DNA of 64,000 nucleotides from Lichtheimia corymbifera B2541 (taxonomy: Eukaryota; Mucoromycota; Mucoromycetes; Mucorales; Lichtheimiaceae). Each line of letters opens with the position of its first letter. Positions within the stretch are counted from its first letter, which is position 1. The translations under genes and the position numbers were made by a program. This document shows, in pieces, positions 1 to 64,000 of this stretch. The notes under the pieces are model-generated. The model made no database searches. It was not told the origin of the DNA and was given only the letters and a program-made list of their open reading frames with translations. The stretch is taken from positions 1-64,000 of the forward strand of contig JNEU01000934.1 in the NCBI GenBank assembly GCA_000697475.1, written 5' to 3'.

Positions 1-1080
1 TATGCGCTATAGTACGGTACCCTTCTAAATACAGTGTTGGACCGTATCTTCATTCAGTGAAAACGTCAAGGCATAGCACATGGTAGCAGTATGGGTGTTT
101 ATAAAGTAAAAACGATAAAAGGATGCGGATGAACTATATAAGGGTCAACAGGGATAACTATGCCATTGTGTTCTTCGCTGCTGCTGCTGCATGCATCGTC
201 TTGAGTACTCCAATATTAAACATGGCTGTAAAACACCTTTCGTCAAAGATATAAGCCCCTTCGCCAATTCCATCTGATCCATCGTGTATCCTCGGCTGTA
301 TCCTCATGTATGATCCATTCTTCTTTGCTGACGACGCGTCAGGTAACCAAAGCAACATCCCAGATTTCTTTCTCGTTTGATTGCATCCATCATCATAGCC
401 ATTGCAAGTTCAATACTGCTGCTCTTCCTTTTCCATCCGGCTGTTGATCACCCTTTTTCTTGGTCATTTTCCATCGCAGCTCAACCAGGTGAAGACGGCT
501 TGTACTGAGGCGTACTTGATATGACATCATGCAGAGGAGTCTGTATGTATTGAAAGCAAGTTGCCTCTGTATAATGGCTATCTGCTGTTCACGTGAAAGA
601 GGCTGCTAGTCAAGTTACTGCAAGTAAAGAATGCTCTTTAAGATAATCGAGTGAAGGCCTTGCTGATAGCAACTGCTGTTACGTTTGGTCGTGGCAGAGG
701 AGTGTGCAAGAGCGTGTGCTGTAGTAGAGCGACAATGTTGTGAACACTGTTTGAGACTATGGATTATAGCCATTGCTAATGGCAGCTGCTGGAATGAATG
801 CTGTTATGATTGGTTGTGGTAGAGGAGTGCACAAGAGATGGTGTGTGTCAAGAAACGCGGGTGTTGTCGTGGAGTGTACACGCCATGAACCTGCCATCCA
901 GTCAAAGACAGTCGGATCAAGGCAAGCGTAGGATTGACATGATCGGTTGAAGCAGGACAATCGTTCGCAGGTTGTGGTTGTACTTGAATGGGGCAACAGT
1001 TGAGAATGCGAAGAAAGAGGAAGAAACTGGGAGTGGGAAGAGGTGGAAATTAAATTAAATCAGGCACTGCCCTACAATCC
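1..1080 (+). repeat. Left inverted arm, high-identity part
   Basis: Reverse complement of 4629-5708 with very few differences. For example, the stretch starting gcgctatagtacggtaccct at base 4 is mirrored at the far end just before 5708. The high identity suggests recent formation or gene conversion between the arms. Confidence 0.85.
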
Positions 1081-2041
1081 CATGCACACTGTAAATTGAT
1101 CCATGACCTTGATTGCCTCTTTCGAACCTGAAACTTTCACACAAGATGCTCTTCGGCATGCTGATAAACTTTGTCTTAATAAAGGACCCATGCTTCATTT
1201 GAAAATTTCGAAAGGGAGAGCATAATGTGGGGTTGACTATGATGGGCGGAAATTGGGAAAGCGCCGGATTTATGAAAAAGTCAATTAGTATGTAGTTTCT
1301 TGGGATTCCCCATCTCGCACTTGAAACTTAGTCAGAAGGTACTCTCGCACATGCTGATCAATTCCATTCATTTAAAAACCGCATGGTTCATTATTAACAT
1401 TTTGAATGCGGGCCAGCCCAAATGTAGGAGAAAAGTAGGGTCGGCGCTCCTGTTCCCCGAGATTGCCCACCTCGAACCTGAAACTTTCACACAACACCCT
1501 TTCGACCACGCCGAGCAATTTCGCTCCCATAAAGACCCCAGAGTCCATTATGAAAACATTGAATGTAGGAGAGACGACAAATGGATGGAAACATAAATAG
1601 GGTGTACGGCCGTGCGCGTCGATATTGCCCATGGCGACGTCGAAACTTGGTCAGGAGGTGCTCTCGGTCATGCTGATCAACATCGTTCTCATAAAGCCTC
1701 TATACATCATTATGGAGATTTAAAGATACAGGCACCTTTATGTTTTACCTATGCTATAAGCTTGATGCTATATGACAAGTGGTCTTGTTCATTGTCAAGT
1801 AGATAGACCCCGATAGAGCCGAAGATGCAGACGGACTTCTTTGTGCAACACAGCTCATTTGCATGATACTTAGGGATGAACAAACGTCACTCTCCATATA
1901 GCATTATGCGTACAGCATAGTAAAAACGTAAAGATAGCAGTATCTCTAAACTTTACAATGAAACGTGTGGTCTTCAATCGAACAAAGTTGCTCGTCGGGG
2001 TGAAGCGCACCTTGGGTGCAAGTTTCACGATCAACCTGGTC

Positions 2042-2146
2042 GATCCTAGATTTCGCAATGTCACCACCAGCCAAAGTGGATCGTGGGTCGACCTCTCGGA
2101 TTTTTTTTCAACTTTGGCTGGTGGTGACATTGCGAAATCTAGGATC
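2042..2146. repeat. 36-bp perfect hairpin inside the left arm
   Basis: The arm 2042-2077 is the exact reverse complement of 2111-2146, with a 33-nt loop containing a run of T. The stem core reads aatgtcaccaccagcc. A related hairpin sits at the mirrored position in the right arm. Confidence 0.9.
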
Positions 2147-3526
2147 GGCGAGCCTGATCGTGAAACTTGCACCCATGGTGCGCTTGATCCCGACGAGCAA
2201 CTTTGTTCTATGAACGACCCCGCGTTTCATTGTAAGATTTAGAGATACAGACACCTTTATGGTTTCCATATGCTGTAAGCGTGATGCTATATGACAAGTG
2301 GTCTTTGTTCATTGTCAAGTAGGTAGACCCCGATAGAGCCGAAGATGAGCAGAGGCGTGCTTGTACAACACAGCTCATTTGCATGATATTTCACAATGAC
2401 CAAACTCCACTTGTCATATAGCATCACGTTTTCAGCATAGTAAAAACATAAAGTGCTTGCATCCATGGATTGGCAAGCTTGATCGTGAAACATGATTGAC
2501 AAGGTGCGCTCGATCACGACGAGCAATATTGTTCTATGAAAGAGCTCACGTTTCATTGTAAAGTTTTGCGATAAATGCACTTTCTTGTTTTTGCATATGC
2601 TGAAAAGCACGGTGATATATGCTAGGTGGTGTTTGTTCATTGTCGAGTAGCTCGACCCTGATAGAGCGGAAGATGCGCAGAGGCGTGCTTGTGCAACACA
2701 GCTCATTTACATGATGCTTCACAACGAACAAACACCACTTGTCATATAATATCATGGTTTCAGCATATGTAAAAACGTAAAAGTGCCTGCATCTAGGATT
2801 GGCAAGCTTGATCGTGAAACATGATTGACAAGGTGCGCTTGACCCCGCCAAGCAACTTTGTTCCATTGAAGATCCCACGTTTCATTGTAAAGTTTAGAGA
2901 TAAACGCACTTTCTCGTTTTACATATGCTGAAAAGGATGATGCTATACGACAAGTGGTGTTTGTTCATTGGGAAGTATTGTGCAAATGAGCTGTGTTGCA
3001 CAAACAGCCCTCTGTGCATCTTCCGCTCTATCAAGGTCGAGCTACTTCACAATGAACAAACACCACTTCTCATATAGCATCATGCTTTTCATCATATGTA
3101 AAAGCGTGAAAGTGCATTTATCTCTGAACTTTACAATGGAACATGAGCTCTTTCATAGAACAATATTGCTCGTCGTGGTCGGGCGCACCTTGTGAATCAA
3201 GTTTCACAATACAGCTTGCCAATCCTAGATGCAGGCAGATTTACGTTTTTGCATATGCTGAAACCATGATTCTATATAACAAGTGGTGTTTGTTCATTGT
3301 GAAGTATCATGCAAATGAGCTGTGTTAGACAAGCACGCCCCTGCGCATCTTCCGCTCTACCAGGGTCTACCTACTTGACAATGAACAAAGATCACCTTTC
3401 ATATTGCGTCATGCTTTTCATCATATGTAAAACATAAAGGTGCCTGTATCTCTAAACTTTACAATGAAACGTGGGGTCTTCAATCGAACAAAGTTGCTCG
3501 TCGGGGTGAAGCGCACCTTGGGTGCA

Positions 3527-3672
3527 AGTTTCATGATCGTCGTGGCCATTCTCAGATTCACCCAATGTCACCACCAGCCAAAGTGAATCGGGTCGACCTC
3601 TTGAATTTTTTTTCGACAAGGCTGGTGGTGACATTGGGTGAATCTGAGAATGGCCACGACGATCATGAAACT
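3527..3672. repeat. 53-bp perfect hairpin inside the right arm
   Basis: The arm 3527-3579 is the exact reverse complement of 3620-3672 with a 40-nt loop. It shares the aatgtcaccaccagcc core with the 2042-2146 hairpin, but the outer stem sequence differs and each stem is internally perfect, so paired changes distinguish the two copies. Confidence 0.9.
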
Positions 3673-4628
3673 TCTACACTAGGTGCGCTTGACCCCGCCG
3701 CGCAACTTTGTTCGATTGAAAACCCCATGTTTCATTGTAGAATTTTTAGTTATGGGAATCTTTATGTTTTACATATGCTTTAACCATAATGCTATATGAC
3801 AAGTGGTGTTTGTTCATTGTGAAGAAGCTAGACAGTAATAGAGCCAAAGATGCGCAGGGGCGTGCTTGTGTAACACAGCGCATTTGCATGATGCTTGCAA
3901 TGAACGGAGACCACGTCTCATATATCATCACACTCATCATAGCATACGTAAAACATAAAGGTGCCTGTTTCTTCAAATTGTCATAATGAAGTGTGATGCC
4001 TTTATGAGAACAAACCTGATCAGCGTGGCCGAGAGCACCTCCTGACCAAGTTTCATGTTCGGGATGGCCAATATCGGCGGGCGCGGGCGGTACATCTTAC
4101 GTATGTTCCCATCCATACATTTGGACGCTGCCATTCAAAATCTTCATAATGAAGCGTAGCATCTTTATGAGGACGAAATTGCTCGTCGCGGTCGAAAGTA
4201 CCTGGCATGAAATTTTCAGGCTCGAGATGGGCGATCTTGGGCTTAGGGAGCGTCGACCTTACTTTTGTCATCGTCCATCCTACATTTGGGGACGCCCGCA
4301 TTCAAAACTTTTATAGTGAAACCTGCGATTTTTTAATGAATGGAAGTGATCAGCATGGCCCAGCGAACCTTCTGACCAAGTTTCAAGTTCAAAGTCGGCA
4401 ATCCCAAGATAATACATACTGAATCGATAAATCGTAAATCCGGCGCGTACCCCATTTCCGACCACCCATAGTAAACCCCACATTACACCCTCCCATCCAA
4501 AATTTTTAAATGAAGTATGGGTTCTTTATTAAGACAAAGTTGATCAGCATACCGAGGAGCATCTTCTGTGCAAGTTTGAGGTCAAGATGAGCAATCTCAA
4601 GATCATGGATCAATTTACAGTGTGCATG

Positions 4629-5708
4629 GAATTGTAGGGCAGTGCCTGACCAATTTAATTTCCACCTCTTCCCACTCCCAGGTTCTTCCTCTTTCTTCGC
4701 ATTCTCAACTGTTGCCCCATTCAGCTACAACTACAACCTGCGAACGATTGTTCTGCTCCAACCCATCAATGTCAACCCTACAACTGTCTTGATCCGATTG
4801 TCTTTAACTGGATGGAGAGTCCATGGCGTGTACACTCCACTACAACACCCGCGTTTCTTGACACTCCACCTTCTCTTGTACAATCCTCAACCACCATCAA
4901 ACGTAACAGCATTCATTCCAGCAGCTGCCATTAGCAATGACTATTCTCCATTGTCTCAAACAGCGTTCACAGCTTTGTCACTCGACTACAGCACACGCTC
5001 TTGCACACTCCTCTGCCACGACCAAACGTAACAGCAGTTGCTATCAGCAAGGCCTTCACTCGATTATCTTAAAGAGCATTCTTTACTTGCAGTAACTTGA
5101 CTAGCAGCCTCTTTCACGTGAACAGCAGATAGCCATTATACAGAGGCAACTTGCTTTCAATACATACAGACTCCTATGCATGATGTCATATCAAGTACGC
5201 CTCAGTACAAGCCGTCTTCACCTGGTTGAGCTGCGATGGAAAATGACCAAGAAAAAGGGTGATCAACAGCCGGATGGAAAAGGATCAGCAGCAGTATTTA
5301 ACTTGCAATGGCTATGATGATGGATGCAATCAAACGAGAAAGAAATCTGGGAAGTTGCTTTGGTTACCTGGCGCGTCGTCAGCAAGAAGAATGGATCATA
5401 CATGAGGATACAGCCGAGGATACACGATAGATCAGATGGAATTGGCGAAGGGGCTTATATCTTTGACGAAAGGTGTTTTACAGCCATGTTTAATATTGGA
5501 GTACTCAAGACGATGCATGCAGCAGCAGCAGCGAAGAACACAATGGCATAGTTATCCCTGTTGACCCTTATATAGTTCATCCGTATCCTTTTATCGTTTT
5601 TACTTTATAAACACCCATACTGCTACCATGTGCTATGCCTTGACGTTTTCACTGAATGAAGATACGGTCCAACACTGTATTTAGAAGGGTACCGTACTAT
5701 AGCGCATA
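4629..5708 (-). repeat. Right inverted arm, high-identity part
   Basis: Mirror copy of bases 1-1080. Open frames seen in the two arms (about 66-79 residues, for example at 158-358 and 5324-5551) are the same sequence read from both arms. They show no recognisable domain and are not called as genes. Confidence 0.85.
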
Positions 5709-6214
5709 TGATGTGCAAGATGTGGATCACATATTGGTTTATGGATCGAAAAGGGGAACATGGATTTGAAGGTCGGAGAACGGGTTGAATCATCTAAATA
5801 TATCGTTTATATCAAGATGCTTTTGTTATAGATGAGAGTTAGTAGGTTTTATCAAACGCTTGTATTACAAAGTGGAGAAGGATGGCGCTCTTTGTCGTTC
5901 CTCTCATTGTTCGCAATTTGTGTACATACAATATCTCACTCCACTTGTCGCAGCCGTTGATGTAAACGTTTACCTCTGCAGCAATCTTTTATGAAACTTG
6001 GATCAATAAGAAAAGCCACTGATCGATAAATCAATTGAGCATATCCCTCGTAACCAAGTTATCCATGACTTTAATGGGGTGGATTTGGCTTGTTGATTTG
6101 ATCCGTGCGCATGATCAAATTAATACAGCTCAACTCCGTACCTCAAGCATAAATGTATCCGCAATAGATGCACATATAAACGTTTCCCTTGATATCAGAT
6201 ATCCATTATCATAT
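5709..6214. other. Intergenic flank of the palindromic element
   Basis: AT-rich, no gene supported. The part from about 5709 to 5820 is diverged but alignable with 29160-29300, including the phrase gaaggtcgga, so the element family extends past the last mirrored base. Confidence 0.5.
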
Positions 6215-6421
6215 TCGTGCTGGCCGTGCTACCCGTGCTATCCGTGCTATCCGTGCTATCCGTGCTATCCGTGCTATCCGTGCTATCCGTGCTATCCGTG
6301 CTATCCGTGCTATCCGTGCTATCCGTGCTATCCGTGCTACCCGTGCTACCCGTGCTACTCGTGCTACTCGTGCTATCCGTGCTATTCGTGCTGTCCGTGC
6401 TACCCGTGCTATCTGTGCTAT
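6215..6421 (+). repeat. Minisatellite, 23 copies of a 9-bp unit (ccgtgctat)
   Basis: Twenty-three consecutive 9-mers of consensus ccgtgctay, nearly perfect in the centre and with more substitutions at both ends. Because 9 is a multiple of 3, the array stays open in several frames and yields false Cys-Tyr-Pro, Ala-Ile-Arg and Ser-Thr-Asp repeat ORFs. Confidence 0.95.
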
Positions 6422-6514
6422 GTGCCCTATAGTGATCGATGGGTTTATTTGTTTTCATGATACAAATAGTACAGCATGGATAAATGTCGCTATATAGTAA
6501 TATAATGCAGGAGA

Positions 6515-7658
6515 TCATTTTTTGGTGTTGTTGTTGTTGAAAAAGCGACGCAATGATTCGCCGGTGGAGTAGCTTTTGCATAAACCTTGTTGATGAGCCA
6601 TTGACAGGCATCGATTCCAATTCATTTTCCCAACTAGATTTCTTCTGTGTTCCAGAATGAATTCCAAATCATCGACCTTTTGGCCTTGAGTATCTTTCCT
6701 TCTATGCTTTATCTTTGGCAATGGCTCCAGGGATGAGTCCGAATTTGAGTCTTCATACGGTTGGCAATATTTTCGTTTTGCATCGGCATTGAAATCGAGC
6801 GCACGTTTGATCACGGTTTTGGCCTTCGATGATCCAACTACGCCATTCAAGGCATTCTCAATTCTGTTGATCATCCTTTCATTGTTCTCGCAAATGACTT
6901 CAACCACTTTGGCAATATCCTTGTCGCATTCGATTTGAGTGTCGGAGATTGTCATGGCAATGCGATATAACTCTCGAATTGTTTCATTTTCTGCATAAGG
7001 ATGAGCATATATGGTAGGAGAGGCTTCCACCATGAATGAGCAGAGGGCATGGAGAGGTGAGAGTTCGTGAGCAGAAGGTGCAATAGCCGATAGCGTGGAT
7101 TTTGACACAATGAAGCACGCCTGCGCCCAGAACTCAGTGTTCAGAAGGGAAGACATCCAAGGCTTTCCAGAAACAGGGTTGAACTTTGCCATGAGTTGGG
7201 TTGGAGAGACGCGGTCGGTGCAAATGATGAGAACGATGGGGTAGGTGTTGTAGATTCTCAAAGCGTTCAATGAATAGGAGAGAAGCCGTTGCATAAACGA
7301 TTCATTGACGGTGTGTTGGAGTTCAAGGAGTACAGGAGGAAGGGATTTTTGCATTGGGAACCGAGGCTTGTAAAGAATATCGCTTCTTGAAGCATCATGC
7401 CATTCGGTTTCTGCCGATGTGTACGTTCCATGTGGGACGTCCAGCAAGTCGCCAACGACGCGATCGATCACCCATTGCGTTTTTAACACCTGCTTGCTAA
7501 AGTTGTCTTTTCCTGGGAGTCGATCCTTGGGCAAATGGAATGTGAGAAACTCATCCGCATCTACAACACGCAACCAATTAGGCAAAAGGGAAGGGAGGAA
7601 GGATAAAGGAAGGATAGTTACCACGGCAATCACCATCAGTTTCTTGTTCTATCGTCAT
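6515..7658 (-). CDS. PD-(D/E)XK nuclease-like (Rpn/transposase-related) protein
   Basis: Two exons, 7622-7658 and 6515-7560, separated by a 61-nt GT-AG intron, give 360 residues from ATG to TGA. The short first exon joins in frame as CRDADEF; the alternative unspliced start would add a hydrophobic leader that is really intron sequence. Residues 65-125 hold Asp73 in SDILYKP, then LLELQHTV with Glu92 and Gln94, then a helix and the strand IVLIICTD. This D...ExQ order is typical of Rpn-like members of the PD-(D/E)XK superfamily, which are often annotated as putative transposases. The C-terminal third is basic and Asn/Lys-rich, with a possible nuclear signal. It lies next to the minisatellite and palindromic element, so a mobile-element origin is plausible. 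Family assignment is inference from the motif. Confidence 0.6.
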
Positions 7659-9245
7659 GGCAACCAGCAGTTGCCTGATAACAATGATAAAGAAAATTGG
7701 CTGTCCATCCCTTTTTTAGGCGGAATTTTTAAAGCGTGTGCCGCACCAGCACATTATGCACGTTATCCAGTGTTGTGAGATGCTGGTTTTGTTCTTTGCA
7801 ACGAGTGGGCAAGCAAGATGGATATACAATGACAATCATGCAGCTGACACCTCCTTCTGTGAAATGAAACCATATCCCGATGCGGAGGAACGTGCAATAC
7901 TGCAGCTATAACCGTACACACAAGGAAGCGGTTTTACGTCTCACACTTCATTATGTACCTACATACAAGATACTTTGGGTGCATTCCCATACAGGTTATC
8001 ATAAGTGGACCTTGTGCTGGAGGATGGCAGAAGGCATGTGACCAATAAGCTAAGCATGAAACCACCACCACCCGATACCTCGCCATGACACGAATGTAAT
8101 GCTACACAATGCAAGTACCACCACCCTTCTCCTTAGTGTAATTGTATTGAAAGTATATAAATATATATCCCCACCATTGAATAAAGAATCATTAGGGAGC
8201 TTCCCGATATATGTGAGTAGCCTTATTGTGAGCCTCGCCTGCGAGTGTACGAGTGTCCTATCAAAGGACTGTATGCCCATATTCCCATTCTATTTCCCTC
8301 GGCGCGATATCCCTACCATTGCACCATATCTGTCTCTTTTTCCTCAATGTATCCCTTTACGTGTGTATTTATTGAGACCTTCAAGCATCCCTATTGCCAG
8401 TTGAACACCAAAAGGTGCGTTCTAGTAGATAGATGGCTTCGTGTGAGGGCATGTCGACTCACATGGCAGGGTTATCAGATTTAGGCCTTGCTGTTGATTC
8501 ACGACCAGCAGTTCCATTATTTCAAGCTCAGGGCATGAAGGACTTATCCTATTGGTGAAGAAATGCATGATGGACCCCTTGCCGTACCTTCCTATAGTAA
8601 GGTCCGCGTGTGGTGGCCCATAACGGAAGGATTCGTTCTTATATAAGTATGCATGGGATAGCGTTAACTGAAAACTGTCATATATAAGCATGATATATTC
8701 ATGTGCTTGTGCCATCTTGTATAAAACGAATTAAGCTTACAATGAACCATGCTTCTGTAACAAGAAGCAAGCACATATTGGGCATGATAACTATTTATTA
8801 TGATTGCAATAGAAGCGTAGTCGTAATTCACCACTGCTTTTAGTCTACTGTCAGCACCTGAGGTAGGAAGCTCTAGTGAATGTAATAGTGCTTTGCCAAA
8901 AGAATACCCATGTAATAGATGCAGGCTCGCTTTCCGACCTTCAATTTCTATTCCCCTCTTTCAATTCTTGAACCAAACTGAGTGATCAACAACATCCAAA
9001 TATTATGTATGTGCTCATAATGATGGGCTGAAGCATGCTCTATAGTAAGCTATGATTGGATTTTCTCGCCTTAGTATATTATGTAATTACCCTGCGCGCT
9101 TTATTTATCTTTTAAGGCTTGTAAGGCATTGTTACCGACACCAACATTTACATCATCATGGTTGTGAATGGGATCTTAATGTATTGATCGTAGGGGACTA
9201 AGGTCTAATACATTGCTGCTGGATACCTACATGAGGATGGTTCTA
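7659..9245. other. Intergenic region with a dispersed repeat block
   Basis: No gene is supported. It holds the 8520-8760 block described separately and, at about 8926-8965, a short inverted match to 29215-29265 (core cgctttccgacctt). The remaining sequence is AT-rich and featureless to the eye. Confidence 0.4.
8520..8760 (+). repeat. Dispersed promoter-like repeat, copy 1
   Basis: Aligns in the same orientation with 29365-29600: shared words include aaggtccgc, ggttcgttcttatataa-like sequence, gatagcgtta and aattaagcttacaa. It carries TATA-like text (ttatataag near 8640) but no convincing coding sequence follows; an ATG at 8743 opens only a 33-codon frame. Confidence 0.6.
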
Positions 9246-10392
9246 TTATGCGCTACGATGAACGGTAGTAGCATCAGCTTGTGAGGTGGGGAATACAAGG
9301 GAATCCGCAATGTTGACATGTGGTGGGCGACCAGCAGTAAACACAACGATCTCCGCTACATTAAAGATATGAGTTTAATTCCGGTTTGATGATTCTTCGC
9401 TGCCAACCATACCAATGTCTTGAGCAACCAATGGCTGCATGCCCTTGTATACGCTATCAGCCTTTTCCTTATCACCATAGAAACGCACAGTGGAAAATTC
9501 AGTGTTCACAAGTCTAAATCAATGTTGGATTGAGTACACCATGCTGACAACAAACCATGTAAGTATTACCCTGGGCAAATTTGGCTACACAAAAAGAACA
9601 CAATGAGTCATTCGAATGAAAGGATACATGCCTTTTACTATTTGGATTCTTACCTGACACGAATAGGTGTATCAACAAGCTCAAATCTCAGCGAGGTGGT
9701 AATGGCATCAACGGCATGCTTGGTAGCTAAATGCAAGATTGATCGGAAGATGAATACGTCAACAATGGTGTCTATTTGTAATCACGTTGTCTGCTTACCG
9801 CAATAAATGCTTCCTCCTGGATATGCTTGCTTGCCAGCGATTGAACCAAGATTGATAATATGCCCTGTTTGACGTTCCTTCATGCTGGGAATAATCGCTT
9901 GTGTGAGGAAGACAAGGCCTTTAACATTGGTGTTGAACATTGTATCAAAGGCATCCTCGGCTACTTCGGCTACCGGATCTCTACCAAGCACCATGCCAGC
10001 ATTGTTTACCAATACATCTACAGGTGGGAGCTGGGCAACAACGGATCGGATTTGTTGTACGTCTCGCATATCGAGTTGGATAGCCGTCACCTTAATGGAT
10101 GGGTATTTGGCCTCAAGCTCCTTTTTCAAATTCTCAAGACGCTCCACACGACGAGCAGCAACAATCTATTGTGCATAAGGTGTTTATAAGACACGATGCC
10201 ATTTGCCAAGTGGCTCTTTTATGCGCACCACGTTCGATCCTTCTTTTGCAAACTCGCGTGCACACGCTTCACCAATACCAGCTGATGCGCCCGTACTATT
10301 AGTTTTATGTTCCAGTGTCAAATAAAGTAAAAGGGTAAAGCCGGTTCGAATGATACATACATCAATACGTTCTTTCCCTCAAGTCTTCCCAT
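9246..10392 (-). CDS. NADP-dependent short-chain dehydrogenase/reductase (classical SDR)
   Basis: Seven exons (10361-10392, 10229-10295, 9799-10165, 9654-9726, 9570-9584, 9413-9513, 9246-9355) join in frame to 254 residues, including a 15-nt microexon. Introns are GT-AG. The cofactor motif TGASAGIG spans residues 12-19, AARR at 36-39 suggests NADP preference, NNAG lies at 87-90, and the catalytic set is Ser141, Tyr154, Lys158 (YCATK). After the active site, ICPGLVNTEFS is the usual PG motif. Size and motifs fit the YMR226C/YdfG-type 3-hydroxy acid (serine) dehydrogenases of about 250-267 residues; the exact substrate cannot be read from the sequence. It is transcribed away from PEX14 with a shared 0.6-kb upstream region. 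No targeting peptide is seen, so it is probably cytosolic. Confidence 0.9.
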
Positions 10393-11002
10393 GGTGATAG
10401 AGTGCAAGAAACAGGAAAAAGGTTGCGTGGAAAGCCATGTTTCCCACAATCGTGTTTAAACTTCCGTTGAAACCCCGGTCGACTAAGGGAGGTCGATCTT
10501 GAATGTCCATCAATCTAATGCGTAATGAGCAACATAGGCTTCAAAAGTTGGTTTGCTAAATTGGGGGACTTTTACACAATGCTACAATGATTCATCGTGA
10601 TGTTCTTAAGGATGACTTGTCGATTATATCCCATTTGAAGTAGTATTCATTAATAACAATCATATAGCTTAACATCATTTATATGTGAAAGTGGGTGGCG
10701 GTAGTAGTGGTAAGTATTTCTAAGGGCAGCAACTACCTATTAAGATAAAGCTGACTGATGTATTGATTCAAGGCATAAGCATACTTTGCATGTGATTGAG
10801 CAAACATCACAGTATAAAAGCGGGGGTACATTCTCTCCTCCCCCACAATTTCCTTGTGTAAGCAGCTTTCTTGACAAATCGTAAACCACCGCTCTTGTTC
10901 TCTTCCTCCACCACATAACGTAAGTCGACACCGTATAAAGCGTCTATCTCTATCATCACTCACTATGATAAATGGTTTGCTAGCGTATATCCTTTGCTTG
11001 AA
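10393..11002. promoter_or_regulatory. Shared upstream region between the SDR gene and PEX14
   Basis: 610 bp between divergent start codons. It must contain both promoters and 5' leaders; no clear TATA box was identified for either gene. No coding sequence is supported apart from a short uORF before PEX14. Confidence 0.5.
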
Positions 11003-11006
11003 ATGA
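10965..11006 (+). promoter_or_regulatory. 13-codon uORF overlapping the PEX14 start
   Basis: ATG at 10965 opens 13 codons and stops at TGA 11004-11006. That stop overlaps the PEX14 ATG as ATGA, a configuration compatible with termination-reinitiation control. It is real only if the transcript starts upstream of 10965 and no intron removes it. Confidence 0.35.
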
Positions 11007-12131
11007 GAGAAGACTTGATACAATCGGCCGTTTCTTTCCTTACTGATCCCAAGGTGCAATCGGCGGCATTGACAAAAAAGGTCTCATTCTTGGAATCGAA
11101 GGGGATGACATCCGAGGAAATTGAAGAGGCCATGTCTCGTGCTAACGGCAAAGCACCTTCAGCAACAACAACAACTGCAGCAGCAGCACCTGTGGCTACC
11201 CAACAACCTGGAGGTGCCGTTGTCCCATATAACACTGCTGTCGCTACCCAACCTCCTCCAGTTCCCGCTCGTCCTTCTTATGATTGGCGTGATGTCTTTA
11301 TTGCAGCTGTTCTTGCAGGTGGTGCAACCTATGGATTGTGGACATTGGCCAAGGTATGTGATTATATCCGAGAATTGAGAACGATGCATTTTTAATATGG
11401 ATGTGGAATCATAGCGTTTCTTTGGTCCCTGGTTCAAGGTGCCACAGAAGGAAGAATTAGAAAAGGAAAAGGCTGCATTGGATTCACAATTTGAAGCAGG
11501 TACACAGTAGAAGAAGATTATGTTATAGACAAGTGAAACTTATGAAGATATACTCTAGTTGAGGCATCGCTCAAGGAAATCAAGGATCAAACGGAAGAGG
11601 CTCTGACGGCCGTTTCGACACAATCTGACCGAGTCAACACATCCATCACCAGTCTCGAAGCAGCTTTGAAGGACTTGAAGGAAGGAGATGAAGCAAGACA
11701 AAAACAATTTGGAGAGGTGAAGGATGAAGTGGATGCCTTGAAAGAACTTGTACCCAAGGTAAGCGAGTGTACCTGAAGTGGAAAAAGGAAAAAGATATTC
11801 ATTGATGGTTGTATAGATGATGGATCGGAATAAGCAGCAGCAGGGAGATGTCCTTGAAGAATTGCAAAATGAGCTCAAGTCTCTCAAGAGTCTACTTCTC
11901 AGTCGTCGTCCCACAACTCCTTCTTCTCCTGTACCTGAACCAACATCCAGCAATACGGTTGCATCAGGCAATACCAACGGTAGCAGTATCCCAGCATGGC
12001 AAATGGCTGCTGCTTCATCAACCAACAACAAGACTACTCCCGCTCCATCCACCAGCACTCCTCAAGCTGAACCCGCAACTGGCTCTTCATCATCTTCAGC
12101 AGCTGGATCTGCCACCAACAATACCGCTTAG
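11003..12131 (+). CDS. PEX14: Peroxin-14, peroxisomal docking-complex membrane protein
   Basis: Exons 11003-11353, 11415-11499, 11559-11758 and 11817-12131 give 316 residues. The start is chosen because MREDLIQSAVSFL matches the usual N-terminus of Pex14; no upstream in-frame ATG fits better. Residues 1-48 form the conserved N-terminal Pex14 domain that binds Pex5 WxxxF motifs and Pex19. A Pro/Ala/Thr linker with VPARP follows. A hydrophobic segment at about 96-115 (DVFIAAVLAGGATYGLWTLA) is the membrane anchor, then FGPWFKVPQ and a coiled coil (about 125-250), then a low-complexity Ser/Thr/Ala tail. In the family it forms the import pore with Pex5 and Pex13 in the peroxisomal membrane. Divergent from the SDR gene; a uORF overlaps the start codon. 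Confidence 0.93.
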
Positions 12132-12326
12132 TCGTATCCTAGATAATCTGTATATTGTTACCACAAAGATGTTTATTTGTCGCTTTTTATGGATGAATGA
12201 AGATTGTATTTTTGGAATCTGTGTAACTGTGTCAATGAGTGCGGAATTGAAAGTAGCTTAGATATCTCTTTACGGATTCACTCGAGTTGATTGTTTTTCC
12301 TTTTTTCCTTTCTTTATCTCTTTCGG

Positions 12327-14375
12327 ATGTCCAACCGCACAAAGACACCGTGTTTTGGTATTATGACCCTATTTAGCACTGTATTCTCTTTCTGATCCTA
12401 GTAGAATGTCGTAAACGACGACGAAAATGTATTTGGCATAGATATTCCCTCGTGTGTCAAAGGTGTGCACAGCGAGAAATCGAGTGTGTGCCGATCGATG
12501 ATCATAATAGCAGCATAACGGATGATGACGATGCACGCTCTGAAGATGGTGACCAGGATCTGCAGCAATGGATAAGCGATATCTTGCAACTGCAGCACAC
12601 AGCACAGCAGCTTGAGACGGCATTGGATCGTATTCGATCAGACATCATTGACCCATCATGGACTTTTCATATTGTGAATGATCAGCTACGACTCGAATCA
12701 GGCAATGTCAATCTTTTTCAGTATGGCGATGCATGTTTTCGGTATTTGTCACCCTTTGCAGCCTTGTTTCATAAAGAACCTGTCACATTCGAGTGTGCGG
12801 CTTTGCATAACCTTTTCGAAGGCTTTCGTCTTGTTTCGCAGCTTAAACTCGAACACAACACAGCTACCATGGCACCATTGCTCACTGAGCCGTGCATTGA
12901 TTTCGAGAAAATGATGGATACACTGGTTCACTTTTACGTCCATGACCATCCCCCACAAGTCTTGCCTATATTACATATTCCCAGCTATTATCGGCATTAC
13001 AAATCTTTACGAGATAAAATGGCATGTCCTATCACCTTGGCAATTTGTGTCAATGCAGCATCAAGTCCTATGCTACCTATGAAAGGTTACACTGCCAAGG
13101 AACGGCGAGCCATCGGTGACTTCTTTTTCCATCGCTGTCATGAGATCCTTTTCGATATCTTTGACGATCCTGAACGCAGACTAGACGTTTTGACTACCAT
13201 CTCGTTGCTATACCATTATCTTTCAGTTGTACGCTTATGGTTCACCGAAGCACGTCGACTTGCTATCATTGCTTTATGTATATGTGATGACATTCAACGA
13301 TCTGGCTTGGAGCTTACACCAATACAGCATGCTTTGTTCCAAAGACAGCATTTGCAATCCAGATATGTGATGCATTTTCTTGATCTGGTCATGCACCAAG
13401 CAGGCATAAATGAAGAAGATCTTTTCAATGTGGAGCCTTTTGCCATGGAACTTGAGATATTGGAGGAGGAATCCGGCACTCCTGTGGAATGGAATATCAA
13501 GGCCATTAATCATGTCTCTCGCTTATGCTTATCCCCCTACTTTATATTGATAATGGTAAGTGATTATTTTATCAACAGATCTATAGGGATCTAGCAGCTG
13601 ATGAAATACTTTCAATCAGAATCAGCTAAGGAACATCATTTTTAATCACCACGCTGAATTTAACCTGCACGTTTTCCTTCGATTTGAAGCGGTCATGCGC
13701 GAATGGTGGAAAAGTTTACCAGATGAATTACGTGTGTGCGATGATCCATATTCACCGGATGCCCTCGACGGCATCAAAAGGGACACAAACATCACTGCAT
13801 TGCTTGTGCTACATACCATTACTGCATTGGTACATGCGTCGATTCTCAAACCACAAGTACGATCAAGAACAGAGGACGATTTCCTTCATGCCATGCGGCA
13901 GAGAGCACTAACTATGACGATTCGTTCGCTTGATATCATTTCACGTGCAGCACTGAGAAGCTACAAGCATACATTTGTATATTCAGAGATATGTAAGTTG
14001 TTGGGGGGTCATTTAGTGGCCTCATTGTCTCACAGGGAATGATTAGTGTCTTCCAGTCTAATGGGTCATATGATGTATGCCATGGCTTGTATCCAAGGAT
14101 GCCCTGAAGTGCAAATGAGCTCTCAATCAAAGCTACGGTTTTCCAAGATTTTCAAAGGCTTTTCATCCTTTCTTCCATCCGATCATAGTGTGCCCTCTTC
14201 TATATCTCCTATGGCAAGTGCTATCACCTTACATCATGCTTCTCCTACCATGTGCCTGTACAATGACTACCCCATGCCAGGCTATGCTCTAATATCTGAT
14301 ACTTTTGCGGTTTCATTCGATCGATTACAGAGTTTGCTTACTCTCTTTCCGCATCAATCTAGTAATAAAGTCTAG
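12327..14375 (+). CDS. Zn2Cys6 fungal transcription factor, tandem paralog 1
   Basis: Exons 12327-12357, 12405-13555, 13620-13992 and 14047-14375 encode 627 residues. The zinc cluster is split by intron 1: exon 1 supplies the first Cys (TPCF) and exon 2 completes C-x2-C-x6-C-x8-C-x2-C-x6-C (ECRKRRRKC ... CQRCAQREIEC). A short coiled-coil-like linker and acidic patch follow, then a fungal-specific transcription-factor middle region with the conserved block FFHRCHEILFDIFDDP and LLYHYLSVVRLW. Such proteins bind CGG-type DNA sites in the nucleus; the target pathway is unknown. Intron positions and phases are the same as in the two downstream paralogs. It starts 195 bp after PEX14 on the same strand. 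Confidence 0.88.
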
Positions 14376-14584
14376 CTGCATTCAACCCCATTGATGCATG
14401 GCACGCGTGAACGAATATGATGTATGTACCTAAGCTTTTATTGTAAACATAAACGGGACTCTCTTCTAAGATATTGGCTGCCATGCAACCTTATTCGGAG
14501 TAAAGGTACGCCAGGAGGGTTGCCGCGGGATTAAATGTTACTGATGCCGGGAATAGCATGTTGCACCAGCTCTTCTTTTTATAC

Positions 14585-16638
14585 ATGTCTCGGCGAAAGA
14601 CACCCTGCATTGGTAACCAAATGCACGCCCTATCTCTCATTCGACACCACCAATGACTGATCCAGCATAGAATGTAGAACACGACGACGCAAATGTGTTT
14701 GGCACTTGAATTTATCCTCATGTCTCCGCTGCTCCCAACGTGCGATCGAGTGCATACAAGTGGACGAAGACAACGGCAATGAAAGTGATACCCGAGGTGT
14801 CGAGCAACAATTGGAGCAATGGAAATACCATGTGGATACTATGGAGACGCAGTTACAACAAATGGAGACTAGCATGAGTCAATTGATACGAGCTGAAACC
14901 AACAGGAGAGAGGAACCAACATGGCATCTCAGTATCCATCAAGGCGTTCTTCAGCTCGATTCACGTATAGAAAGTGTGGAAGAGGCACAGCAATTCAATC
15001 ACGCGTTTTTCAGATACTTATCACCCTTCTGCTCTCTTTTCGAACGAGGACCTATTCTCTTTGAAAGCACCACATCACATATCCTTATCAAGTCAATGAT
15101 GCTGATCACCAACTTTGACATGCCACAACAACCATCGTACTCGATTCAAAAGATGCTTGCACATATTGGATACAACACCATCGACTGGCATTCTATGGTT
15201 CATCAAATTGTGCACGATTATATGGATGTTGACCGTTTTCATTTCATACGAACGCTTCATATACCAACTCTTCGAACACGCTTGAACAACACCAAAGATC
15301 CATTCACTTGTCCTTTGATTATGGCTATTTGCGTCAGCATGGTAGCAAGTGGATTATCCTGTAAACAAAGTACGCCTATCGAACGACGTATGCTTGCGGA
15401 TTTCTTCTATGACAAATGCAATGATGCTCTCTTTGAAATCTTCGATGACCCGACTCGGCAACTCGACACCATAGCGTCAATTCCTCTGCTTTACCATTAT
15501 CTTGTCATGGTTCGCCTTCAATTCAAACAAGCCCGACATCTCGCAACCATAGCTCTACTTATAGCCAATGAATTATCGTTCTCTGATGACAAAAGTCGGC
15601 ATTTATCAACAATCGAACGTGTGATGGTGGATCGGCAGCGCTTTCAATCAGCCTATTTGGTATACAACCTACAATTTATCATGGATGGCAAACTAAAAGA
15701 AGATGCCCTTGAGAGAACACCGTTTCAAGTGCGATTCGAGGCTTTGGACGACGAACCACATTATGTGCATCTCATGATCAATGCCGCTAATCATACTCTG
15801 CGCTTGTTTACAACGCATTACAGCCTGCTTCTCCTCGTAAGTCATTATTGATATTGATCCTAGGGACTCGTTATTGATCGTGGGTTATCTTTAGCAACAA
15901 ATGAAACGTCTATATGCAAAAAAAGAGACCGATCTTGATCCACACATATTCCTTCGCTATGAGACAGTGGTGCGTGAATGGTGGTCGAGCTTACCTGACG
16001 ACTTAAGGCCGTGCAAAGATCCTTTCTTATTCCAATTCAAGGACGTGGATGTTCTCCCCAAAGGAAGTTATCGACTTTTACCTTTCGTTATGGTGCATGT
16101 GATGACGATGATGCTACACTCTGTATTATTGAAACCTCGGGAATCAATGTCTGGTGATAGTAGAGGCGCTTTCCTTGGTGTATTGCGACAACATGCACTT
16201 TCAATGACCATGCGTTCTTGTGGCATTTTATTACACCTCTTTCGATACGTTGATCTTTTTGGAGACAATGGCGATTCATGTGAGTTACTTGAAACTTCTT
16301 TTCGTACTTTCCTTATAACCTTACATGACTTTCCCTGCCTAGTATCATTCATCTTTCTTGGACAAATCATCTACACTTTATCTTGCATCAAATCATGTTC
16401 CGAAGCACGACTCACACAGCAATTGGAAGATGATTTTGAAAAGCTTTTCGAGCAATTCATTGCGTGTGTTCCTCCCGACCACAACATCCCATCCGATATG
16501 TCACCCATCACTACTGCTATCTCTACAAACACGCTATCGCCCACATTGGGTATATATAATGACTATGCTCTTTCTGGCTATGCGCTGTATTACGATATTC
16601 TGCGATCAAGCGTGGCACAATTGCAAACGATTCCATGA
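14585..16638 (+). CDS. Zn2Cys6 fungal transcription factor, tandem paralog 2
   Basis: Exons 14585-14612, 14671-15836, 15895-16279 and 16343-16638 encode 624 residues. The zinc cluster reads CIEC ... KC ... CLRCSQRAIEC across intron 1. The middle-homology block FFYDKCNDALFEIFDDP and LLYHYLVMVRLQF is shared with the neighbours. Intron 3 is 63 nt and stop-free, so the frame is also open through it; splicing is preferred because it restores the LSF junction found in both paralogs, at the same phase. DNA binding follows from the zinc cluster; its regulon is unknown. The intergenic gap to paralog 1 is 209 bp. Confidence 0.88.
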
Positions 16639-16828
16639 TATTACATATGCATAGATCACTACTGTAAATATTTGTATAGCAAGTCACTGATTAAAATAAA
16701 CTTGGCAGTGGAGATGTTCGATCAATTCAAGTTCAACAATGCATGTTTCTTGGCGGACTTGGCATTGATAACAGTGGATACAGCTTTTTCCCGCCCCTGA
16801 TTTTTGATTTGAATCATCTCCTTTTCTT

Positions 16829-18937
16829 ATGGCCCGTCAAAGAACACCGTGTGTAGGTAATTATCATCTTTATATATCAGAAACATTCGAAAGACTAATA
16901 TCAACTTTATACTAAGAATGCAGAAAGCGACGTCGGAAATGCACTTGGCACCTAAACTCGATCGTGTGCTTGCGATGTTCACAACGTGGAATCAGGTGTG
17001 TTCCGATTGACGATCTCGACTCGGATAGTGAGGACAAACGGTCTGAGGATGGTGATCAAGAACTTGGACAATATACAACTGAAATTCAGCAATTGAGGAG
17101 GTCCGTGCAGGATTTGGAAGCTACACTGCGGGATATCAGATATAACAATGGCAACCAATTATTATCCTCACCAATGACGACCACATCAAATGACAATGAA
17201 CCCACATGGCAACTCAGTGTCATTAATGGGAACTTGCGTCTCGAGACACCTATCAAAAGCATGGAAGAGCTCTATCAATTCAGTCAAGCATCCATACGCT
17301 ATTTATCACCTTTTCATCATCTCTTTCTCAAAAAGTCATTCGTATTTGAATGCAATACCTCCCACATCCTCGCTGAAACGCTCCACCTGACAGCCCGTAT
17401 TCAAATGACACGACGTAGCAGCACCAACGCATCACCATTACGATTAATCCAATCACCCAACAATCATATCAACTATGGACCTATCATTGATGACCTTGTC
17501 AACATTTATATGCGCACTCCCAATTGTCCTTTGGCACCAGTTATACATATCCCAACGCTTCGACAATACTACAACAGCCTTGCGGATCCATTTTCATCAC
17601 CGATTATCATGGGCATATGCGTTAATGTCATGTCAAGCTCTGGAAGCTACACACATCTATCAGCTGAAGAACGACGGCAATTGGCCGATTTCTTTTTCGA
17701 AAAGTGCCACGATTTACTATTTGATATCTTTGATGATCCCACAAAACGACTCGACACATTGACCACAATTTCACTGCTGTATCATTACCTCACACTCGTC
17801 AGATTATGGCTATCAGAAGCCCGCCGATTAGCCACCATTGCCCATCTCATAGTCAAGGACATTTTATCATCCGGTTTGGATAAGGAGCTGAGCAATGTGG
17901 AACGGGTCATGCTTCAGCGTCAACGCATGTTATCCGACTATATGCTTTATCACTTCACTATATTGATCGATGGCCATACCAAAAGTCCTTTTGAAGTCAC
18001 GCCCTTTTCAATGCACCTACACGTTCTCGATGATGAAGATGAAGCTGTCAAAAGCAGCATTCGCACCATCAATCACGTATTTCGGCTATGTCGTTCCCGA
18101 TATTTCTTGACAATTGTTGTATGTATATATTTAAGCATCATGCATTGTCGATCATGGATACTTATGTTGTTGTCATGCAGGAACAAATTAAAAACATGTC
18201 AATGGACCGAAAAGCCGAGGTGAATCTCCATGTTTTCCTTCGATTTGAAACTATTATGCGAGAATGGTGGGCAACCTTACCGGATGACTTGCGAGTTTGC
18301 GAAGATCCGTATTCAGTCGATGCAGTCAACTTTGCACAAACACTTGATGATCAGCAGAATATCGCAGCATTTGGTATGATGCATGGCATTACTATGATGG
18401 TGCACGCTCTATTACTCAGTTCACAACCTTCCATGGAGACCGATGGCGTAACAAGTGACTTTTTGACCATACTACGCAAACAGGCACTACTCAATGCCAC
18501 GAGATCATGTGACATCCTACTCGCACTTTTAAAGAATTCCTTGTTTTATCTCAAAGATGCCGATCCATGTAAGCCCAAAGTGTTTTAAAGCTTCACAATC
18601 TTGATGATCTAATCGCTACGTATTTCCAGTGTCCTTTGTAGCTTTGGGTCATATCATGTATGCACTCTCATGCATAAGCAATTGTCCAGAAGCTAGAATA
18701 CAGCAGCAAACGCAAGCCAACTTTGACCAAATTGTCAAGCAGCTTTTATCACATCTCCCAGTCGATCATCATATCCCTTCCTCCATATCACCCATTCCCA
18801 CCGCCATTCAAACACGCCAAGCATCACCAACATTGGCCATCTATGATAGATACGCTCTTCCAGGTTACGCACTGTTGTCCGATGTCATGCGGATATCCCT
18901 TGACCAACTGAAATCACTTTTTCAATGCCCTCCTTAA
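16829..18937 (+). CDS. Zn2Cys6 fungal transcription factor, tandem paralog 3
   Basis: Exons 16829-16856, 16917-18118, 18181-18568 and 18630-18937 encode 641 residues. Zinc cluster CVEC ... KC ... CLRCSQRGIRC, then an acidic segment (IDDLDSDSED) and a predicted coiled coil, then the fungal-specific transcription-factor domain with FFFEKCHDLLFDIFDDP and LLYHYLTLVRLWLSEARRLATIA. The C-terminal part keeps the MREWW and LPDDLRVCEDPYS blocks shared by all three. It ends 13 bp before the stop codon of the convergent CZIB gene, so the 3' ends of the transcripts almost certainly overlap. Together the three genes are a local expansion by tandem duplication (inference from shared introns and sequence). 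Confidence 0.88.
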
Positions 18938-18950
18938 AGACCATGTTGCT

Positions 18951-19807
18951 TTACTTTTCCTTTTTGAATTCGACTTCTATTTCATTGATACCAACTGGCT
19001 CCTCAGACTAGAATAAAGCTATATGAGTCTCATGCTTTTGTGTACATTATATATGGATCATGAATGTATGTACCTTTTCATCATAATCAGCCCAATCGCC
19101 CTCTTCGAAATCAATGTCCTCGAATCGAGTACCCGTTTCAGCACCTTCTGCACTCCATGGGCCCTATTGAATCCACCATTCGTCCTTTTTCAGTAACTGC
19201 CATTTACCTTGAGTATCTTATTGTGTCCTTACCTTGGGAGCAAAGTCAACCAATTCGAGACCACGACAATCAAATACAGCGATCTTCTGAAGCTTGCGGT
19301 TTTGTTCAGCACTGTAGGCTTGGATTGGGACACTGGTGTCAAATTCTAATTGCCGATAACGATTAACATCCACTGTGTATGTGTTAATTACATACTTGAA
19401 CTTACGTGCGCTCGACTCTCGTTTGCAAAATTTGCATCGCATTACAAGGTTGGCAGTACCACGTGATCCTGACATGTCGACGGTATCCTAGGAGACGGTC
19501 AGTCAGCCGAATCAACCTGATCACCCTTCCCTTTTTTCTGCCCTACTCACTTCAGGGTTGAATGAAATCCAATTTTCGTCAGTCTCGCGGCAGCTACCAC
19601 ATTGAATCTATGAAGGCATCCATGTGAGTGAGTTATTACCACTCTCAACGCGTTTGGAAACATACCTTGAAATACCATTCGAAACCTTCCATGGGCTTCA
19701 GATTGGTCACATTCTCGAGATCAGCTTTCAAGTAGAGTCCTAATTTCTAATGAAGCGTTATAGCAGGTTTGTTTTGGAGGGATAATGAAATAGTAACTTA
19801 CAACCAT
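18951..19807 (-). CDS. CXXC zinc-binding protein, DUF866/CZIB (C1orf123) family
   Basis: Seven exons (19802-19807, 19666-19746, 19551-19607, 19406-19487, 19233-19372, 19074-19163, 18951-19007) give 170 residues, close to the roughly 160 of human CZIB. The first exon encodes only Met-Val. Two CxxC pairs bind zinc: IQCGSC near 30-36 and MRCKFC near 65-70. The family signatures LENVTNL, WISFNPED, FDCRGLE and DFAPKGPW are present, and the acidic tail EGDWADYDEK matches the family. The molecular role of CZIB proteins is not settled; they are small soluble zinc proteins related to methionine sulfoxide reductase B folds. The gene is convergent with transcription-factor paralog 3. Confidence 0.92.
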
Positions 19808-20009
19808 ATTGCGTGTTTTGTAAAAGAATAAAGAGAACAAGCTGAAATCAAGTGCAGACAACCTCCTCGATCATCTATCTCCTCCCCTCCCAGCTGCACC
19901 GTCACGGCTGATGACATTTGCATAGATAGCTTTGATGTATAAATGATATATTCTTTTACATGGGCTTATGAATAAACGAAGGCTAAGATTATCGCTAAAA
20001 CTATTTAAG

Positions 20010-20135
20010 CTATGGAATCGCGTAAGCGATCTTGGTTACCAATCCTTCCAAAAGTCCCAGCATAGAAAGAATACCTGAAAGGATATGCCAATACAGATGG
20101 ATACCTTGTGCATCGGTAGTGGGACGTCGAGACAT
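20010..20135 (-). CDS. Small hypothetical protein, 41 residues
   Basis: An uninterrupted frame from ATG 20135 to TAG 20010: a polar N-terminus (MSRRPTTDAQG) followed by a continuous hydrophobic helix of about 25 residues (WHILSGILSMLGLLEGLV). It could be a single-pass small membrane protein. It lies head-to-head with the rhomboid gene (132 bp between start codons). Family not recognised; could be chance or one exon of a larger gene. Confidence 0.4.
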   Translation of the reverse strand: MSRRPTTDAQGIHLYWHILSGILSMLGLLEGLVTKIAYAIP

Positions 20136-20267
20136 GATGGTGAGGATGGTTTGAATGGTTTCAGTAGTGGTGGCAAATTAATGCTCCCGATTCCGAGGTG
20201 ACTGAAAAGCAGCGCAGCATCTTTGCATTCCTTCCTTCCTTGGCTACCTTTTTCTTTTCTACGTTCC

Positions 20268-21296
20268 ATGTTCACCAAACGGCTCCTATCGACCATTGGA
20301 CGACGCACCATTCGATACAAAGCACGTCGAGATCCCGTACAGATACGATTCGCAGAGCCGCCTGTTCATTATGCTGGTCCTGTTGCATTCGGTTTAACGG
20401 CTTTTGCCGGTGCTTTTGTTGTCTCTGCCGTAATCTACGATCGTAATCAGGTGTCGTTTTGGGAGCGATTGCGACAATTTGGAGGCATGCGAGGGGGTGG
20501 ACCGTATTCACGTACCGTTACTATGGATGATTACATTGCCGAGCGACAAGTGTGGATGCAAGAAAAATGGGAACGTTTACGACGTCGCGTAGAGCAACTC
20601 GACTTTTTGCCACAAGACCTTGTACGAGCTTATGTCATGGTGGAAGAGAAGATCCTGTCACTTTCAGAGGCTGAAAAGACATTATGGTCATTGATTGGGA
20701 TCAACGTCGCAATATTTGGATGTTGGCAGATACCTCGATTGATGCCATTCATGATGAAGTGGTTTACACACAATCCAGCAGTGCCAGGACGATCGATCAC
20801 TATGATTACCAGCGTATTCTCGCATCAAGAAGGATTCCATCTTGCACTCAATATGGTTGGCTTATATTCCTTTGGTATGGTCATTCATCAACATATGGGA
20901 AGAGAGCAGTTTGTGGCATCGTATCTAGCCACCGGTATTGGAGCCAATGTGGTCAGCCATGTGCTCAGTCTTGCGACACGACGTTTCCGACCCGTGATGC
21001 CAGGTTTAGGTGCCAGTGGTGCCATTTATGGATTGCTGGCTGGTACAGCAGTCTTATATCCTCATTCAAGCGTATCGTTGATCTTCCTCCCGTTTATTCC
21101 AATCAAGATGGGTTACGCTCTTCCTGCCATGATGGGCTTTGATCTCGCGGGTATTATGCTAGGTTGGCGTCGCTTCGATCATTATGCTCATTTGGCTGGT
21201 GCATCCATTGGTCTCGCATACATGACTTATGGTGAAAAATATCTTTGGAGACCCCTTGTTCAAGACGTCCATCAGATTAGAAAAAACCGTAGCTAA
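20268..21296 (+). CDS. PCP1: Mitochondrial rhomboid protease (Pcp1/PARL type)
   Basis: A single exon of 342 residues from ATG 20268; the in-frame upstream codons have no ATG. The N-terminus is basic and Ser/Arg-rich (MFTKRLLSTIGRRTIRYK), as expected for mitochondrial import, followed by one extra hydrophobic segment (about 35-60) before the rhomboid core, the PARL arrangement of 1+6 helices. The catalytic serine is Ser250 in GLGASGAIYG and the catalytic His is His308 in YAHLAG; HxxxN (His191, Asn195) precedes them. In yeast this inner-membrane protease cleaves Mgm1 and Ccp1; an MGM1 homolog lies at 57.6-60.7 kb. No intron is seen, unlike its neighbours. Confidence 0.93.
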   Translation: MFTKRLLSTIGRRTIRYKARRDPVQIRFAEPPVHYAGPVAFGLTAFAGAFVVSAVIYDRNQVSFWERLRQFGGMRGGGPYSRTVTMDDYIAERQVWMQEKWERLRRRVEQLDFLPQDLVRAYVMVEEKILSLSEAEKTLWSLIGINVAIFGCWQIPRLMPFMMKWFTHNPAVPGRSITMITSVFSHQEGFHLALNMVGLYSFGMVIHQHMGREQFVASYLATGIGANVVSHVLSLATRRFRPVMPGLGASGAIYGLLAGTAVLYPHSSVSLIFLPFIPIKMGYALPAMMGFDLAGIMLGWRRFDHYAHLAGASIGLAYMTYGEKYLWRPLVQDVHQIRKNRS

Positions 21297-21818
21297 TATA
21301 GCAAACAATAGTCTTCTTCTCCCATTCGCACGTGTAAAATAGATTTTCATTTTCGTTTTCATTATGTAAAAAAAAAGTTGTCAAAAATGTTGCTCGGTTT
21401 ATAGTGCCGTTGTCCCGTTATAAGCTCAAGGTTGATCCTTGGCGAGACCCCGGTGTGAAGACGAACAGTCTTTTCTCAGAAGCTGTGTTGAACAGAAGGC
21501 AACGGGCTCCGATAGAATCGAAAGCCAATACAAACGTCCAAGCTTAATGAACTTCATTGGGTGAAGTCCAATCGGTTGCTGGGAGCTTTCAGCCATACCT
21601 GCAGTCGGAGGTCACTATTCAACTTGTGGGTGTCCTTCAAAAAGATCTCGAGTTGCTCTCCCCTTGTTCCTTTTCAAATTCGATATGTATGTCTGATTAC
21701 GGTTGACGATGATGCTAATAATATCTAACAACTACTACACCCCTTATTCATAGTCAAATAATATAGCAATGTATTTTCCGAGATCATAATTGTAAAAGTG
21801 CTACTACTAGTAAAGTAT
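21297..21818. other. Convergent intergenic region with a GC-richer unexplained block
   Basis: It lies between the rhomboid stop and the GH51 stop. The first 100 and last 130 bp are AT-rich, typical 3' regions. About 21410-21660 is visibly less AT-rich, with short self-complementary patches, and has no useful ORF. It was checked by eye against U1-U6, U3, SRP and RNase P hallmark motifs without a match. Confidence 0.4.
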
Positions 21819-24195
21819 TTACTTTTGCAAGTGAAGCAAAAGCACGGTGGCAGAGTAAGGTTCAAAAGTGTATGTGAAAGAAGTGAGCGTATCCATCTTG
21901 AAAGTGGACTCCTTGACCGTTACAGTGGACTTGTCCTTTGTGTTCTCGTCGTTGAGGCTGCTACCAGAAATAACACGAGCTACACCTTGGCTATGTATGG
22001 CGGCATTCTTCAAGTTGAAGCTGACTTTCTCGGCCTCTGAACCGGTGTTGACCATCTTGACAAAGATTTGCGAAGTCTCCTTCTTTGATCCCACCACCCA
22101 ATATAAAGGACCAAATCCACCATCAGAATGGTCGACTTGGAGAATGGTATCAGCACCTATGATTGTGATTGAGTTATTATGCGATGGCCATTGTTTTATA
22201 TTAATAACGGCTGCACTTACGATTGTTGCTCCATTGTTGGAATACATGGTAGCTAGGGGTCAACCAAACTGCTTCGGTATCAAAATGGATCATGTCTATG
22301 TACGAAACAATGAGCCACATCATTCATTGACTTTTGATAAAACCACTAACCAGGATTCCATTGTTCGTGGCCAACACGTTTCATAGTAGGCGCATATGCG
22401 ATCATCTTGACAAGATCAGAATTGCGTTCAAGGCCCGTTATGAATACAGCATCTGCAAGAGCAGCTTCAAGGTTCGCGGATGAATTGCCACAGCAGCCTT
22501 TAACATTGGTACCAAATTCACCGACAAAGATGCCTGTGCCATTTCTAGGATAGTTGTCGTAGTGGTCATAGTGGTCAATCATTTCCTTGGTATCCAAGTA
22601 GTAGTGATCATCATAGATGTCCCATGGTCTGTAATAAAAAATTTGCATTTTGGATGTTAACGACGCAGATGTAAAATAAGGCCAATACTTTAGCTTACCT
22701 TGAACTCTGCTCAGCGGTTTCAATGATAGTGACGTCGGGATATGCCTTTGTGATAGCGTCGTAAAAGGTCTTGTATCGGTAGTCATAGGTGGTTGAGAAC
22801 CAATCTTCGTTACCAATCTCAATGTATTTGATGTCAAATGGTTCAGGGTGTCCGTGTGTTGCGCGCAATGATCCCCACTTGCTGTCTTTTGATCCCGTCA
22901 AATACTCAAGCTCATTCAGCACCTCATCCACATATGGACCAAGATCCTCTTCAGCAACGCTTGATCCATCGAGGGAATAGCCAGCATAGACATCCAGAAT
23001 GGGTTCCATTCCCATATCCTCGCACTATTTTACATAAAATCATTACACACCTATCCCGGTAAAAGCCATTTGCTAGTGCTTACCATGTACATGTAATCAA
23101 GAAGACCTTGACCATTAGTGTTCCTATCAACGAAAGATATAACCATCACGTCAATATCCTAAAGCTATGATTCTTTTCGATTATACCTACCAGTATGACC
23201 AATCACCAAGTCGACCTACTCGGTCTTCAAGGGGACCAATTGTTTCATTAAACTTCCAACGCTGAGGAATGGTGACACCTTCCAAGTTGTTACCACCTGG
23301 GAAGCGGAAAAAGCTTGGATTCAAATCATTCAATGCCTTGCCAATATCCTGGCGTAAGCCATTTTCACGCTCGGCAAACGTTTCACCAAACAAGGAAAAC
23401 ACTTGGAAATAGATGGATGAGCCAACAGCATCTTCTGAATCGACCGAGACAACAAAACGATTATCAACGCTTGTGGATGAGATTTTGGGTTTGAGTGTCA
23501 CACTGAATTTCTGAAAATCTGAAGACAGCTTGCCCTCGGGGACAGCCGATGCCAGGACTGTACCATCATTGGTTTGCAATGATACGTTGACACTCCCACT
23601 ATAACCGTTGGCCTTGGCAAAGAAGGATGCAGTGTATGTCTCATCAGGCTGCACGCGTACGCCCCACCAGCCTTCATTGGCCACACCAGCTGGCGTATCC
23701 ACAGAAGATACATCTAAGCGCAGGCTGTTTTTGTTGGCATCATTCAAACCAACTGAGTCATCAAGCGCAATTTTTGCTCCATCGCCAACTGCACTCCAAA
23801 ACTCTGTCGATGGGTCTTTGGTGCCTGAATCATCCTTTTGGAAATTCCAGTTGCGTAGCATTTGGCCATACATTCCTGAGGGGGCGGATTTCTGTTAGTG
23901 CACATGATCCAATCATAAAGGCATATCCGCCATATGTACTTACCACCATCACCACAGCGATTAATGTCTTCATACATCAGGCCATATAGAATAGGCGAAC
24001 TCGCGTTACCGGGCACGTCATTTCTTATAGTCAATGAAAGGGCATTGGTCGATTGGATGAATGTGGACGTGAGCAAGAAAGCAGTAGCCACAGCTGAGAG
24101 ACTTGCAGAAAGCAACTACATAGAATTCACCATTAACATCCTATCCTCCAATCGATACATATGTGGATATAAAAAATTATCAAGCTTACCTTCAT
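21819..24195 (-). CDS. Secreted GH51 alpha-L-arabinofuranosidase
   Basis: Eight exons (24190-24195, 23944-24115, 23191-23875, 23084-23123, 22699-23024, 22351-22628, 22221-22295, 21819-22156) join to 639 residues. Exon 1 encodes Met-Lys only; splicing then makes a classic signal peptide (MKLLSASLSAVATAFLL), so the enzyme is secreted. The GH51 hallmarks are GLMYEDINRCGDGG, MLRNWNF, FFRFPGGNNLEG, the acid/base region IEIGNEDW and the nucleophile region VGEFGTN, followed by the C-terminal beta domain. Members release terminal arabinose from arabinoxylan and arabinan, consistent with plant-debris growth. Length matches fungal AbfA-type enzymes (about 620-650). A TATA box lies 54 bp upstream of the start. 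Confidence 0.93.
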
Positions 24196-24248
24196 TGGAG
24201 TGTATCTTTTCTGGTTCGAGTCGCTTTGATGTCGTTTTTGAATGGTGC

Positions 24249-24254
24249 TTTATA
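24249..24254 (-). promoter_or_regulatory. TATA box of the GH51 gene
   Basis: On the minus strand tataaa (in catataaagcacc) lies 54 nt before the ATG at 24195, leaving room for a short leader. This is a good match in position and sequence for a core promoter. Confidence 0.55.
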
Positions 24255-25907
24255 TGATTTGCGATATTCCCATGATGTTGTCAGCTCTAGTAATCCGACA
24301 TCTTTCAGCTGCATGAACGCATATACGTTCATAATTCCGAGCTGCCAACCGGGGATAATAATGGTATCAAAATGGCAATAAGGTCGACTAATTTCTCCTT
24401 TGAGGAAGTCCTGTAATACACCAAATCTTATTACAGCCGGGGAAATATGGGCATTTATTGGATTGGTGATACATCTATAACATGGTCGCCCTTCTACATA
24501 CTGCTGCAGGTTGCTTGTGCCAATGTGCGTTTAACCATCCCAATCAATGAATCCTTGCTCTATGCTGCTGATATCATGTGGCCAGGTAGTAGTCGAAACT
24601 TCAGCTGTAATGTTTTGTTGTGGAAGAGAACCTCGTCATCACGTACTGGTGTGAAATATCCATGGTGTCACTGATTTGCTTCATGTGAACGCACTATTTC
24701 TCCTGGTCGTACCGATATCAAGAATTAAACGTTGTGAGAGGGAGGTTGAGGATACGTTGTCGAAGAATCAATTACGCGTTGAAGAAAACGCTCCAGCTAA
24801 TAAGAGTAGCTTGATTGTCGCCATCACGTGGAATATCCAAAGTCATCTTGCACTGTGTGATGCGTCATTCCATGAGATCAGCAATATTGGCTAGGGGTGT
24901 CACACAGGTGTTGCCATATCGCGTTGCATCGGCAAAGTATAAAGACGAAGAAAATCGATGCGCCAACCTCATCAATAAAACTCTCACAGTCGTGCTGATG
25001 TGAGCAAGCATTCGGATTATATATCAAAGCTCGCTTGGCGCCAATATAGCCACCCCATGCTTCTTTCCATGGCTCCCAAAGACTCGTTGTAATGAAAACG
25101 TCGCAGTTGGCTCACGCAATGCATCAATCCATTCATCGTGTCGTGAAGAAGATCCATCATACATTCTCTGCAAGCCTGGGATCCTTGCTACTCCTTGGAA
25201 TACCATCGTGGCCGGATTTTTCAGCAAGGCAAATATTGTGATTCACTGCACGGTAGTCGTCTTTATACTGCTTCAGTAACGCATGCGCGATCTGTAGTCA
25301 TCAAGTTAAAGTAGGGGCGACGGCGACGTTGGTTTATGCCGGCTGTTGACTTGGCAATCGCATCACCATCCACCACCGATTGTTGCTTCATTGCCCTTGC
25401 TGTTAGTTGAAAGGGAAGAGTGAAAGCCGGAGGACAATGAAAGTACGTGAATATCGGAGCGAAAACAAGGGGTACTGCCACTATCATGCACACAACACGA
25501 AGCTTGAATGTTAGCATGCAGACACTGTACATCCAAGGATATATAAATTTACACCGTTGCTGTTTTTTCGTTTTCTTTTCATTAGCAATTGTAATGCATA
25601 CAAATAAATACAACATAATGCACGAGGACGATGCTTTGGAGTAGGTGGGTCGGGTCGTGTGCAGCAGTGTTGTTGACGCGTATCCTAATATGGGTTTCAG
25701 TTACCCCGATTTATGCATGGGAACCATGGCAACCACTGAGACATGGTTTTTTTCTATGGGTTTCACTTTGACACGGGCACCCTGACCGAAAAGTCATGGG
25801 CACCTTATCCAGCAGCACGATAACTCTCCGACAAGCTTATAAAATGGCTCTTTGTTTCATAAAAAATTTCATTGTTTCCCACTTCCCATTCTCTCTTGTC
25901 TACCCTT
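24255..25907. other. 1.65-kb intergenic region, no supported gene
   Basis: Contains the GH51 promoter at its left end. Several interrupted minus-strand frames between 24.4 and 25.4 kb look protein-like for 30-60 codons, but they carry stops and cannot be joined convincingly, so they may be a decayed gene. The start of the gag-like ORF lies at the right. Confidence 0.35.
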
Positions 25908-27092
25908 ATGTCAAACTGTACTATTACTATATCATGTGGCTCTCAAGCCAATACTGGGTTGGAAAATGTCGTGAAAGAGGCAATACCTGCTCACTCGACC
26001 TCTTATAACCAAAAACCAGCATCATCATCTATACAAGGCACTGCAAAAGCTGATATCCCACAGCTGCGTGTCCACATGGGGAAAGCCTTACATGGATCAA
26101 ACATCCACAGGGCACCCGTAAATACCACTGCTAAGGATGCCAGGCTAAATAAAGTCAAAGGCAATACAAAAAAGCTGTCAAACGCTTGTGCATATAGCAC
26201 CCAAAGCAATACAGTGAAAAATCAACCAGTAATACAGAACACTGGATATAATAAAATACGCAGTGACATCGCTCAAAGCGAACATAATATAAAAACGCCT
26301 CCCAAACATACAACTACTACTCCCACTATCACTCCTCCTACTTCTCCTACTCCTCCTACACTTGCTACTGACACCAAAGAAACAGCATGTGATCTTGGGC
26401 TACTAAAGCAATATATCACTGATGCTGCTAAACAAGAACCGTCTTTCAAAAGCCTTGTCCGTGCGCTACTATTTGAACAAATCACTGAACAACTGCCGGC
26501 TCTGCAAGTGAAGAACCGTGGATGTTGGCAACCGTCCAAATCGGTCCACCGAACGGTGTTCCATTTTGCCTTGGAGTTCGAATACACGATGAAAGCTTTT
26601 GGCCTTAATGCAGAACAGCATTGGAAACGCTATCTACCTTTGTGCATGGATGCCTCACAAAAATCCTGGTTCAAGTCAAAATTGGAATCTCAAAATTGTA
26701 CCTGGAAAGAGGTGGTTTGCATGCTCCGTGATTTACTGGTGCCTCCGCAGGACACGTATCAAGCCTGCTACAACTTTATTCATAACACCAAGCAACAGCA
26801 AAATGAGCGGCTCATTGATTTTATGACACGGTGGCGTGAAGGATTCGTTAGTAGTGGCATTTACTATGCTGCTACTGGGAGCGATTATGAAGCAGGTCTC
26901 GCTAATGCTTTCGTTAAAGCTATGTTGCCGGTACATCAAGCAAAGCTGGGAGAGCTGTTACAAAGGAGAGGACTGAAAAGCATTCCTCCCAGCATTGAAG
27001 AGACATTGGAGCTACTGGCTGCGCTTGATCTGCAAGTCAATGATCAAAGAAACTCAAATGAACCCCCAAACAAGCGACCGCGAAGGAGTTAG
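25908..27092 (+). CDS. Retrotransposon gag-like protein, orphan
   Basis: An intact single-exon frame of 394 residues starting at the first in-frame ATG (25908). Residues 1-160 are low-complexity, Thr/Ser/Asn/Pro-rich (PPTSPTPPT). Residues of about 185-350 resemble the Ty3/gypsy Retrotrans_gag capsid fold: helical, with YLPLCMDASQKSWF, then the W-x-E-V-x-C-M-L-R-D segment and QNERLIDFMTRWREGF. There is no CCHC zinc knuckle; the protein ends in a basic, nuclear-signal-like tail (NKRPRRS). No protease, reverse transcriptase or integrase frame follows and no long terminal repeats were seen. Either a domesticated gag gene or the remains of a retroelement whose pol is lost. No intron. Confidence 0.65.
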   Translation: MSNCTITISCGSQANTGLENVVKEAIPAHSTSYNQKPASSSIQGTAKADIPQLRVHMGKALHGSNIHRAPVNTTAKDARLNKVKGNTKKLSNACAYSTQSNTVKNQPVIQNTGYNKIRSDIAQSEHNIKTPPKHTTTTPTITPPTSPTPPTLATDTKETACDLGLLKQYITDAAKQEPSFKSLVRALLFEQITEQLPALQVKNRGCWQPSKSVHRTVFHFALEFEYTMKAFGLNAEQHWKRYLPLCMDASQKSWFKSKLESQNCTWKEVVCMLRDLLVPPQDTYQACYNFIHNTKQQQNERLIDFMTRWREGFVSSGIYYAATGSDYEAGLANAFVKAMLPVHQAKLGELLQRRGLKSIPPSIEETLELLAALDLQVNDQRNSNEPPNKRPRRS

Positions 27093-27299
27093 GTCATTTA
27101 ATCATGTACATGCACCTATAATAATAAATTATTACTTGGTTTTTCAGTACCTACAACATAATGATGTTCTTACACAGTACCCAACCGCATTATAATCTTG
27201 TAGAGTTCATCTTTACCGGTTCCCGCAACCTTTGCTTTATCCATATCTGCAATAAGAGACTATATTTGTATTAAGCTGCCCTGAACAATATGTCCAGGG
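27093..27299. other. Short AT-rich gap
   Basis: Follows the gag-like ORF; nothing recognised. Confidence 0.3.
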
Positions 27300-29350
27300 C
27301 GGTGAACACACCATGTCGTTTATAATTCATCCTACATTTGCACCCTCCGATTCAAAATTTTTAAATGAAGCGTGGGTTCTTTATTATGACAAAGTTGATC
27401 AGCGTGCTGGAGAGCACCTTATGTGGAAGTTTCAAGTTTATGGTGGCAAATCTCGAGGTTTATGAGCTGTTCATCCTATATATAATACCCATCCGTTCAT
27501 CGTCGGATGCCCCCCCCCATTTTAATCCCACAATGAAGCCTATGACTTTAATATGAATGGAGTTGATCAGCATGTCGAAGCCCACGGCCCTGACCAAGTT
27601 TCACAATGGAGGTGGACAACGGCGGGGGTGTCCACTATACACCCTACTTGCGCTCCGTCCATCCATCATCTCTCCTATATTTGGGCTGCCCGATTCGTAA
27701 AACATCATAATGAAGCATACTGTTTTTAAATGAATGGAGTTGATCAGCATAACGTAGAGAACCTTCTTACCAAGTTCCAGGCTTGAAATAGTGAATCCCA
27801 AGATTATGCATACTAAATGGCATTTCAATGAATCCGGGCGGGTGCGGAATTTCCGTCCATCATAGTAAACCCCACATTATACCCTCCCATTCAAAATCTT
27901 TGAATCAAGCATGGGTTCTTTATTAAGACAAAGTTGTTCAGCATGACGTAGAGCATATTGTGTGAAAGTTTCAGGATCAAGAAGGGCAACCTAAAGGTTA
28001 TGGATTAATATATAGTGTGCATGGAATTGTAGGGCAGTGTCTGACCTGTTTAATTTCCACTTCTACTCGCAGCTCACTGCCTCTCCTTCCTCCCATTCTC
28101 AACTGTTGATGCATTCAAGTACAACCACTCCATGCAAACGATTGTCCTGCTTCAACCAATCATGTCATTCTACAGCTGTCTTGATCCTATTTGTCTTTGA
28201 CCGACTGGCAACTTCATGGCGTGTGCAGCCCACTACACCACCCGCGTTCCTTGACACTGCACGTTCTCTTGTACATTCCTCTGCCACAACCAATCGTAAC
28301 AGCAGTTGTCATTAACGAGGTATTCACTCCATTGTCTCAAACAGCGTTTACAGCCTTGTCACTCTACTACAATACACGCTCTTGCACACTCCTCTCAACA
28401 TCCAAACGTAACACCAATCGATATTAGGAAGGCCTTTACGTCAGTCTCGAACAGCATCTTGCCTTGCAGCCTTTTCTACATGAACAGCAGAAAGCAGCTG
28501 TATAGAAACAGCTTTATTTACATACAGCAACTTGCTTTGATAAATACGGATACCAATGGATGATGTCATTTCAGTTATCTACAACGCTGCAATACAAGCA
28601 TTCTTCACCTGGTTGAACAGCATGGAAAAGACCAAGAATGGGACAGATAATCAGCAGGATGGAAAAGGAAGCGACTCATCAGCGGCAACATGGCTATTTA
28701 CAATCAGCACACTGGTTATCATGGATGGATGCAATCAAGTGCAGTAATGAGAAGAAATCCAGGAACGTTGCTTTCGCTACTTATCGGTCGTTGTCAGCTG
28801 GATCGATGAATCGTATCACGTGGATACACCCGAGGATGATGATGGATTGGATGGAATTGACAAAAGGGGTTATATCTTTGACGAATGATGGTGTGCTATA
28901 CAACCATGGATGGTACTGGAACACTCAAGTCAAATTATGCAGCAGCGGATTCGGAATCATGGATAAAGGATGTTTATGACGGCAGCAACCAAGGATACAA
29001 CAATGACACAATTACCCCTGTTACCTTTATGAGATTGGCCTGTATATTATTCAATTTTCAATGCTGTTCCTTTCCCATATCATTAGATAGACGTCGACAC
29101 TACCATATACTATTCCTTGGCTTTTTAATTAAATGAATTTGGATTCAAATTGATGACTGAGGTATCATATTATCAGCTCATATGAGCAAGGTGTGGGTCA
29201 ATTGACTGGTTTCTGTATTGAAAGGGGAAATAGAAACTGAAGGTCGGAAAGCGAGGTTGGATCATTAACATCATCATATCGAGATGCTTATTTCTTTTAC
29301 CACAACATCATTACATTCGCTAAAGCTTCGTACCTCTGCAGAAGTACCTG
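27300..29350 (+). mobile_element. Half copy of the palindromic element family
   Basis: Aligns with the right arm and flank of the 1-5708 element (about 4270-5960) in the same orientation. Shared stretches include the run around 27340-27420 (aaatttttaaatgaag) against 4490-4560, ggaattgtagggcagtg at 28020 against 4628, and the flank gaaggtcgga near 29240. It is more diverged and has no opposing arm. No protein-coding gene is supported inside. Confidence 0.65.
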
Positions 29351-29364
29351 TTTGTGCAACGAAG

Positions 29365-29600
29365 TCGAATGATCAATCCTATTGGTTGAGGCATGCATGA
29401 TCGATCCTTCCCCTGCTTGCTTATAGAAAGGTCCGCCTACGATGGTGCGTAGGGAATGGTTCGTTCTTATATAAGGTTGTGTAAGATAGCGTTAGCTGGA
29501 AATGGTCATAGGTAAACATGGTGTGTCCACGTGCTCGTGCCACCATAGCTCACTTTTTCTTGAACATATTACATAATGAATTAAGCTTACAACAGACCAC
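29365..29600 (+). repeat. Dispersed promoter-like repeat, copy 2
   Basis: Homologous to 8520-8760. It carries cttatataagg at about 29467 and the conserved aattaagcttacaa near 29580. It is followed within 50 bp by an ATG opening a signal-peptide-like frame. Confidence 0.6.
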
Positions 29601-29627
29601 CAACAAGTTTATATTATAACATGCACA

Positions 29628-29735
29628 ATGTTGAACACCATTGCTCTCGCGTTTATCATCTTTGCGATACAAGCAGCTGTTGCTGTTAATATTAATTGTG
29701 CCGAGGGTACTATTAGGCAAGGTGCTTCGGCATGA
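29628..29735 (+). CDS. Short secreted-like peptide or first exon, 35 residues
   Basis: ATG 29628 to TGA 29735. The first 20 residues look like a signal peptide (MLNTIALAFIIFAIQAAVAV), followed by NINCAEG. It lies just downstream of the TATA-bearing repeat, so it could be the first exon of a secreted protein whose remainder is lost or unrecognised. No family known. Confidence 0.3.
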   Translation: MLNTIALAFIIFAIQAAVAVNINCAEGTIRQGASA

Positions 29736-29911
29736 AATAGCACCCGGTGGTTACACACACGTCGTTGATAGGTTGCTGCATAAATGGGATGATAGTTGAC
29801 TTTAGAAAGGTAGTATGCAAACAACCTCCAACAAGGAAAACACACAAGTTATTATGTGTGTGATAAGTCATGGTTCCATAGCACACATTGGAATCTAGGT
29901 ATCGAGCTGTA

Positions 29912-30316
29912 TTAACCAATTTCCATAAACCCAATCAATTCGATGTACCTGGATCTGACAGTAAGATCTATTGATTGAGCAGTCATCATGAAACTCGCGT
30001 TTTCCCTAAGGTCATCCCACTCTTTATTGTACCAAAAACGACGTATACTTCTTACACGATCTAAACTATTATCCACGTACAACACGAGTAGAAATAAGCT
30101 AGCTATGTCCAGGTGGATAATAAACAATGCTTTTACAGTAGCTACTTTGCCATGGTTCGTCTTCATCCATCGTACTCGCCGTGGCCATGAGAATGATCCA
30201 AGGCACAAATAAACAGCGATCTTGCAGGCTCCCTTTACAGTAAATGCAACGAGATAGGGGGATTCATTAAGCAGCATCTTGTCAAGGGAGTGGTAAACCA
30301 TGCTTGTCTGCGCCAT
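29912..30316 (-). CDS. Hypothetical protein, 134 residues
   Basis: An open frame from a genuine ATG (30316) to TAA. It contains a basic patch (WPRRVRWMK), one hydrophobic segment at about residues 63-82 (ALFIIHLDIASLFLLVLY) and a charged C-terminus. There is no recognisable domain and no supporting neighbour, and chance is possible for a frame of this length. Confidence 0.22.
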   Translation of the reverse strand: MAQTSMVYHSLDKMLLNESPYLVAFTVKGACKIAVYLCLGSFSWPRRVRWMKTNHGKVATVKALFIIHLDIASLFLLVLYVDNSLDRVRSIRRFWYNKEWDDLRENASFMMTAQSIDLTVRSRYIELIGFMEIG

Positions 30317-30729
30317 TGTTGTGATATCGTGGTCTTTGTCAATCTCGGTAAAGCTGCCATCGTCCTATCTATGTATAAAAGAAAGCAAGTCTGCAGGAAT
30401 CACAAAGCCAAATCATCATCGAACGCCCAGTGTCCCATACTCATCGCTCACATTCATCCTCTCCAACAAAGAAACAATGATCCCATCAACCCAATTGTCA
30501 AGGAGAAACCACCCATGTATACCACGAGAACGGAATCAAATGACCAAAAGGTACAGCGATTGCACATATATACTGTGACAGGAGATGCTATTTGTAACCC
30601 ATGTATATTCCATTTATGAATGTATGAGATATTCTATGGTATACCACTAGAGCATGCGCAAGTTTATTTATTGCAAGCGATAAGATAATTCGACAAGGGT
30701 TCCATACAGGGTAGAGTTGATGTTAACTT
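30317..30729. other. Intergenic, TATA-like element only
   Basis: A tataaaag sequence at about 30373 precedes two overlapping short frames (ATG 30478 and ATG 30514, each under 40 codons). Neither is recognisable. The right end holds the 3' region of the FYR-domain gene. Confidence 0.3.
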
Positions 30730-32515
30730 TTAATCCGTTTGCATGGCAGTGTCTTCGTGCTTTATTGCCGAACCGGTCACCGATTGCGTAGTCGTCGTCG
30801 CTGGTTCTTTTTCAATCTTTGGTTGCGTATCAGCTGCTGCTGCTTCTTGCTTGTCATTTTCTCCATCTTGTGGTGCCCTTTTGTTGGCACTACCCATGAT
30901 TTCCAAGTTGGTCAGTTTCCTTAGCGAGGCGGCTGCCACACCAGCTGCTGTCTTTTGATGCATTTCACCAAACGTCTGCCAAACGTAGTTGATGCAATTG
31001 GCAGCTCCTGGTAAATCTTGAATCATCTTGGCAATTGTTGCATGTGTGAAACCATAGTAATCAGGTCCTGATGCTATTATACCCGAATATGAATCAATAT
31101 ATGCCTTGCCTGTTACGTTATCCTTCGTACCTGAATTGGAGTGATCCCGGTTTCGGATTTCATTGGCACGCTTGACAATGGCTGTCCATACACCTGTTGC
31201 CGAGTTTGCAATAATAGGTTGATCGGGAGCATCTTCAGCAACGACTCGGAACTGAAAAAAGGTGTCATACATCAGTGAAAACTCTTTTCAAAATGTGCTA
31301 TTTTCCCCACTCACCCTAGGTCCTTGATCCCCATTTTCTTCGACAGAGCACGTGTATACCGTGTTTGCATTTGGATTCGTCATGCTCAAATAGGTTCTAG
31401 TTTCTTTAAGTCAATAGTGTTGAAGAATAAGATGAAATGTGCTTACCTGCTCACTTTGAAACCTGGTGGCCATATGTAGCGATCGTTGTGATAAGTTGGC
31501 AGAGGAACAACGCGACCCAAAGAGTGTACGGTGAGAATGCCGACTCGAGCAGGTAACTTGTATTCACCAGAAACAGGATCTTTCTCGATAGGTTGAACAC
31601 GCCGTACCTTGGGTTCTGCTGTGCTTCGACGCATACGTTTGGGACGTGATGAAGGGACCATGCCGTTTTGGTGCATAACATCCATGATAGGTTGATTTGT
31701 AGGTGGAGTAGGAACAGGAGGTGGCGGTGGAGGTGGAGGACGATGAATTGAAGGGAGTTGCTGTGATGTGGATCTAGATGATGATGATGATGCTGGTGGT
31801 GGTGGTGGAAGTGGTGGTTGTGATTGATCGAGTGATGAAGTTGGCATTAATGATGGTCCTGTTGATCGATGAATTGTTGGTGGTATCTTGCTTGATATCG
31901 GCAATCGAGATGACTCTTTTTCAATTGGTGATGGAAATGATGGATGTAAGGGAGAAGGATCTACCAGATGATATCAGAATCATTGTGTCTAATAGACTAT
32001 CATGGATTTGCCCTCCTTGGGATATCTGCTTACCATTTCCATCACCAGCACTTGTTTCCATAATATCAGACAAGAAGTGGTCATCATCCTCGGTATTGGC
32101 TTTTCGTTTGTTGAATGTTTTTAACTTGGAAATGTCGTAGCTGCATAGCTGATCGAGAAGAATACTAGTAGAATTGGATGATGGTCAACATAACAATAAT
32201 CGATAATGCAGAGATCAATCATTTACCTTTTCTCCTTTGCTAGTCGTCTGAGTCGTTTTCTAGCTCGACTTAGATCCTTGGTCAATACTTCATTTTGCTG
32301 AAAGGACAAGCGATGGAAATACGCAGTTAGTCTATTATCAAGTAACATGGTTATGGCCTGTCACTCCTCCTACTTACTTCAGTGATCTCGCGAATTTGCT
32401 TTTTCAATAGCTTGAACTTGTCAGCCGAAGGTTCATAGCCTTTGTGCGCCATTGTCGTGGACGGTGAATGTCGTTGATGGCCAAGTGTGCCTTTTGGTGG
32501 TGTAGTCATAGTCAT
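30730..32515 (-). CDS. FYRN/FYRC-domain nuclear protein (TBRG1-like)
   Basis: Exons 32378-32515, 32227-32297, 32034-32164, 31447-31960, 31315-31396 and 30730-31251 give 485 residues. A further 57-nt in-frame GT...AG segment at 31074-31130 is probably another intron; removing it gives 466 residues and places SGPDYYGF directly after the variable loop, as in other FYRC domains. The N-terminal helical segment (residues 25-75) with ILLDQL matches the TBRG1 start. A proline/serine-rich stretch and a basic SRPKRMRRS motif follow. FYRN is at about 245-284 (VGILTVHSLGRVVPLPTYHNDRYIWPPGF, abbreviated here by its ends VGILTV and YIWPPGF) and FYRC at about 285-400. FYR modules occur in chromatin regulators such as MLL, so a nuclear role is likely. 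Confidence 0.85.
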
Positions 32516-33624
32516 GGCAGGGGAAGACCTTGTCACGTATTAGCTTCTTCTATATCTGTTGTATTTGTTTGACATGCCTTACCTCCTCTGAATAAAATAG
32601 TATCCCACCAGCTAATAAGCGAATGACAATGGAGGGAATGGCAACTTTGTAACCGTGTGAAAGCTTTCGACGAGGTTGGTTTGTCTTTTCCCAAGAGAGT
32701 GGTTGGTACCTTTCGGTGACGTCGAAAAGTGCCGCCTGAATTTATGTTGGGGAACCTTTTCAAGAGATTCCCTCCTCCTTGTCAAATGCTCTGTTAATAC
32801 TAACCCACTTTCACCAAGCTATTCCTTTCTACATGCTCTTTTCTTATCTTAACTTGACAATGTAACTTGTATCCTCTTATATAAATCAATATCCTATTCA
32901 TCGATTCTCTATTTGGCACGTTATCAAGATGCATAATACCACTTCTTGCCTTTGCCAATTACGGCTCCCCATATTGAGCACCGCTGCATATGGTCAAAAT
33001 CAAAGGCAGTAAGTGTAGTCCAGCAGACACAGCAAATCAATCGCAGTTGAGATGCCAATCAGTGCACAGGCATACGGTCTAATTTACAATAAACCATGCT
33101 ACCCGGATCATCGTCGTTACTGCTGTTTCCACTCTTAAAGATGTTATGCTGCGTGTTGTGGTGGGGTTACCCCCGCCCAGTTGAAACATTTTATATCTTC
33201 CCTTGTGTTGAGCTACATTCATTATGCTCTCTGACCAGGATAATTCCTTTCGTTGTCCTACTTTAAAGGTCTCGATGTGCTGGAAGGCGAGAAGTTAATG
33301 ACTACACTACAAAAGAATGAGCCCTAGCAACTCTTGTTAGCGCTACAACACCTTGGATTGATAATCAAATAAATGGCTTTATTCATCAAAGACACGCTTT
33401 CCGATATTCAATGATAACGATGGTGGTCATGGTACAAGTGACAGATATTTGTAAACATGACATAAATATGGTTTCTTTGTTTGTGGCGATCATGAACATC
33501 TCCTAAGAGGGTTAATGATGATTGGGAATTACTTAACTCCGCATGCATGGATGGTTTGCATCTGCTCATTTTTTTTTCACGTTTCACGTTTCGCTCTCTT
33601 TCTTTTTCCCCAGCTTTTCTCATC
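32516..33624. other. 1.1-kb intergenic region
   Basis: Between divergent genes (FYR protein and DUF4112 protein). AT-rich; the pyrimidine tract just before 33625 is consistent with a fungal promoter or transcription start. No gene recognised. Confidence 0.4.
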
Positions 33625-34354
33625 ATGAATAATTACGTTACACGCGCTGCTCTTGGCAAAGTAGCCGACCATGTTCAAGGCAAACCATCGATTGCGGAAA
33701 CGGATCCTGAAATTCGAGCAGCTATGGAGACTGCTGTATCAACTACCAAGAAACACTGGTGGAAGAAACGTCCCCAAGCAGACATCATATTGAGTGCTCA
33801 TGATCGCCAAATACTGAGAACAGTCAAGAAACGAGCGTGGTATCTGGATCGTGGATGCAAATGTTGTTGTCTACAAGTAGGATTGGATGGCGTTGTTGGT
33901 ATGTTGATGATGATGATGATGGCACAGCCTTCGTGATGATGATGATGATGATACTCACATGGAAACGAGAAAAGGCTTGATCCCAGTAGTAGGAGACCTT
34001 ATCGGTGTCCTTTTGGCTTTACACCTTGTAAAGGTCGCGTGTCGCGCAGATTTACCCAATCATATTATTGCCAAGATGCTAGTCAACGTGTTTATTGATT
34101 TTATGCAAGTGTGCTTTCAAAGTTGAGTGATACATTACACTAACGCACCTATCCTTCCATCCAGTCTCGGATTGACTCCGATAGCAGGTGATGTAATGGA
34201 TGTGCTTTACCAATGCAACTGGCGAAATGCCATGATCCTAGAAGAATACTTGTTCCTTCGACGTCGTGATGAGATTAGAGCTGAACAAGGTGCTGCAGGT
34301 TATGGAAGTACAGGAAGTATCTTTATTTCCAAAAACGACAATAACGACAAATAA
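33625..34354 (+). CDS. DUF4112 membrane protein
   Basis: Exons 33625-33898, 33975-34104 and 34165-34354 give 197 residues. The second intron (34105-34164) uses a GC-AG pair with the consensus donor gcaagt; no GT donor gives an open frame. The DUF4112 core is clear: YLDRGCKCCCLQVGLD, then hydrophobic GLIPVVGDLIGVLLALHLV, a short polar stretch, and the internal repeat of the motif, ILGLTPIAGDVMD, followed by NWRNAMILEEYL. Two to three membrane-inserted hairpins are expected. The biochemical function of the family is unknown. Followed by about 0.6 kb without a gene. Confidence 0.88.
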
Positions 34355-34989
34355 ATTTAAGATCCGGTGGTAAAAAGACAAATTGTTAGTGAGCATTGCG
34401 AATAGCAAGAGCAATGATACGACTTACTTCTACCGGGCACGAGGCCCTACCCACCCGTCTTGATGGGTCCTATCTTGTAACAAAATTCCTCTTGTGCGGA
34501 TGGAGGGACACACGAACTGAATCTTGATGACGATGGAATTATGCTGAAAGATGTATGACAGACAGCACCACCGGACGACAGCCATTACAACCAAAAAACG
34601 AAGACGCCACAAGAAAAAAACGACAAGGACAAGCCGGAAAAAAACCTCCTTCATGTGGTTTGAAATCAGCGAATATTAGATGAAATGAAACTGTGTAAAG
34701 AAAAAATCACCACTGAAGTATCACGGCCTTTTATATGCAAAATGCTGTGAGATATGTAAAGGGGAAATAGTCGTCGTATTGGTAAACAGTAATGAAGGAG
34801 AGGTTGTCTGTGTGGTGTATCCTATAACGGTAATACCTTATTCTTTGTCTGGAGATCAGTGGTATACATAAACCATGAGACCGGTGCAAAGGTCACCTAG
34901 TATGGTATGTTTCCGGCGAATAACCATATTAATAAATCCAATGCATAAAGCCATCTAAGAAGAAAATCTCGGGGTTCCGGGTTATATGG
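34355..34989. other. Intergenic region
   Basis: No gene supported. A 74-codon minus-strand frame (34430-34654) starts with a hydrophobic run but has no other sign of being real. Confidence 0.3.
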
Positions 34990-35480
34990 TTGGCCGTTTT
35001 AGTAAACCGAAGATGTATTCTCGATTCCTTGCACGTTTACGATCGTCCAACCAATGGGTATTACAGTCATTTAAGGAGATTGAGAAGGAAAACCTTGGTA
35101 TTGAGATTGATCGTTTTAGTAAACAAGGAAATAAGATGTATAGTTTCCTGAGAGTACGTAGTCGAAAATGCACAAAGCCCGCCGTCTACGATCTTCCAAC
35201 CAATGGATGTTGCAGTCATTTGAGAAGGAAACCTTGGTACTGAAGATAATGAAGTTGGCTATTTTAGTAAACAAAGAGATCCGCGGGTTTTTTCATAGCA
35301 CGCAGTCGAAAATACATGAAGGTGGGCGTTTGCGATCCTCCAACCAATGGATGTTACAATCATTTAAGAACGACTTTTTACTTTGTTGGTAACTTGAAAT
35401 GGCGATGTTAATTTTCAGCTCTTCATGCATAAGGGCTAAACACACATGCAGTTGGTTGTTTTTGATCCGCCAACCAATGA
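34990..35480 (+). repeat. Diverged tandem repeat, four units of about 130-150 bp
   Basis: The anchor gatc(g/t/c)tccaaccaatg recurs at 35041, 35190, 35334 and 35464 (last copy gatccgccaaccaatg). Between anchors the units share ttttagtaaac, gtcgaaaa and gtt(a/g)cagtcattt. Unit spacing shrinks from 149 to 144 to 130 bp. The CCAAT-containing anchor could be a factor-binding site, but the array may simply be decayed satellite. Confidence 0.8.
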
Positions 35481-36234
35481 TTGATGTAATGCTTCAACTT
35501 CGAAACTAAACACCTGCCTCCTTACACTTTGATAGCATTAACAACAAGCGATATGACGTCTCCTGCAGCAGCCTGCACCCACCACGCGACCACTTTTCCT
35601 TGTAAACACTCCAAGAAGCAACCAAGCTAAACCGAGAACCAGAAAGGAAGATAGTTACTTTTCCTTCAATGCTGTATTACCAATACTACTTTAATCTACG
35701 ATTGAATAGCTTTTAGAATACAGAGCAAATCCATTCGGATATAGTGCATAATAGACGTGAATGTTAGGGGAAGTAAAGTTAAAACAGATAACAGGGACCT
35801 GATACAACCTTGCAACTAATATTCTCCCTTAGAAAACCCTATGGAAAGTTGCACTATGTCAGGTTTTCTAGATCTGAATATTAACCAGCGATTTGGAAGA
35901 TCCAGAAAAAGCTCCATTAGGGGTGGTCATGCTGGATGTTGGTTGGAGCTCTGGGGGACTTGGATGTAGTACAGCCAACTATGATTGGATAGGCAATCCT
36001 TGATGCGAGAATCTCACGGGGTAACTAAACAAATCTTTGTGTTTGTTTAGTATGATGTGGCGTTTTCGTGGTACAAAGAGCATCCCAAAATAAGAATGGA
36101 TGCAGCAAAGACAATGAAATGGACGTATACATGGAACTACATTATCGAAAACAAATCATCCTCCTTTCCGAACCAAACCATCCGCACAAAGAACTCTTTT
36201 AAAGGATAATGACTCTCTTGAATGAGAACATAAG
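35481..36234. other. Intergenic region before the acidic-protein gene
   Basis: Nothing recognised; presumably contains the promoter of the gene starting at 36235. Confidence 0.35.
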
Positions 36235-38094
36235 ATGTTCTCAGCTTCTACGATACAATCAATGAATGGCAACGATTCTGATTCCTCTGACGACGACTGG
36301 GTAATCACCGAAACAGCCACCGATCTGTCAACCTCTATGACAACATCCTCGTCGCCTCTATTTGCTACTATACGAACTATCCAATCATCATTATGCACGA
36401 GCCAACATACTGAAGACACATTCCTATCACAATGGACCACAGAGATCAGCTATATCAACCAAAAACAATTGGAATCGATATGTTCATCGATGGATGGCCA
36501 TCTTCTTGTGCGACGATTGGTCGATGCGTTCAACAATACAGAGGCCTTCTTACGGATTAAAGATACAAACAAAGCCAAAACATCGTTTGATACCAGACTC
36601 AGTGAATCGCTTCATCTATGTAGCGATCCAGGATGTTTCATATTGGTAAAGGAACAGAGAAGATTATATGCCGTTACCAAATCTAACGAATGTGATATAG
36701 GATTTCATCCGGGCAACGGATTCTTATCTTTCTCAGTACCAAGATCCTGATTCGACATCCATATTTTGTCGATACATTATCCAGTCCGCGTGTCAAGCTT
36801 ATCAAACATTCCTGGATACGCCACTCAACCAGTACAAGGAACCAAACAAGAACCACATTATTTTATCAACAACGACGACGACATTGAGTCAATCAGAGGA
36901 AATGGATATATTCTCTTTTACCGATGATGATGAACCCAACCTTATTTCTTTTGATGATGAGGACGATGATCCACTATCAATCAAACCGAATAACGACTTG
37001 GATGTGACGATCACTGAGATATTGAGCTCCAGCGATGAAGAAGAGGATCAAACTGACGAGGATGACGATGAGGATGATATTGAAAATGGCCTGGCCAAGT
37101 TTACTTTTGCGGATCTTATGGATATCCCAGTTGAGATACTAGAACGGCATGTTTTGAAATACGCACATCAGGTTTCATGTATCCGTCTTCTCGAGGTGAT
37201 CTCATCACCCATTCCTATCTATTATGCGATGGGCGTATTCAAATTACATTCCATGATGGCGCATGACTGTGATTATGAGGAAGAAGGTGTACGATTATGC
37301 CAGATGCTTATGCAGCACAAGCACTACGATGAAGCGATTTCATGCATACGTCGACTTGATCTTTTTCACGAATTCCCGGTGGAGCAAATGGCTGGAGATA
37401 TGATATCCAATGGAATGTCGCATATCGTGCCAGTCTATGTCAGTGGCCATGAAGCATTGCAGCGGCAGTTACTCGATTACATCAATAGACAGCTTCGGTA
37501 TACATTTGCTGGATCACTAGGCATTGTGTCTGAAGGTACATATATTGGTATAGCCACAATCTCCCTTCATGTGACTAATAAGTATGTATCGTGATAGAAC
37601 ATCTCAGAGACTTGGAGAGTGATCAACAAAGGATACCACCATTACCTCGTTTGGAGAAACGCCGATTTCAAAAGGATTTGAGAAGATGTTGCGACAAGAT
37701 TATGCGAGAATTGAATGACCAACCGACAGCATATTATTTCATATGGCTTTCCCAGCAATACACGTGTTTGAGATGGCTCATTACGAAGAGGGCCAATCAA
37801 CAATCAGCAGAGAACGACTATTCAGTACCCAGCAGCTCTAATTATAGCGGTCTCATTGATCTTATCACAGCGAATGATCCTGCACTTGCTAAGCTCGCCA
37901 TCAAAGAGCTTGTTGATTTCGGTGATCCCGCGGCAGCAACCTATTTTGCAAGACGCTTGAACCAACAACAATTCCTTGTTCAATGCTATCAACGACCAGT
38001 ACAAGATCGTGCGGTGGGGGACGACATCCCCGATCCCTTCACCAACCATGCATTTTCTCATCCTGAGCAAGATCTTTTTTCAGTTTTGATCTAA
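36235..38094 (+). CDS. Unrecognised acidic helical protein, 585 residues
   Basis: Exons 36235-36645, 36701-37535 and 37583-38094 (introns of 55 and 47 nt) join in frame from ATG to TAA. The N-terminus is Ser/Asp-rich (NDSDSSDDDWVI). A second strongly acidic block lies at about 206-270 (SSSDEEEDQTDEDDDEDD). It is followed by a helical region: FADLMDIPVEILERHVLKYA, abbreviated by its ends FADLMD and LKYA, then repeated helix pairs such as LIDLITANDPALAKLAIKEL and a closing GDPAAATYFARRLN. These resemble alpha-solenoid repeats, but no named family is recognised. An AATAAA signal follows the stop (38110). No membrane segment or signal peptide. Confidence 0.7.
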
Positions 38095-38985
38095 AGGTGT
38101 CTATACCACAATAAAAATGAAAGCTTTTATATAATACTGAACACCAGAATTATCGATTTGTGTAGCAACCTGTCAAAGATGTGTTCGTGTAACGACCACG
38201 CGCGATTTCATTAAGCTCTCCATCTTTCCGTTAATGCAGCCAACATCATCCACTAGGATAAAGCAACTCCGTCACGCTACAGCATGTAGGCGAGTCAATC
38301 ATAGATTGGTTGAACAAATCCAGGAGCTGTTGATCCGCATTGATGTGCACGGACTTGATAGATGCCAATCCCACCACAGGAAACTAACGTATGCATAGCT
38401 TAATTACAAGGAATGTATTCAGTGGTTGTTATTATTGACTCAAGCGTATAGGCTATTGTTGAGGTCCATGTGTGCATATCAGTAACTATAGCAAGCGGGG
38501 TGGGTTGTAGTGCACAAATTGGGAAGTGCGAGGAACATCAAGGAGCCCCTTCTTCACACGCAATTCACAAACCAAGGTAAGCTTGTCTCCATTCCCCACC
38601 TACAACGCATTAACGGCTGCCATTCCTTTCATTGTACAGCCTCAACTGGGTGAACAGGTGGTCAATGATGACTCTTTTCGGCTGCAGCATTCGAAAACAA
38701 GGACGCGCGCGATCGACGATGACTCAAGCTTCCGTTCCAATACAAAAGGTACGTTGAATCGCTGCAACTCTTTTGCTATTCAAGTTGGATATTGTGGTAC
38801 TAATGTTCACGTGTAGATTACTGTTCTCTCGTTTATACAAGATCTAATGGGGTGTCGCGTGTGTTCATTCCTAAGCTGTTCACAACATGAAGTCTTTACA
38901 CTGCTTCCTTTGGGTATGCTGACAAGCAGACGCGTTTAGACTGGTTTTCCTTGTTATCTTACAATGCGCTCATGGTAGATTGAAC
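38095..38985. other. Intergenic, with a possible short spliced transcript
   Basis: Around 38540-38880 there are good splice-site pairs (gtaagc at 38578, ttgtacag at 38639, gtacgt at 38750 and gtgtag at 38817) flanking segments open in more than one frame. This could be a short noncoding or decayed gene. It is not called as a CDS because the frame is ambiguous and no start codon is clear. Confidence 0.25.
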
Positions 38986-41830
38986 ATGTTGGATGAGGGT
39001 ACATCTGGCAGCAACAAGATATCGATTTCAAAGCAAGAACGCTGCATGGTTGGCTCAATGGTATGCAGGGTGTTGGATCTACAAGCAGGAACACTTAATT
39101 AACCAGCCTTACAATGAAACAACAGCAGCAGCACATACTGGATCGGTTGGATACAAGGCTATTTGCAAGCATCAAGAAATGGTATGGGAATGCCACAAGG
39201 TAAAGTGATCATTTTAGGATTTCTCACCTTCAAGTGCACTGATGGAAGAAATAGAATGGCACAAACATCTCTTTCGGCGATATAATCATTATCACAGCAG
39301 CACGTCAAGGGATGGAGTGTACTGTCTTAAGGGGGAAGGCCACGGTGTGTTAGCGGAAATCATGTCCGGCTCATGGTGCGACTTCGGTTTAAAAATGCAT
39401 CCCCTGATCGGTATTGGAGAACAAAGTATATGCTCCACCCTTTGCAGGGCTATACTTTACTCGACTTGGAGAGATGGTGGTTATCTTCATGGCAACGTGG
39501 CTGGACCCACGGCAAGTGGTTGATAAGTCAGCTGGGGAGGGGCTCATATGGGTCACCTGAAACCGGCGTTTTGATGCCACGTTCCTCCGGGAGGCTAGAA
39601 GGCAGTGCGGGTGCTTCATTCCTTAGCTGTGCGCTTTTATTATTACTTTTACATCCTGATGGTCTATTTGGTTCCAAGTCTACATGATGATTGGGTAATT
39701 CTGGTATGTATGAGTATGATGATTTCTGGAAAACTTTGCTGAAACGTCTGATATTATTTAGAGGGACCACTGCAGAGTGCTACTTGTCTTTGGGTGCTTT
39801 GGAGTTTACAAGATCACGCCTATGATTGCTAAGTATTGTTGGGTGGGATTGGAAAACTTCGTTTACCGTGCATCTTTTATATGTAGTGAGCCATGTCAGC
39901 CATAAGGAAGAAAAGTGTTTATATGGTGGCACTGATCTTCATTCCGTTCCTGGTCGTTGGTTGCCAAGCAACGGGCGATTTCTCTGAAGGGTGTCAGCCA
40001 GTGCACGACTCTTGCGGTGGATTGTATCATTCAATAAGCAACAGCATCCATATTATCGGTGTCATCTCAAGCTTTATCTCGTTATTTGGTGCTTCTTGTT
40101 ATCGGCAATTGGGTGGACACCTTGTATATCTTTGGTGTCAGCAAACTTTCCACGTCCTGGCGGTTTGGATGATCGGCGATTCCTTTGATGCACGGCTGCC
40201 ATTAAACGTCTCTTATGAATGGATCATGTCATCAACAAGCAGTAAGAGTCTACGTCGACATCTTTAGTGATACCAAGGACATCTATACATCTCTCCAAGC
40301 TTGTCGCCAATCCTTTGAAGGTATCTAACTTCGCATGCCTGTTATCGGTGGATCATATCAGCAACAAGCAAGGCGCAGCAGCAATGAACAGCAGAGTCTA
40401 TATCTTTAGTGTCAACACCATTTACTCGATTCTCTGGTGGTTCTCGTTATTGGCCAATTGCTTTCAAAAGCATTCTGCAGCGCATGTCTCTTATGGGTGT
40501 ATCACATCAGCAGCAAGCAAGGATGTCCATTTATCTTTTTGGTGCTATCAAGGTTTATCTCCCTTCCTTTGGAGATAAATTGGTATGCATATCATTGGAT
40601 CTGCAATACAAGTGCTATCTATTAACGAGCTTTATGATAGAACAGCAGCATGATATGGCTGGCACGGAGATACAGTTTTATTTGAAGGAAGGACGCTGTT
40701 GAGAATTACTACAAGGTAAGAGTATTCGTCGTGGGATGTCTCGCATGCATGTGCACTTATGATGGAAGATATGGAATGACAGGATCAAGAAGGCTCTTCC
40801 TCGGTTATATCACTGGCACGTCAAGGATGTTATTGTACTGTGTGCTGCCTTGGGGAGACCATGCTGCCCCTTTCACATGTGCTCATGATGCTATGGCTTA
40901 GTCCAATTCAAATGCATCCTCTCACCACAGTTGCAGCGTGCGGATCCACGGCTCAGGTGGTGTCAAATTCGACTGATGAAGGACTTATATGGGTCACTGT
41001 TAAATTCGGTGTTTTGGCGCCATGCTTCCTTCGGGAGGGGGCTAGTAGACAGTACTGGTACCTTGGCATTCTTTGGCATTGTGCCCTTTTCTTATCATTA
41101 TTGTTTCTGGCGGCGGGAATTCTAGCGGATCACTGTACCCTGATTAAGAGATTCGAGTACGTATTATCCAAAAGAGGTTTGGATACTTTTGTACTGACAT
41201 GTGTCTTTTCTAGATGGATTATCTTGCATTGGAGTCGTCAGGATTACAGTCATCATTGTAAGTATCGTTCTATGTGTTTGGAAAATTGTTTACTGACGTG
41301 CATCTTTATAGGTGAATAATGTCATGGTCAAGGAGCGACGTCTATAGCAACCCTCAGTACCAGCTGGCCTTATTACATCGTTCGATTGTTCTCGTTACCA
41401 CCTGTTGTACACTTCCGTTTATTTGCATCTGCAACAACAAGCAACATCTTTTATATCTTTCGTTGTCGTCAAGGTTTATCTCGTCCGATCGTGGTTCTGG
41501 TCGTCGACAATTCTTTTGATGGATATTCAGCTGTGCATGCATGTTATCGGTGGATCATATCAGCAACTAACACAAGAAGTAGTAATAATGTGCAACAGAA
41601 TCCATACCTTTAGTGTCAACAACATTACTCGATTCTCTGTGGATTTTCATCATTGGCCAATTACTTTCATCAAGCGCATCCTACAGCGTACATCTCTTAT
41701 GGGTGTGTCACGTCAGCAACAAGCTACAATGTGTGTGTGTCTTTTGGTGTTATCAACGTCTATCGAGCACCCAAGGCAGCCGTCATCAAGCAACACTCCT
41801 TCCTCTGAAATAGCGGCTATGTATCAGTAA
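38986..41830 (+). repeat. Two diverged direct copies of a 1.2-1.5-kb sequence
   Basis: Copy A (about 38990-40400) and copy B (about 40400-41830) align along their length. Examples: gcacgtcaagg at 39299 and 40817, tatgggtcac at 39548 and 40989, gtgcatcttt at 39869 and 41299, and gttatcggtggatcatatcag at 40345 and 41549. Offsets fall from about 1,515 to 1,205 bp, showing many indels. Frames of 60-160 codons in both copies are not shared between them, so neither copy is evidently coding now. Confidence 0.7.
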
Positions 41831-43324
41831 TCGTTATTGCACGGGCATCTCTGCAGCAAGGAAACCGGCTTTGGGAGTGCGTAGCATCAAGCATTCTATA
41901 TTTCCATATGGCCTGGGTAAGTATTGTTACTACTATCTCAAAGATAAACTAGTAATATGCGCATTCATGCGTCAATCATTCCATCAAGGCATATTTTACA
42001 TACTTTTTGGTGCCATGAAGGTCTATTTGTTCTCCCTGGAGTTGTCAGTGCCAGGTCTTATTGCTTTAAAAGACGAAGATCAACATTCGAATTTTGGATG
42101 GATTTTTCATACGCAAGCAAACAATCTCTATTGCATCATTTTTTGGCTGTCGTTGTCAAGGATACCGTTTCCATGGTTTTACAAATCAGCTAACTGCAAG
42201 GCGTCTCTTTATTGGTGGATCTTTTGGGCAATGTTTCTTATCGGTACCGTGGCGTATATCATTTCTCAAATACCTGTATGGATGCTATTTCATCAAGACC
42301 GGATTTATTTGTTGCAGTGCATGATGTGTCTCTGATGACGCCGACCCAAAAAGGTCGCTTGATGGTAGCAACTACTCATATGGCGGATGTTTATTTGCTA
42401 TGGGTAGAACGGGATGGTGCTTTGTAAAGCATCGTTGGCGGCTATGATTTACATGCGACAGTGAGGTCAGCCCTATCTTGGCCCTATCAATTGCATTTGA
42501 GGATTACTGCCTTAGCCGCTGGAAGTCAGACTGTCACTCGTCAACCTTGTGGTAGATATGGGATCATGTATTGCTTTTTGCTCTTATGGATCGGCTTCTG
42601 TGTCATGTCCATGTCCACGTGTCTCCATGACAATGACCCAACGCTTACAACAAAGACTAAAGGTGGAACCTGAAGGATGACATGGGCGATACAAAGAAAG
42701 TCAAGCTGCCGTCATGAGAAGACACCGTTAGACCGCAGGCATCGATGTGAAGTGGGAAAGGGTTTTAGTAAGGAGAAAGAGGTTAAAAATGCATAGAGCG
42801 GAGCGCTCACGCGCTTTTTTTAGGCGAACCGTGGATAATATGAGTCGGGTCACAAATAAGCGCTGTGAATCGGTTCCATGACCCAGCCAGCGGGATCCAA
42901 TTTATCTGTAATGTTTCATTATCCTCTAAGCTTCCCTGGAAAAGAGCCCCTCCTCCCCCTAGATAATCGACTAAATATATATACACCATGTACATGAATA
43001 TGCAATAAGAACCAGTTACCGGTCAATAAATAAGGAAATTATCCGTGAGTAATGATGGTCAGCGTGGATAAAACGTGGATACCAGGATTTTATTTGTTGG
43101 TCTTATGTTATCGGTACCGCCAATCGGTGGTCGTACCAACAACATCTCTTTCTATTCTTTACTCGGTGTTCCAATCTGCTTGACAACAATTCCCACGCCC
43201 ATTCTCATATATAATCAAGGCTCTTTGTACTAACACTATTATATACCCTTTCTTTCTATTTGTATTCGTATCATCGTCAACGATTTTTGGTAAACATCAA
43301 TAACAGTCTTTATGTGGTCCTGAT
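41831..43324. other. Gene-poor region with further fragments of the same repeat
   Basis: Words such as tttttggtgccatgaaggtctat (split here as tttttggtgccatg and aaggtctat, near 42005) and cttatcggtaccg (42236 and 43107) recall the 39-41.8 kb repeat. No gene supported. At 42795-42816 an inverted gcgctcacgcgc followed by T7 is notable but unexplained. Confidence 0.35.
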
Positions 43325-43492
43325 ATGAGGGTACTTATTTGGATCTTTTCTGTTTTCATCTGTTATGTATCACGTTATAGCTTTAACCTGAAGTGGTCAT
43401 TGGTGTTTACTGATACTGATATCTGGCTGTGTTCCTTTGTCGTCTTTGTGGTCGGTATAATCATATATACATTTAAAGGAGGTCTAGTCTGA
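43325..43492 (+). CDS. Small hypothetical membrane protein, 55 residues
   Basis: ATG 43325 to TGA. It has two hydrophobic segments, residues 3-13 (VLIWIFSVFIC) and 36-50 (LCSFVVFVVGIIIYT), ending in Lys-Gly-Gly. It is short, with no family recognised and no neighbour support; T-rich DNA alone can produce such frames. Confidence 0.2.
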   Translation: MRVLIWIFSVFICYVSRYSFNLKWSLVFTDTDIWLCSFVVFVVGIIIYTFKGGLV

Positions 43493-43749
43493 TAGGAATC
43501 GGGATTCTCTTGTAGGTGACATGAGTACCTTTGTGCCATTGTATACCATAGGAGATCAAGCTGTACATGATACTCGCAATTCTGACCTATGAAGCTCGCC
43601 TTCTCGATCTTACTCCGTACTTTGCAGAGGATCGCGGCATGAATATGGTCGATGGTTTTCTAGACGGGATACTGACCACTATACTATCCGAGAAACTTAT
43701 CACTTATACCACGTGTTAAGGGTATGCATCACAAGAACAACGCAATATC

Positions 43750-44745
43750 GACAACAGAATCTCGAAGCACTTGCACGGATGACCCAGAAGGATGACGCGT
43801 TTGAAGTTGCAACACCTATGGCTTTAAGAGATTAATCATCAGCATTGGACGAAGTCTATGTTCGCGTGATTCAAAACTACAAGCACCACTTGCATGAAAT
43901 GGAAAGAAAGAATCAGCAGCATTCAATGATGACAGCACAAAAGTTGACTCCATCAAGATGCTTCCATATGACATTGTAGCCAAAATGGTCCCCTATTTGT
44001 GGCATGCCGTTTCCAACACGGATGATGATGAGACACCTGCCTTTTTATGTGTATCCAAGCATTGGCGCAGAGCGATCCTTGAAGCTACACCTTTTCTTTT
44101 TTACCGTTTTCTGGATCGTGACCGCAACAAGGATCTTTCCATCCCATACCAATTCCGTATTCGAAGAATGGATATCGTTACCTATCACGTACCTTGTAGG
44201 CAAGTGCTTTGGTACGTGGTTGGTTACTTACAGCACCTGCGTATCGGTAAGGCCCTCTTTCGGTTTTTTTTCTCCATGTACCTCAAATGTCTAAAGTACA
44301 ATGGAGACACAGATGATCGGATCCAATGACCACATGCATGGGATACCAGCATAGAACCAGGCATCCAAGATATCCCAAGTACGTTGACGCTGCAGAAGAG
44401 TTGAATCAGGAGTTTTTACTAACACCAAACACGATAAAGGGCATCAATTTGGAATAGTCCACGAATCACTGTGAACAAACGAACCCTCTTCCAAACGGGA
44501 CGATATTTTCGTATTTGGTGTCTTTATCATCAGACCTAGTGGAGTATGAAGATCACTTTTGATTTTGCCGTTACCATGATCGATAACGCTCCAAACCTTG
44601 AAACGATCGACAACCGGAGCATCATTCGGATTGATCCAGCACCAATCATTCTTAAGGCCACTTATCATGAGTTGATACCTTTATTGTGTCGTGATCAAGA
44701 ATGGCTGCAAAGCAAGGCCAGGACAACAATTGATAAAAGATGACT
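43750..44745 (+). pseudogene. Decayed F-box protein gene
   Basis: A 123-codon frame (43958-44329) holds an F-box-like segment: LPYDIVAKMVPYLW, then PAFLCVSKHWRRAILEATPFLFYRF. Just upstream, another frame (LEALARMTQKDDAFEV, ending in TAA near 43835) resembles the N-terminal helical part of Mucorales F-box proteins, and downstream 44546-44743 (PNLETIDNRSIIRI) resembles the following leucine-rich part. The pieces are in different frames with stops between them and no splice sites that rescue them all. Called a relic; a shorter functional form cannot be excluded. Confidence 0.45.
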
Positions 44746-44883
44746 TTTTACGAGAGATGAAAGATGATGATTTATTTTTGGATACGATGCGTTCTTATAT
44801 TGTATGGATGTAGATTCTAGACACGATGGGAGAGGGGAGGGAAAGTGAAGGAAAGGTGTGACCGGGCATTGTGTGTGATGTAT

Positions 44884-45035
44884 CAAAAGGAATGTCAAGG
44901 AAACATGGATGGAAATCATATGATGCGTCAAATGGTAAAGAAGTATATCCGAAGTGTGCCAAAAGGAATGTCGTGGAATCATGGATCAAGATCATGTGAT
45001 CTTGTCAAAAGATAAAGAAGTATACCGACATTTGT
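44884..45035 (+). repeat. Two tandem copies of a 76-bp sequence
   Basis: 44884-44959 and 44960-45035 both run from caaaaggaatgtc through catggat, atcat and taaagaagtata. Divergence is moderate. Confidence 0.75.
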
Positions 45036-46041
45036 CATGGAGAAGGAAGATCAAGTTCTCGAGGTATTGAAATTGTTTATTGGTGTTCATATTGAAGAGA
45101 GCTCATTAAGATCAATAACATTATGGACGCAGGATTGCGTTGAAGCGCTTTTACCACATATTACAGTACTGGGCTAGGCTGAAACGCCATCCTTCGTTCC
45201 TGGCTATTCATGGTGACCAAACCTGCTTGGCGAGCAGTGGTGATGAAAATTGTTCTGGATATCTTCAAATGTGTCAGGTCAATAATAAAGCTTGCTGGTT
45301 AATTAATGACATCAATGTGGTGGGTCCTGCCGATTGAAGGATATCATGGGTCTTCTATTTCACGCTAGGATGTGAGAACATTGGCAAAAGAGGCTTATTA
45401 GGTGGGATGTCATCCGGGAGAGAGCGACAAGAAACGGTGATAGCCGTATTATTCATTGTCAAGTAGCTCACTCATGTCAAAACTAAAGACGGAGAAGAAC
45501 CAAAATAGGTAACAAAACCGAGGGAGTAGATGTTGATGGGTTAATCTTACTGGTAGAGGGGTGCATGATCGTTCGAGACATCCACGCGGTCATGCGCTCG
45601 TGAAGCTAGACATGCATTTAGAAACAAAGAATATCAACATGCTCTTATCATGACTCCTTTGCTTATGTTATTTTTATCATATTCCGTCACAACTCAGCTC
45701 AAAGTTGGATTGACATGATATTCATTGTCTTATTGTAGTAGCCAGTTTACTAAAATATTGAAAGACTTTGGTTGACATCCGTACCTGTTGCAAGAATCAT
45801 CACAGCATTCATCATGTGACGGATATTGTAAGATGAAAAACGAGCAATAGCATTTGTCATGACAAAAGGGGTAATACTCGAAATAAAGTTGTCATGCATG
45901 CGTGCAACCGCAAGGGAATCGTGTATGGATCTGGATCATCATCATACCATGAGATCATAATGACGATCATCACCATAAAAATCAGAGTGGTGAGAGTAAT
46001 TTCGACCTCTTCTTTCTTCCCTTCAAGTTTTCCTGTAAAAA
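45036..46041. other. Intergenic, nothing recognised
   Basis: AT-rich, no gene or repeat supported apart from scattered ttgtcatg words. Confidence 0.35.
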
Positions 46042-46360
46042 ATGGACCACCCTTACGAAACAGGAGAAAAAGTCTGCTATAGATTACCCGACGATAGTAA
46101 GCATTATCCGTTATTCTTATTAGCTTATGTAGATTTTGGGATACATCACTCTAACATTTGCGTCGCTAGAAAACCTTCAGCGTATTGGAATTATCAAAGC
46201 AGTCTATATCAATCCAGTGCAGAGAGTCCCAAAGGTAATTATTGAATAACGTATCACGTGAATCTCGCTTACCAATAACCAATTTACAGACTTTATTGAA
46301 AGGACAAGGGAAGAAGCAGATGGATCAAGCGACAGAACAGGCCCCAGTCTTTTGTATTGA
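46042..46360 (+). CDS. Small hypothetical protein, 87 residues (spliced)
   Basis: ATG 46042; exon 1 46042-46234, a 55-nt GT-AG intron, exon 2 46290-46360 ending at TGA. The join is in frame (SPKDFIERTREEADG). The product is hydrophilic with a few aromatic clusters (SAYWNYQSSLY). No family recognised. The in-frame splice is the only support. Confidence 0.3.
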
Positions 46361-47368
46361 AGATTCCTTCAACGGAGCTTATGCCTGTAAGTGCGAATAT
46401 GTATTGGTAGTAATACGGTTGACTAATATCGTGGTCTTCAGTGGTCCACTTGTCTTTAGTCGTCCATCGAATCAATAACCGACCTCGCTGAACTACCAAC
46501 TCCATGGCTCATATCTTTGCATTCTTGATATATTTGTACAACCCACATCTTAACCGCCTATATGGATATATTTTGGCTTTGGCACAAAAATAAACGCCTT
46601 ACAATTGCTAGGATGAATACTATTGCTGATAAATCATGGTGTGAAACTTGATTACGACTCGATTCATACATGGAATATATGCGTTTTTAACAGTGATAAA
46701 TGGATACTGAATAAGGGTACCGGTTGCCAAATGTAGGATATCATTCTACATTGACAACTTTTTTTTCCCATTATTGTTGGTCCGGTTCATATTCGGATGG
46801 TGGTCTATAAACACCCACATAACATCTTCTTATAATAAAACTCGGTGATTCTTCTGGGTCATGTGTATAAGCGTATATGAAACGTGCGCGATTGACTCAA
46901 AAAGCCTCCATGTATTCTTTGTAACAGTATGCGTTTATGCTAAGCGATAGCGGTGTTGACACTTGGGAATGGTGTTTATCGGTTGTGTGCGTCAGGATCG
47001 ATGATTTCGATAGTATACGATCTCATAACGTAGGATAATGGCACCACGTATTATAGGGGGGAGAGCTATCAACATTGTACCATATATAGGTATGGTGTTA
47101 GTTGTCCTCCAGACAATGACGCTTGGAAAGACAATGACTACATTTGGCCAGTATCCTGTATTTACAGGTACCTCGTCGACGGCAATAAGCATATTTCTCT
47201 CCCGACTTTTTTGTCTTGTTGTCCATCCGCATCCTTATACCACGTACCCTCTTGTGATATCAACATCTCCTTTGCTTGAAACTAACAAATCTATCGCTTC
47301 GTAAGTCACGACAACAACAGTAACCGATATATCATCGAGGATTAACATCATATAATCCTACGTAGATT
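46361..47368. other. Upstream region of the XPG/Fanzor-like gene
   Basis: No gene supported. It would contain the promoter and, if the gene is still mobile, a left element end; no terminal inverted repeat shared with the 3' side was found by eye. Confidence 0.35.
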
Positions 47369-50300
47369 ATGGGTATCAAAGGCCTACATCAATATTTACG
47401 AACATCAAACAGCTTGCAACAGGGTGTGAATGTTCCCCAGCAACTTGGTGAAAACAACACAAACACCATCTTTGTCGACTTTTGCTGTGAATTTTTCCAG
47501 CTTTTTCAGATCACTTCAGCATTGGAACTTTTTCGCCTTCAACTTCGAGGTGCAAACACAGAAAATAACGTCAACACCTTCTATCTTGTACTGGGTGAAT
47601 TCGTTGCCGTGGTGTTGGAGCGGCTTCATCATCTTCTTGACCAGGTACCAGGGCTTACTACTATATGCCTTGTTATCGACGGTGATCCGCTTTATGCCAA
47701 GAAGGAGACACACGTGGCACGCAAGAAACGTCGACAAGATGCTATCAAGTTGGCAAGAAGAAGGTTTCCGGGTAATCCCAACAATATTCCTGATCCCCAA
47801 CTAAGCAAGTATGCAAAGCAATGGTTGACGTTCACTGCGGCTATGAAGAACTTTGTCATTGAAGATTTGGTATTCCGTGGGCACCATCAGTACGATGGAA
47901 ATAATCCCAATCAACAAGGCATTGTTTATGTATCAGCCCCATTTGAAGCTGATCCAGTTGTCGTTCATTTGGCCAACAATCGACCAAACTCTGCCATCAT
48001 TTCAAGGGACGGTGATTTGTTTGCGTATTATGGTGCTGTTGATGTTCCGGTAAGTAAAACGTACAAGCTGTTTCGTGACTTGGTAGCTAATATTATTATT
48101 TGATAGCGTATCCTAAAGTTCAACTGGGACATTGGTGCACAATTTGGTCAAGGTGACATGACAACCAAACGCCAGCTATTGAATGCGTTAGCCGGTCATC
48201 CTATCGCAAATGATCAAGAATTACAAATGGTAAGCGCCTCATCACTTTACGTAAACCTATGACTCATTATATTTTCAGGCTCAAATCGAATTCGCTGTTC
48301 ATGCTGCTGCTTCCGGCAATGATTATGCCCAGAACATACCTCAGATATCATTTATCAAGATCCATGAAAGCTTACAAGCATTACGTCCACATGCAGGAAA
48401 TGCCAACAATGTCCTTCAAAGACTCATTGATGCATTGGGGAATCGGGCCACTCCTTTCTTTGTTCAAAGCTTCCAAGTTGCGTTATCACAATACGCTTAT
48501 CCAATTGTAGGTGCAAATGGTCAACGCTCTGAAGCCATGCCCTTTGAAATCATTGGAAATGTTCTACAATACACTGGAGCTGAACCAGCATATCCAACCA
48601 CTGGACCTCAACCACAAGGTTCGCGGTACACGTTCCTTCCACCTGATGGTAGTTATTTCCAGGAGCAGTGGGGTCATACGAGTCCCGAGAACGTTGATCC
48701 TTTACGACCAAGACCCCCGCCAAGGTTGGTGTCACGTGCGAAAAAAGCGAAAAGAAACATTTCATCCAAGGTCAAGAAAATAAGGGCTTTCGTGGATAAT
48801 CAGCAATTCAGGCATCCAGACGGTGAATCTTCGACCACATACTCACAAAAATCTCGATACAAGGTGACATGCCAAGCAGGATTGTATTCTTCGGTGCTGG
48901 CTATAGACAACCGCAGTGCCATTCAAGCTACCATCATTACGAATGCAATGCGTACTTTGGTCAACAAGATGTCCTTTGCAAGATTTGCTTGTCTCCATAT
49001 TGCGGATATTGCCATGAGACAGGCATTCACCACCTTGAACCCACAACAGTGCTATGTGTTCTATTCTCGTTTTTTCGATGAAGACGTCCAGATACGCACA
49101 GAAACATGGCGTAGACTTGTCCTTTGTGCTATGAATTACCAACCTGGTCGTACAGAAACTACATACGAAGATCGTGGAGCAGCAATAGTGGCCACTGTTT
49201 CAGACAGAGTTAACGACATTGTGGATGTTAACGGCAATATACACAATGGCAACCATCACCTTTTCAAGGCTTATGAAGGCGATGTTGCGTACACTTACCT
49301 TTACAGCCTTATGCAAGATGATCCAGTTATTTGCCATATTTTTCTCAAAGCAAGAAAAATATGGTACAGCGGAGAATTCAGTGTGCTTCACGGATTAGTG
49401 CCTGCAAGTCTTTACATTGGACCCGTGGTGACCGAGATTGTACATGGTCTCGATTTGGCGTTTCGCCAAAATATCATCAGGAATTTCAGGGCAAGATATT
49501 GTGATTACATACGACGACGATTACAAGAGACTGCGCAGTGTCCACAAGGTTGGGATAATAATGAAGGTTTCCGTAACACTACTATCCAAGCGGTACAAGC
49601 CCAAACACGGCAACAAGCTATAAACACCGTCCAGCAAGACCAGAATATTGCTCCAGGCATTCGGCCTGCTGTCAACAATTTTGTTCAAAGAATGAACAGC
49701 AAATATCACGTGAATCTACAAGGATTTGATCATAACGTGTGTATACAAGAGTTGATCAATGAAGCAACGGTTCCTCTGCAATGGCCTGCCAACCGAGATC
49801 GTCTCGTTCGTTATATTTTCCAGCAAATTTGGAACGTCCCTTTGTATTCAGGCGAAGAAAACAGGTATAACACTTTTAATGTACTCATTACAGGTAGCTA
49901 ATCTTGTTATTTTTTATTACATAGGGACATCGATGAGCAAGCCGATAACCAGCAGGCTCAACAAGAAATACAGAATCTACCCCAGGGTATCCAAGATGCT
50001 ATTAACGACTTTATAAATGGCGAGCGCGATCTTCAAGTCATCGACATACCAGTCCAACAATATGATCTTCGTGCATGTCTCGGTATTGATCCTCCTGGTG
50101 AACCACAAGTGATTAATGAACCGACTCCTGTTGAACTTGGAACAGTACGCCCTCGTAATGGTAATGGTAATGGTAACGGCAACCATAACGCCAATCCTGA
50201 CGACAATGCAAATTACCTTGGTAATGCGGACGACGATGAGTTTGAGGAAGATGACCTTGAAGACGATTATTACGGCCGTCCACTTAAGGGATTAGCAACA

Positions 50301-51843
50301 AGACTTGTTCCGCTTATGGTGTATATGCTCCAGCATTGTAATGGGTACCTTACTTTCCCTCTGACTCCACATCAGCCATGGGGCCCCATTGCGATACCTT
50401 TCGATCACAGCGGCATAAAAGAAATATTCTTTACAGGAAATCATTTCAAACATTTCGTGGCTCCTCAAATCAGTGATATGCAACAACGTATTATCGACGC
50501 TATCCAAGGTGGACACATGGAAATTGCAGATCAGTTAGAGCAAGGTAAACAAAAATGAATATGTTGTATGCAAGTTTACTTACATAGTATGTTCTTCAGA
50601 ATTGGACACCATGAACGCCGAGATCGAAAACTTCATTGATTTGCCATTCAAAGTTAATCGTTTCGATCAGTTATTTGATATCAAGAGATGCGCGATAATA
50701 ATCAACGGTGAAAAACAAGTGACCAATCGTGGCTATTTAAGGTGGTTAGGTTCTTATATTCCTGGGACCAGTACAAAACGTTTTACACCAAGACGGTTGA
50801 TCCGTACCGATGGTATGCGCATCTACGTCATTTATGCTGACTGGTTGCGTGGTAAACGAGAAGGTGTCCAGGCCCGGTTCATGACGGAGTCACGGAGAAC
50901 AACTCGGGAAGCAATGATCCCGTTGCTCTCGCCTGCCAATGAAGGGATGCGTCAAGGTGTAGATTTATCAGATCCATACCGTGGTGTCGTTGGTATGGAT
51001 TTTGGAGAAGTTTGTTCGGTGGCTTCGGTATATAGGCCCACTGATCCTACGTTGCAAGGGTCACAGCTGGTTATTAAGAGAGGTTTTCTATACGGTCGAA
51101 CTTTGTTGAACCGCGACCAATACAACAACATGAAGGCTGCAAATGGCATTGACCAGTTACTTTCCGAGTTGGGGACATCGACTTATCAAGGAACATACGA
51201 ACAATTGATGCAGTACTTGGATTTGATCAAGGGAAACACCAGGGCGTATCGACTATGGATGTTCCAATCCAAGGCTTCCGTAATGAGATTCAAATGGGAT
51301 AACTTCATGTCTTTGCGTTCGAGGTTGGATCAAGCTTGCTCCCTGGTCATTAACCAAGCTTCAGCAACTAATGATGATGATGACGACGACAGACCTTTGA
51401 TATTCGGATTCGGCTTGGATGGTATCAGTCAACGTAACAGGCGTGGCGCTGTCGCACCTATGGATCAAAAGCTCATCAACGCCTTATTCCAAAAAATCAA
51501 GCAAACGAATCGCTTAAAAGATAGGGAAGATCGTGATATATGCACTCGAGTGGACGAATACATGACTTCACAGACATGTTGCCGTTGTATTAAGGAAAGT
51601 GTAATAAGCCAAGTCAACTATCTTGTCCGTCAGGCCACCATTTTCGATCGCATGGCACAAAATGCACAAGGTCAAGTAGAGGTTTTCCGAGTCGTTCGAT
51701 GCCAGCATAACGATCAGCACACATACCATCGCGATGGCAACGCTGCCGAAAATATGGCGACTATACTCCGTTATATGATACGTTTCCAACAGCGACCACC
51801 CCGCTTCATCAGACAATCGCGTTTACCTCAAGAACAGCAATAA
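47369..51843 (+). CDS. FEN1/XPG-type nuclease fused to a Fanzor/TnpB-like RuvC nuclease
   Basis: Exons 47369-48049, 48107-48229, 48279-49864, 49925-50544 and 50600-51843 join in frame to 1,417 residues with all borders GT-AG. Residues 1-330: XPG/FEN1 fold starting MGIKGLHQYL, with acidic residues in the flap-nuclease positions: Asp37, Asp104 (IDGDPLYAKKE), Glu193/Asp195 (APFEADP), Asp214/Asp216 (SRDGDLF) and Asp283 (SGNDY, then NIPQ for the H3TH). Residues about 330-1,000 are unrecognised, with an Asn/Gly tract and an acidic patch near 875-915. Residues about 1,130-1,395: RuvC-I Asp1137 (VVGMDFGE), FGFGLDG, then VDEYMTSQTCCRC with Glu1323 and a CxxC at 1330/1333, Cys1371 with nearby His, and RuvC-III Asp1382 (HRDGNAAENM). 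The DEYxTS motif is Fanzor-like. Predicted nuclear nuclease; RNA guidance is inference from family. Confidence 0.85.
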
Positions 51844-51938
51844 GTAGTAGACTTTTTTTGTATGTATGATGTTCCTCGATCAATAAATCGATTCGACATC
51901 TTATTTAGTAAAATGATGTTTGATATTACGTAAACATA
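51844..51938. other. 3' region of the XPG/Fanzor-like gene
   Basis: Starts with T7 at 51853 and has an aataaa at about 51883. In TnpB/Fanzor systems the guide RNA often overlaps the 3' end of the nuclease gene, so this and the next few hundred bases are the place to look; no conserved structure was identified by eye. Confidence 0.3.
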
Positions 51939-52181
51939 TCAAAGGAGATCTTTCCCGTCATTTAGGCTTACTGGGTCTAAGTTTACAATTACACGTATCT
52001 TCATCGATAATTGGGATGTGTCTATGACTAGAATTGCTTTCCTCTTTATGGCTTTATAATTTACCGTTACTTGCTCTAGTTTAACTTTTCGTGCAAAGAA
52101 AACTTCATAATTGGTATTGTACTTTTGCAACGACAGAAATTGAGTATGACTAATATCTCGATGGAAGACTAGTATTGCCAT
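51939..52181 (-). CDS. Hypothetical protein, 80 residues, convergent to the fusion nuclease
   Basis: ATG 52181 to TGA or other stop at 51939. Alternating hydrophobic and basic residues (RKVKLEQVTVNYKAIKRKAI) suggest a small beta-rich basic protein. It ends 95 bp from the stop of the fusion-nuclease gene. No family recognised. It may be chance, or the end of a longer spliced gene. Confidence 0.28.
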   Translation of the reverse strand: MAILVFHRDISHTQFLSLQKYNTNYEVFFARKVKLEQVTVNYKAIKRKAILVIDTSQLSMKIRVIVNLDPVSLNDGKDLL

Positions 52182-53269
52182 AGATAATATATTCTTCCGC
52201 GAAGATGTAATGTGGAGTTGATAGTATCGGGTAAGGCATGCTTTCTGTTTATAATCACTTTATCATCATACATATAATGCTGGTTTTACGATGTGTCTAT
52301 CTGGGTGTCGTATTTCAAGTGTCAATACATCCCCGAATACAAGATGACAAGTCTTTGTATCACAGCGACCACACTTATCCCGCAAGAGGATACCGTATAC
52401 ACATACACATTCAAGGTTCATTACACGACGTGCCAACATCTTCATATATAAACGTCATCTTTATATAGCATCGTCACACAACCATCCCAGAAACCTATAT
52501 AAGACATGTTGTAGTTGTAGCTGGAAACATTATTTTGAATACAGTATATTGATTCTCAACGTACCTTCTATCCTTCTGTCTATCCTTTCTATACCGTAAT
52601 ATCTCACTGACCTTGTTAACACAGGAAGTACAAGCAATTCCACAAGATCAAACCCAGCAACGATCACTGCATCAACTAGCAACAGTAGCGGAAATGCATT
52701 AAAAAAAGCTAGCGGGTCGAGCCGACAAGACAACAGTCGCCATGGCGACACAAGGAAGAAAGGCGATATATCAAAGAATGTACGGAAAAACAGCAGTGGG
52801 CCAAAACCGCGTGAATATGCAACATTCATCTCTATTGATACTCGTGCATAGTAGAGTGTTCCACAAGGCTGATCGATTGTTCTTTCAAGTCATGCATACC
52901 CTCTTTCCTATTGATCTCATACTGCCGCTCATACCATCATTGATTCTGAATAAAGATATGAACACTGCTCATTGATCCTATCATCATGGACCCATTTTCA
53001 ATCATGATAAGAGAGTGAAATAGTATTATCATTCAACATTGTAATAAAGGTATATGGGGCCTTTTTTCTACTTTGGGTGCCAGATGAATAGGGAAGGGTT
53101 ATCCTTGGCGGTAGTAAAACATACCGAGTGAATGAGCTCGCTCGCACTGCAGAGGCATCCGGTTGTGTCACTTTCAAAAGTGGATTTTAGGTTTCAAATC
53201 ACCACCACGCATATCAATCACTTCTTCTCTTTGCGGGCTCCTTTTACAGCTCTTCCCGTTCTTTTCTCT
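52182..53269. other. Intergenic, with one exon-like segment
   Basis: A segment at about 52625-52851 preceded by a good acceptor (ttaacacag) is open and reads as a Ser/Asn/Lys-rich tail (GSTSNSTRSNPATIT ... FISIDTRA, then stop). No start exon could be joined to it. The right part holds the bHLH gene promoter; an alternative in-frame ATG for that gene is at 53132. Confidence 0.3.
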
Positions 53270-55006
53270 ATGGACTTTGCAGCATATGACTTTGGAGCTT
53301 CCGGTGACAATGGCAAAGGAGATCATTCCTCCCAAAACCAGCAGCATGCTATTGACGGCTCTGTCGATTTCTTTTCCTTTGCGGATGTCCCAGCGGATTA
53401 CCATGGCAACGATCCAACCACCATGAACATGGACTATTCACAAGATCTTGGTTCGTCTTTTGCAATGACACAGTTTGGGAACCACGACGCACCTCAGCTA
53501 CAGGATAATATGATGCTACAAGGCCATGGCCATGTTGGTAACAGTGCTCAATATGACATGTCACCTGCACATACGCCGTTAAATCGCCCGCATGGTATGG
53601 GCTCAATATTTGGAGAGGATGAGGTATTATACAAGTTCAAATGAGTATTGGTGCACGTCTTCGTATAGCTCATGCCATCCAAATAGGATTTTTTCAGTCC
53701 TTTACTTTCCCCTGCGATTGGGCCATCATCATCGACATATCAGCAACATAACACGGCTGAATCGAGCTTTTCACCACTCACATCACCAGCGTTGCATTCA
53801 CAACAAGGGATGGAGAACGTATTACAACAGAGATTGGTTATGATTGAACATCAGCAGCAACAACTAAGATCCGCTCATCCCCACATGCCTCCTTCTGCCA
53901 ATGCACATACAACAACTTCTTCACATCAACCATCAGCAACAGCACAATCACAGCCAATAACAACCACATCCTCATCAACCATATCCAAAGAAGCAATATA
54001 CCCAAGGAAACTCGCTCCATCTTCAGTATCATCATCATCAAAAGCATCCAATAACAACAGCAATGACGACCATGCATTTATTGCCCCAGCCACTCCATCG
54101 TTACTAATGAGGTTGGGTCAACAAGGTGGCAAGAGCAATGATAAACCTTCCATGACATCCACCAACAATGCAACATCCAAAATAACTGCACAGCATCAAC
54201 CACCATCATCAGCAATATCATCATCATCGTCATCATCAGTGGATAACATGGCGTCGTTACCAGCTGCTATGCTAGAGATGAGACCGGCGCCAACTAGAAA
54301 GCAATCTTTACCTGCTACTACAACCAAACGACGGAGGATATCACGTACATCAGCTGCATTTACATCACCTGCATTGGCTCCAACAGCGATGCATATATCA
54401 CCAAGGGTGCATCCTACTACCCCATCAGGCACCGATCCCACCATTGCAGCTTTGGTATCACCAGCAGCTTTACGGCCTCAATCATCAACGGCCTCTCCAC
54501 GAGCATTGAAACCTCTTATTTCACCTTCACTACAACCCAATGGAAAACGACTCACTGCCATTGAAGAGGAAGTAGCTGCTGCTGCATTAGCTTCTAAAAG
54601 CAACTATCAAAACATGCGGGAAGGCAAGGCAAAGAGTTTGGGCATTGAGTTTTCTACGAGTTTTCAATCAGGCGTTGAGAATCGGCGGTCGGCACACAAG
54701 GCAGCTGAACAAAAACGACGCGATACGCTTAAACAAAGCTTTGATGCGTTGCGTAAGGAAATTGCGGATGCTTTGGTGGAACAGCAACGACAAGAAGAGG
54801 AAGAGGAAGTTGCCAAGGATGATGTCCAAGAACGAAGGGAAAGCAAGGAAAAAGAAGTCAAGCAAATGAGCAAAGTGGTCTTGATTCAGCATTCTTATGA
54901 ATACATCCTAAGGCTCAAGGAAGAAAACCGAAGGAAAGATCAAGAGATGGCATTGTTGCAACAAGAATTAGATAGTCTGCGCAAGCAAATCGATTCGAGT
55001 AAATAG
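53270..55006 (+). CDS. bHLH transcription factor with an extended loop
   Basis: Exons 53270-53623 and 53687-55006 give 557 residues. The acceptor at 53686 is chosen over a later ...tttcag because it restores DFFSPLLSPAIGP in frame. An in-frame ATG at 53132 would add 46 residues that look non-conserved. The first 450 residues are low-complexity and Ser/Thr/Gln/Pro-rich, with SPLLSP and SPLTSP phospho-like motifs. The C-terminus (450-557) holds the basic region and helix 1 (NRRSAHKAAEQKRRDTLKQ), an unusually long, very acidic/charged loop of about 30 residues (QEEEEEVAKDDVQERRESKEK), helix 2 (KVVLIQHSYEYILRLKEEN) and a leucine-rich coiled coil. The H-E-R-like pattern in the basic helix predicts E-box binding; targets unknown. 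Nuclear. Confidence 0.87.
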
Positions 55007-55430
55007 ACATCATCATGCATAGTATTAGCGGTGTAGACATACATTACATTACTGAATCAAGGAGTTAACATTGTCCTCCCCTTATACTTAAAAGATCTGA
55101 GTCTTTTCACCTTTATTGAATTATCCTTATGACTTGACAAGATAGTTAGTTAAATAACAATCCACCCATGAGGCCCCTCTCGTAACGTAAAGATTTCAAG
55201 TACGTGAAATGGAACATCATCTTTATTATAGGAATTGACTAGTCAAAAGGGTAGTAACTAAATTTGATGTGAGATATCCCGCTTGCCGGTAAGTACGGTT
55301 TCATTGGATCTAATAAACGGAGTCCACTACCAAATACGTCGCAATTGGTCCTCGCTTGCTTTTATTGCCTTTCCTTTCTACACTTTTACACTAACCAAGC
55401 AGTAACAACAATATCACGCAACAAAGAAAT
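55007..55430. other. Intergenic region between the bHLH gene and EDC3
   Basis: 424 bp, AT-rich, holding the bHLH 3' end and the EDC3 promoter. Nothing else seen. Confidence 0.4.
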
Positions 55431-57479
55431 ATGGCAGAAGCTTTCCTGGGACTTGTCATATCACTACAGCTACACTCTGGGCTCAAGCTCACTGGCACCG
55501 TCGCACACATTGAACCAAGCACACAACAGATGACACTTAAAGAGGGTATATAACGCACACCACCCTACATGATGCCGACACACATGCAGTGTTTGCTTTA
55601 ATTCCTGGAATACTGTTGACCGACATTCGACTGGTTTCTTCTTACGTTAGCTCAACTCCTGTTCCCCGGACAGCCGCCTCATTTCACGTCTGTGTACGGT
55701 GTTTCTGGCAAAGATATTGCCGATCTCCAGGTTGTGTCAAAGCCAGCAAACGATCAGCAATCCAAGACTGCAACAACCAATGGCTCGAGCAAAAAGCAAC
55801 AGACTTCAACAGCCACAATAGCAACTCACGAGCGGGTCTCCAATGAAAACAACCAACGTACTCGTCAAAAGAAAGTAAGGTGGCATCATCATCATTATTA
55901 TGCAACCCCATTGATGTCTTGACCGTGCAACTCATATAAACCTCCTCTATGCTAGAACAACAACACACCCAAACGGTCTTCTTCAAGTAATAAGAAACCT
56001 CTGATGATGGATGGGGAGGATCGTACATTCAATTTTTTTTTCATTTGTTAGATCGAAAAGCACGTCAACAGCAACAGCAGCAGCAACACAATGGCAAAGG
56101 TGTGAGCAGTAATGGCTGGGCTGATGAAGATGTGGATGGCTTCAAGGAAAAGGAGTTTGATTTTCAAGCAAATCTGAGCATGTTTGACAAGGAAAAGGTG
56201 TTTGCCGAGATAAGGGCAAGTATTCAAGGAGATAAATGGGAGAGAGAAGGGTTATTAATTCCCCGTATCATAGGAATTGGATGAGACAGCTCCCGAGACG
56301 TTATTAGTGACATTGAATCGACTACCACGCAAACCTGATGTTGCAAGAACCAAACTGCTTCCAACAGAAAATGTGCTCGACAATGAAAGGGAGAGTATTG
56401 GCGAGGAGAGCGATACCGAATCTTCAACAACGGATGAGAGGAAACTTGTCAATGGCAACAACCACGCCAAACACCTTACACCATCCATACGGACATTGGA
56501 TACACATATCAGCTGCATCCCTGTGTCACCATTGCAGATGGCCCATGCAGAGCATGAATGCAGTAAGCATTTTCTTTTCATCCATATTTGTCATTCTTGT
56601 TGCACAAGCTGATCGCCTTGTGTGTCCACTAGTCAAGACCGGTCCTTCCGAAGTGCAATTGATTGAAAATGGAGGTCGAGGCGTATGTGCATTGACATTA
56701 CAACTCATTGGTAAGGCCTGGAAACTATATATACACACATGGATATTAATATACTCCATAGGTGGCAGCCGGCGAATACAGTCCGATGATATCCCTGTCA
56801 TCATCATGCTCACAGGCAATAACAAGATTGGTGCTTATGGTCTGGCCGCTGCAAGACACTTGATCAATCATGGATGCCATGTTGTGGTATGTGCAAGTGA
56901 AAAACGACAAGGTTTAGGCGATGCTATCGCTCAGCAAGAAGCCATGTTTGAACATGTGGGTGGCAAGATTGTATATGACATTCAAGGTAACCTTGTGGTC
57001 CAGCAGGGTAGGATGATTTTTTTATATTAACATGCATTTGAAATAGAATTGAGCCAATGGTCAGCAGACTTAATCGTGGATGCCATGGTTGGATCACAGC
57101 ACAATGTGTTGGAGAATGAAGATGATCAACAAGAATACGAATCCTTATGCAAGATGATCCAGTGGGCAAGCGAACAATCTTCACCTGTGCTCAGTATTGA
57201 CTTTCCCAGTGCTCTTGGGGAAGCTAGAGGTATGATTTTATCATCACGACATTCTATTTTTACTGTTCACTCATTGCAAAAATAGAATACTGCATTCATC
57301 CTCGATGGACTGTGTGCTTGGGAGCTCCAAAGACAGGGTGCTTGTCGAGTCAAGTGACAGGAACATTGTATATAGCAGACATTGGTATACCCAAAACATG
57401 TTGGAAGCGAGCAGGTGTCAAAGGATGGAGCGCACCTTGGGGAGCCGATTTCGTGGTAGCTCTAGAATATGTGTGTTAA
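55431..57479 (+). CDS. EDC3: Enhancer of mRNA decapping 3
   Basis: Nine exons (55431-55545, 55651-55874, 55956-55986, 56052-56215, 56274-56562, 56609-56710, 56762-56986, 57047-57229, 57286-57479) give 508 residues. The N-terminal Lsm domain (1-65) includes FLGLVISLQLHSGLKLTG and, after the first join, FPGQPPHFTSVYG and DIADLQV. The FDF motif (EKEFDFQANLSMFDKEKVF, about 157-175) binds the Dhh1 helicase. The YjeF_N domain (about 285-508) has the Rossmann-like IIMLTGNNKIGAYGLAAARH and ALGEAR. The intron at 56216-56273 uses a GC donor (gcaagt). Edc3 scaffolds the Dcp1/Dcp2 decapping complex in P-bodies. Convergent with MGM1: 149 bp between stop codons. Confidence 0.92.
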
Positions 57480-57628
57480 GCACGACTTCTATTTAAACAA
57501 CAATATATTGTTTGTTGACCAGTCATATCAGCGTCTTAGTCTATACAAAGGATACTTTTATTATGTATATCAAGAGAAGGGTAGGGGGGAGATAATAGGG
57601 CAGAGCAAACTTTATAAGAGGGTGAAAT

Positions 57629-60600
57629 TTATGGCATGGATCCCAATTTGCTTCTTGCTTGACGATCAGCTTGTCGTTTCACAAGGTAGTTGAGTTTATC
57701 CATGACATCTTCTAGCTTGGATTTTCGTTCTTGAAGGTCCAAATGCTTTTGAATTGGAGGGTTCTCACGGGCGAACTGCTGAATCTGTCGGCGGTTCATC
57801 TGGTATACCAAGCGATTATCAACCTCGCGGGGGAATTGGAAAAAGAACTCATTCAAGAGCTCTACTTGAATAAACATGACAGCCTAGTTTTTTTTTTCGC
57901 TTATTAGAGGTGTGATATGAATCAAGGGCATAACACAAACTTACCGTGTATGTTAACTTTTCAGCAATCACATTGAGGAAGGCTTCAGGGCAATATTGTT
58001 TGTTCTCTGATGTCTTGCATTGTCGGCTTTTGAGGGCAGCAATACGATACTTGAGGATCATGGATCGGTCTCGTAAGAACAATGCTTCTTTGGCCTTTTC
58101 AAGGATCTTTGGGTTGTAGAAAGGTTTGACGATTTCTTCATCATTCTCATGGAAGACTTGTTCCTCAGTAGCAATACCGCCTTCCTCGGCAATTTGTCTC
58201 AAGCGTTCTTGACGGCGATCATCTTCTCGTTCCAAATCCAGCAAGTACTTGATAGCACCCTTGAGCTTCTTTTTGCCAACAGCATTCTTGATAGAGCTGG
58301 CCATTTGATCACACATTTCCAATTCCTTTTCCAGCAATGCAACCGCTCGCTTGACACCATCACTCCATTCCATATCCGTGACTTCGACCTGATCGACAGT
58401 GAATAAGTAAGTATACTTGGATGTATATAACACGTTGTATAATAAAGCATCCTACCTCATACTTGTATGGCTTGATGGTATTTTCTACTTGATCACTGGT
58501 AGCCAAAAACTTGCTACGCAAGATCTCGCCTGTGAAGCTCATGACCTGCTTGCGTGTCTCGGGATGATATGAAAAAGGTTCTGCATTTGCTAGTCGTTCC
58601 ATATTGCTCATAAGAACATCGACGACCAATTGTGTAGTCGAACGACCAATACCGCTCTTGGTCAGTGCTGCTGAAGCCAAATCAATCTTATAGAGCCAAT
58701 AAAAGTCATCAACGGCAGCCTTAGGCAACTCGGCAATCTTTGGATCGGACCAATATTGTTCGGCACAGATATCGAGTACTCTTTGTTCAAGCATGGTGCG
58801 CACTTCATGTCGTACTTGGGGCTTGCCGAATCGAGTGGCGAAATCCTTAAAGTTATGCTTGAGTGAATCGATCGTCTCAGCAACATATGACTCTGCAGTG
58901 ACACGACGATCATTGTATTGGACCTTGAATTGATATCGAGATTCCTCGAGTTCCTGTTGCACTGCATCCACAATACTGTAAAGCGATCGACCCATGCTTT
59001 GCTCGAGGACGTTCATCAACTTGTGACGTAAAGTTGCCGTGCCGACTTGGATATCACGTTGGTTGTAAATGAGATGATTGTGGAAGAAATCCTCCTCTTG
59101 ACGAATAAGTGCATTGGTCATGTTGCCTTTGACACCTTCAGGAGAACGACATACAACACCGATATAACCAAGATGCAATGGATAATCAGCATTGCGAAGT
59201 ACTGCTGCACCAGCTTCAGGGGTCACCAAATCCATCTTTGTAATGACACCAATGGTTCGTAAACCGAGAGGATCCATTTTGCGACTAGCACGCAATGCAG
59301 GCGAGTTGGCCAGATCGACATTGGCTGCACACACTGCAAGGATAATGTTGGGTCCACGAATATACTTTTCGCACAAGTCCTCAATCTTGGATTTCAGCGT
59401 CTCGGGTTGATTCTTGTTGGAGATTTGGATATAACCAGGCAAGTCAATCAGTGTCAAATCCGGTACATTGGGTGAATAGATCTTGAGCTCAATTGGCTTA
59501 TCCGATACGCATTCTTCTTCAGACACGGCAAGGTTCATATCAACCAATGTCTTTTGCACCTTTTTGAAATCATGCATCTTGCCAAGGCCTAGCTGTGGAA
59601 ACTCGCCATATTCCTCATCTTCTCCAGGTGTATGGATCAATGTCAATTCAATAGGGCGTCGAGTCACCATGTTAGATCCCCTATTATTATGATATTCATT
59701 AGTATCCTTCAATGTAAAACAATTCCGTCTACTTACTTTGGAAGAAACTCATGACCAACAATAGCTTCTAATACAGAGCTTTTACCTGAACTCTGGGATC
59801 CAACAACGACAATACTCGGGAGTTTGAGCGTTTCATTGTGATCGATGGACATGAGGATACTGCGGATCTCGATCAATTTCTTTGTCAACATCATCAATTG
59901 CTCGTCTTGGTGTCCTCCTCCGTTCGAAGCTGACTTTTTGCTCTTCTTGGCCGGTCTAGTATCCTCTTCCTCTTCTTCATCGTTCATAAATGCAGCAACG
60001 GCTGCTGCTGTTGTGGCTGCTGCTGCTGCTTTTTCTCCATCCTTGTTACCGTTGCCACCACCATCACCATTGCCACCGGTATTATTTTCATTGTTGACCT
60101 TGTCAAATGAATGCGTAGTCGAGTGTTGCTCTTCTCCTGACGTACTACTGCTGCTTAATGTGGCGAGAAAATCTTTGACTGCATCCGGTACACGTAGATG
60201 GATTTCAGGGATTGAAATATCCAGTTCTTCTGCTTGTTCCTGCAACGTCGAAAAGACCTTTTGCGCTTCCTTGATACCATCCAGCACCAAAGCCGTTCCT
60301 TTATCAGTCCAATCTAGCATCCATTTTTACATGAATAATAATGTACATGGACATTTTGGGGGAGAGAAAGAAAAAAAGTTACCTGATATTTTGTTGTTTG
60401 CCAAGGTGACACCTGCCACGGTTGTCCCTGCCAACAGGGTCGGCAGTCGTAATACCGAAATGGTCATTCGAGGAATGGAAGAGAATCCAATGCTACGCAC
60501 TTGCATAGCAGGCATAGTAGCTGCATGAGAGAAGAAACGAGCTCGAGTGGAATGTTGCAACAGGGGAATCGAGGATGGCTGCTGTTGAAGAGATTGTTGC

Positions 60601-60725
60601 TGCGCTCTTAATTGATGGTAAGTGCGATGGGTGGCAGCACTCCGAGTTGCTGGTGTGTATAAACGTGCAGGTTGAAGACCATGTATCGAAATGCCAAGCT
60701 GGCGATTCAAAGCACGAGATATCAT
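57629..60725 (-). CDS. MGM1: Mitochondrial dynamin-like GTPase Mgm1/OPA1
   Basis: Exons 60383-60725, 59737-60313, 58456-59680, 57945-58388 and 57629-57883 give 947 residues. The start ATG at 60725 follows an in-frame upstream TTG; the first 85 residues are basic and Gln/Arg/Ser-rich (mitochondrial presequence), then a hydrophobic segment (about 90-108, [16 protein letters not shown]) as inner-membrane anchor. A low-complexity stretch with poly-Ala and Gly/Asn (about 190-245) precedes the GTPase: P-loop GSQSSGKS 286-293, DLPG 386-389, TKMD 454-457. The stalk and C-terminal GED-like region follow. Mgm1 fuses inner membranes and shapes cristae; in yeast the rhomboid Pcp1 cleaves it, and a homolog is at 20.3 kb. 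Confidence 0.94.
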
Positions 60726-61356
60726 TGTCGCATACCACAAAGGGGAGTTGTGCAGGTTGAGTCAAAAGACGTTTCATTTCTCTCTGTCCAAGGCAGTACA
60801 AGTTCTAATAAGCACTCCGCGACACGTGATGTTACCCACCATCCGGTCTTGAGACCTCTTGTTTCACCCATGTTTGACACTTGTCCCATAGCATATTGCC
60901 ATGTTGAATAGCTTAATAAAAAAGTCTATTAAACCTCGTTTGGGAATTGAGTATGGAATCATTTGTGATCGTTACTTTGTAGGAATACGCCTAAATGCTG
61001 CATAAAATCTTGCATTGAGGTACATCCGGTCTCCTGATAGATAGATTTCATTTACGATATACTAGAGTGGCATTGAATAAACGTAGCATTACAATGACAG
61101 TTCAAGCTGATAATGATTATTAAAAGTTCATTGTTATTATTCCCTCCACTCACATAACCCCCGGCTATCTTCTTTTTATACTGATTTATTGATAGGGCAT
61201 AATAGGAAGTTATATAAAGCAACGTCTGATACTTGGATACGCGTCGACGCGAACAGCATCAAGGAACAACCGTGTGACTGAAAAAGTCGTGTAAAGAGCA
61301 CCTCAGCCGAACGTTTCACCAAAAAATACTTTCTCTTTCCTGCAAGGTTGGCCAAT
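60726..61356. promoter_or_regulatory. Shared upstream region of MGM1 and KAP123
   Basis: 631 bp between divergent start codons. On the plus strand ttatataaagc at about 61210 is a TATA-like element for KAP123. No gene inside. Confidence 0.45.
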
Positions 61357-64000
61357 ATGGAGGTGAGCAACGGTCGTCAATGCACCATTCTCTTGTTGAC
61401 TAGGTACCCTGTTGTTATCTACTTTAGCAATATCTCGCAGGACTTGATGAGCTGCTGACAAAGCTAGCAAGTGCTCAAGATTCGGACACGATTCGCAATG
61501 TAAGCGGAAGAACGGCTCTGCACCATGCAACCCAAAGACTAATGAGCTTGCGTGAACGATCTGCAGGCCACATCGTCCTTGAACACACACTATTACACGA
61601 CCGCAGACTGTATTCCTGGTCTCGTCGAGATCATTAGTCGATCGCCTCATTTCCAAGTGCGCCAACTGGCTGGTGTCGAGCTACGCAAACGTATCAACAA
61701 ATGGTGGCCAGAGATTCCTGATGCCAATAAGACAGCTATCCGTAGTCAACTCTTGCAGATTGCTTTGAATGATGAAAAGTAGGTATATTGCTGTATGTAT
61801 GTGTCTTGAATGGGGCCACTTTGGATTAAACAATGGGGGCGCAATGTTTTGCATGATTATTTAGGGAATTGGTCCGCCATTCAACTGCACGTGTCATTGC
61901 TTCCATTGCCAATATCGATGTACCCAAGGAATTATGGCCAGAGTTGTTGACCTTTTTACATCAAGCTTGTACAAGTTCCACTGCCGCTCACAGAGAAGTT
62001 GGCACGTACCTCTTATACACCTTGTTCGAAGCCATCGCCGACTTTTTCATGAAGAACACGGCTCCCTTGTACGAGTTGCTTGCCAAATCCATCGTCGATC
62101 CAGAAAGCCTAAAGGTTCGAACCACTACAGTGCTGTACGTTGATCTCTTGTTTGCATGATTGGACATGGTGATGAGTGTGCTCATATATGTGCGTACTTT
62201 TTTTCTTCCAGGGTGCTTGGTAAACTCGCGGAATTCATTGATCCTGAAACCAAAGAAGATGTGGTAGGTGGAAAAAGGATAACAAGTGGAACTCGGACAA
62301 TGATACTAATGGAAAGTGTAGAAATGGTTCAGAGACATGATCCCAGCCATGGTCAACGTTTTGGAACGCTGCTTGGAGAACAATAATGAAGAAAGTGCAG
62401 CTGAGATCTTTGAAGTATTTGATACATTGCTCATGTTGGTAAGTGGTTGCAGATCCCTCTATTCTAGTCTTTTATTCATTATGATGGAATATAGGATACA
62501 CCTCTCCTATCTACTCATCTCGTCGAATTGATCCGTTTCTTCTTGAGTGTGGGTTCCAACCGTGAAATCAGTGAATCGGTGCGTGTCATGGCACTCTCCT
62601 TTTTGATGTGGGCTGCAATCTAGTAAGTAAATATTGCGTGATTTAAAGGAGTGATATGCTGATAAGCATGATGAAATAGCAAGCAAAACAAAATCAGAAG
62701 CCTCAAGCTAGTTGGATTTCTTATTGAAGGCTTGATGCCCATTGGTACTGAAGAAGACCCTGATGATGTTGACGAAGATTCCCCATCACGTGTAAGTTCT
62801 ACCCACTAAACAGCATTCATGGAAAACATATATCTCATTTTTTATTGTCCCTTAGCTTGCATTCAAGGTTCTCAATGCACTTGCCAGCAATATGCCACCG
62901 CAACAAGTTTTCCCGATCCTTATGCCTATTGTTGTCAGCTATATGCAAAACCCCGATCCAGGATACCGAAAGGCAGCCATGATGGCATTCGCTGTGATTG
63001 TGGAGGGATGCGCGGAATTCATGAGCACCAAGTTACCGGAGTTGCTTCCAATTGTATGCAATGGTCTACGTGATCCCGAGATTATTGTTCGCCGTGGAGC
63101 ATGTATGGCATTAGGGTGCCTAGCAGAGGAATTACAAGCCGAGATTTCTGAGCATCACCAAGTGCTATTGCCTTTGGTATTCAACCTGATGAACGACAAC
63201 AATCCCGAAGTGACCAAACATGCATGCAATGCCCTGGATGCCATTCTTGAGGGCTTAGGCAACGAGGTGGTCCAATATCTCCCAATGTTGATGAGCAAAT
63301 TGCTGGTTCTGTTGGATAGCGCAATGCAAACTGAGACAAAGGCAACCATTATCGCTGCCATTGGTAGTGCAGCTCATTCTGCTAGCGATGAATTCAACCG
63401 ATACTTTGATGAGGTGATGCCGCGTATTCGTGCTCTTATGGCAGCCAAGGAAGGAAATGACCAATTGCTGCTTCGTGGTGTGGCATGTGATGCAGCAGGT
63501 GCTATTGCAGAAGCTGTGGGTGCCGACAAGTTCAGACATTGTACTCAGGACCTGATGCAGCTGGCTATTGAGCAATTACATCTTGATTCGCCTCGACTCC
63601 GTGAATGTTCTTATGCATTTTTCGCTATCCTCGCACGCGTCTTTGGTGAAGAATTTGCCCCTTACTTGCCTACCATCATGCCTCCTATCCTTGCATCCTG
63701 CAAAGCTGAAGAAAAGGATGAAGTTTTCCAAGGCGAGATCGATCTCACTTCCAGCAATATCGAAAGCGATGACGATGATGATGACTTTGGTGCACTTGCT
63801 TTCAACTCGGCTGTGGCAGATGAAAAGGAATTTGCAGCAGATGCCTTGGGAGAACTGTTTGAAAACACCCAATCACACTTTTTGCCCTATGTCGAATCCT
63901 CTATACAAGAATTGAATCAACTATCATTCCACCTTTCTGATGGTGTACGCAAAGCTGTGGTCGGTAGCTTGTTTGCCTTTGTACGCACCTTTTACACCAT
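61357..64000 (+). CDS. KAP123: Importin-beta family karyopherin Kap123/importin-4, 5' part
   Basis: Exons 61357-61362, 61428-61499, 61567-61778, 61865-62134, 62212-62263, 62322-62438, 62495-62622, 62680-62791 and 62856 to beyond 64000. The right edge cuts the gene, so about 700 residues are visible of a family length near 1,100. Exon 1 encodes only Met-Glu. The importin-beta N-terminal domain is clear: YYTTADCIPGLVEII, then FQVRQLAGVELRKRINKWW. HEAT repeats follow (for example PEIIVRRGACMALGCLAEEL and GYRKAAMMAFAVIVEGC) and the acidic insert SNIESDDDDDDFG. Members carry ribosomal proteins and histones H3/H4 into the nucleus and bind RanGTP and FG-nucleoporins. Divergent from MGM1. Confidence 0.92.

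Follow-up and report, generated by a model that had tools for sequence, protein, structure and literature searches.

Does the five-exon gene at positions 47369-51843 (plus strand) of the window, by which we mean the whole 64,000-nucleotide stretch of Lichtheimia corymbifera B2541 DNA analysed here, encode one protein carrying two different nucleases, and if so what might such a protein do? TnpB and Fanzor proteins are compact RNA-guided DNA nucleases, TnpB being the ancestor of CRISPR-Cas12, and enzymes of the FEN1/EXO1/XPG family cleave 5' flaps or digest DNA from its 5' ends; we know of no 5' nuclease of the FEN1/EXO1/XPG/GEN1 type that is fused to a RuvC nuclease. The evidence that one gene combines a nuclease of the FEN1 family with one of the TnpB superfamily is strong. 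Our fuller reading, for which the chances seem to us evenly balanced, is that of a single polypeptide comprising a FEN1/EXO1/XPG-family 5' nuclease, a central region of ~670 residues and a C-terminal TnpB-superfamily RuvC/TNB nuclease, encoded by a dispersed gene family of the Mucorales that is probably now, or was once, carried on a mobile element, and in which a break made by the RuvC domain would be processed by the tethered 5' nuclease.

Gene structure and the FEN1-family N-terminus

The original prediction described an intact five-exon gene, and translation of the spliced sequence bears this out: removal of four GT-AG introns (48050-48106, 48230-48278, 49865-49924 and 50545-50599; 57, 49, 60 and 55 nt respectively) leaves a single stop-free frame of 1,417 residues, closed by a TAA codon at 51841-51843. 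All exons lie on the plus strand. Exon 1 (47369..48049, residues 1-227) starts with MGIKGLHQYL and contains the FEN1/XPG N-region and the beginning of the I-region, followed by exon 2 (48107..48229, residues 228-268), whose intron positions are equal in a second copy of the gene on contig C61. The first part of exon 3 (48279..48509, residues 269-345) encodes the GNDY region with D283 and extends to where the aligned FEN1-family domain ends; the remainder (48510..49864, residues 346-797) belongs to the central region, has no Pfam match and can be aligned in the proteins from C61, C364 (a third copy), Lichtheimia hyalospora and Apophysomyces ossiformis. Exon 4 (49925..50544, residues 797-1004) supplies the last part of the central region, including an Asn/Asp-rich stretch, and exon 5 (50600..51843) encodes residues 1004-1417 and the stop.

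It is highly improbable that this model wrongly joins two adjacent genes. The model is drawn from genomic sequence alone and the relatives P0003-P0006 comprise C-terminal parts only (their gene calls may end at introns), as two separate genes would have it, but exon 3 spans the boundary between the FEN1 domain and the central region without a break, intron 4 occurs at the corresponding place in three copies of the genome, the L. hyalospora protein is on record as a single chain of 1,416 aa, and the A. ossiformis protein joins an XPG region to a RuvC-I motif. Since there is a second intact copy and a third copy in the genome, and a full-length protein in L. hyalospora, we do not regard the fusion as an artefact. 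The pairing also goes beyond chance, because each half is matched independently by Pfam, PDB-profile and profile-profile searches and the L. hyalospora protein and two further full-length copies share the arrangement.

Profile comparison places residues 1-345 in the FEN1/EXO1/XPG family, in keeping with the FEN1/XPG flap nuclease originally proposed for this end of the protein. The N-terminal profile of the family matched PDB profiles of EXO1 (3e-6), RAD2 (0.0038) and FEN1 (0.014), and Pfam searches (E<=1) found XPG_I in 5/5 and XPG_N in 3/5 aligned members, this protein included. Residues 1-345 alone score slightly below the Pfam cut-offs (23.8 vs 24.9; 19.6 vs 22), and the XPG_I match in this protein spans only positions 1-40 of 89. 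In common with the FEN1/EXO1/XPG/GEN1 5' nucleases, the protein has an MGIxGL start, a basic stretch past the second aspartate, a GNDY region and all seven acidic residues of the active site, six of which (D37, D104, E193, D195, D214 and D216) are encoded within exon 1 and the seventh (D283) in exon 3. When five fusion proteins of the same family, among them this one, are aligned, D37 and D104 prove conserved in the four that have that region, and E193, D195, D214, D216 and D283 in all five. The structure model of exon 1 is weak (pLDDT 60), and the top Foldseek matches obtained with it were unrelated proteins of the RecA type.

Relationship of the C-terminus to TnpB and Fanzor

The TnpB-family region (50641..51840, plus strand, residues 1018-1417) was delimited by Pfam Cas12f1-like_TNB matches, hhalign comparison with TnpB and residue conservation. 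TNB (PF07282) was detected by Pfam in 4/4 aligned members (best 4e-8) and in all four further relatives (E<=0.001); in this protein the C-terminal piece scores 26.6 bits, above the cut-off of 26.3, and the whole protein, at 24.1 bits, falls below it. When the PDB was searched with the C-terminal profile of the family, the sole match at E<=10 was a TnpB (E=0.022). In an hhalign comparison of eight members with three TnpBs from plasmids, P was 8e-6 and the probability 84% over 50 columns covering TNB and RuvC-III, the reversed family giving 0.45 as a control; a global alignment yielded no significant match (E 0.62). The predicted catalytic residues are the RuvC-I aspartate D1137 (50998-51000, in the context GMDFG), the alternative RuvC-II glutamate E1323 (51556-51558, in DEYMTSQTCCRC) and the RuvC-III aspartate D1382 (51733-51735, in HRDGNAAEN), all on the plus strand. 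D1137 is conserved in 5/5 fusion proteins, and E1323 and D1382 in 4/4, of the five-protein alignment. All ten residues named in the original prediction, seven N-terminal and three C-terminal, are found at the positions given there. D1137 was aligned opposite the RuvC-I aspartate of TnpB at a permissive hhalign setting only, and the structure model of exon 5 is poor (mean pLDDT 41). We assign residues ~1018-1417 to a TnpB-family TNB/RuvC region, for which a RuvC fold is predicted, and both halves of the protein look functional.

NCBIfam TnpB/Cas12f2 matches are weak among the aligned members, this protein being far below the cut-off; PADLOC reports exon 5 as a weak Cas12f match and leaves the L. 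hyalospora protein unmatched; and in PHROGs P0005 and P0003 match "transposase" families while P0001 and P0002 match none.

The C-terminus had been called Fanzor/TnpB-like. Two marks of Fanzors are given in the available text of Yoon et al. (PMC10711439): a RuvC-I motif that is DPG almost without exception, and a glutamate located six residues ahead of the first CxxC. That glutamate is present in 7/9 members of our family (the other two do not contain the region), but the RuvC-I motif is DFG or DIG in 9/9 and DPG in none; the family has the Fanzor glutamate without DPG. Published criteria therefore make it best described as a TnpB-superfamily nuclease whose glutamate is of the Fanzor type, and not as a typical Fanzor, so that the TnpB half of the earlier label stands and the Fanzor half holds for the glutamate position only. 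Likewise, the zinc-finger CxxC predicted in this protein is present as the first half of a finger, but the second CxxC is missing in this copy, the C61 copy and the L. hyalospora protein. A complete C4 zinc finger is found in 4/9 members (C364, P0003, P0004 and P0005), and two of the five that lack it, P0002 and P0006, are partial proteins without parts of the region. The Fanzor motif D-X(125,275)-[TS][TS]XX-C4-X(5,50)-RD, as given in the consulted part of Bao and Jurka (PMC3627910), is accordingly matched in part: the D, TS and first-CxxC spacing occurs in 7/9 members and the full C4 in 4/9, and this copy does not satisfy it.

Fanzor1 and Fanzor2 share with our family a C-terminal RuvC/TNB region, the alternative glutamate, a dispersed distribution in fungi and a ghost-like locus (see below). 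In contrast to them, the fusion has DFG/DIG in place of DPG, lacks the second zinc-finger CxxC in this copy, and has, N-terminal to the RuvC/TNB region, both a FEN1-family domain and a large central region; no guide RNA was found at the 3' end of its gene. Prokaryotic TnpB proteins (IS200/IS605, IS607) have in common with it a D-phi-G RuvC-I motif, a TNB zinc finger and the RuvC-III aspartate, whereas the fusion uses the alternative glutamate position; the three TnpBs compared are 385-402 aa long and therefore have no room for a FEN1 domain. Fanzor1 has been recorded in Rhizopus, Phycomyces and Mucor in a paper whose text, as far as available, does not contain "XPG" or "FEN1" (PMC3627910), and Fanzors of Parasitella and Rhizopus are described, in the section seen, as carrying an extra domain inserted in RuvC (PMC11423790). 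The accessible portion of PMC12719977 treats FEN1, TnpB and Fanzor together and describes no such fusion. A protein with this pairing had not been known to the original prediction, and none is described among the literature matches listed, as judged by titles and the starts of abstracts, subscription papers being mostly outside reach.

Copies, relatives and selection

Searches of the genome (35 Mb, 432 contigs), whose copy counts are lower bounds, revealed a second intact copy on C61 that encodes 1,416 aa, is 71-89% identical by exon and has its four introns at the same positions. A third full-length copy, on C364, encodes 1,564 aa at 34-39% identity; three of its introns lie, as judged by eye, at corresponding places. 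Partial matches were found on five more contigs (C312, C118, C423, C215 and C425; E<=0.01), 3/5 of them with stops in the frame that matched. Some of the stops in the partial copies could be introns.

A search of other Mucoromycota for the same domain order had been suggested. In protein searches the closest match found is a hypothetical protein of L. hyalospora with 1,416 aa, 67% identical over 100%. More distant is a protein of A. ossiformis (1,036 aa, 31% over 78%) in which XPG_I is present and which stops after RuvC-I. C-terminal parts only are represented by a 667-aa protein of Apophysomyces sp. BC1015 and by three further relatives (source "lgn"). Both Lichtheimia and Apophysomyces belong to the Mucorales. 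The full-length alignment, used as query of protein collections, brought no additional relatives. In collections without fungal genomes, no relative was confirmed on viral contigs (C-terminal and N-terminal profiles), on prokaryotic genome contigs (C-terminal profile) or in phages (query P0005); among plasmids, P0005 had weak matches in 10 records (best E 0.01), the majority of which carry a TnpB annotation.

Comparison of the window copy with C61 gave a dN/dS of 0.257 over 1,407 codons, with values of 0.26 for the FEN1 part, 0.295 for the middle and 0.18 for the RuvC part. Both nuclease domains hence appear, from these codon comparisons, to be under purifying selection and to be maintained. 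Such selection, the small number of copies and the preservation of full length in both the source genome and L. hyalospora would also be expected of a domesticated host gene, namely a structure-specific repair nuclease, now immobile, that combines a paralogue of FEN1 with a TnpB-like domain acquired by capture. We consider this unlikely, as there are deep paralogues and partial copies on five other contigs, three with in-frame stops (some of which may be introns), and the flanks of the gene are rich in repeats.

Repeats around the gene and a possible mobile element

The dispersed gene family is likely to be borne by a mobile element, of which the comparisons provide candidate ends only. The window and C61 both have a left-end repeat (34317-35552 vs 27974-29602, gapped) followed by the gene with 1.5 kb upstream, arranged and oriented alike. 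The stretch common to both around the gene (45851..51862, plus strand, corresponding to C61:31659-37616) is 75% identical up to 51842 and stops ~20 bases past the stop codon. In the window, 10 kb separates the left repeat from this shared upstream stretch, and holds an open frame with an 82% paralogue elsewhere. The full left-end repeat (34317..35784, no strand assigned), also located upstream of the C61 copy, is possibly the left part of the element; pieces of it adjoin the 3' end of the gene at locus C361, a 567-bp composite in which window segments 34317-34624, 35618-35784 and 51785-51952 are joined. The left part of the composite is 84% identical to the window and the right part, comprising the gene end and 3' flank (51785..51952, plus strand), 94%, making 51952 a candidate right end. 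Only one such composite locus was found in the genome, and the sequence beside it looks LINE-like. The composite is similar to the "ghost" loci (~550 nt) described for Fanzor elements of Spizellomyces in the part of PMC10432273 available, and hints at a mobile element. Dispersed repeats are found at 38951-41789 (125 matching stretches, including itself), 44687-45031 and 52306-52607. A block on C182, considered as a paralogous region lacking the gene, was set aside because its upstream gene differs.

The left-end pattern, with up to 3 mismatches, occurs at 144 places compared with 70 for a backward control. At 0 or 1 mismatch there are seven places, of which six (all but C222) were examined. 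Each of these six left ends, preceded by unrelated flanks, reads G[T/C][A/G]TCTTTATTTCC, and in four cases the sequence is exactly GTATCTTTATTTCCAAAA, although two of the six came from a pattern that already contained the motif. Related sequence without the insert, at C388, has GCATC at the corresponding place, and thus a sequence of the G[T/C][A/G]TC type may be the target motif. C388 was rejected as the empty site of C361: its related LINE aligns to GCATC (GTATC in C361), but the right side is rearranged. Several observations speak against the mobile-element reading: between the two candidate ends there is no inverted repeat beyond eight columns with one mismatch, no target duplication is clear, the left and right parts of C361 differ in their identity to the window, the 10 kb with an open frame intervenes between the left repeat and the shared stretch, and C361 is the single composite found.

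AcademX DNA transposons have a DDE transposase core, generate a target duplication of 3-4 bp and encode a nuclease of the XPG type. It is conceivable, if distinctly improbable, that our family is an AcademX-like transposon in which an RNase-H-fold C-terminus needs no RNA guide to cut and paste at the ends of the element, with an accessory XPG nuclease to trim flaps. A transposon-encoded nuclease of the XPG type is the shared feature, and dispersed copies and a deleted, ghost-like locus suit any transposon. Against this, the C-terminus matches the zinc-finger/RuvC-III region of TnpB, which is not known to be a feature of Academ transposases, and a search for terminal inverted repeats found none. 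In favour of the AcademX-like reading, the text available of PMC10045372 tells the AcademH and AcademX lineages apart by the enzymes that they encode, helicase and nuclease.

Returning to a TnpB-type nuclease with a tethered 5' nuclease, the RuvC domain would break DNA at a chosen site, plausibly with an RNA guide by the precedent of TnpB and Fanzor. The N-terminal 5' nuclease would then remove flaps or resect ends at the break, the central region may bind nucleic acid and couple both activities, and the end processing could bias repair toward copying or retention of the element. A bolder form of this reading, which we offer tentatively and regard as rather doubtful, is that of a new lineage of eukaryotic mobile elements in which an RNA-guided TnpB-type nuclease with its own 5'-flap/exonuclease unites cutting and end processing in one protein and inserts adjoining a fixed G[T/C][A/G]TC motif. 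No convincing guide-RNA structure was detected at the 3' end of the gene or in the left-end repeat when folding was compared with shuffles (z -0.47 for the 168-nt 3' region, z -1.30 for the left-end repeat, and z -1.0 to 1.4 for five 3' pieces against mononucleotide shuffles). Rfam returned 0 matches at gathering scores in 30000-56000, and ARAGORN no tRNA anywhere in the window. A natural fusion in which both nucleases are under purifying selection would suggest that the way cut ends are processed matters to the working of TnpB/Fanzor-like proteins, whose Fanzor members have, according to the part of PMC10432273 consulted, no known biological role. The fusion could also reveal by what means mobile elements of eukaryotes direct repair once the DNA is cut.

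Small reading frames (MDHPYETGEKVCYRL... and ...QMDQATEQAPVFCIEDSFNGAYACK...), apparently split by introns, lie upstream of the gene at 46042..46478 (plus strand) and also upstream of the C61 copy. They have no Pfam match at 0.01, and a counterpart sought near C364 was not found. Their dN/dS is 0.35 in frame over 59 codons, whereas the two alternative frames give 0.77 and 0.96, and it is possible that they represent an accessory gene.

Repeats and frames flanking the fusion gene

The region upstream of the fusion gene contains an abundant dispersed repeat (window positions 38951-41789), represented by 125 matching stretches in the genome, the window stretch included. This repeat is present too upstream of the full-length fusion copy on contig C364, and it adjoins the fragment of the fusion family on C118. 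A 345-bp repeat (44687-45031) has probably been active recently, since it is found on seven other contigs at 94-96% identity. Immediately 3' of the fusion gene lies a dispersed repeat of approximately 300 bp (52306-52607) that shows at most 88% identity elsewhere, part of which also appears, inverted, downstream of the C364 copy. A frame encoding a helix-loop-helix transcription factor (53687-55006; PF00010 match) is located directly downstream. Far upstream, a cluster of repeats in both orientations, approximately 67-91% alike, was observed at 558-5152; these repeats are also carried by C61, which encodes a further full-length copy, and by C118 and C423, which contain partial matches.

The left-end repeat and sequences sharing its motif

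On C61, the left-end repeat contains a unit in five copies at 126-bp intervals (C61:28852-29397), and diverged copies of this unit occur in the window. In the window, the interval separating the left-end repeat from the fusion gene contains open frames without a Pfam match (36226-38091), and the frame at 36701-37591 has a paralogue on another contig (C182:60447-61316; 82% identity). Two sequences of approximately 850 bp elsewhere in the genome (C171:47277 and C199:74595), which are 76% identical to each other, start with the same left-end motif as the left-end repeat; the fusion gene is absent from the stretch read at both sites. Their reverse strands carry, by eye, a TATA-like and a polyadenylation-like signal, in the manner of a transcribed unit.

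A separate TnpB/Fanzor-like gene

The same genome encodes a TnpB/Fanzor-like gene distinct from the fusion gene (C363:27590-27751, locus L036). No FEN1 domain was noticed in the stretch read there. Its RuvC-I motif is DPG and its glutamate occupies an alternative position; this gene is a Fanzor of the more typical kind.
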